Shown: positions 1 to 35,278 of the stretch, one piece after another
Position numbering within the stretch: position 1 is the stretch's first letter
Layout: every line of letters starts with the position of its first letter
Assembly: GCA_002783405.1 (NCBI GenBank)
Contig: PFGG01000031.1
Coordinates: forward strand, 1-35,278
Direction of reading: 5' to 3'
DNA length: 35,278 nucleotides
Origin: a bacterium (Candidatus Blackallbacteria) CG13_big_fil_rev_8_21_14_2_50_49_14
Lineage (GTDB): Bacteria; Cyanobacteriota; Sericytochromatia; UBA7694
Made by a program: the position numbers and the translations under genes
Notes under the pieces: generated by a model
What the model saw: only the letters and a program-made list of their open reading frames with translations
Told to the model about the DNA's origin: nothing
Databases searched by the model: none

Positions 1-1159
1 TTGAAGAAACCAAAAAGAACTGATTGGCCACATTGGGATCCGGCTGATTGGGATCCAAGACCGTAAAAGGCACATTTTTGGCATTGAAAATCGTGGTTTT
101 CACAGGGTCACGGCTGACCAAAACCCAGGTCAGGCCGCTGAGAATCCCCAGCAAGGCCACAGAGAGAAGAATCACGCGGGTACGAATATGACGTGCGGGC
201 TTGCCATCCAACTCATTCAGCGTGGTATAGCTGATCAAGCCAGGATCCTTGTGTTGACGCAACATGACTTCATCACAGGCATCAATACAGGCAGTACAAG
301 CCACACATTCCAATTGCACGCCCCGGCGGATATCCACCCCCGTGGGGCAGACCTGAACGCAACGGTTACAACTGATGCAATCGCCCTGTTCTTCTTTGGG
401 AACATCGGCTCCACGGCGGGGTTCGCCGCGTTTTTCATCATAAATCACGGCCAGAGAATTTTCATCCATCAAGACAGATTGAAAACGCCCATAGGGGCAC
501 ATGATAATGCAAAACTGTTCGCGGAACCAGCCAAAAGAAAAGAGCAAAACAACAGTGGTAAAAGCCATCACGGTAAACGCCGTGGGATGCTCCGCTGGAG
601 AGCGGGTCATCCAATGCCCCAGCTCTTCGGTGCCAATAAAATAGGCCAGAAAGCTGTGGGTAATGATCAAGGTGACAATCAAAAAGGCAAACCATTTTGT
701 CGCCTTGAGCCGCAATTTATTGAAGGACAGGGGAGCCTCGGCCAAACGGCGGCGTTGCACGGAATTGCCTTCGATCAAGCGCTCTATTTTGCGATAGACA
801 AACTCAACAAAGACCGTTTCCGGGCAACCCCAGCCACACCAGAGGCGCCCCTTGATCGCAGTCAACAAAGATATTCCGATCAGAACCCCACCAAAAACAA
901 AGACCAGCAAAGGCGCATCATGGGCCCAAAACGCCAATCCGAAAATCACGAAACGGCGATGGGTAATATCCAACAGAATGGATTGGTAACCATTGATCTG
1001 AATCCAGGGAAGGAGCAGAAAAACAGCGACCAAGATGGCATGCACCAGCAAGCGGCGCTTGTGGTATTTGCCCTCCACATCGGCAGGATACAGATAGACC
1101 CGATGCCCCGACTCATCCGTCGTTGCCAGTCTGTCTTGAGGAAGTTCTTCTATCTTCAT
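1..1159 (-). CDS. ccoG: CcoG/FixG-type cbb3 oxidase accessory ferredoxin (3' end cut by window edge)
   Basis: Membrane iron-sulfur protein of the CcoG (FixG/RdxA) family, which acts in cbb3 oxidase biogenesis, probably in copper delivery or reduction. Translating the minus strand from the ATG at 1159 gives 386 open codons with no stop, so the C-terminal part lies outside the window (family usual length is about 450-500 residues). Hydrophobic segments lie near residues 37-57, 70-100, 155-176, 195-212 and 327-348. A CGWGCPE motif (C108, C112), FCIIMCPYGR (C217, C221) and a two-cluster ferredoxin block are visible. The block has C261, C264, C267 and C271 followed by C285, C288, C291 and C295. 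The start lies 3 bases after the ccoP stop, so it is the last visible gene of the operon. ccoH would be expected further left. The identification is firm. Confidence 0.95.
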   Translation of the reverse strand, partial: MKIEELPQDRLATTDESGHRVYLYPADVEGKYHKRRLLVHAILVAVFLLLPWIQINGYQSILLDITHRRFVIFGLAFWAHDAPLLVFVFGGVLIGISLLTAIKGRLWCGWGCPETVFVEFVYRKIERLIEGNSVQRRRLAEAPLSFNKLRLKATKWFAFLIVTLIITHSFLAYFIGTEELGHWMTRSPAEHPTAFTVMAFTTVVLLFSFGWFREQFCIIMCPYGRFQSVLMDENSLAVIYDEKRGEPRRGADVPKEEQGDCISCNRCVQVCPTGVDIRRGVQLECVACTACIDACDEVMLRQHKDPGLISYTTLNELDGKPARHIRTRVILLSVALLGILSGLTWVLVSRDPVKTTIFNAKNVPFTVLDPNQPDPNVANQFFLVSS

Positions 1160-1162
1160 GAC

Positions 1163-1756
1163 CTAATACTTCTCTCCCTGAGGAGCTTTTGGATTGGCAG
1201 GCTTGCTGCCTTGAATCGAAACGATATAAGAAGTGACATTGGAAATATCCTGCTGAGAAAGCACGGGCCCCCAGGCAGGCATCCCTTTGGCGGTCACCCC
1301 TTCTTTAATCACCTTGAGAATACTCAAGGGTTTTCCATCCCCATTGATCCAATAGACATCGGTCAGGTTGGGGCCAATCAGACCGCCCCCATCCGGGCCA
1401 TGGCAACTGGAACAGGTGCTGGTGAACTTGTCTTTACCAGCGGCTACCACAGCGCTGTCTTTGGCTCCCTTGAGCAGGGTATCATCGCTGAGAGAAGCCA
1501 TTTGGGCTGCAGACTTGGCCAGTTCAGCCGCCTGCATCTCTGCCCACTGTTTCTCATAGGCTTTCTGCACAAGGTGCCCATCGCCAATGATATGGTGCCA
1601 GGTAAAGTAAAAAGCGGCAAAGACAATGGCGATATAAAAGGTACCCAACCACCACCCTGGCAGGGGGTTGTCGAGTTCTTTAATACCATCATAATCATGG
1701 TCGAGCAGGGGGTCATTGGTCAAGTGATCCCTTGCCATTTTAGGTTCGTGACTCAT
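1163..1756 (-). CDS. ccoP: cbb3 oxidase subunit III (CcoP), short single-heme form
   Basis: 197-residue membrane-anchored c-type cytochrome that passes electrons to the CcoNO core. The N-terminus has the CcoP signature (HDYDGIKELDNPLPGWW, about residues 20-36), then one transmembrane helix (about 37-55) and a polar linker. A single cytochrome c domain follows, with CSSCH (C115, C118, H119) and a likely axial Met in GMPAWGP (M159). Well-studied proteobacterial CcoP proteins are near 300 residues and carry two CxxCH sites, and only one is present here. The reading frame is intact and the C-terminus is ordinary, so this looks like a natural short form and not a truncation. The ATG directly follows the ccoQ stop codon, with a ribosome-binding stretch AGGAGG just upstream inside ccoQ. 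Confidence 0.95.
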   Translation of the reverse strand: MSHEPKMARDHLTNDPLLDHDYDGIKELDNPLPGWWLGTFYIAIVFAAFYFTWHHIIGDGHLVQKAYEKQWAEMQAAELAKSAAQMASLSDDTLLKGAKDSAVVAAGKDKFTSTCSSCHGPDGGGLIGPNLTDVYWINGDGKPLSILKVIKEGVTAKGMPAWGPVLSQQDISNVTSYIVSIQGSKPANPKAPQGEKY

Positions 1757-1917
1757 TTAGGTATCCTCCTGTAAGGGAAGTTCAGACATATGCTGATACA
1801 CAGGTTTCCGCCAAGGCTGAAAAACCCAGATCAGCATGCTGATAAACACAGTGAAAAAGATGATCAATCCAACATTCGTCAGATCCGGCATATTGAAATA
1901 AGCCAATACTTCTGATT

Positions 1918-1921
<4 letters not shown>
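1757..1921 (-). CDS. ccoQ: cbb3 oxidase small subunit CcoQ
   Basis: 54-residue single-pass membrane protein, found by reading the gap between ccoNO and ccoP. It begins MKSEVLAYFN, has one hydrophobic helix (about residues 16-34) and then the sequence WVFQPWRKP, which resembles the CcoQ/FixQ region after the helix. CcoQ stabilises the cbb3 complex. Its ATG overlaps the TGA of the upstream ccoNO gene (ATGA, positions 1918-1921), and its TAA abuts the ccoP ATG, so all three are likely translationally coupled. Assignment rests on size, topology, the motif and position in the operon. Tiny proteins of this kind are weakly conserved, but in this position no other identity is plausible. Confidence 0.88.
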
Positions 1922-4134
<2,213 letters not shown>

Positions 4135-4152
4135 ACCTTTCTATGATTAATT

Positions 4153-4293
4153 CTATTTTTCATCGTAAAGAACACGATGAGAGGGTGTTTCTAAATCTTC
4201 AAACTGTCCATTTTTCACAGCCCAGAGAAAGGCTGCGGCAAATCCGGCCGAAACCAGAATCGCCATGGGCACAGTTAAAATCAAAATATTCAC
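4153..4293 (-). CDS. ccoS: cbb3 oxidase maturation protein CcoS
   Basis: 46-residue single-helix membrane protein of the CcoS/FixS family, needed for cofactor insertion into cbb3 oxidase. The sequence starts (V/M)NILILTVPMA, has one membrane helix, and continues with the family-typical WAVKNGQFEDLETP followed by a short polar tail. A GTG start at 4293 is chosen because GGAGGAA lies 7 bases upstream and because it overlaps the ccoI stop as GTGA. The longer upstream reading in the same frame lacks any such signal. It lies 18 bases before ccoNO. Confidence 0.9.
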   Translation of the reverse strand: MNILILTVPMAILVSAGFAAAFLWAVKNGQFEDLETPSHRVLYDEK

Positions 4294-6662
4294 AGTTTTC
4301 TTCCTCCGATCACGGCCAAAGCCACCACCGTCAGAGAACTGATCGGCATCAGTACGGCCGCAAAGAGAGGGGTGACCCATCCCATCACAGCCGCACTGAT
4401 GCTGGCCAGGTTATAGACCAATGAGAAGCTCAGGCAAAGTTTAATCAAACTCAGCGTTTTTTGAGAATGCAGAATCAGGCTGGGAATCTGACTGATGCCG
4501 GTTTCCGTCAAATGCACGTCGGCGGTCTGAAGGTTTTCTTCAACCCCTCCCTGAACCGAAATACCGATCCGAGCCGAAGAGAGCGCCATAATATCATTCA
4601 CACCATCGCCAATCATGACAGGGGCTTCAAAGCCCTTGAGAATGGTTTCTTTTTGTTCCGGCGTAACCCGTGAAAAAACCTTTTCAATCCCCAAATTTTC
4701 AGCCACGCGCTGACAGGGAGCGGCCTGGTCTCCTGATAGCAAAACCAGTTCATAGCCCATTTGGCGCAGACGGGCCAAGGTTTGATGCGTACCTTCGCGA
4801 ATGCGATCTCCCAGCCAGATACGCCCCTGCAAGGTATCCTCACAGCGCAATTCCAACTGGGTCACAGGTTGCCCACCGGCCAATTCACTCTCTTGGTTGA
4901 GAGAAGGCAGCACTTGCCACAAATGCCCTGCAATTCGGCCTTGAACACCGCCGGTATTCAAAACTTCTGCCTGTTCAACTTCGGGCAGGGGGCGTTCACT
5001 GGCAAAATGGCGAACCAGCGCCAGGGCCACAGGATGGGTTGAGTGAATCTCAAGGGCCCGCAGAGCATCTTCAGCTTCCGGGCTGAGCGCTTCGGCTTGA
5101 AGCACTTGAAAACGCCCTTCGGTGAGGGTTCCGGTTTTGTCAAAAATCAGGGTTTTCACATCCTGCAATTCTTCAAGCGTATGCGCATTTTTAATCAGGT
5201 AACCCCGTGCAAACGCCCGTTGAATTGAAAGGCTCATCACCAGGGGAGTCGCCAAAGCCAAGGCACAGGGGCAGGAAATAATAATCAGCGAAAGCGCACG
5301 GGTAAAACTTTCTGGATTTAGCCCCCGCCAGAGAAAAAGCCCAACAGAAGCAAAGAGCACCAGCAGGACAAAACGACGTGAAAGTAAATCCGTCATGGCA
5401 ACAATCCGGGTACGGTTGACCAGATTGGCCTGGGTTTTGCGCAAAAGCGTGGCCATTTTGGTCTCATCGCCTGTGGCCGTGGCATCCATGACAAACGCTG
5501 TGGTTTCATTGCGGGTACCCGCATATACCCGGCTGCCAGCTTGCACAGGCTGGGGATAGGTCTCCCCCGTCAGGAGCGACATATCTATCGCTGACTCACC
5601 TTCCAGAATCACGCCATCCGCAGGCAGACGTTCACCGGCTTGAACCCGAATACGGGCCCCATTTTCCAAACGGGAAACCGGAACAGAAGTAAAGGCCTGG
5701 GCCGTTTCAGACCAGACCTCAACAACATTATGTTCATAAAAAGAAAGCAGTTGGTTATTGGCTCCTACCCGCTGTTGTGCGCGGCTCAGAGCATAACGGC
5801 TCAAAAGCAGCAAAAACACCAGCATCGAAAGGGAGTCAAAATAGGTTTCCCCCTGATGTTGAATCGTTTGCCAAGTGCCTGCGGCAAACCCTACCAAAAG
5901 CGAAAAAGCAATCGGTACATCAATCGAAAGCTGGCGGCTTCTCAGCCTGTGCCAGGCCTCTTTGTAAAAAGGCCAGGCACTGTAGGTCAAGGCTGGAATG
6001 ACCAGCAAAAGTGCCAACCAGGAGAAAAATGCGGCCAGATAGCCTTCTAAGCCAGAATAGAGTGCCACCGCCAAAATCATCAGATTGCCAGTCGAAAAAG
6101 CCGCCACGCCAATCCGCATTAAAATCCGTTGATTTTCACGCTGGCGCAGATTTTCTGCTTCACGGTGATTCTTCACCGCATAGGGCTTATAGCCAAAGCG
6201 TTCAATCGCTGCCGCGACAGGCGCAAATTTTCCTTCGGGAGGAAGCGTCAGGGTCGCGATCGCATTGCTCAGGTTCAAACGGGAAGAAATCACACCGGGC
6301 ATGAGTTCTGGTAGTTTTTCAATCAACCAGACACAGGCCGCGCAATGCACGCCTTCAAGGTAAAATTCAAGGCTCTTGCTGCCGTCGCGATTGCGTTCGG
6401 GCTGGGTAAAAGCAGGATCATCCAGATAGGCATAATTGCTAAGAGCGGCAGGAGCCGCCTGGGGGGTCCGAATACTGACCGATCCTGCACGAATATGATA
6501 ATAATCGCCTAAACCCGCACTCTGTAAAATAGAATAAACTTGCTCACAGCCATTACAGCAAAATTCCTCGCCCTTGGCCTGGAGATCTCCAGGAATCGGA
6601 AGCGAGCAATGCTTGCAAATAGTAGAACTCATGACCACTGCAGGGTCGGGAGAAAGGCTCAT
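4290..6662 (-). CDS. ccoI: Copper-transporting P1B-type ATPase for cbb3 assembly (CcoI/FixI)
   Basis: 790-residue heavy-metal P-type ATPase thought to move copper across the inner membrane for CuB insertion into the cbb3 core. Domains in order: an N-terminal cysteine-rich metal-binding segment (CKHC at 16-19, FCCNGC around 34-39), an HMA domain with CAAC (107-110), and membrane helices from about 181. The actuator loop has TGET (365-368). The ion-binding CPC motif is at 464-466, the phosphorylation motif DKTGT at 508-512 with HPVALAL after it, and the hinge motif GDGVND comes late. The ATG at 6662 is supported by AGGAG about 9-10 bases upstream. It is first in the oxidase operon, downstream of a divergent regulatory region with an FNR-type box. 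Confidence 0.95.
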   Translation of the reverse strand: MSLSPDPAVVMSSTICKHCSLPIPGDLQAKGEEFCCNGCEQVYSILQSAGLGDYYHIRAGSVSIRTPQAAPAALSNYAYLDDPAFTQPERNRDGSKSLEFYLEGVHCAACVWLIEKLPELMPGVISSRLNLSNAIATLTLPPEGKFAPVAAAIERFGYKPYAVKNHREAENLRQRENQRILMRIGVAAFSTGNLMILAVALYSGLEGYLAAFFSWLALLLVIPALTYSAWPFYKEAWHRLRSRQLSIDVPIAFSLLVGFAAGTWQTIQHQGETYFDSLSMLVFLLLLSRYALSRAQQRVGANNQLLSFYEHNVVEVWSETAQAFTSVPVSRLENGARIRVQAGERLPADGVILEGESAIDMSLLTGETYPQPVQAGSRVYAGTRNETTAFVMDATATGDETKMATLLRKTQANLVNRTRIVAMTDLLSRRFVLLVLFASVGLFLWRGLNPESFTRALSLIIISCPCALALATPLVMSLSIQRAFARGYLIKNAHTLEELQDVKTLIFDKTGTLTEGRFQVLQAEALSPEAEDALRALEIHSTHPVALALVRHFASERPLPEVEQAEVLNTGGVQGRIAGHLWQVLPSLNQESELAGGQPVTQLELRCEDTLQGRIWLGDRIREGTHQTLARLRQMGYELVLLSGDQAAPCQRVAENLGIEKVFSRVTPEQKETILKGFEAPVMIGDGVNDIMALSSARIGISVQGGVEENLQTADVHLTETGISQIPSLILHSQKTLSLIKLCLSFSLVYNLASISAAVMGWVTPLFAAVLMPISSLTVVALAVIGGRKL

Positions 6663-6685
6663 TGATACAAGTCTCCTGTTTTACT

Positions 6686-6691
6686 ACTATA
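6686..6691 (-). promoter_or_regulatory. Possible -10 element of the cco operon
   Basis: On the minus strand this reads TATAGT, about 24 bases before the ccoI start codon. No clear -35 hexamer is at the right distance, as would be expected for a promoter that depends on an activator such as FNR. Tentative. The rest of the gap (to 6956) holds only an unassigned 7-bp inverted repeat around 6849-6867. Confidence 0.35.
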
Positions 6692-6740
6692 GCGTATCGT
6701 GGAAGCACCTGCTGATCTCTGCTCTGTATCAAGGGCAGAC

Positions 6741-6754
6741 TTGATCTGCATCAA
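6741..6754. promoter_or_regulatory. FNR/CRP-family box (perfect inverted repeat)
   Basis: TTGATCTGCATCAA is an exact TTGAT-N4-ATCAA palindrome, the consensus for FNR/ANR/FixK-type oxygen-responsive regulators. It lies 79 bases upstream of the ccoI start in the 294-base divergent gap between ccoI and the deiminase-family lipoprotein. Micro-oxic induction of cbb3 operons by FNR-family proteins is well established, which fits. A possible minus-strand -10 element TATAGT (6686-6691) would put the box near -68. The site could also act on the divergent gene. Confidence 0.75.
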
Positions 6755-6965
6755 GAATTGTTTTTCACCTCCATGACAAATCTATGAATTTATGACAAAA
6801 AAGCGCAATTTGTGAACAAAACAGGGTCTCAAGAACTGAATTCAAAAATCTTGCCAAACAGGCAAGAAAAAGATTAAGCTATAAACAGTCCAGAATTACT
6901 CAAAAAAACGGTGATCTGCTCTGGTATGCTAAACATCAATTCAATTTCTTGAAAGGATGCCCCAC

Positions 6966-8339
6966 GTGGCAAACGCTTATTTCACCTCCCAAACCAAACG
7001 CTTTTTGATGGGTTTAAGCGCCCTGAGCCTCTTGGTCGCCTGTCAGATTCCCTTGGCTCCTTTGCAAAATTCAAATTCCAACCCGCCCTTAAGCACCCAA
7101 TCACGCCCGATCCGCCCTCCTCAGGGGCGTTTGCACTGCCCGCCCGGAAGAGCAAACTGTAGACCCCAAGCTTTTAACTTGCCCAATCAGGATCAATTTA
7201 TCCTGCCGCCAGAATACAAACCGACACAAGCCGTGATGATTTCAGACCGGTTAATGGCAGATATGAGTGGCCGGCCTTTGGTTCAAGCCTTGATTCAGGC
7301 CAATGCCCATGTCTGGATGCTGGGAACAGACCAAACCCTCTATAACCAAACCAAGCAGATTATACAAAGCACCCTGTCTCCCCTGGGCTTGCCCCTGGCT
7401 GCACAAATTTACCAATTGCCTGTGGCCACAGACAGTATCTGGAGCCGTGACTATGGCCCCCTAACCACTTTGCCGACAGCGGCCTATACAGGGCCCAAAC
7501 TGGATTATAAACTCATGAACAGTTTTTATTATCCTGATCGCCGCAGCGATGATCGGGTTCCGGCTTTGCTCTCGCGCATTCTGAATTCCCCCTTGGGGCC
7601 TCTGACTGAAAAAACGGTCTTTACCAGCCAATTGTCTTTGGCACTGGAAGGGGGCAATTTGATGTGTACCGAACAGGATTGCTTTTCATCTCAATCGGTG
7701 ATTGATCGCAACCTCGGCCAGAGTTTTCGCAATGGCAGAACCCTGAATACAGAAGAAGATATCAAAGCCGAGTTTAAATCTCAAATCCAACAAACCACAC
7801 ATTTCGTACCTGCACTGCCAACGGAAAGCACCGGACATATCGATATGTGGGCCAAGTTTTTAAATCAAAACACGCTGCTGATCGGGCAGCTCAGCGATCA
7901 AAGCATTCAGCTCGCCCCCGCTGAATACCAGGCCCAACTCAAAGACATTCAGGCCTTTCTCGAGATGCAGGCCAGCGGCAAAGACAGTAACGGGCAAGTG
8001 GTTCCAGAAAGCCTCTACCAACAGGCCCTGGCCAGCAATGCCCAATTAAAGGTTGTCAGAATTCCCATGCCCCTGCCGCTTCAGGAATACCAGGGGGCTT
8101 CACTTTTTCGCAGTTATACCAATGCCCTGATCGTCAATAACCATGCCTTGATTCCCCAATACCGCAGTCTGCCCAACAACCAGGCCTATCCAGACAATGC
8201 GCTGCTGCAAGGCTACGAGCAGGCGGTCAGCCAAGCCTATCAGGCAGCGGGTTATCAGGTCAAATGGATTCCCTCTGACACGTGGATCGTCAGCGGCGGG
8301 GCCGTGCACTGTGTCACCATGCAAATTCCCCAGGTTTAG
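6966..8339 (+). CDS. Lipoprotein of the agmatine deiminase / Porphyromonas-type peptidylarginine deiminase family
   Basis: 457-residue guanidino-group deiminase-fold protein predicted to be anchored outside the cytoplasmic membrane. The signal segment ends in a lipobox LLVAC, followed by a Pro/Asn-rich linker and two further cysteines. The catalytic pattern of the PAD_porph family appears complete. Numbering from an in-frame ATG three codons upstream: SIWSRDYGP (D165), EGGN (E231), TGHIDMW (H294, D296) and GGAVHCVT near the C-terminus (C452). Likely activity is hydrolysis of agmatine or an arginine-type guanidinium to a ureido product plus ammonia. Agmatine deiminases are normally cytosolic, so a lipoprotein form more resembles secreted PPAD. 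The GTG at 6966 is preferred because AAGGA lies 8 bases before it, whereas the ATG at 6957 overlaps that sequence. The substrate is undetermined. Confidence 0.85.
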   Translation: MANAYFTSQTKRFLMGLSALSLLVACQIPLAPLQNSNSNPPLSTQSRPIRPPQGRLHCPPGRANCRPQAFNLPNQDQFILPPEYKPTQAVMISDRLMADMSGRPLVQALIQANAHVWMLGTDQTLYNQTKQIIQSTLSPLGLPLAAQIYQLPVATDSIWSRDYGPLTTLPTAAYTGPKLDYKLMNSFYYPDRRSDDRVPALLSRILNSPLGPLTEKTVFTSQLSLALEGGNLMCTEQDCFSSQSVIDRNLGQSFRNGRTLNTEEDIKAEFKSQIQQTTHFVPALPTESTGHIDMWAKFLNQNTLLIGQLSDQSIQLAPAEYQAQLKDIQAFLEMQASGKDSNGQVVPESLYQQALASNAQLKVVRIPMPLPLQEYQGASLFRSYTNALIVNNHALIPQYRSLPNNQAYPDNALLQGYEQAVSQAYQAAGYQVKWIPSDTWIVSGGAVHCVTMQIPQV

Positions 8340-8938
8340 GGTTTAGAAGCAGTTACCAAAAATATCGGGTATTCTCTCTCATTTTTCAGCACGGTATGTG
8401 CGGTTAAAAAGCGAATCTCTGCGAATCCATGTTTTTGCAAAAGGGCTTCGATCTTTTCACGCTCAAACCCCGTATGAAAAACACCTTCGACCGGCCCGCC
8501 ATGAAAGGAGCCATCTTCCAGGTCGAGATCTGCCAAACCGATTTTCGCACCGGGTTTGAGATGATCTGCAAACGCTTGAAACAGCTGATCGGTATCCTCC
8601 ACATGGTGCAATGCCATCGCGCTGATAATCGCATCAAATTTTTGCACAAGCGGCAATTCTAAAATATTCTGGCACAGCGCTTCAACCTTGCCCTGAAGTT
8701 CAGGTTTGGCCACCAATTGTTCTAGCATGGCCGCCGAGGTATCTACCGCATACACTTTTTTGACGCGGGGGGCGATATGCCCACTGAGCAGCCCGGTACC
8801 TGCGCCAAAATCCATTACGTGCATATCTTCGCGCCAGCTCAGATTTGCGAGCAAGGCACTGCCGATGCCTTGAGACAAATGCCTGACGGTCTCTCGCGCA
8901 TCCCAATCCTGGGCCTTGTCTTTAAAAGGGTCTGTCAT
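8336..8938 (-). CDS. Class I SAM-dependent methyltransferase, substrate unknown
   Basis: 200-residue soluble methyltransferase with a Rossmann fold. Motif I is DFGAGTGLL near residues 44-52, followed by the acidic residue after strand 2 (YAVDTS) and an ALHHVED segment typical of the UbiE/Methyltransf_11 group. The C-terminal part (FHTGFEREKI) resembles small generic methyltransferases. The ATG is preceded by GAGGT at 5 bases. The gene is convergent with the deiminase-family gene, and their ends overlap by four bases. No neighbour suggests the acceptor, so only the general reaction can be assigned. Confidence 0.85.
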   Translation of the reverse strand: MTDPFKDKAQDWDARETVRHLSQGIGSALLANLSWREDMHVMDFGAGTGLLSGHIAPRVKKVYAVDTSAAMLEQLVAKPELQGKVEALCQNILELPLVQKFDAIISAMALHHVEDTDQLFQAFADHLKPGAKIGLADLDLEDGSFHGGPVEGVFHTGFEREKIEALLQKHGFAEIRFLTAHTVLKNEREYPIFLVTASKP

Positions 8939-9051
8939 GGTTTACCTCACCACAGGTTTCTTTTCTTCAAATTAACATGTTCAGCTCCAAACAAGGTATC
9001 CTTTCAAGCTCCGGCTCAGGCAGAAGCTCGCCGGCCTGAAAGACTCTGGGG

Positions 9052-9057
9052 TATAAT
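9052..9057 (+). promoter_or_regulatory. Probable -10 element for aroK
   Basis: A perfect TATAAT lies 34 bases before the aroK start codon, in the divergent gap. I do not see a good -35 hexamer 16-18 bases upstream, so this is only a partial promoter match. Confidence 0.45.
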
Positions 9058-9090
9058 GGCAGCCAATAAGATTCCCAAGAAAAGAAAACC

Positions 9091-9627
9091 ATGCCAGCCC
9101 CAGAACCCTCCAAAATATTGCGCCTTGCCTTGATCGGTCTGCCTGGCAGTGGAAAATCCACCCTGGGCCAGCTTCTGTCAAGAGCCCTGGCTCTGCCATT
9201 GATTGACAGCGATACCTGTTTTGAAAAGGAAAGTGGGCGGCAAATTGCTGAAGTCTTCGCCCAGGGAGAAGAACCCCTGTTCAGGGCTTGGGAAAGGGCC
9301 TGGCTCAGCCAATTGCATGCACTGCCGGCCTGTATTATCAGTACGGGCGGCGGCATGCCCTGCCAAGCCCAAGCCATGGAAGCCTTAAAAGCACACTGCC
9401 TGACGATCTGGCTGCAATGCCCCACCGATCAGATTTGGGAACGGCTCAAAAGCCTTTCCCACCCCATGATTCGCAGCCGCAACCGCAAAGCCTTTGAAGA
9501 CCTGGCCCTTCAACGGGAACCCTTTTACCGTCAGGCCCACTGGCATATAAACGCCCAGAGCACACCTGAGGAGCTGTCAAAGCATATTCTCGAAAGGCTC
9601 CAAGCGGAGTTTGGTTCTCAATTCTGA
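9091..9627 (+). CDS. aroK: Shikimate kinase
   Basis: 178-residue P-loop kinase that phosphorylates shikimate at the 3-hydroxyl in chorismate and aromatic amino acid biosynthesis. Visible are the Walker A loop GLPGSGKST (about residues 16-24) and the shikimate-binding DSD (about 39-41). EEPLFRAWE carries the conserved Arg, TGGGMP is the GGG motif, and REPFYRQA is the C-terminal Arg motif. The usual RPLL of the lid region reads HPMI here, a mild deviation. Length matches the family. No strong ribosome-binding site precedes the ATG (only an AAGAAAA stretch). The 3' end overlaps the convergent peptidase-like gene by 10 bases. It stands alone, away from other aro genes in the window. Confidence 0.9.
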   Translation: MPAPEPSKILRLALIGLPGSGKSTLGQLLSRALALPLIDSDTCFEKESGRQIAEVFAQGEEPLFRAWERAWLSQLHALPACIISTGGGMPCQAQAMEALKAHCLTIWLQCPTDQIWERLKSLSHPMIRSRNRKAFEDLALQREPFYRQAHWHINAQSTPEELSKHILERLQAEFGSQF

Positions 9628-11270
9628 TTTTGAAACCGGTTGTTGCTGCGATCCACGTCAGGGGTCACGCTGGAAGGATCCAAACGCACTTCTTTGACTT
9701 CTGCGCCGACCTCAAAACTCAGACGTTCAGAACGGTTGACCCCATCCCAAAGATGAAAAACCACCTCACCGCTTTTCAAAACCAAGGCAATCGAGACGGG
9801 CATAATTGCCTCGCCCAAACGCTGAACGGTCACTGTCACCTTGTATTTGCCCTCATGCTCTGAAACCTGCAAGGATTGAATGCCATAGTCAATGACATGG
9901 CTTTCCTGCACCCATTGCAAAAAGAACCACTGCAAATCCTTGCCTGCAATTTTTTCAAGTTCAACCTGAAAATCTGCAACGGTCAGTTCTTTTTGCAAAT
10001 AGCGTTTCTGCAATTGTACTTCGAGATTTTCCAGCACTTTTTTGCCCAAGAGCACATCCAGCATGCGAAAAATGGTATAGCCCTTGCCCTGGGAAAGGGC
10101 TGCAAAACTGTCCAAGGGCAAACGGTCAAGAATCAGACGGGGAGTCTGCAAAGAGGTATTCCAACCCTGCCGGGCGGAGCGCAGATAGCTTTCGGTGACC
10201 TGATCGCCCAAGAGATAATTTTTACGTTTCTGTTGCATATAGACCTGACCGGTATACAGCGCCAGACCTTGGGTCATCCAGGGCACGACCAGCTGATTCT
10301 GCCTGACACGTTGCCCCCAATACTGCTGCGCAATGCCATAAACCAGCCATTCAGTCAGCTGTTGGCGAGAGCGGGCCTCATTTTTGCCTTCGGCAAAAGA
10401 ATTGCGCAGAACAATCAATTGTTGAGAAGCAATCACAGGGTATTTGCTGTCTTCTGCAGCGACAATCGTCAAACGCTTGGAGGGAAACACCCCATAACGC
10501 TGTTTAAAGAAACGCAGGACTTCTTCTGTAATCTGAAGCGCTTCGGTGCTCCATTTTTGCAGCTTACCGGGGTAATAATAGCGCAGTTGCATATCATCCA
10601 CATCCGCGGTGCGCAGCAGCAAATCAGGGGTAAAGATCAAATCCAGCCCACTTTGGCGCTCTCCACTGTAACGGTAGGTATGGTCAGCACTGGAAAGACT
10701 GACAGGTGCCAGTGGCGAAATCGCAAAAAGCTTGTCCAGAATCCGAACACTTACACTGTAATCGCTCAATTCTGAAGCTTCTGGCTGCCATTGCCCATTC
10801 TGGTAACTGACCAGACGGGGATACCAACTGCCCAAACCCAAACGGTTGGGATCATCTACCAAATAATAGGAACGATCCACCTGGGGCAAGCGCTCCAAAA
10901 CAAAACGCAAAGTCAACTTCAATTCCTGGCCCGGCTCCAGAGGCTGAGACAGAAAAACCTGATACAGTAAAGTGTCTTCAATTTCCCGTCCCAAATAGTT
11001 ATAACGGTAGGCATGGCCTGGCAGGACGAGTTTATCGGCACTCAAAACCTCTCTCACCTGCATTTTCGCCTGGCTGTTGGCATCCAGACGAAAAAAAAGT
11101 TCTTTCAGAGGCTCTTTGCTTTCATTGGTAAACTGCAGGGTTTCTTCACCCTGTAAAGATGCGGTATTGGTATTCAGTTCCAGATTGATCTGATAAACCG
11201 AGCGAGCCTGAACGCCTGAAATCAACAGTAGCCAAAGAACAGAACAGAACAAGAAACGCTTAAGCAGCAC
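9618..11270 (-). CDS. Exported M1 (gluzincin) aminopeptidase-like protein with lost zinc site
   Basis: 550-residue secreted protein with a cleavable signal peptide (about residues 1-22, ending VQA). The beta-sheet N-terminal domain resembles the M1 aminopeptidase saddle domain, and a helical region from about 240 follows. Where active M1 enzymes have HExxH, the sequence reads YGIAQ (311-315) inside EWLVYGIAQQYWG. The downstream zinc ligand in the W-x-x-E-G motif is Gln in WMTQGLA (Q334). All three zinc ligands and the catalytic Glu are therefore replaced while the surrounding fold signature persists. That indicates a non-catalytic relative, perhaps a binding or structural protein. The start is a GTG at 11270, four bases beyond the HEAT gene stop, with GAGG unusually close. 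A TTG a few codons in is an alternative. Probably co-transcribed with the HEAT gene. Confidence 0.75.
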   Translation of the reverse strand: MLLKRFLFCSVLWLLLISGVQARSVYQINLELNTNTASLQGEETLQFTNESKEPLKELFFRLDANSQAKMQVREVLSADKLVLPGHAYRYNYLGREIEDTLLYQVFLSQPLEPGQELKLTLRFVLERLPQVDRSYYLVDDPNRLGLGSWYPRLVSYQNGQWQPEASELSDYSVSVRILDKLFAISPLAPVSLSSADHTYRYSGERQSGLDLIFTPDLLLRTADVDDMQLRYYYPGKLQKWSTEALQITEEVLRFFKQRYGVFPSKRLTIVAAEDSKYPVIASQQLIVLRNSFAEGKNEARSRQQLTEWLVYGIAQQYWGQRVRQNQLVVPWMTQGLALYTGQVYMQQKRKNYLLGDQVTESYLRSARQGWNTSLQTPRLILDRLPLDSFAALSQGKGYTIFRMLDVLLGKKVLENLEVQLQKRYLQKELTVADFQVELEKIAGKDLQWFFLQWVQESHVIDYGIQSLQVSEHEGKYKVTVTVQRLGEAIMPVSIALVLKSGEVVFHLWDGVNRSERLSFEVGAEVKEVRLDPSSVTPDVDRSNNRFQNQN

Positions 11271-11273
11271 GCC

Positions 11274-13445
11274 TCAACTCCGAATCTTGGCCAGAGCGGC
11301 CTGAACAGAAGACTTTAAAACCGGCTCCAACTGAGGAGCCTTCAAAAGCGCTTCCAAAGGGGAGAGTGCTCGGCTGTCTTTTAACTCAGCCAAAGCCTTT
11401 ACAGCCTCTTCACGGACCAGAACATGGCCATCTTCAAGCGCTTGAAGCAGGGGCTCTAGGTCTTCAAGTTTGCCTTGTTTCCCCAGGGCAGAAGCCGCAA
11501 AAGCCCGCATCAGAAAATCTTCATTTTTTTGCAGCACACGGGTCAGCGGCGCAATCAACTCAGGGCTCTTCAATGCCCCCAAAGCTTCAGCAGCAGCATT
11601 TCTGACCCAGTTATCGGCATCATCCAAGGCCGCAATCAGCGCATGCAAGGCATCCTGATGATGAATCTGGCCCAAACTCTGAACCACCGAACAACGCACC
11701 CAAGGCTCGGAATGTTTCAAGGCTTCAAGCAAAGCTGCAACGGCTTCGGGCAAAGCTAAAAAGCCCAAGGCTTCAGCCCCCGCCTGTACGACCTTGGCAT
11801 CGGTATCGCAAAGTGCTTTGATCAGAGCTGGCAAAGCGCGGGCATCTTTAAACAAACCCAAGGTAATCGCAGCGCGTTGACGCACCCCCGAAGAAGCATC
11901 TTCCAAAGCCTTTAAAAGGGCTTGAAAAGCAGCCTCGCCCTTTAAATGCCCCAAGGCTTGAGCAGCAAAGGTGCGTACAATAAAATCCTCATCCGATTCA
12001 AGCGTATGAATCAAGGCCTCTAAAGCTTCAGGCTCCTGGCGATCGCTGAGAGCCTCGGCAGCCACCTGCCGCACCCAAGCCTCTTCATCTGCCAAAGCGG
12101 CAATCAAAACAGGCGCGATTTTGTCTGAACCATGGCAGGATTGCCCCAAGGCCCGTATCGCAGCCTCGCGCACTTCCGGCTCAGCATCAGAGGCCACGCC
12201 CACCAAACCCGCACAGACTTCACCCGAAGAAAAAACAGCCAAAGCCTGGGCTGCAACCTGACGAACCCAACGCAAATCAGATTTCAAGGCCCCCAAGAGC
12301 GCCTCTTCAGCCGCCGACCCTCTCTGACGCGACAAAGCCTCAGCCGCAGCCTGAACCACCCGTTCACTGGCGTCCGATAACATGGGAATAATCAAAGCCT
12401 GGGTCAATTCCGGCTCACGTTCCCCCAAGGCTATCGTCGCCACCATGCGCAGCCATTCATCCCGATTGCCCAAGGCCGTTTTTAAAGCGTCGATCACCTG
12501 GGGACATTTTAGCTGTCGCAACATTTCAATCGCATTTTGACGGGTATCAATATCTGCTGAATTTAAGGCCCGCGTCAGGGCCGGAAGCAGGATTTCCTCT
12601 CCCTGGGATTGCAAGGATTGAAGGATATTTTCACGCATGCTTTCGCCATCGGGCTGTAAAGCTGCCCGAATCAGAATATCGGTGGCGCGGGAATCACGAA
12701 AACGGCCCAAAGCAGCGATGACGGCCTCGCGAATGGCAGAAAGTTCTTCATAGAGAATATGCTCCAAAAAAGGAATCGCACGGGTATCCCCCAAACGACC
12801 CAGACGCTCCACCGCACTCAAACGCACTTCCATATCGTTGTGGTTCAATTCCTGTAAAAGCGGCCAGAGACGGGTTTCTGGGTCTATCAAGCACAAGCTC
12901 TCTGCCACCTGGGTGCGCACCCAGCGATCCGAATCATTTAAAGCCGCTGTCAAAATTTCCAAACATTCGGCAGAAGGAAATCCGCCCAAAACCTCAGCCG
13001 CTGTCGCCCGTACCAGATAAGAACTGTCTTCGGCGAGAATCTGTTTCAAATCAGCAAAAATCTGTTCATCGCCCAATTTCCCCAAGGCTTCAACCACCGA
13101 GGCCCGCAAAAGCGTATTGGAATCGGTTAAAATTTGCTTGAGTGCAGGCACCGCCCGCTGATCGCCCAAGTCGGCCAAAGCGACTACGACCTGATGACGC
13201 ACCTCAGGATCAGGATCCTGTAAAGCAGCCATCAAGGGTTCTACAGCCTGAAGGTCACGCATTTCTGCCAAAAACTCAACAGCCTGTTGCCGCACTTCAG
13301 GCTTTTCACTTTTTAGAAGAAACAGCAAAGCATCAAAACGTTGTTCACGCGCATGTTTCCCATCAGAAGTGGCGGCAGGCAACTCTAATGCTTCAGGGGT
13401 ATTTTCAGCACCCAGATCAGCCAGCAATTGATCGATATCGTCCAT
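11274..13445 (-). CDS. Long HEAT-repeat (PBS-lyase-like) protein
   Basis: 723-residue protein made almost entirely of about 31-residue HEAT-like repeats, roughly 22 of them, after an acidic 45-residue leader (MDDIDQLLADLG). Repeats follow the pattern D-x-x-(V/L)-R-x-x-A-x-x-A-L-(G/A)-x-(L/F)-x-(D/S)-x-x-A-(V/L)-x-x-L, as in DPEVRHQVVVALADLGDQRA. No signal peptide, membrane helix or catalytic motif is visible. Such solenoids are usually protein-binding scaffolds, and some cyanobacterial relatives are phycobilin lyases, but there is no support for that activity here. The ATG at 13445 is chosen over an upstream in-frame start because AAAGGGA lies about 7 bases before it. It is followed closely by the peptidase-like gene and preceded by the TPR/GT41-like gene. 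Confidence 0.9.
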   Translation of the reverse strand: MDDIDQLLADLGAENTPEALELPAATSDGKHAREQRFDALLFLLKSEKPEVRQQAVEFLAEMRDLQAVEPLMAALQDPDPEVRHQVVVALADLGDQRAVPALKQILTDSNTLLRASVVEALGKLGDEQIFADLKQILAEDSSYLVRATAAEVLGGFPSAECLEILTAALNDSDRWVRTQVAESLCLIDPETRLWPLLQELNHNDMEVRLSAVERLGRLGDTRAIPFLEHILYEELSAIREAVIAALGRFRDSRATDILIRAALQPDGESMRENILQSLQSQGEEILLPALTRALNSADIDTRQNAIEMLRQLKCPQVIDALKTALGNRDEWLRMVATIALGEREPELTQALIIPMLSDASERVVQAAAEALSRQRGSAAEEALLGALKSDLRWVRQVAAQALAVFSSGEVCAGLVGVASDAEPEVREAAIRALGQSCHGSDKIAPVLIAALADEEAWVRQVAAEALSDRQEPEALEALIHTLESDEDFIVRTFAAQALGHLKGEAAFQALLKALEDASSGVRQRAAITLGLFKDARALPALIKALCDTDAKVVQAGAEALGFLALPEAVAALLEALKHSEPWVRCSVVQSLGQIHHQDALHALIAALDDADNWVRNAAAEALGALKSPELIAPLTRVLQKNEDFLMRAFAASALGKQGKLEDLEPLLQALEDGHVLVREEAVKALAELKDSRALSPLEALLKAPQLEPVLKSSVQAALAKIRS

Positions 13446-13547
13446 AATGCATCCCTTTCGAGGCAGAAATCTGATTGAGCCCAAACTCATTCTATTTTTT
13501 AATATGGTACCATCCCTGCCAGTAGGATATCCATGACCCAAACCCGC

Positions 13548-15605
13548 TTATTCAGGCTTTGAAATACCTGGGGGCACGTCTCCTGCGACCAGTGCCTCCA
13601 TAAAATCTGAAAATTCTTTAACGATTTCCCGATCTTCAAAAAGAATGCTACGGGCCAAGGTACCTTCAATAATCGTTTTGCGCAGTTCAGGCTGGCTGGC
13701 ATAAAGAATCGCCTTTTGAATATAGTCTTCCAGATCATGCGCGACAGTATCCATCAGTTGCATTTTTTGATAGAGTGCAGCCGTAATGCGACCGACCATG
13801 CGCTCAGTCGGTAAAGTCACAATCGGAATGCCATAGGCCATGGCCTGGTAGGTGGTCGTACCGCCCCCATAATAGAGTGGGTCAAGCACCACATCGGTCA
13901 CGCGCAAAAGTCCCAGATAGTCTTCAACGGGCATTTCCGGCAGAACCCAAATCCGCTCCATGACCTCAGGAATCGTACGCTGAAAGCGTTTGAGCAAGAG
14001 TTGACAGAGATGCTCCTGGGTGGAGGTCGCCACCAAAACCAAGTGCCCTTTGGGATCTCTGAGCAGAATTTCTTTGACCACGGGATCAAAATCAGGGTGA
14101 AATTTGAGCAGATTCTGCGGGCAGGCGTAAAGGTGCTCGACCTCTGCAAGCCCAAAATCAGCACGGCTGACTGACTGCTCAGGAAAAGGATAAAGCGGAA
14201 GATGCGAAGGCAGGGTTTTAAAACGAACAAGTGTTTCAGAGTAATCCGCTTCAGCATCCGGGCGTTCAATCAGCTCACTTGAAAAAAAATAATCCATTTC
14301 AGGCAAACCACTGGTGCCCGGATTCATCCAGGAGGTGGCCTGGGCCCGTGCCAAACGCAAAGAAGCCAGTGAATACTGAAAATAATCCCAATTGGGTTCA
14401 GTGAACATCAGCAAATCGAGTTCTTCTTCGCGAATCTGGCGGGCTGCTTCCTGAAAATCCTTGGAAATGACCTGGTAGCTGGCATTGGGATGGCTGAAAC
14501 GATAGCGGTTCTGAGGATTGAAAATCTGACTGACCTTGGGAGAATTGCAAAAGACCGTAATTTTATAGCGTTCGGGATCCATTTCATTGAAAAGCGCACC
14601 CGCATAGGCAAACGCCAAATTCACACTTTTGCTGGAACAAATCAGACCCAAATGAATCCATTTGCGGGTATGGGGACGTGGCTCCCAGGGCGCTAACTGA
14701 GTTTCGGGCAAAAGCACGGGCAAAAGCGCGGCAAACTGGCGCCGAATCGGCAGGGGGTTGTAGTGATGATAGGCAATATGCACAATATTGGATTGAATCA
14801 TGCTGAAATATTGATGGTTTTTTTCGTGAAATTTAAGGGTGCGCTTGCGTAAACCCTGTTCAAAATCCGTCAAAGCCTGCTGAATTTTGACTTGAAACTG
14901 CTCTATCTGCTGGCGGGAGGCCATCACATAGGGATAGGCCAGATCCCGTTTTAATTTCCACAGCACCGCTCCCCCTGTCGCTCCCATGGCTTCGTTATAA
15001 CAACGCAGGGCAGACTCATATTCGCCATTGCGCTCCAACAGGTAGCCCATAAAAAACGAGATCAAAGGCAAACTGGGGGCATGGATTTTGCCCAAAGCCA
15101 TAAAACACGCCAGTGCGCTGTCCATATCGCCTTTGGATTGCAAACTTTCAGCCAGTAAAAAATAGGTAAGGGGTTCAGTGGGTTCAATCTCCAAGGCTTT
15201 GAGGTAAAAAGAAATCGCAAGTTCATCCTGGTCCATGCGGCTGAGCATACGTGCAAAACGCAGATAGGCATCCCCGGTTTCAGGCTGCGGGGTTCTGAGC
15301 AGATATTCTCCATAGGCCATAAACGAACGGTAAAAATCATTGTGGTCTTCGTAATAAGCACCCAGTTTTAAATAAGCCGGTGAATAGCGGCGATTGGAGA
15401 CCATCGCCTGGCGGTAGTATTTCGCAGCCAAATCTGAATTTTCTTGTTTTTCAGCCTGCAAGCCCAATTGAAAAAAGGCCTGATAAGCACGGGGATTCAG
15501 GCGGGTGACGCGTCGAAAAAGTTTCTGGGCGCGGGCCACTTCCCCGCGCCGCTGAAGTTTCAGCGCCTGGCGCAAGATTCTGTGGGCCTGGGCATTTGCG
15601 GCCAT
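13548..15605 (-). CDS. TPR protein with SPINDLY/O-GlcNAc-transferase-like (GT41) domain
   Basis: 685-residue predicted cytosolic glycosyltransferase. The N-terminal ~250 residues are tetratricopeptide repeats (for example the LFRRVTRLNPRAYQAFFQLG and FYLKALEIEPTEPLTYFLLA units). The C-terminal half has GT41 landmarks: DYFFSSELIERP, LKFHPDFDP (Lys in the nucleotide-sugar site), and YYGGGTTTYQA (about 578-588) followed by GIPIVTL. These correspond to the UDP-sugar binding region of OGT and COG3914 proteins. Bacterial members glycosylate proteins (for example flagellin or adhesins) or have unknown targets. The start at 15605 is supported by GAGAGGG about 8 bases upstream. The next gene downstream is the HEAT-repeat protein, after about 100 bases. 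Donor and acceptor cannot be read from sequence. Confidence 0.82.
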   Translation of the reverse strand: MAANAQAHRILRQALKLQRRGEVARAQKLFRRVTRLNPRAYQAFFQLGLQAEKQENSDLAAKYYRQAMVSNRRYSPAYLKLGAYYEDHNDFYRSFMAYGEYLLRTPQPETGDAYLRFARMLSRMDQDELAISFYLKALEIEPTEPLTYFLLAESLQSKGDMDSALACFMALGKIHAPSLPLISFFMGYLLERNGEYESALRCYNEAMGATGGAVLWKLKRDLAYPYVMASRQQIEQFQVKIQQALTDFEQGLRKRTLKFHEKNHQYFSMIQSNIVHIAYHHYNPLPIRRQFAALLPVLLPETQLAPWEPRPHTRKWIHLGLICSSKSVNLAFAYAGALFNEMDPERYKITVFCNSPKVSQIFNPQNRYRFSHPNASYQVISKDFQEAARQIREEELDLLMFTEPNWDYFQYSLASLRLARAQATSWMNPGTSGLPEMDYFFSSELIERPDAEADYSETLVRFKTLPSHLPLYPFPEQSVSRADFGLAEVEHLYACPQNLLKFHPDFDPVVKEILLRDPKGHLVLVATSTQEHLCQLLLKRFQRTIPEVMERIWVLPEMPVEDYLGLLRVTDVVLDPLYYGGGTTTYQAMAYGIPIVTLPTERMVGRITAALYQKMQLMDTVAHDLEDYIQKAILYASQPELRKTIIEGTLARSILFEDREIVKEFSDFMEALVAGDVPPGISKPE

Positions 15606-15618
15606 AGCGCTCACCCTC

Positions 15619-15861
15619 TCAAATTCTGAAAATGCCGTAAGGATCACGGCGTGATTTCAGTTTTTCTGGAGCAGAAAGCGCTTTGAGTAGCTGTGCGGCC
15701 AGCTCTCTTAATTCAGCGTTGCTTTCCTGTTTCAGATAGGCCACCAAAACAGGAATGGCATCCGGGCTGCCCTGCTCTGACAAACGCAAGAGCAAGCGTC
15801 TCCGGATTTCAGGATCCGGGCTCTCAAACAAAATTGAAGTATCAGGGCAATTGAAATTCAT
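15619..15861 (-). CDS. Small HEAT-repeat protein
   Basis: 80-residue protein with about two HEAT-like units (SPDPEIRRRLLLRLSEQGSPDA, then NAELRELAAQLLKALSAPE), so it resembles a fragment of the large HEAT protein nearby. The ATG at 15861 is chosen, and a TTG 15 codons upstream keeps the frame open. It overlaps the end of the ABC transporter gene by 20 bases and ends 13 bases before the TPR/GT41-like start, suggesting one transcription unit. Function unknown; probably a small protein-interaction module. Confidence 0.7.
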   Translation of the reverse strand: MNFNCPDTSILFESPDPEIRRRLLLRLSEQGSPDAIPVLVAYLKQESNAELRELAAQLLKALSAPEKLKSRRDPYGIFRI

Positions 15862-17506
15862 GGGCCTGTACAGGTGAAGAGTGTGTCCTGATTGTACCAC
15901 GTTCAAACACGAAAACCTGGGGCAAAGCAGCCAGGGTTTCTGGGCGATGGCTGACCAGCAAACAGCTCATGTCTGGATATTCAGCCCGCAAAGCCGCAAA
16001 GATCAGGGCCTCCGTCTGCAGATCCAACTCAGAGGTGGCTTCGTCCAAAAGCAGAACAGCAGGCTGGGCCAAAAGCGCGCGCGCCAAAGCCACACGCTGG
16101 CGTTCTCCCCCCGAAAAAAAACTGCCCTGATTGCCCATCAAACTTTCGGCCCCCTCTGGCAAAGCAGCCAGAACCGTCTCCAACTGACAGACTTGAAGCA
16201 GACGCTGCCATTCTGCCTCACTGATCTCGCGGCCCAGGCAGATATTTTCGCGCAGACTGCGGTTAAAAAAACCTGCTTTCTGAGGCACCAAGACCACCCG
16301 CAAAGCCTCAGGCAAAGTCTGAACTTTGCCCTGAGTGGCCGCTAATTGCCCAGCCAGAATCGCAAGCAGGGAAGATTTCCCACAGCCCGAAGGCCCTGCC
16401 AGAGCGGCCCAGGAGCCTGGCTCCAAAACCAGAGTAAGCGCATTGAAAAGGGGGGGTTGTTCTGGATAGGCAAAGCCCAAGTCCACTGTTTGGATTTTCC
16501 CAACTGGAGCCTGTTCTGTTTCTTTCATATCCTCTGGAATGAACGCTTCAAGCTCCTGAATCCGCTCCTGGGCGGGTTGCGCCGCATGCACCACGCCCCA
16601 GGCCTGAACCAAGGCCAGAACCGGATCTACACCCAAAGCCAAAGCAGTGCCAAAGGCCAATAAATCCCCGCCGGTTACCCATTTCTGCTCCACTTGCCAG
16701 ATACCCGCAATCAAAACCAGGCCGATCGCCAAAACCTGGATCAGCGTTAAAAGAGGGCCTTGGATTGCCTGCCAGGCCAATTGACGTATTTGTGAGGCCA
16801 AAATAGTTTGCTGAAGTGCTTCCACACGGCTCTCCAGCCAGGTATGGATACGCAAGGGCCACAAACTGGGCAAAGCCTGAAAGGTTTCACTCAATTCCTG
16901 GTGCAAGGCTCCCCGCCCTTGCATCTGCTGACGCGCCCAAAAGTTGAGGGGCCTCCCCGTTAAAACCAGGGTGCGCGATCCCAAGGGCAAAAGCAGCAGG
17001 GTCAGCAGGGTCAGCCCCACATTCATCCACAACAGGCTGCCCAGCAGGGCCAAGCTCAGAATCAGGTTGGGAAAAAAATGTGCAAGTTGCTGCTGACGGG
17101 CCCCTTCCATCTGTTGCAAATCACTGCTGAGGCGTGAGAGCAAATCCCCCGTTTGCCAGGACTGCCACTTCCAAAGCGGCTGCCGCAATAGCTGTTGATA
17201 AATCCGCAGACGGCATTGATGGGTATGAACATAGGCCAACCAGCCCCAGAGCAGGGTCTGTATCCAATAGAAAAATCCCTTGGCCGCATAGACGCCTAAA
17301 ATCAAACCCAAGAGGGCCATAAAACGGGAAAGATTCACGCCCTGAAACAGGCTTTCGAGTTGACGGGCCAAGGGAATCAGCAGCAGGGTCAGCGCCAGAT
17401 GCAGACACAAACAAAGCAGGGCACAGAAACAAACCCAAGGATGGGATTTTAGCCAGGAAAAACGCCACACAATGGCTTCGCTTAACAGGACGCTTTCAAA
17501 TACCAC
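15842..17506 (-). CDS. ABC exporter, fused membrane and ATPase domains
   Basis: 554-residue half-transporter of the MsbA/CydCD type. The N-terminal ~300 residues contain about six hydrophobic helices and an intracellular-loop motif (TGDLLSRLSSDL). The nucleotide-binding domain has Walker A GPSGCGKSS, a Q-loop (VPQKAGFFN), signature FSGGERQRVALARAL, Walker B VLLLDEATSELD and switch His (VSHRPET). All catalytic elements are present. A homodimer or a partner is needed, and no second ABC gene is adjacent. The start codon is uncertain: the GTG at 17506 overlaps the FMN reductase gene by 25 bases and lacks a clear ribosome site, and a GTG 12 codons later is an alternative. The cargo is unknown. Confidence 0.88.
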   Translation of the reverse strand: MVFESVLLSEAIVWRFSWLKSHPWVCFCALLCLCLHLALTLLLIPLARQLESLFQGVNLSRFMALLGLILGVYAAKGFFYWIQTLLWGWLAYVHTHQCRLRIYQQLLRQPLWKWQSWQTGDLLSRLSSDLQQMEGARQQQLAHFFPNLILSLALLGSLLWMNVGLTLLTLLLLPLGSRTLVLTGRPLNFWARQQMQGRGALHQELSETFQALPSLWPLRIHTWLESRVEALQQTILASQIRQLAWQAIQGPLLTLIQVLAIGLVLIAGIWQVEQKWVTGGDLLAFGTALALGVDPVLALVQAWGVVHAAQPAQERIQELEAFIPEDMKETEQAPVGKIQTVDLGFAYPEQPPLFNALTLVLEPGSWAALAGPSGCGKSSLLAILAGQLAATQGKVQTLPEALRVVLVPQKAGFFNRSLRENICLGREISEAEWQRLLQVCQLETVLAALPEGAESLMGNQGSFFSGGERQRVALARALLAQPAVLLLDEATSELDLQTEALIFAALRAEYPDMSCLLVSHRPETLAALPQVFVFERGTIRTHSSPVQAHEFQLP

Positions 17507-18099
17507 CCCGCAAAGCCCTGCTCAATTGATTTGTCAGGGTTTTGACGGGCCACTTCACGATCTTCGTTGAATTGCTGGCGCAAGATCTGTCCATAGACTA
17601 CCGTATCGCGTCCCATTCTTTGCAGACGCTCTACAACGCTTGTATTTTGAAGGCTACCATCAGCGCCAAAATCAGCCTCACGGGCCGCAGCCTGATAGGG
17701 CAGAGCCCAGCCGTGACAATGCTGCACGGCCACGCGCATCTGGGTAATACAACTCACCCCCAAACTGCCCCCGGTCGAAGCCGCCAGAGCAAAGACCTTG
17801 CCCGCAAATTCATGGTAATGAAAATCAAAGAAATTTTTCATCCAACCGGTCATACAGCCATGGTATTCAGGTGAAACCAAAATAAAAGCATCCGCCGATT
17901 GACAGACCTGACGAACCTGGCTGACAATTGCGTCATGCTCATAGGTTTCATCGGTGCGAAAGAGTGGCAGGGGAGTGGCCAATAAATCCAATTCATCCAC
18001 TTCCGCTCCGGCCGCCCGGGCAGAATCTGCAATTATTTCCAAAATACGCCTGGAATTGCTTTCCTGGTGCGTGCTGCCATAAACGGCAAGGATTTTCAT
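17482..18099 (-). CDS. NADPH-dependent FMN reductase-like flavoprotein
   Basis: 205-residue flavodoxin-fold protein. It starts MKILAVYGSTHQESNSRRIL, where the GSTxxxSxxxR loop binds FMN phosphate. The family motif SPEYHGCMTGWMKNFFDF follows near residues 75-92, and a second flavin-contact segment (ALAASTGGSLGV) comes later. The ATG at 18099 has GGAGG five bases upstream, so an upstream in-frame start is not used. Proteins of this family reduce flavins, quinones, chromate or azo compounds using NAD(P)H, and the physiological substrate cannot be assigned. It lies 114 bases downstream of the nucleotidyltransferase gene. Confidence 0.85.
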   Translation of the reverse strand: MKILAVYGSTHQESNSRRILEIIADSARAAGAEVDELDLLATPLPLFRTDETYEHDAIVSQVRQVCQSADAFILVSPEYHGCMTGWMKNFFDFHYHEFAGKVFALAASTGGSLGVSCITQMRVAVQHCHGWALPYQAAAREADFGADGSLQNTSVVERLQRMGRDTVVYGQILRQQFNEDREVARQNPDKSIEQGFAGWYLKASC

Positions 18100-18213
18100 G
18101 GGGGCCTCCACAGTTCTATCACTCAAAATTCAGGTACTATCTTACCACAGGGCCCAAGCCCCTGCCGCAGGTTCAAGCGCCCTGAAACAAGAGCAGATCT
18201 GGGCTGAAAAAGC

Positions 18214-18969
18214 TCAGTGAACCCCCAAAGGCAAAGCCAGTTCTCCCCGCACCAGCCAATCTTGATACAAACGCAGATCCTCAGGGGTATCCAATTCCAA
18301 CCAGGGTTCAGCCACGGGCAAAACCGAAATTTCATGCTGCCGCCGCAAAAGCAATTGCAGAAGAGAGGTCATATCCAAGCGATCGGCAGCTTCCTGTGAG
18401 AGGGCCTCAAGTGCCGCTTCAATCCAGCCCCAAGCAAGGGGGGTTATTTTCAAAAGCCCCATATACTGCCCTTCAATCTGCTCGAGGGCCGTGGCTCTTT
18501 GGCCAATTTCAGTCAAGCAACCAGCGCCATTGCTGCGAAAGGTTTCAGCATCCGCCAAAGGATCTGCGAATCGGGCTTCCCAAAGCCTGCGCCACTGGGT
18601 ATTCGAAGAGATCACCAACGCTCCTGGCGCTTGAATCAAGCGCTGAATACACACCGAGGTGGTCAGAATATCCGCATAACTGATCAAACAGGGGGCTTCC
18701 CGCAGCCAATCAGCCGCACACACCAGAGACTTCACCATTTGAGTCGTTTGCCAACGCGGATTGAAAAAGCCTGTGGTTTCAGGCAAATCCAGACATTCAG
18801 AACGGTAGCCTTTGACAATGCCGATCTGCTCACAGCCTCCTTCCCGCAGAGCGGCGATCTGCCAGCTCAAAAGAGGTTTCCCCCCTAATTCCACCAAGCC
18901 CTTGGGCAAAGCTTCGGTCATAGCGCCCAAACGGCTGCCCCGGCCTGCCGCCAGAATTATTGCGCGCAT
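18214..18969 (-). CDS. Nucleotidyltransferase, predicted CTP:phosphoglutamine cytidylyltransferase (Cj1416-like)
   Basis: 251-residue NTP transferase. The nucleotide loop LAAGRGSRLG (6-15) leads into LPKGLVELGGKPLL (catalytic-type K23 and K31). The metal-binding acidic residue is in SYADI (D100), and a late WLELDTPEDL (around 223-232) supplies the second acidic site typical of sugar-phosphate and phosphocholine cytidylyltransferases. By itself it could only be called a sugar or choline nucleotidyltransferase. The specific prediction comes from context. In C. jejuni the same-order neighbour Cj1416 joins CTP and L-glutamine phosphate (amide-phosphorylated) to give gamma-glutamyl-CDP-amidate. 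The start overlaps the hydrolase gene upstream by 13 bases, implying coupled translation. Confidence 0.75.
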   Translation of the reverse strand: MRAIILAAGRGSRLGAMTEALPKGLVELGGKPLLSWQIAALREGGCEQIGIVKGYRSECLDLPETTGFFNPRWQTTQMVKSLVCAADWLREAPCLISYADILTTSVCIQRLIQAPGALVISSNTQWRRLWEARFADPLADAETFRSNGAGCLTEIGQRATALEQIEGQYMGLLKITPLAWGWIEAALEALSQEAADRLDMTSLLQLLLRRQHEISVLPVAEPWLELDTPEDLRLYQDWLVRGELALPLGVH

Positions 18970-19565
18970 CTTGAAAATACCTCTTGAAAAAATTGCAAAT
19001 CACCGGCCCTGAAAGGCGAAAGCCTTTCGGGATGCCACATGATGCCCCACCAGGGCAGTTCATGATGGCGCAGCGCTTTGATCACCCCATCGTGAGAATG
19101 GGCAAGGCTCTCGCAGGGCCCGCTGTCAGAAGAGGTTCCCCACTGGTGATAGGAATTGACCTGAATCCATTCGCCGCGAAAGCAGACTTCCTGTTCAGCC
19201 TGAACATGTCCACTCAGTGGCACCAATTCAACCCCCAATGCAGCCTGCATCACCTGCATGCCACGGCAAACACCCAAAACAGGCAAACGCTTTTCCTCGG
19301 CCTTTTGCAAAAGCGCAAATTCAAGCGCATCGCGTTCAGGCGCATCGCCTCCATAACGCTGTAAGCTATTGCCGCCCGTCAAAAGCAAGCCCTGAACGGG
19401 GTGTGTCGTGAGCATTTCCATGGCAAGCTCCAATTGATTAGGCAAAAGCAAAGGCAAAAAACCGGCCTGATATAAAAACGCTGACCAACGCTGATCCAGG
19501 GCATCACGGCGCTCCTGAATCTCAGCATGCACTTCCACCCGCTGCGTTACCGCCAGCCATTTCAT
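18957..19565 (-). CDS. Class I glutamine amidotransferase-like hydrolase, predicted gamma-glutamyl-CDP-amidate hydrolase (Cj1417-like)
   Basis: 202-residue protein of the peptidase C26/PuuD-type glutamine amidotransferase fold. The oxyanion segment is LLLTGGNSL (61-68), the nucleophile elbow GVCRGMQ gives C100, and WHPER gives H178 and E180, so the triad is complete. No synthase partner of the usual glutamine-dependent kind is adjacent, which argues for a stand-alone gamma-glutamyl hydrolase. In the C. jejuni MeOPN pathway Cj1417 cleaves gamma-glutamyl-CDP-amidate to glutamate plus CDP-amidate (cytidine diphosphoramidate). Gene order here is the same. It overlaps the upstream kinase by four bases (ATGA) and the downstream cytidylyltransferase by 13 bases. 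Confidence 0.8.
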   Translation of the reverse strand: MKWLAVTQRVEVHAEIQERRDALDQRWSAFLYQAGFLPLLLPNQLELAMEMLTTHPVQGLLLTGGNSLQRYGGDAPERDALEFALLQKAEEKRLPVLGVCRGMQVMQAALGVELVPLSGHVQAEQEVCFRGEWIQVNSYHQWGTSSDSGPCESLAHSHDGVIKALRHHELPWWGIMWHPERLSPFRAGDLQFFQEVFSRCAQ

Positions 19566-21880
19566 GCCAGCACCATCACCTGCCGAGAGGCACAGTCCAA
19601 TTCCAATTCACGGGCCTTTTGCCATTGCTGGTAAAGCACCTCCCCTGCGCCAATGACAGCAGGTATCCCCATTTCACCAGCCCGAATCGCCATATGTGAG
19701 TTCACACCCCCATAGAGCGTAATCAAACCTGCAATGCCATAGCCAAAGATCCAGTCATAACCAGGATCAGCACTGGGAATTAAGAGAATTGCCCCTCCCA
19801 GAGATTCGGGAGAAGCATCGGCAAAACGCACAGGGCCTTTGGCGCGCTTCAGGGTCACAAAATTGGGCTCACCTGGCAAATATTCAAACTGCCAGATATC
19901 TTCCGGACGGGTAATCAGAGGAGGCAAGACCAGTGAACGGGTCAATAGATCTTGCTGCCGGCCCGCCTCAACCAGCGTTTTTAAGGCCCAATCAAGATCG
20001 TAGCTGCTGCCCACCCTGCGAAGCAGCGCTTGAATGTCTAAAAATGAGCAATCCTCTCTGCTCAAGCCATATTCGCCCCCCAACCCTGCAATGGCTTCCA
20101 GCACATCACTGAGATTGCGTGTAAACAAAAATTTCGCGTATTCACGCCCTTCAATCGCAGCCTTGATAAAATCAAAAAGCTCAAGAACATCCAATTCCAG
20201 ACCATGGCTTTGCAAAAGCTGACGGATTTGCTTCAGTTGCTCCAGGCTTAAACTGAAGACCGGTGAAGCTTGGGGTTCTACAGGCGTTCCAAAATAACGT
20301 TCAGGAGCCCGGTCATAGCGCTCAGACAGAATATCGTAAGTACCTGGCCGCAAATGTCCATAGATCTCCAAAAAAGCAGGCCGACTGAGACGGTAATAAT
20401 CCCGCTGAATTCGGCTGCTGACCGTATCCAAACTCTGCATATAACAGGCCCGTTCATTCAAACTGAGCACACCCGTTTGCACCAACGAGTTCAACATTTG
20501 CACGGCGATAAAACCCGCACGTGCCAATCCGGCAAAGGGCAAGGTACCGTAACGCTTACAATCTTCGAGCAGCCAATAAATCCGATCCAGCCCCCCCAAA
20601 TCCGAAGCCAGCAGTTCTTTCCGCCTTGTTTCAAGAATCTTTAGACGGGCAATGTCTTTTTTCCACAGCCCTGTTTCCTGGTGCAGGATCCGATTGGTAA
20701 GCTGACGCAGACTTTCAGCCAGCAGATCGCATTCAAGCTGAGAAAAACCACGGTTTTGCAGAAGCTTTAAACGGGCAGGCAAATCCAAAGTATAGCAAGA
20801 GAACAGAATCTCAAACTCCACCTTGTCATGAAAATCTGGGCTTTCTAGCAAACGTTGAATCGAGTCATTTACCAGTTTTTCAGCCAATTCCGAGGGTAAA
20901 TCAGCAGGAATAAAGGAGTTAAAGCTCACCCGAACATCAATATAGGGGCATCCCCCCAAACTGACCATCAAAGGAAAACTGCGCAGGTTGCGATAACCAT
21001 AATTATCGCGCTGATAGGCCCAGATACTGTCTGTAATCAGTTCCTGATAAAGTGTCCGCGCCAAAGGACGGGGGCGAATCCCGATAATCTCAGCGGGATT
21101 CCAATCGGGCATCACCCCGTAAACCGTTCTTTGGCCATAGAGAAAGGGATGGGGAGATTGCATGGGCTTAAGAAATTGAGCCACCTGTTGCATTCCCCGA
21201 AACTGACGCTCAGGGGCAAACTGCGCAGAAATTTTCAACGAGCGCACCTGAAAGAGCACCCATTGACCCGCATGGGTATAGGCAACTTCCAGATCAAGCG
21301 CCGTTTGGGGAAAGATTGCCTGCAGTTCTCTAACCAAAGCGACAAGCCCTGCAAAACGCACTTCTGGTTCAACTGGATTTTCATGCAAATAATAATGCCA
21401 GGTATGCAAATCATTGGATTGGCCTGCGGTAACAGCTGTTGTATCGGTACTGCAGTCATGGTAATTAAAAACCAGACAGGGAGCCCCCGTACTGGGTTCA
21501 GAACTGAAAGCGACCCCACTGAAAGCAATCTCCTGCAGCATGGGCTGCACAAAAATCTGATCCTGTCCGGAGCGGCCCTGATAACTTGCACAAACCCGAT
21601 CAATCGCAGCGCTCAAAGCCTGATCGCCCTTCACATTCAAAACAGAGCAGTAATGCCCTGCCAAAGATCTTCCCGCAGCATCTTCATCCAGAGCACTGCT
21701 GCGCACAATCAGACAGGTATCGGATTCAAACACCGCAGAAATACGAGCTAAAACAACTGAGGGTTCTGTTTCCCAGGTTCGCATATCAAACAAAACCTGA
21801 GGCAAAACCTGTGCGGAATGAAGCTTTCCATGAAGTGCAGCTAAAGACTCGGCCTTTGTTGAGTCTAAAATCGTCACCAT
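19562..21880 (-). CDS. PEP-synthase-like kinase, predicted L-glutamine kinase (Cj1418-like)
   Basis: 772-residue protein built like a phosphoenolpyruvate synthase. It has an N-terminal ATP-binding domain (RSSALDEDAAGRSLAGHY near 60-77, then IFVQPMLQEIAFSGVAFSSE), a long helical middle, and a C-terminal swivelling phosphohistidine domain. The last reads GGVNSHMAIRAGEMGIPAV with the predicted phospho-acceptor at H729. The PEP/pyruvate-binding barrel of true PEP synthases is missing and the length is that of Cj1418. Cj1418 transfers the beta-phosphate of ATP through a histidine to the amide nitrogen of L-glutamine, creating a P-N bond. The ATG at 21880 follows the upstream methyltransferase stop by one base, and the open frame extends 19 codons further upstream. 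The general family is certain; the glutamine specificity is inferred from context. Confidence 0.82.
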   Translation of the reverse strand: MVTILDSTKAESLAALHGKLHSAQVLPQVLFDMRTWETEPSVVLARISAVFESDTCLIVRSSALDEDAAGRSLAGHYCSVLNVKGDQALSAAIDRVCASYQGRSGQDQIFVQPMLQEIAFSGVAFSSEPSTGAPCLVFNYHDCSTDTTAVTAGQSNDLHTWHYYLHENPVEPEVRFAGLVALVRELQAIFPQTALDLEVAYTHAGQWVLFQVRSLKISAQFAPERQFRGMQQVAQFLKPMQSPHPFLYGQRTVYGVMPDWNPAEIIGIRPRPLARTLYQELITDSIWAYQRDNYGYRNLRSFPLMVSLGGCPYIDVRVSFNSFIPADLPSELAEKLVNDSIQRLLESPDFHDKVEFEILFSCYTLDLPARLKLLQNRGFSQLECDLLAESLRQLTNRILHQETGLWKKDIARLKILETRRKELLASDLGGLDRIYWLLEDCKRYGTLPFAGLARAGFIAVQMLNSLVQTGVLSLNERACYMQSLDTVSSRIQRDYYRLSRPAFLEIYGHLRPGTYDILSERYDRAPERYFGTPVEPQASPVFSLSLEQLKQIRQLLQSHGLELDVLELFDFIKAAIEGREYAKFLFTRNLSDVLEAIAGLGGEYGLSREDCSFLDIQALLRRVGSSYDLDWALKTLVEAGRQQDLLTRSLVLPPLITRPEDIWQFEYLPGEPNFVTLKRAKGPVRFADASPESLGGAILLIPSADPGYDWIFGYGIAGLITLYGGVNSHMAIRAGEMGIPAVIGAGEVLYQQWQKARELELDCASRQVMVLA

Positions 21881-21881
21881 A

Positions 21882-22655
21882 TCAAGCACATTTTTTCCTG
21901 GATCTAACTGTCCAAGCGCGGGTTTGGTAAGGCACAATCACTTCATCTAAATGTTCAATCTCTTTCTCAATTGCTGCCAATATGAGTTTAAATCGCTCAG
22001 GGCCGGCCTGGGCCTGAATATCATTTACAGATCGCCAAGCCCCTAAATACCGCTCTGGCGTCATTTGAACTTCATGAGGTGCCTGCATAAAAATCAAATC
22101 GGTAAAATGACCCGTACTCAAAAGTTTCGCATCCAAATCTTCAGTAAAACGACTTGAGCCTGAGGAAACTCGCTGAATTTCTGGTGCAATTTCATAAATT
22201 TTGGCCTCAATGCGCTGATGCAATTCATTTGCCTCTAAATTGCGCGGATTCCACAAAGCCGTAAAATATCCACCGGGCTTTAAGATGCGTGAAAATTCTG
22301 CCAAAGTTTTGGGGTAATCCGTCCAATGAAAAGAAGAAGCCATCAAAATCCAATCCGCATAATTATCAGGTAAACCCGTCATTTCAGCAGACCCTTCACT
22401 CCAAATCACATGGGAATGATTGACCTGAGAAATCCCCTCAGAACGCATCGCCTGGTTGGGTTCTACAGCATGGATCCGAAACCCTAATTCCAATAAGTTC
22501 TCTGTTAATTTACCTGTACCTGCACCAATATCGGCCACTTGGAAATCTTCTCTCCAGGCCCCCACATAAGCAGCCAATGATTTAAGCACTCTCAAAGAAT
22601 AGCCCGTACGATGCCTATACGCTTGAGCCAGTTCTGAAAAATCACCCTGTTTCAT
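21882..22655 (-). CDS. SAM-dependent methyltransferase (Cj1419/Cj1420-type position)
   Basis: 257-residue class I methyltransferase. It begins FSELAQAYRHRTGYS, has motif I DIGAGTGKL (42-50), the acidic loop VEPN, a post-strand-4 segment ASSFHW and ILKPGGYFTALWNPRNL. Its architecture and ends (IVPYQTRAWTVR) closely parallel the next methyltransferase upstream, so the two are paralogues. In C. jejuni two methyltransferase genes occupy this place (Cj1419, Cj1420) and are thought to supply the O-methyl group of MeOPN. It is first in a block of four tightly coupled genes, with a 219-base gap before it that contains a TATAAT element and a short inverted repeat. Confidence 0.8.
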   Translation of the reverse strand: MKQGDFSELAQAYRHRTGYSLRVLKSLAAYVGAWREDFQVADIGAGTGKLTENLLELGFRIHAVEPNQAMRSEGISQVNHSHVIWSEGSAEMTGLPDNYADWILMASSFHWTDYPKTLAEFSRILKPGGYFTALWNPRNLEANELHQRIEAKIYEIAPEIQRVSSGSSRFTEDLDAKLLSTGHFTDLIFMQAPHEVQMTPERYLGAWRSVNDIQAQAGPERFKLILAAIEKEIEHLDEVIVPYQTRAWTVRSRKKCA

Positions 22656-22709
22656 GAAAACAGCCTACCTTGAGAATTATTTAACTATTTCTGAATTCTC
22701 ATGCCAAAG

Positions 22710-22730
22710 AACCAAACCAAGGATTTGGTT
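22710..22730 (-). repeat. Short inverted repeat in the leader of the methyltransferase-kinase operon
   Basis: AACCAAA at 22710-22716 and TTTGGTT at 22724-22730 form a 7-bp stem with a 7-base loop. It lies between a putative -10 element and the methyltransferase start, so it would be in the 5' leader of the transcript or act as an operator. No T-run follows on the transcript, so it is not a plain terminator. Confidence 0.4.
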
Positions 22731-22765
22731 GAAACAAAATGCCAGCAAAGAATTGAATACTATCA

Positions 22766-22771
22766 ATTATA
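22766..22771 (-). promoter_or_regulatory. Possible -10 element for the methyltransferase-glutamine kinase operon
   Basis: The minus strand reads TATAAT, preceded by TTG, about 110 bases before the methyltransferase start. No clear -35 is seen. If real, the last four pathway genes can be transcribed separately from the first methyltransferase. The rest of the 219-base gap shows no gene. Confidence 0.35.
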
Positions 22772-22874
22772 CAAGCTTCGTAAAATCAGCCGCTAAAACG
22801 CTTGCTGATCCGCATAAAAAACCAACTTTCTCGCACAGAAAAAGCACCTGAAACACACCCAAGGCAAGCGAATA

Positions 22875-23627
22875 TCACACCATGATTTGGCCATACCAAA
22901 TGCGGGTGATATAGGGTATTTCAAGAGTGGTTTCAACCTGAGATTTTAAATAATTTTCAATCGCGGCAATGACCTGTTCAAAATTCTCTTTGGCCTGTCT
23001 TTGCAGAGTTGCGTGAGAACGCCAGGCGGTTAGACAATCATGAAGACTCTGCTGATGCACAATACGCCCCTCCCCCTCAAAAACCTGCTCAAAATAACCA
23101 CTTTGTTCAAGAAAATCACGCTGGTTCTCGCGGCGAGTCCCGTAATCATAACCAGGAATAGCTTCTGAAATAATCTTTTCAATCCCTTTTTGAATGGGGT
23201 CTTCTAGATCGCGGTGATTCCACATACAGGCAAACCACCCCCCTGGTTTTAAAATTCGACGGGTTTCTGCCAGGGTCAAAAGACGATCCGTCACATTAAA
23301 CGAGGAGCCAAAGCTTACCAAATCATAGGCAGTTGAAGTTCGACCTGTGTTTTCACCCGTTCCCTCATACCAATTGACCTTTTCAAAGCTCTTCGTTTGC
23401 ATTGTTCCCAATTCACGCATCCGATCATTCGGCTCAACGGCATCCACAAAATAACCGCGCTGGGCCAAAAGTTTGGTCAAATGCGCAACACCCGCCCCGA
23501 CATCGCAAACCCTTGCATTGTCGGGAATTTGCATAAAATCCAGCATGGCATCAACAGCGTCTTTGGCATAGTCAGGACGTTGCAAATAGGCCTCTGCTAA
23601 TTCTGTATAATTCCATTCTGTTTTCAT
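22875..23627 (-). CDS. SAM-dependent methyltransferase (second paralogue, Cj1420-like position)
   Basis: 250-residue class I methyltransferase beginning MKTEWNYTELAEAYLQRPDYA. Motif I is DVGAGVAHL (42-50), where the third glycine of the usual GxGxG is replaced. An acidic VEPNDRMRE loop and RILKPGGWFACMWNHRDL follow, and the C-terminal IPYITRIWYG matches the paralogue downstream. Predicted role, by gene order with C. jejuni, is methyl transfer in O-methyl phosphoramidate synthesis or a related step. It is divergent from the kinase gene at 23727 across a 99-base AT-rich gap with a possible TATACA -10 element at 23660-23665. By eye its base composition is lower in GC than the flanking housekeeping genes, which may reflect transfer. 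Confidence 0.78.
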   Translation of the reverse strand: MKTEWNYTELAEAYLQRPDYAKDAVDAMLDFMQIPDNARVCDVGAGVAHLTKLLAQRGYFVDAVEPNDRMRELGTMQTKSFEKVNWYEGTGENTGRTSTAYDLVSFGSSFNVTDRLLTLAETRRILKPGGWFACMWNHRDLEDPIQKGIEKIISEAIPGYDYGTRRENQRDFLEQSGYFEQVFEGEGRIVHQQSLHDCLTAWRSHATLQRQAKENFEQVIAAIENYLKSQVETTLEIPYITRIWYGQIMV

Positions 23628-23726
23628 TTCAAAAATATCCTTGGTAGATTTTCTTTCATTGTATACTTAGTCAAACACAAGACCAATTGAAATAAATACA
23701 TAAAAAATCTGTGAAACACCAAAACA

Positions 23727-24278
23727 ATGGTAGCCAAAGACAGAGTAGATTTTTTTGAGAAAAACAAGGTTTACTGGCTCACGGGTCTGGCTGGCTCAGG
23801 CAAAAGCACCCTTGGCAAACAGCTTTGGCAGACACTGCGCTCCGCAGGCCAAGCTACAGTCTATCTTGATGGCGATGTTTTGCGCGAAGTTTTTGGAAAA
23901 ACCAAGGGATACAGCCGTGCTGAGCGTTTGGAACTGGCCTGGCGCTACAGCCATATGTGTCATATGCTTTCAATACAAGGCCTGAACGTCGTTTGTGCCA
24001 CGATTTCGCTCTTCCACGAGGTACAGGCTTGGAATCGCAAAAACTTACCCGGCTATATTGAAATTTTTCTGGATACCCCCTTTGAAATACTTCAGGAACG
24101 GGATCAAAAATCCCTTTACAGCAAAGCATTGGCAGGAGAAATCAAAGAGGTTGTAGGTGTAGATATTGAACCCGAATGGCCACAAAAACCGGATATTCAC
24201 CTGGTTTATCAGCCAGGTCTTTCTCCTGAGGAGTGTTTTATCGATTTACAGAAGCAAATTCAACGGTTACCAAAATAA
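23727..24278 (+). CDS. APS-kinase-like P-loop kinase, predicted CDP-amidate kinase (Cj1415-like)
   Basis: 183-residue kinase of the CysC fold. It has a P-loop GLAGSGKST (20-28), the DGD metal-site motif (48-50), RDQKSLYSKA and VVGVD. Genuine APS kinases usually carry an FISP(F/Y)R segment after the second helix pair, and here it reads ATISLFHE (91-98). The segment between DGD and this loop (GYSRAERLELAWR) also departs from the usual GFSxxDRxENIRR. No sulfate-assimilation gene is nearby, while the five other phosphoramidate-pathway-type genes are. Cj1415 was annotated as adenylylsulfate kinase but phosphorylates cytidine diphosphoramidate at the ribose 3' position. The gene is divergent from the methyltransferase. 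No good ribosome-binding site precedes the ATG. True APS kinase is the main alternative. Confidence 0.78.
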   Translation: MVAKDRVDFFEKNKVYWLTGLAGSGKSTLGKQLWQTLRSAGQATVYLDGDVLREVFGKTKGYSRAERLELAWRYSHMCHMLSIQGLNVVCATISLFHEVQAWNRKNLPGYIEIFLDTPFEILQERDQKSLYSKALAGEIKEVVGVDIEPEWPQKPDIHLVYQPGLSPEECFIDLQKQIQRLPK

Positions 24279-24461
24279 GTATCTCCTCTTCACTATGTAC
24301 ACATCACCTTAAAAAGCCCTGCATCCTTTTCAGAGCGACACCTTGAAAATGACGGAGTTCTCAATTCGCGAACGTTTTTTTATCTTCGGCGCTCTCTTTT
24401 CCGTTAACCCTAACATCAGATCGCTCACAAGACCGGAAAGCCATCCCCAGCGCGAAAACGC

Positions 24462-24490
24462 TTGATATCTCGGATCTCATCTGCTAGCAT
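24462..24490 (+). promoter_or_regulatory. Sigma-70-type promoter of prfB
   Basis: TTGATA (24462-24467), a 17-base spacer and TAGCAT (24485-24490), ending 32 bases before the prfB start. This is the best promoter match in the 244-base gap after the kinase gene, which otherwise shows nothing recognisable. Confidence 0.6.
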
Positions 24491-24522
24491 GACCTGAGAA
24501 CCTGTCCACATGCGAGGTATTT

Positions 24523-25633
24523 ATGGAGTTTCATGAAATTGAAGAGCCCCTGCGCCAATTAGAAGCGCAGTATCAAGATATCAGGAGGTCTCTTTGACCT
24601 CGCTGAATTAGCCTCCCGAATTGAAAGTCTTGAGATCGAAACCCAGCAACCGGGATTTTGGGATCGCCCCGATGAAGCCGCGCGCCGCTCACAGGAACTC
24701 ACCGCCCTACAAGAAGAGTATCAACGGATTGAACGTTGGGAAACCACCCTGAAAGACAGCCAGGAACTCCTGACCATGGCCCGCGAAGAAAATGACAGTT
24801 CCCTTTTGCCCGATGTGCTGACCCAACTGGAGGAGATGCAGAAAGAACTGCGTCAATGGGAAGTTGAACGCATGCTCAGCGGAGAATATGATCAGGCCCC
24901 TGCGATTGTCACGATTACCTCAGGCGAGGGCGGAACCGACGCTCAGGATTGGGCTGAAATTTTATTGCGCATGTATACCCGCTGGTGTGAAAAACGCAAA
25001 TTCAAAACCGATCTGATTTCCGTCACCGAAGGCGATGAAGCCGGAATTAAAAGTGCCACCCTCGTCGCCACCGGCAACCATGCCTATGGCCTGCTGAACG
25101 CCGAAAAAGGAACCCATCGCCTGGTTCGCATTTCGCCGTTTAACGCCAACGGCAAACGCCAGACCTCTTTTGCGTCGATTGAAGTGACTCCCGTGATTGA
25201 CGATCGAATCGAAGTCGAGATCAACCCTGTCGATCTCAAAATAGATACCTTCCGCTCAGGTGGAGCAGGGGGTCAGAATGTGAACAAGGTAGAAACCGCC
25301 GTGCGGATTACCCACTTACCCACAGGCATCGTTGTCGCCTGTCAGAATGAACGCTCTCAGCTGATGAACAAAGATACGGCTTTGAAAGTACTCAAGGCCA
25401 AACTCTACGAGCGCGAACGCCTGGCTCACCAGCAAAAACTGGCAGACATCAAAGGAGGACCGGTTTCAGCCAGCATGGGCAGCCAAATCCGCTCCTATGT
25501 TTTTCACCCCTATAAAATGGTAAAAGATCATCGTACAGATTTTGAGACCTCAAATCTCAGTGCCGTGATGGATGGTGAAATTGATGGCTTTATTGAGGCT
25601 TTTTTACGTCAAAACATGGCTGCGGTGGCCTAA
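24523..25633 (+). CDS. prfB: Peptide chain release factor 2 (RF2), programmed +1 frameshift
   Basis: Release factor recognising UAA and UGA stop codons on the ribosome. Translation begins at the ATG at 24523, runs 24 codons to CTT and meets an in-frame TGA at 24595-24597. A shift of +1 at CTT-T continues from GAC at 24596 to the stop at 25631-25633, giving about 369 residues (E. coli RF2 is 365). The stop-recognition tripeptide SPF occurs in VRISPFNAN and the catalytic GGQ in [13 protein letters not shown]. Without the shift only a 24-residue peptide is made, which is the known autoregulation: low RF2 favours the shift. The coordinates given span both frames. It is followed after one base by an unknown membrane protein gene. 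Confidence 0.97.
24583..24598 (+). promoter_or_regulatory. Programmed +1 frameshift site of prfB
   Basis: AGGAGG (24583-24588), a 3-base spacer, then CTT TGA C (24592-24598). The internal Shine-Dalgarno-like element at three bases from the CTT slip codon and the poor-context TGA stop reproduce the conserved E. coli arrangement exactly. Confidence 0.95.
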
Positions 25634-25634
25634 T

Positions 25635-26189
25635 ATGCGCATCAAAACACTGTGGCTGCTGCTTTTCTGTTTCTCATTGGTTCTGCCAGTTGCTCCACTT
25701 CGGGCCGAACCCTCTTTTCCTTTCAATGACGTGCAACAACTCACCCAACAGGATTTACTCGTTCAAAAATACAAGCTGCAAAGACTGCGTATTAAAGAAC
25801 TGAAAAACCATTGGTTGATCATGCGGGGTATCAATGACAAAGTCGATGATATGACGCTCTTGAAAATGATCGGCAAAACCGATGTCTTGGATAAAGTAGA
25901 AGAAAATCAAACCTTCGGCAATACCTTAACCTTGAGCGGACTCGGACTCATGGCCGTAGGCGGATTGCTCGCCAGCAACCTGATCAAATTCGATGGCGCC
26001 ATTTGGGTCGGCATTGCGGGTTTGATTGGTGGTGGTGCCTTGGCGATCAGTGGAGAAATGATGGCAGGCAATATTGGCGACGAATTCTCACATATCCTGG
26101 ATCGACAACAGGCAGAGCGCTATGTGGCAGAGTATAATGAAGAACTGAAAAAAAAATTAGGCATTGCCCATATCCCCAACCTGGACTAA
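25635..26189 (+). CDS. Exported or membrane protein of unknown function
   Basis: 184-residue protein I do not recognise. The ATG at 25635 begins MRIKTLWLLLFCFSLVLPVAPLRAEP, a convincing signal peptide cleaved near residue 24. A charged helical segment (about 35-90) is followed by two closely spaced hydrophobic glycine-rich stretches (TLSGLGLMAVGGLLAS and WVGIAGLIGGGALAIS), likely a membrane hairpin, and then a charged C-terminal helix. The topology suggests an envelope membrane protein. It starts one base after the prfB stop without an evident ribosome site and ends four bases before the heptose kinase start, so it is probably co-translated with both. Confidence 0.75.
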   Translation: MRIKTLWLLLFCFSLVLPVAPLRAEPSFPFNDVQQLTQQDLLVQKYKLQRLRIKELKNHWLIMRGINDKVDDMTLLKMIGKTDVLDKVEENQTFGNTLTLSGLGLMAVGGLLASNLIKFDGAIWVGIAGLIGGGALAISGEMMAGNIGDEFSHILDRQQAERYVAEYNEELKKKLGIAHIPNLD

Positions 26190-26193
26190 AACA

Positions 26194-27213
26194 ATGAATA
26201 CTCCTGACTTACTCAAAGCACTTGAACTGCTGAAAGCTCCACGTATTGCCGTCATCGGCGATCTGATCCTGGATGAGTATATCGAAGGCGAAGTTCGCCG
26301 CATTTCACGCGAAGCCCCTGTCCCGATCGTTGAAGAAAAATTCCGCTCCTTTAAACCAGGGGGGGCCGCCAATACCTTGGCAAACTTGGCCACTTTGGGG
26401 GCCCAGGCCCGCGCAATTGGGGTGGTCGGCCAGGATACTTCAGGGCCCATTTTGATTGAATTGCTCAAAAATCTGGGCATTGCAGTCGAGGATATCTTCG
26501 TCGACCCCCAGGTGCCGACCACGACCAAAACCCGCATTTCAGCGCACAGCCGACAATCGGTCACACAACAGGTTTTGCGTCTCGATCGACTGCCCCAATC
26601 CCCTCTGGATCAAGCGACGTTGACGCGTCTGGGGGACTGTTTAGAGGCTGCAATCGCAGAATCAGATCTGGTTTTGGTCTCAGATTATGGCAATGGCGTG
26701 ATTGTGCCCGCCCTGATTGAACAGGTACGCCAAGTCTGTGCGAAACAGGACAAACCCTGGATTGTCGATTCTCAGGAAGATTTGCGTCTTTTTCACGGCG
26801 CCACGCTCTTGACCCCCAATAAACCAGAAGCAGAAAACAATCTCGGTGCCCTGATTCAAACCCCTGAAGAACTGCTTGTGGCAGGCCAGAAGCTTTTAGA
26901 AATCACGCAAACAAAAGCCGTGCTGATCACCTGCGGCGATGAAGGCATGAGCCTGTTTGAGCGGAATGGGCAAACCCACCAGGTTGCAGCCCTCAATAAA
27001 ACAGAGGTTTTTGATGTCACGGGTGCAGGAGACACGGTCGTAGCGACCCTGGCTACCGCTTTGGCCTCCGGCTGCACCATGCCTGAATCTATGGAATTGG
27101 CAAATCTGGCGGCCAGTATCGTGATCCGCCGCCTAGGCTCCAGCACAACCACGCCCACAGAAATGAAAGCAACCCTGCTCCAACTCTCAACCAAAGGAAA
27201 TTCACCCGCATGA
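26194..27213 (+). CDS. hldA: D-glycero-beta-D-manno-heptose-7-phosphate kinase-like (PfkB family, RfaE domain I)
   Basis: 339-residue ribokinase-fold sugar kinase. Sequence features match domain I of HldE/RfaE: IGDLILDEYIEGEVRRISREAPVPI (21-45), PfkB signature GGAANTLANL (56-65), DYGNG, LTPNKPEAE, and DVTGAGDTVVA with catalytic D280. It would phosphorylate heptose-7-phosphate at C1 on the way to ADP- or GDP-activated heptose for LPS core or surface glycans. The second, nucleotidyltransferase domain of bifunctional HldE is absent, so a separate partner must exist elsewhere. The ATG at 26194 is preferred to an upstream in-frame ATG that lies inside the previous gene. It overlaps the DUF4330 gene by four bases. 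A different ADP-sugar kinase specificity is possible. Confidence 0.85.
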   Translation: MNTPDLLKALELLKAPRIAVIGDLILDEYIEGEVRRISREAPVPIVEEKFRSFKPGGAANTLANLATLGAQARAIGVVGQDTSGPILIELLKNLGIAVEDIFVDPQVPTTTKTRISAHSRQSVTQQVLRLDRLPQSPLDQATLTRLGDCLEAAIAESDLVLVSDYGNGVIVPALIEQVRQVCAKQDKPWIVDSQEDLRLFHGATLLTPNKPEAENNLGALIQTPEELLVAGQKLLEITQTKAVLITCGDEGMSLFERNGQTHQVAALNKTEVFDVTGAGDTVVATLATALASGCTMPESMELANLAASIVIRRLGSSTTTPTEMKATLLQLSTKGNSPA

Positions 27214-27725
27214 TGGATACTCAAGGCAAACTTTTTGGCCGTATCAATATTATCGATTTCTCTTTCGCCATTATTCTCGTCGCCATGCTCGCGGGCATTG
27301 GCTGGGTCGCCAAAGGCAATTCTCCCCTGAATAAGATTGTCTTGGCAAAAGGCACTGCTGAAGTAACAGTGGCCATTCGTGGTGCCCGCGTACTTGACCC
27401 CAGCATTTTTAAAGTGGGTGAAAAAGCCTTTCTGACCATTCGCAACCAACGCTATGCACCGGTTGAAGTCATCAAAGCAGATATTCGCGATCGTCAGATT
27501 CCTTTTCTCGACTCCCACGACAAAGTCATGATGATCACCGACCCCACAGCCAAAGAAATCAAAGATCTGGATTTGGTCTTTAAGGACAAAGCCGAAGTCA
27601 CGGCAGAAGGTATTGTCATGGGGGGTTACCACCTCAAAGTCGGCAATACGGTTGAGCTTGATGCTTTTGGCTACCGCCTCAATGGCTCGATTATGCTTGT
27701 CAAAATGACTGAACAGGGCAGCTGA
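27210..27725 (+). CDS. DUF4330-family membrane-anchored protein
   Basis: 171-residue protein with one N-terminal transmembrane helix (about residues 16-35, after GRINIIDF) and a soluble beta-rich remainder. The GRINIIDF start, AEVTVAIRGARV and late GGYHLKVGNTVELDAFGYRLNGSI agree with DUF4330, a family of unknown function best known from cyanobacteria and Firmicutes. It overlaps the heptose kinase stop (ATGA) and shares one base with the next gene (TGATG), so it is embedded in the operon. The position next to an O-antigen-ligase-like protein suggests a role in envelope or surface glycan assembly, but that is inference. Confidence 0.75.
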   Translation: MMDTQGKLFGRINIIDFSFAIILVAMLAGIGWVAKGNSPLNKIVLAKGTAEVTVAIRGARVLDPSIFKVGEKAFLTIRNQRYAPVEVIKADIRDRQIPFLDSHDKVMMITDPTAKEIKDLDLVFKDKAEVTAEGIVMGGYHLKVGNTVELDAFGYRLNGSIMLVKMTEQGS

Positions 27726-29143
27726 TGCTCTTGGCCCTGGAACGCCTGGCCGGTTGGCTGGGCCTGAACGCACAGGATACTCCCCTGCAGACGGGGCTCT
27801 ACCAAAGCCGGATTCTGCAAACTTTGCTCTTGCCCATTTTATTTTTGCGGCATAAACTTTTGCCCTATGCAGAAGGCAGCGTCTTCGCCCGCTGGATTCC
27901 CAATCTGGCGCTGTATGCAACTCTGCTTTTGCTTTTTGCCTCACCCTTCTTTGAAAGTGGTATGAATGGGGCCTTGGTTTTTTTAGCGGGTTTTCTGACC
28001 CTGATGCGATTGCTGCTCAGCGAAGAAAAGCTCCCAATAGGCAGTTTGACTGCTTTACTTTTACTTTTTGTGGCCTGGGGGCTTGTTTCAACAGGGTTTT
28101 CTCCTTTTCTCAAACTCTCCCTTTATGGCTACGCCAAAACCTTGACCTATCTGATTGCCTATTTCTGCTTTCTTGCCAATTTACAAACCCTTACCCATTT
28201 GCGACTGGCTGCTTGGGCCATTATTCTGGCTTCAATCGTAATTGCGCTCTATGGTTTATACCAATGGCAGATCAAAGTTCCGCCCCTGGCCCTTTGGGAT
28301 GATCCCAGCTCAGAATACAAGCTGACACGGGTTTATTCGTTTTTGGGCAACCCCAATCTTTTGGGCGGGTATTTGCTGCCCCCCATGGCGCTCACTGTCT
28401 TTTTCTATTTTGGCAATTTGGGTTGGCGCAAATGGCTGCTCTTTCTTGCCTTTCCCATTCAAGTGGCCTGTCTTTATTTCACCTACTGTCGGGGAGCCTG
28501 GATCGCGCTGGCCTTGGGCGCAGGTGTGGCCTTTTTCACCTGTTTGATTATTTTCTGGCATCTTTTCGCCAAAAGTGCTCTGTTCAAAGGGCTTTTAATT
28601 GGCGGTAGTCTCTTGGCCCTGGCCGGAGGCGTCTGGCTGATTCTACACAACCCGGCCCTGCTTGAACGCCTGCGCTCTCTGATCAGTGGGGGTAGCCATT
28701 CTTCCAACCAATTCCGGATCAATGTCTGGCAAAGCAGCTTTAAGATTATTCATGATTTTGGCCTGACAGGCATTGGCATGGGCAATAAGGTTTTTCAGAA
28801 AATTTATACCTATTATATGGCCACAGGCTTTCAGGCACTTTCAACCTATAATATTTTTCTGGAAGTCTGGGTTGAAATGGGCTTGGGGGGCCTGCTGATT
28901 TTCCTGGGCATGCTGATCAGCCATGCCGCCCGCTGCGTTTGGGGCATTGTACAGGAGATCGATTATACCGCCCGTCTGTTTCTATCAGCCAGCCTGATTG
29001 GTCTGGTGGGCCTGCTGGCTCATGGCATGGTCGATACGGTCTTTTACCGTCCTCCGATTCAATTGCTGTTTTGGTTTTTACTGGCCGTTATTACCCTGGT
29101 AAGCCGTCATGACATCGCCTTCAACCACAAATCTGCAAATTAG
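27725..29143 (+). CDS. O-antigen ligase / IctB-like polytopic membrane protein
   Basis: 472-residue inner membrane protein with about 10-12 hydrophobic helices and a larger periplasmic loop around residues 300-360. The segment YGLYQWQIKVPP and especially TRVYSFLGNPNLLGGYLLPP match the Wzy_C/O-antigen-ligase superfamily, in the branch that includes cyanobacterial IctB. Members join or polymerise lipid-linked glycans in the periplasm. The once-proposed bicarbonate transport role of IctB is doubtful. The adjacent heptose kinase supports surface glycan work. It may ligate the glycan decorated by the phosphoramidate pathway, but nothing in the sequence proves this. Confidence 0.82.
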   Translation: MLLALERLAGWLGLNAQDTPLQTGLYQSRILQTLLLPILFLRHKLLPYAEGSVFARWIPNLALYATLLLLFASPFFESGMNGALVFLAGFLTLMRLLLSEEKLPIGSLTALLLLFVAWGLVSTGFSPFLKLSLYGYAKTLTYLIAYFCFLANLQTLTHLRLAAWAIILASIVIALYGLYQWQIKVPPLALWDDPSSEYKLTRVYSFLGNPNLLGGYLLPPMALTVFFYFGNLGWRKWLLFLAFPIQVACLYFTYCRGAWIALALGAGVAFFTCLIIFWHLFAKSALFKGLLIGGSLLALAGGVWLILHNPALLERLRSLISGGSHSSNQFRINVWQSSFKIIHDFGLTGIGMGNKVFQKIYTYYMATGFQALSTYNIFLEVWVEMGLGGLLIFLGMLISHAARCVWGIVQEIDYTARLFLSASLIGLVGLLAHGMVDTVFYRPPIQLLFWFLLAVITLVSRHDIAFNHKSAN

Positions 29144-29852
29144 CATCTCACAGACCTGGCAATGGTTGCAAAGCGCATCCAATGTAGGTGAAAGTGATGA
29201 CGTGCATGATCTGTACTACCTGATCGAATTTCTGGTCTTTTTGGTTGAGAAACAGTATCCGGCGATTCCTTGCAAGGCAGGCTGCAGTCAATGTTGCATT
29301 GACAGTGGTTTGCCCAGGGTGAGCGCCCTGGAGTGGCGACATATTCACCGCTATCTGCTGGAAATGCCAGCCACCGATCGCCAGCGAATTTTAGCCCAGA
29401 ATGAGCAAATGCACCGCCCCCAGGTCGATCTTTTTCTGAACGAGCAGCTGCGCCTGCTTCAACCTGAAGCCAAAATCCCTTTGCCCCCCTTTGGCTGTAC
29501 CCAATGCCCCATGCTGGTCGAAGGCATGTGCAGCATTTACCCGGTCAGACCCGCGATTTGCCGCGCCTATGGTTATTTTACCTGGCGGCGGGGCCCCGAA
29601 CAGGAAAGCCAGATTTTTGCCTGTCGCATGGCCGCAGATACCCTCCTGGAGGCCCTGCAGCAAGCAGGCGATGAAACACTCGCCATGCCTGTCTGGAACC
29701 GCTTTCAGGAAAAACTCTATGCGCTTAATCAAGGGCAGGGTGCCATTGCCACCCTGCCCCTGTGGCTGATGTGGTTTACGGATTCCGAGCAAAACCTCAA
29801 TCCCCACAATGATCCCGACCCAAATTTTGAAAGCTTGAGGACAAAAGCATGA
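29109..29852 (+). CDS. YkgJ-type cysteine-cluster protein
   Basis: 247-residue soluble protein with the conserved cysteine pattern of the YkgJ / zinc-iron-chelating family: CKAGCSQCC near residues 56-64, then GCTQCPMLVEGMCSIYPVRPAICRAYG (positions about 129-155), then FACRM. It likely binds an iron-sulfur cluster or zinc; the reaction is unknown. Its ATG lies 35 bases inside the ligase-like gene, a long overlap, but the early residues look continuous with the fold. It overlaps the next gene as ATGA. Confidence 0.78.
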   Translation: MTSPSTTNLQISISQTWQWLQSASNVGESDDVHDLYYLIEFLVFLVEKQYPAIPCKAGCSQCCIDSGLPRVSALEWRHIHRYLLEMPATDRQRILAQNEQMHRPQVDLFLNEQLRLLQPEAKIPLPPFGCTQCPMLVEGMCSIYPVRPAICRAYGYFTWRRGPEQESQIFACRMAADTLLEALQQAGDETLAMPVWNRFQEKLYALNQGQGAIATLPLWLMWFTDSEQNLNPHNDPDPNFESLRTKA

Positions 29853-30448
29853 ACCTGAAATATATATTTCTAGGAGGCATGGTACTGCTCTCCAGTTGTT
29901 TGCTTTTCAAACCCACCCCCTCAGACAGAAGCTATGAAAGTCTTGAATATTTTCAACGCATGGATCGCCAGGATTTTCTCAGCAAATACAGTTGGAATAC
30001 CTGGCTGATTCCTGCTGCAAATGCCGAACTGCCCCCGCAATACCAAAACGCCTTTTCACTCTATCTGCGCCTGGATCCCCAGAATGAAAAACTTTCCGCC
30101 GAATACCATTTTCAGCGCATGATCGATCCCAAAAGCCATGTTTTTATCAAAAGAGTCCTGGAGAGCGAAGACTATCAAAGCTTAAGCAAGTTGCTGGAAA
30201 AACAGGATCTGATCTGCACCAGCCAGGTCGAACGGAGTTGGGTGGGCCCAGCGCCCAAACTTTTGCGTCTGAGCCGACCCGACAGCAAAGATCTGATTTA
30301 TGCCGATGGCCCAGGTGGGCCAGAAGGCCCCAGCCAGGAATTGGCCAAGGCGGGAAAGCGGCGTCATCTCTGTTCAGAAGAATTAACGAACTATCTGGGT
30401 CAAGTGATTCAAGCGCTGAAAATCCCACAATCTGCCCAACCGGATTGA
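29849..30448 (+). CDS. Lipoprotein of unknown function
   Basis: 199-residue predicted lipoprotein: MNLKYIFLGGMVLLSSC with lipobox LSSC (C17). The mature part is hydrophilic, with a Tyr/Phe-rich helical first half (SYESLEYFQRMDRQDFLSKY) and two later cysteines (ICTSQ and HLCSE) that may pair. No domain recognised. It is the last gene of the run beginning at prfB or the heptose kinase, overlapping its neighbour by four bases. The following 120 bases hold a promoter for the next unit. Confidence 0.75.
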   Translation: MNLKYIFLGGMVLLSSCLLFKPTPSDRSYESLEYFQRMDRQDFLSKYSWNTWLIPAANAELPPQYQNAFSLYLRLDPQNEKLSAEYHFQRMIDPKSHVFIKRVLESEDYQSLSKLLEKQDLICTSQVERSWVGPAPKLLRLSRPDSKDLIYADGPGGPEGPSQELAKAGKRRHLCSEELTNYLGQVIQALKIPQSAQPD

Positions 30449-30508
30449 GAAGGCTGAAAATTATAGCGAATTCTTGAAAAAATCAGGGTTCAGGATCAAA
30501 ATTCAGGC

Positions 30509-30537
30509 TTTACAAGCACAAAGTCAAATGTTAAAAT
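30509..30537 (+). promoter_or_regulatory. Sigma-70-type promoter for the rhodanese-P450 unit
   Basis: TTTACA (30509-30514), a 17-base spacer and TAAAAT (30532-30537), 31 bases before the rhodanese ATG, which itself has GAGG about six bases upstream. Both hexamers are close to consensus. Confidence 0.65.
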
Positions 30538-30568
30538 AATATTAAATTCAAGTTAATCTGAGGTTTTT

Positions 30569-31018
30569 ATGTTTCGCAAACTGCTTCCTTTGGCCCTGCT
30601 GGCCCTCAGTGCCTGCTCCGCACAAACCCTGCCCCTTCCTGCTGCACGTCTGCCCATGAACCTGAGCGTTCAGCGTGCTCCGATTCAAACCCAGGCCATG
30701 GTTACAATCACGCCCCAAGAAGCCCATGATTGGCTGGCTGACCCCAATGCCCAGTGGCTGGTACTGGATGTGCGCACCCCTGAAGAATTTGCCCAAGGAC
30801 ACTTAACTGGCGCAACCCTCAAGAACTTTTACGATACCAATTTCAAAGCCCAACTTGAACAGATGAACCGCCACCAACCCACGATTCTCTATTGCCGCAG
30901 TGGCAATCGCAGCGGCCAAACCATGACCATGATGCGGGAACTGGGTTTTCGCAATGTCTATGAAATCAAAGGCGGCATCATGGCCTGGCAGGCAGCCGGC
31001 TTTTCTGTCGTCAAATAA
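30569..31018 (+). CDS. Rhodanese-domain lipoprotein
   Basis: 149-residue lipoprotein: the signal MFRKLLPLALLALSAC gives lipobox C16. From about residue 48 it is a single rhodanese domain with VLDVRTPEEFAQGHLTGA, an active-site loop YCRSGNRSG (C109) and the terminal GGIMAWQAAGF. The catalytic cysteine is present, so it could carry persulfide sulfur or act in envelope thiol chemistry. It is anchored outside the cytoplasmic membrane. The P450 gene starts two bases after its stop, so the two are co-transcribed, though no functional link is established. Confidence 0.9.
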   Translation: MFRKLLPLALLALSACSAQTLPLPAARLPMNLSVQRAPIQTQAMVTITPQEAHDWLADPNAQWLVLDVRTPEEFAQGHLTGATLKNFYDTNFKAQLEQMNRHQPTILYCRSGNRSGQTMTMMRELGFRNVYEIKGGIMAWQAAGFSVVK

Positions 31019-31020
31019 GT

Positions 31021-32370
31021 ATGCAGCGGCGTCTTCCGCCTGGGCCTCCCCTTTGGGAGTCAACCTTGAACATGCGCCGCTTTCGTGAAAACCGACTTGA
31101 ATTTTTCAGCTCTCTGTACGCGCAGTATGGAGAGCTTTGTTATTTTCAGATGGGCCCTCAACCGATCTGCCTGCTCAATGCGCCTGAGCTGATCAAGCAA
31201 ATTCTGGTGCGCGATTACCGCTCCTTTAAAAAAGGCCGTTTTCTTGAAATGGCCAAAGATTTGCTCGGAGAAGGTCTCTTAACCAGTGGTGGAGAGCATC
31301 ACGACCGTCAACGCCGGATCATTCAACCACTTTTTCACCGCCAAAAGATTCGCAACTATGCAGAGACCATGGTCAAGCGAGCCGTGCTGCTGCGTGAACA
31401 ATGGCAAGCCAATCAGGAAATTGATATGGCCGCCGAAATGATGCGCCTGACCTTGGCCATCGTCGGTGAGACCCTCTTCAACGCCGATGTCGAGGGTGAA
31501 GCTGCCGAATTGGGCAAGGCCATGTATACGGTTTTGGAAACCATCAAAATGGTGGGAAACCCTTGGGCCCTGTTGGTACGAAAATACCAGCTCAATACCC
31601 CCGGCCGCAGACGCCTGATGGCAGCCCAGGCGATTTTGGATCAGACCATTGCTGAGATTATTTCCCAGCATCGCCAAGGCAAAAGCAATCAGCAGGATCT
31701 GATTGCCACGCTACTTGAAGCCCGTGACAGCGAAGGCAATGGCGAAGGTATGAGCGACAAACAAATTCGGGATGAAGCGCTTACCCTGTTTATGGCAGGC
31801 CATGAAACCACGGCCAATGCCTTGGCCTGGACCTGGCATCTGCTGGCCCAACACCCCCGTGTCATGGCAGGTTTAAAACAAGAACTGCAGCATGTGATTG
31901 GCGATCGTCTGCCCGATGTCGAAGATCTCTCCCAATTGCGCTATACCCGCCAAATTTTAACTGAATCCATGCGCCTCTATCCTCCGGCCTGGATTCTCGG
32001 ACGCACGGCACTCGAAGAATATACCCTGAATGAAAGCTATTATTTGCCCCAAGGTGCCGTGGTGATCATGAGCCAATACCTGGTGCATCGCGACCCTCGC
32101 TGGTACACACAACCTGAAAGCTTTCTTCCTGAACGCTGGAGCGAAGCCTTCCGACACAGCCTGCCCAAATTCGCCTATTTCCCCTTTGGGGGTGGGCCCC
32201 GCAATTGCATTGGGGAAGCTTTTGCGTGGATGGAAGGCATTCTGATTCTGGCCACGCTGGCTCAGAAGTGGGAAGCCCAAGCGATCGAAGCGCATCCTGT
32301 GGAGCCCGAACCCTTGGTTACCCTGCGTCCTCGCTACGGACTCAAAATGAAGCTGATTCAATCCAGATAG
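31021..32370 (+). CDS. Cytochrome P450
   Basis: 449-residue soluble heme monooxygenase with no N-terminal membrane anchor. Motifs: the PPGP start (LPPGPPLW), the I-helix oxygen-activation motif AGHETTA, the K-helix ExxR as ESMR, the PERW meander and the heme loop FPFGGGPRNCIGEAFA with the thiolate C396. The overall pattern (ETLF early, HETTANALAW, FGGGPRNCIG) is that of the CYP4/CYP102/CYP110-like fatty-acid or terpene hydroxylases common in cyanobacteria and other bacteria. It needs an external ferredoxin/reductase, none of which is adjacent. The substrate is unknown. Confidence 0.93.
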   Translation: MQRRLPPGPPLWESTLNMRRFRENRLEFFSSLYAQYGELCYFQMGPQPICLLNAPELIKQILVRDYRSFKKGRFLEMAKDLLGEGLLTSGGEHHDRQRRIIQPLFHRQKIRNYAETMVKRAVLLREQWQANQEIDMAAEMMRLTLAIVGETLFNADVEGEAAELGKAMYTVLETIKMVGNPWALLVRKYQLNTPGRRRLMAAQAILDQTIAEIISQHRQGKSNQQDLIATLLEARDSEGNGEGMSDKQIRDEALTLFMAGHETTANALAWTWHLLAQHPRVMAGLKQELQHVIGDRLPDVEDLSQLRYTRQILTESMRLYPPAWILGRTALEEYTLNESYYLPQGAVVIMSQYLVHRDPRWYTQPESFLPERWSEAFRHSLPKFAYFPFGGGPRNCIGEAFAWMEGILILATLAQKWEAQAIEAHPVEPEPLVTLRPRYGLKMKLIQSR

Positions 32371-32432
32371 CTTGACCGTGCTGAGGTTTCAAAACCAAAC
32401 TCCCCTTTTCTTTAATTCCCGTTTAAATTTAA

Positions 32433-32461
32433 TTCAGACTCGCAGATTCACAGGCTACAAT
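32433..32461 (+). promoter_or_regulatory. Probable promoter of the transglutaminase/barrel-like gene
   Basis: TTCAGA (32433-32438), a 17-base spacer and TACAAT (32456-32461), 31 bases before the ATG. The -35 matches consensus at four of six positions. Confidence 0.5.
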
Positions 32462-32492
32462 AAAAGTATCCTGTGAGTGACTTGGAGAGAAT

Positions 32493-34307
32493 ATGGATCC
32501 ATTGAGCGCGCGTAATCTGGCACAGAAAATGATACCCGACCCTCAAAAAGGCGTTTCCCATGACCGGGCGGCAGATCTGGGGCTGACACGTTCCCAAATT
32601 CAAACCCTGGATACCCACCCCCAAGATGGTGAGCTGACCCAGGCCGAACTGGCCCAAGCCCTGCAGGAAAACCGTCTGGAAATTGACCCTCAAAGTCAAA
32701 CCATCACCCAGGTCAAACCCCGTTTGGCCTTTGTAGATGAACCCACTGGCCCCGGCCCCCAACGAGATCTGTTTCCAGGCTATAGCGCCCTGGGGACACG
32801 GGATCCCAAGAGCCAACCCCTCCAGGGCAGCAATCCAGGCAGCTACACTCCCCCTGCAGGCATCAGTCTGGACGCTCTCACCCACAAACTCACAACCCCC
32901 GATCAAGTCACCCAATTGCTGCAGCCCTTTGGCAGTAAAATTTATGACCACGATCGCGCAGACAATGGCACCGGCCCAGGTGGCGCACAATCCCCTGAAT
33001 ATACGCTTGAAGCACGCAAGGGCATCTGCCGAGACAGCCATTTTTTAGGCGCGTATATTCTGCAGGAAAATGGCTACAATGCCCGCCAGACAGGCTATAA
33101 ATCAGAAGGTATTCAACACGCCGTGCTGACCTATGAAGGCAAAAATCATGAAGGCTTCGGCATGATTGAATACGGCACACATTATTCCCCTGAACAAATT
33201 GCCAAAATTCTCGGACGCCCCGCCCTTTCACATGAAGAGGCCGTACAGGCGGTACGCCCTGAAGCAAAAATTATCAATGTCTATTCAAAGCCTGAAGCCA
33301 ATCAAACCGGCTATATCGAGCGGCTGCACTATACCATGGGGCATATGCTCTACCAAGATACCATGCGCTTGAAACACGAAAACAGCCTGGAATGGGATAA
33401 GGCCGGCGGCGTCAAACTCGAAGGCGCCCTAAACGAGAACTGGGGCTTTAAAATCACAGCTGATACAGGATCTTCGCCAGATCCTACCGCACGCAACAGC
33501 GTCAGTGCGGCCGTAGGGTATCAAACCGGCAACAGCGATGATTGGATGCGTATCGCTGCAGGTGTTCAATATCGCCCAGAAGAAGGCCATCACAGCATTG
33601 GTCCCAATCAATGGGAAAGCCATCCAGCTCTGATGCTGGGCGCACACGCCGAAGGCCAATGGACGCCCCTCAAGAAGAATCTGGGCGAGAACCACCAGCT
33701 ACGCACCACCCTGGGCGGCGAATTAACCGGGGCCCTGGCTCTCAGTCAGGGAGAAGGCACCAACGCCTCCGATGGAAAAACCGGTGCAGGTTGGAAAATG
33801 GATCAAGGTCTGATGGCAGGCATGAACCATGCCACCTTGCGCTTGGGCCAGCACCTGGATGGAAAACTGAGTGAACATTTCAGCTACAAGACAGAAGCCT
33901 TCATCGCACCCGATATCATGGCTATGGGTCTGGGCTATGGCACAGGCGGCAAAGGCATTTACAGCAATGTCGGTGTCAATGGCAGTCTGCATTACCAGAA
34001 CAGCGGCTTTGGAGCCTATGTGGGGGGTCAATACCTCGCACTTCAGGCCAATAATCTGGAGGCCACCGGCGCATCTACTGGGATTTCCTATAGCAAAGGT
34101 ATCTTCAGTGTGCGTTCAGACAACAGCTTCCTCGACAGCCCTGAAGGTTGGCGCTTACGCACCACACAAGCAGTCGATGTGAAACTGACTGACAGTATCA
34201 AAGCCTATGGCTATGCAACCCAAGAGCAGATATTTAACTCCACCTACGGACATTTCAAAAATGATACCGGCATGAATGTCGGCGTTGGGCTTCAAGCCAG
34301 GTTTTAG
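32493..34307 (+). CDS. Transglutaminase-like domain plus C-terminal beta-barrel-like protein
   Basis: 604-residue protein of unknown function. Residues 1-70 are hydrophilic with an EF-hand-like acidic stretch (LDTHPQDGELTQAEL, 39-53). A region around 120-250 resembles a transglutaminase-like cysteine enzyme: KGICRDSHFLGAYILQ gives candidate C179, GIQHAVLTY gives H209 and an acidic residue follows in the next strand (E226). From about 300 to the end, alternating strands rich in Gly, Asn and aromatics (such as AAVGYQTG, LRTTLGGELTG, GAYVGGQYLAL) end in GVGLQARF. A terminal Phe is usual for outer membrane barrels. Oddly, no N-terminal signal peptide is visible. GGAGAG just before the ATG supports this start. 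An exported effector or autotransporter-like protein is possible. Confidence 0.65.
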   Translation: MDPLSARNLAQKMIPDPQKGVSHDRAADLGLTRSQIQTLDTHPQDGELTQAELAQALQENRLEIDPQSQTITQVKPRLAFVDEPTGPGPQRDLFPGYSALGTRDPKSQPLQGSNPGSYTPPAGISLDALTHKLTTPDQVTQLLQPFGSKIYDHDRADNGTGPGGAQSPEYTLEARKGICRDSHFLGAYILQENGYNARQTGYKSEGIQHAVLTYEGKNHEGFGMIEYGTHYSPEQIAKILGRPALSHEEAVQAVRPEAKIINVYSKPEANQTGYIERLHYTMGHMLYQDTMRLKHENSLEWDKAGGVKLEGALNENWGFKITADTGSSPDPTARNSVSAAVGYQTGNSDDWMRIAAGVQYRPEEGHHSIGPNQWESHPALMLGAHAEGQWTPLKKNLGENHQLRTTLGGELTGALALSQGEGTNASDGKTGAGWKMDQGLMAGMNHATLRLGQHLDGKLSEHFSYKTEAFIAPDIMAMGLGYGTGGKGIYSNVGVNGSLHYQNSGFGAYVGGQYLALQANNLEATGASTGISYSKGIFSVRSDNSFLDSPEGWRLRTTQAVDVKLTDSIKAYGYATQEQIFNSTYGHFKNDTGMNVGVGLQARF

Positions 34308-34408
34308 TGGCTCAGCTTACCTTTGTGCAAAACCTTGTCTTCATATAGGACACTCCCAAAGGCAAAACTGGAAATGTCAGAATCAACCCAAAACACAAGT
34401 CGGCACAC

Positions 34409-34443
34409 AAAAAAGCCTTCTCTTGAGTGAAGAGAAGGCTTTT
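34409..34443. terminator. Bidirectional intrinsic terminator between the barrel-like gene and 5S rRNA
   Basis: A perfect hairpin: AAGCCTTCTCTT and AAGAGAAGGCTT around a GAGTG loop, flanked by A-runs on the left and a T-run on the right. It can stop the plus-strand gene ending at 34307 and the minus-strand 5S rRNA, whose 3' end is about 9 bases away. Confidence 0.85.
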
Positions 34444-34451
34444 CTATAGGT

Positions 34452-34570
34452 TGACCTGGCGACGGGCTATCTTCCCGGGCAGTCTCCCGCCGAGTATTTT
34501 CGCTGCTATCGCGTTTCACTACCGTGTTCGGGATGGGAACGGGTGGGGCCGCAACGCCTTGTCACCAGGA
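34452..34570 (-). rRNA. rrf: 5S ribosomal RNA
   Basis: The minus strand contains the hallmark 5S stretches CCACCCGTTCCCATCCCGAA and CACGGTAGTGAAACG, and the 5' segment CCTGGTGAC pairs with the 3' segment GTCGCCAGG to form helix I. Length is about 118-119 nucleotides, and ends are estimated from helix I to within a base or two. No 23S rRNA end lies upstream on the minus strand. The preceding 200 bases are AT-rich and then a lipoprotein gene begins, so this copy stands apart from the rest of an rRNA operon within the window. Confidence 0.95.
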
Positions 34571-34770
34571 CAAGATCAAAATAACATATTTCAATATGAA
34601 TATCTAGAGTATTTAAGAAATTTTATGCTGGAAATGGATGCTTATTACTCAAATGAATACTCAAGACATCAAGACAAACTCGCTCTTGCATCTCAAAAGA
34701 TTGAGGCAATACCAAGGGATAACACGAAAAAGGTAAGTGCAGATGCTTGACTCAAATCGATATTCAAAAT

Positions 34771-35157
34771 TTACTGGCCATTTGAGTTATTTGAGCAGGC
34801 AAATATACGTCCCCGTAAAATATAATAAACTTGAAAATTAGTTTTGCTACGAGAGTAAGAGGGCTGCTCCGAATCCATGATCACAAGATTCCCCCCCCGA
34901 TTGGCTGCCTCCAGTTGAAGCAAATACATCGCCTGTTCAAAACTTCCCCAGCGGCGAAAAAAACTCCAGGCCTGATCTTCTCCATCTATCGCCTCTATAG
35001 GGCCAATATACTGACAAAGCGAGAGATTTTTCGGTTCTTGTTTGAGAACAGACACCCGTCTTAGGCGTTCACCTTCCTCAATCGTAAATTTTCTGGGTTC
35101 AGCTGCAGCACAAGCATTCAAACCTAAAAGCAAACTGCAAAAGAGAAACTTTTTCAT
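34771..35157 (-). CDS. Small lipoprotein, possibly DUF4156-like
   Basis: 128-residue lipoprotein starting MKKFLFCSLLLGLNAC (lipobox NAC, C16). The mature part has RVSVLKQEPKNLSLCQYIGPIEA, EAANRGGNLVIMDS and a terminal segment ending FAC. This layout (an internal CxxxG after a valine-rich strand, then a GGN(L/V)V motif) recalls DUF4156 lipoproteins of unknown function; I am not sure of the match. An ATG two codons upstream (35163) is an equally possible start, and neither has a well-spaced ribosome site. It lies between two terminator hairpins and upstream of the 5S gene on the same strand. Confidence 0.75.
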   Translation of the reverse strand: MKKFLFCSLLLGLNACAAAEPRKFTIEEGERLRRVSVLKQEPKNLSLCQYIGPIEAIDGEDQAWSFFRRWGSFEQAMYLLQLEAANRGGNLVIMDSEQPSYSRSKTNFQVYYILRGRIFACSNNSNGQ

Positions 35158-35237
35158 AGACATTGAAGAACCCAACGCTCCTACTCTTTGTTCATCCAGC
35201 CAAAACAACTTTGAAGAAAAAATGAAATACTCAAGCG

Positions 35238-35273
35238 AAAAAAAGCCTCCTCAATAAAGAGGAGGCCTTTTTT
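35238..35273. terminator. Intrinsic terminator at the right edge
   Basis: GCCTCCTC and GAGGAGGC form an 8-bp stem around AATAAA, flanked by an A-run on the left and a T-run on the right, so it can act on either strand. Because no plus-strand gene precedes it, it most likely ends a minus-strand transcript coming from beyond the right edge. It thereby separates that unit from the lipoprotein gene. Confidence 0.75.
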
Positions 35274-35278
35274 CAAGG

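Follow-up and report, generated by a model that had tools for sequence, protein, structure and literature searches.

A predicted phosphoramidate-activation cassette in a Sericytochromatia genome, with sulfotransferase-fold proteins as likely transferases

Introduction

In the food-poisoning bacterium Campylobacter jejuni a rare phosphoramidate group has its characterised use in the capsule, where the product is O-methylated, and this P–N group serves as a phage receptor and helps confer serum resistance. Is the pathway that activates it confined to Campylobacter, and which kind of enzyme hands the group to its acceptor? The proteins Cj1415–Cj1418 turn glutamine, ATP and CTP into CDP-phosphoramidate 3'-phosphate (PMC11800397). 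Cj1418 is the glutamine kinase (PMC10971088), Cj1416 the CTP:phosphoglutamine cytidylyltransferase, Cj1417 the gamma-glutamyl-CDP-amidate hydrolase and Cj1415 (cysC) the CDP-amidate kinase, with Cj1419 and Cj1420 as methyltransferases (PMC11202532). Published wording includes 'C. jejuni-specific glutamine kinase' (PMC9561416) and 'so far only identified in Campylobacter' (PMC6429109).

Here we analyse a stretch of 35,278 nucleotides (the window) from a metagenome-assembled genome of Candidatus Sericytochromatia, a non-photosynthetic relative of the cyanobacteria; the genome is 96% complete. An initial annotation had proposed a pathway of the C. jejuni type at positions 18214–24278. The gene set on which this rested is confirmed, and the reading of the locus as a source of activated phosphoramidate largely holds at the level of sequence comparison.

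Results

Organisation of the window locus

All six open reading frames of the cassette were verified at the positions previously assigned to them (Table 1). Five lie on the same strand in the order MT1–MT2–kinase–hydrolase–cytidylyltransferase and, given the overlaps between CT and HYD and between HYD and KIN, look like one operon; the APS-kinase-like gene is divergent. The order had been described as that of Cj1420–Cj1415. Set against the published map (PMC11202532) this is correct for the five genes, which follow the reported Cj1420–Cj1416 order, but not for APSK, which has moved. The KIN frame is open to 21937, but the probable start codon is an ATG at 21880 that follows the MT2 stop codon by two bases; a protein begun there has 772 amino acids, and histidine H748 is renumbered as H729.

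Table 1. Genes of the window cassette and possible accessory genes
Gene	Predicted product	Coordinates	Strand	Basis
CT	CTP:phosphoglutamine-type cytidylyltransferase (predicted), MobA-like NTP transferase fold	18214..18969	-	Pfam NTP_transf_3
HYD	Gamma-glutamyl-CDP-amidate hydrolase-like class I amidotransferase, triad C100/H178/E180	18957..19565	-	NF045546 best NCBIfam model
KIN	L-glutamine (amide N) kinase-like, PPDK_N + phosphohistidine mobile domain	19562..21880 (ORF to 21937)	-	PRK05849, Pfam
MT2	SAM-dependent methyltransferase, MT2 subfamily	21882..22655	-	Pfam Methyltransf_11
MT1	SAM-dependent methyltransferase, MT1 subfamily	22875..23627	-	Pfam Methyltransf_11
APSK	CDP-amidate 3'-kinase-like (predicted), APS-kinase fold, divergent from operon	23727..24278	+	PRK05541, Pfam APS_kinase
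	NADPH-dependent FMN reductase family protein, possible accessory gene	17482..18126	-	Pfam FMN_red
	ABC exporter (TM + NBD), possible accessory gene	15842..17506	-	Pfam ABC_membrane, ABC_tran

The FMN reductase and the ABC exporter have counterparts in the same position at a locus of the same genus (L019), 73% identical for the reductase, which was found there only, and 49% identical for the exporter. Synteny with L019 takes in prfB, a pfkB kinase, DUF4330 and Wzy_C on one flank and the reductase, the exporter and a TPR protein on the other, which argues against misbinning. No transferase gene adjoins the window cassette, and there is no capsule (kps) locus around it.

Kinase, hydrolase and cytidylyltransferase

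KIN had been described as a PEP-synthase-like kinase that lacks the pyruvate barrel, and Pfam bears this out, finding PPDK_N and the PEP-utilizers mobile domain and no PEP/pyruvate barrel domain. NCBIfam model PRK05849, of which we take Cj1418 to be a member, matches KIN over its full length with 922 bits (cut-off 501), compared with 38–52 bits for the Rph and PEP-synthase models; this sets the protein apart from true PEP and rifampicin kinases, and an ordinary PEP synthase was rejected. The histidine of the GGxNSHM motif is invariant in the kinase alignment.

Pfam places HYD in GATase/Peptidase_C26. Its best NCBIfam model, gamma-glutamyl-CDP-amidate hydrolase (NF045546), scores 109.5 bits, below the 250-bit equivalog cut-off, with the next model at 42.5. 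The triad noted earlier in HYD is kept in all 86 of the cassette hydrolases (86/86). The solved structure nearest to CT is a CTP:phosphocholine cytidylyltransferase, and the use of CTP is predicted from the family; CT stands next to the kinase and hydrolase genes in the window, and it is found in 85 of 89 kinase-bearing loci, the window counted in.

Distribution of the cassette

By similarity to the window kinase we selected 88 related loci (89 with the window). The same five functions recur in 62 of the 88, spread over about ten phyla, so the neighbourhood is not specific to Campylobacter. Cultured, non-pathogenic carriers include Chitinibacter tainanensis, Andreprevotia lacus and Azospirillum lipoferum. 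This recurrence, together with the finding of HYD in just four members of a 386-genome sample of the phylum, puts the cassette far beyond chance association. APSK is operonic with the kinase in most loci and is fused to it, with no intervening stop codon, in nine. Campylobacter was absent from the 80 best loci found by the genome contig scan, no Campylobacter cassette was found in the plasmids or viral contigs searched, and the kinase had no match in viral contigs. A neighbourhood cluster of minus-strand ORFs antisense to the cassette (cluster 6) was judged to consist of spurious ORFs in GC-rich DNA.

The expectation that automatic annotation would scatter these genes among unrelated functions is borne out by the names that homologues carry in RefSeq/PLSDB: 'PEP-utilizing enzyme', 'gamma-glutamyl-gamma-aminobutyrate hydrolase', 'phosphocholine cytidylyltransferase' and 'adenylyl-sulfate kinase'.

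Two methyltransferases that may stand in for each other

MT1 and MT2 are paralogous, as had been proposed, with 35% identity over 247 amino acids. Among the 71 complete cassettes, 37 have a relative of MT1, 31 have a relative of MT2 beside the kinase and nine have neither. The two are nearly mutually exclusive across these cassettes; the window has both. They may therefore be interchangeable, each standing in for the other, and this may explain why single knockouts of Cj1419 or Cj1420 changed nothing and left both proteins without an assigned function (PMC11800397). Those silent knockouts, the nine cassettes that lack both enzymes and the unmethylated phosphoramidate on Xanthomonas and Shewanella LPS (PMC3907429) would also fit a different outcome, in which the expressed cassette yields an unmethylated or otherwise substituted phosphoramidate, for example through another amide donor or through N- instead of O-methylation. 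We regard this as improbable, since MT1 and MT2 are both encoded in the window and C. jejuni, which makes an O-methylated product, likewise has the pair.

The APS-kinase-like protein is separate from genuine CysC

APSK scores 190.9 bits on model PRK05541 (cut-off 127), on which E. coli CysC reaches 102. When 72 cassette proteins were compared with 20 CysC proteins, one branch with 100/100 support divided them, and residues invariant in the ENIRR, ISP and FTGID motifs of CysC are replaced in cassette APSK (N, R, P, F, T). Clade split and substrate-site changes together rule out a genuine CysC, in agreement with the initial annotation, which had staked its reading on this point.

APSK is the sole APS_kinase homologue in its genome. 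ATP sulfurylase (PF01747) was not detected in this genome (G000) or in two others of the phylum sample, G001 (same genus) and G004, though at 96% completeness absences in G000 are not absolute. Across these three genomes PF01507 (PAPS_reduct) has a single match, in G000, where CysH models score far below their cut-off and no CysD model matched; G001, with neither PAPS_reduct nor ATP-sulfurylase matches, nevertheless has eight places encoding sulfotransferase-fold proteins.

Sulfotransferases usually depend on PAPS, and pipelines name APSK 'adenylyl-sulfate kinase'; at a Vibrio locus (L014) cysDN adjoins the kinase. One could accordingly suppose that APSK and the sulfotransferase-fold genes perform ordinary PAPS sulfation, separate from kinase, hydrolase and cytidylyltransferase. 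The undetected ATP sulfurylase, the separate clade of APSK with its altered substrate-site residues, and the fusion of APSK to the kinase or its place in the kinase operon all speak against this, and we consider it highly improbable.

A sulfotransferase-fold family accompanies the cassette

One family, A2, adjoins the cassette in 22 of the 88 loci; in 19 of these the gap is no wider than about 140 bp. Cassette-linked members include those of Catenovulum agarivorans and Paenibacillus kobensis. Several members score above the Pfam Sulfotransfer_3 cut-off. A fold model of moderate quality (mean pLDDT 71.7; TM-scores 0.31/0.49) matched PAP-bound tyrosylprotein sulfotransferase with E 7.5e-6 and probability 1.00. 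The Sericytochromatia genome encodes two members, unlinked to the cassette, on contigs C43 and C74 (family E-values 8e-63 and 2e-61; Sulfotransfer_3 58.3 and 44.1 bits against a cut-off of 27). We predict that these two proteins do not use PAPS, as the searches of their genome detected no source of it.

In the 386-genome phylum sample a full-length A2 member is present in three of the four genomes with HYD and in one of 382 without it, a count that holds few independent cases because G000 and G001 share a genus. In one genome (G342) the kinase, HYD–CT and APSK–MT–A2 stand at three separate places, so the co-occurrence of A2 with the cassette is not just operon hitch-hiking. An A2 member was not found in G004 (73% complete), which has the cassette, and G164 has an A2-like protein with kinase and HYD absent. 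The A2 protein of the Sericytochromatia genome, used as query, had no match in plasmids. Taken together, A2 is likely to be the phosphoramidate transferase family.

Two other assignments were rejected. An AMP-ligase label for neighbourhood cluster 3 arose when the true ligases (L044, L060) were single-linked through a fusion in L090; Pfam gives the sulfotransferase fold. A Sulfotransfer_1 protein on contig C35 of the Sericytochromatia genome matches A2 weakly (E 7e-6) and does not belong to the family.

Five loci encode a CysQ-like nucleotidase within the cassette; in two of these (L030, L053) a protein above the TIGR01331 (CysQ) equivalog cut-off is encoded between HYD and CT.

The likely acceptor

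The surroundings of many cassettes are polysaccharide or flagellar regions, with DegT, epimerase, glycosyltransferase, flagellin or hook genes. This setting and the capsular use in C. jejuni favour a surface glycan as acceptor over a rather unlikely alternative, in which the same donor serves an exported small molecule, a lipid head group or a protein modification. The alternative draws on the ABC exporter and FMN reductase genes that come after the operon in this genome and in the other one of its genus, and on the position of the A2 genes of the Sericytochromatia genome outside any obvious polysaccharide locus. It also draws on Agrobacterium vitis (L016), whose kinase–HYD–CT genes occur without APSK beside LysE exporters, a CDP-alcohol phosphatidyltransferase and amino-acid enzymes.

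Discussion

From the protein families, gene order, clade membership, catalytic triad, adjacency, co-occurrence, fusions and undetected ATP sulfurylase described above, we infer that the cassette probably makes an activated phosphoramidate by the C. jejuni route, with final transfer by sulfotransferase-fold enzymes, likely to a surface glycan. KIN would phosphorylate glutamine with ATP to N-phosphoglutamine, CT would join this with CTP to form gamma-glutamyl-CDP-amidate, HYD would hydrolyse the latter to CDP-amidate, and APSK would add the 3'-phosphate to give 3'-phospho-CDP-amidate. By virtue of that 3'-phosphate the donor structurally mimics PAPS and could act as a PAPS mimic for sulfotransferase-fold enzymes, which would hand the group on, most likely to a surface glycan. 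The candidates in this organism are the two unlinked Sulfotransfer_3 proteins on C43 and C74. A methyl group would be added by MT1 or MT2 as interchangeable SAM enzymes, and the pCp released in the transfer would be recycled by a CysQ-like 3'(2'),5'-bisphosphate nucleotidase. The wide spread of the pathway, the sulfotransferase-fold family as likely transferase and the proposed involvement of CysQ are points that the initial annotation missed. New elements are the adjacency of A2 to cassettes, the presence of CysQ inside them, the near exclusivity of MT1 and MT2 and, as a proposal, the PAPS-mimic role of the donor.

A broader proposal, which we hold to be about as likely as not, is that bacteria use phosphoramidation as a general means of group transfer that mimics sulfation. 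It would comprise a nucleotide donor with a 3'-phosphate, a kinase derived from CysC, a recycler of the CysQ type and, as transferase, family A2 as a hitherto unassigned branch of the sulfotransferase superfamily, and it would be present in some ten phyla including gut Lachnospiraceae and mislabelled as sulfur metabolism. If so, P–N surface chemistry would be widespread, gut commensals and soil bacteria included, and annotations would need correction in many cases, the 'adenylyl-sulfate kinase' model PRK05541 among them. The proposal would also offer testable answers as to the fold of the transferase, the purpose of the 3'-phosphate on the donor (a PAPS-like handle) and the silence of knockouts of Cj1419 or Cj1420 alone (MT1 and MT2 would replace each other).

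Compared with C. jejuni Cj1415–Cj1420 through family models and published order, the window has the same families, including an APS-kinase-like gene and two methyltransferases. It differs in that APSK is divergent at the other end, a transferase gene and a kps locus are missing from its surroundings, the phylum is another one, and HYD falls below the curated equivalog cut-off. With Rph and PEP synthase KIN has the ATP-binding and phosphohistidine domains in common, but its central region differs and the pyruvate barrel is missing. The likeness to sulfate activation by CysC, CysQ and PAPS sulfotransferase is one of analogy: a kinase of the APS-kinase fold would add a 3'-phosphate in both, proteins of the sulfotransferase fold that carry the RxP motif for 3'-phosphate binding adjoin cassettes, and a CysQ-like nucleotidase lies inside several. 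In contrast to that system, the window APSK stands outside the CysC clade with altered substrate-site residues, in a genome where ATP sulfurylase was not detected.

Organization of the cassette

Family assignment of each protein confirmed the six genes that the initial annotation had described, with the families it had claimed. They encode two SAM-dependent methyltransferases (MT1 and MT2), an L-glutamine kinase-like protein (KIN), a gamma-glutamyl-CDP-amidate hydrolase-like protein (HYD), a cytidylyltransferase (CT) and a CDP-amidate 3'-kinase-like protein of the APS-kinase fold (APSK). On the minus strand of contig C31 (genome 5.65 Mb, 96% complete), MT1, MT2, KIN, HYD and CT follow one another; a 219 bp gap separates MT1 from MT2, and the other neighbours overlap or abut. 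APSK, on the opposite strand, begins 99 bp away from MT1. The top NCBIfam model for HYD is NF045546 (gamma-glutamyl-CDP-amidate hydrolase) at 109.5 bits, with the runner-up at 42.5 and the curated equivalog cut-off, which the score does not reach, at 250. Among the best 80 of at least 564 kinase matches, the nearest named relatives are Candidatus Sericytochromatia MAGs (L019, same genus, 72% identity; L020, 59%).

Elsewhere in the window are a fused cbb3 oxidase protein, a TPR protein that lies beside the cassette in L019 too, and prfB with its classic programmed +1 frameshift (AGGAGGTCTCTTTGAC), in which the 5' frame runs for 24 codons to TGA and reading goes on in the next frame; this is the known, ordinary autoregulation of RF2.

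Features located in the window and in related loci
Feature	Location	Position	Description
cbb3 oxidase protein	window	1918–4134	738 aa ORF; COX1 and FixO domains fused
TPR protein	window	13548–15647	C-terminal Glyco_transf_41 (O-GlcNAc-transferase-like) domain
prfB	window	24523–25633	shift site about 24583–24599
A2 family member	this genome, C74	11633–13390	585 aa; E 8e-63; over Sulfotransfer_3 cut-off
A2 family member	this genome, C43	43971–45182	403 aa; E 2e-61; over Sulfotransfer_3 cut-off
A2-type gene	G164, C1 (L162)	636272–637246	
PAPS-reductase-like protein	this genome, C69 (L113)	1483–2298	weak PRK13795-type, DndC and CysH matches
KIN-HYD-CT without APSK	L016, Agrobacterium vitis plasmid	8902–13991	followed by LysE and CDP-alcohol phosphatidyltransferase
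Kinase-HYD-CT without APSK	L014, Vibrio alfacsensis plasmid	5496–14033	adjoins cysD, cysN and SLC13 permease
Glutamine kinase fusion	L012	8290–11388	N-terminal second nucleotidyltransferase-like domain (27% to CT); cassette without APSK
Cassettes adjoining flagellin-family or (Pseudomonas) hook/rod genes	L034, L062, L063, L065, L083, L086, L088; also L035, L038, L042, L050		

The cassette APSK is distinct from CysC

APSK is not a genuine CysC. In a maximum-likelihood tree a single branch with support 100/100 divides the 72 cassette APSKs from 20 genuine CysC sequences (E. coli and phylum-mates). Residues invariant in CysC are replaced in the cassette proteins (N and R of ENIRR, P of ISP, F and T of FTGID), at positions that presumably line the APS pocket, and the cassette proteins carry a signature of their own (C78, Q84, W102, N103). 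Against a cut-off of 127, PRK05541, an NCBIfam model that bears the name adenylyl-sulfate kinase, gives 190.9 for the window APSK and 102 for E. coli CysC, and thus appears to describe the cassette family. APSK and KIN form a single uninterrupted reading frame in nine loci.

In this 96% complete genome we found neither an APS-kinase homologue besides APSK nor an ATP sulfurylase, and its sole PAPS_reduct match scored far below cut-off with CysH models and did not match any CysD model; the same-genus genome G001 gave zero matches to the PAPS_reduct or ATP sulfurylase families. The PAPS-reductase-like gene in L113 adjoins a gene for a long unknown protein and is possibly a defence or DNA-modification gene.

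Spread of the cassette

Using the kinase alignment A1 as query against one genome per GTDB species, we recovered at least 564 relatives, and fetched with flanks the best 80 (45–72% identity) together with eight loci from plasmids. APSK, KIN, HYD and CT occur together in 71 of these 88 loci, and in 62 at least one methyltransferase completes the neighbourhood; since the loci were picked by similarity to the window kinase, such proportions describe that set only. The loci cover about ten phyla, including Pseudomonadota, Bacillota (many gut Lachnospiraceae), Acidobacteriota, Verrucomicrobiota, Planctomycetota, Spirochaetota, Nitrospinota and Melainabacteria. The system is rare in the window's own phylum, where 4 of the 386 genomes sampled have HYD.

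MT1 and MT2 represent separate subfamilies (METHYLTRANSFERASES). The 71 complete cassettes carry MT1 only (31), MT2 only (25), both (6) or neither (9) (p = 1e-6, kinship uncorrected), and this near-exclusivity suggests that both do the same job.

Several plasmid loci depart from this plan. The L016 triad, which has genes for an asparaginase, a TauD dioxygenase and an aaRS-related ligase nearby, has the look of a cluster for a phosphoramidate small molecule that would draw on CDP-amidate directly, and that of L014 also adjoins a CDP-glycerol glycerophosphotransferase-like gene. Plasmids of Cupriavidus taiwanensis (L015, which also carries nifK) and Microvirga lotononidis (L017), from two unrelated root-nodule genera, bear a stand-alone glutamine-kinase paralogue without HYD or CT, adjoining a conserved TPP-dependent enzyme and an aminotransferase.

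A sulfotransferase-fold family adjoins some cassettes

When the ORFs of all 88 neighbourhoods were clustered, one non-core family recurred beside the cassette; this family, A2, has on inspection a sulfotransferase fold. Strong matches to it in an iterated profile search came from 22 loci; in 19 of these the gene lies inside the cassette or no more than about 140 bp from one of the cassette genes. With other sulfotransferase-domain genes counted too, such a gene occurs in 31 of the 72 loci with APSK and in 1 of the 16 without (p = 0.008, kinship uncorrected). Several A2 members pass the Pfam Sulfotransfer_3 cut-off, and the alignment retains the nucleotide-binding loop, an invariant histidine and, at the 3'-phosphate site, the R-x-P motif. 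The predicted structure (mean pLDDT 71.7) best matches PAP-bound tyrosylprotein sulfotransferases (E 7.5e-6, probability 1.00, TM 0.31/0.49). A same-genus genome has two more distant Sulfotransfer_1 genes inside its cassette, between APSK and MT1.

At E < 1e-25, full-length A2 members occur in only four of the 386 phylum genomes (this one, G001, G164 and G342), three of which are among the four with HYD (Fisher p = 1.7e-6, this genome and G001 being non-independent). G342 carries the kinase, HYD-CT and APSK-MT-A2 at three sites apart from one another, so the association goes beyond mere linkage. The exception is G164 (1.7 Mb), in which no kinase or HYD was found.

A proposed route

The initial annotation's overall interpretation, an activated phosphoramidate that likely decorates a surface glycan or metabolite, is supported. 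We hold with high confidence that the donor would be made as in C. jejuni, and with moderate confidence that A2 enzymes would transfer its phosphoramidate group; that the acceptor in this organism may be a surface glycan we propose with moderate to low confidence. Should transfer from 3'-phospho-CDP-amidate leave pCp, a 3'(2'),5'-bisphosphate nucleotidase would be expected. L030, L053, L064, L081 and L085 have a CysQ-like gene between HYD and CT (broken in L085), and in L059 one precedes APSK; the TIGR01331 equivalog cut-off is passed by those of L030 and L053, and the one of L081 falls under it (199 of 228.8 bits).

Many cassettes lie in polysaccharide or flagellar regions: seven loci have flagellin-family genes, and several of the Pseudomonas loci have hook/rod genes. 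Flagellar glycans are therefore worth examining for phosphoramidate.

Comparison with C. jejuni

In C. jejuni, Cj1415–Cj1418 convert glutamine, ATP and CTP to CDP-phosphoramidate 3'-phosphate, "the likely donor" of O-methyl phosphoramidate (MeOPN); deletion of Cj1421 or Cj1422 loses MeOPN from one sugar each, and Cj1419 and Cj1420 have no assigned function because their knockouts changed nothing (PMC11800397). Before Cj1418, no enzyme was known to phosphorylate the nitrogen of an amide (PMC10971088). Among the papers searched, which included a minority of the subscription literature, none mentions both MeOPN transferase and sulfotransferase, which is no proof of novelty. New here are the breadth of the cassette and the proposal that phosphoramidation follows the same logic as sulfation. 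The initial annotation had claimed the gene order of C. jejuni (names and order from PMC11202532): the window matches it from Cj1420 to Cj1416, but its Cj1415-like gene has moved. Like C. jejuni, the window has two methyltransferases.
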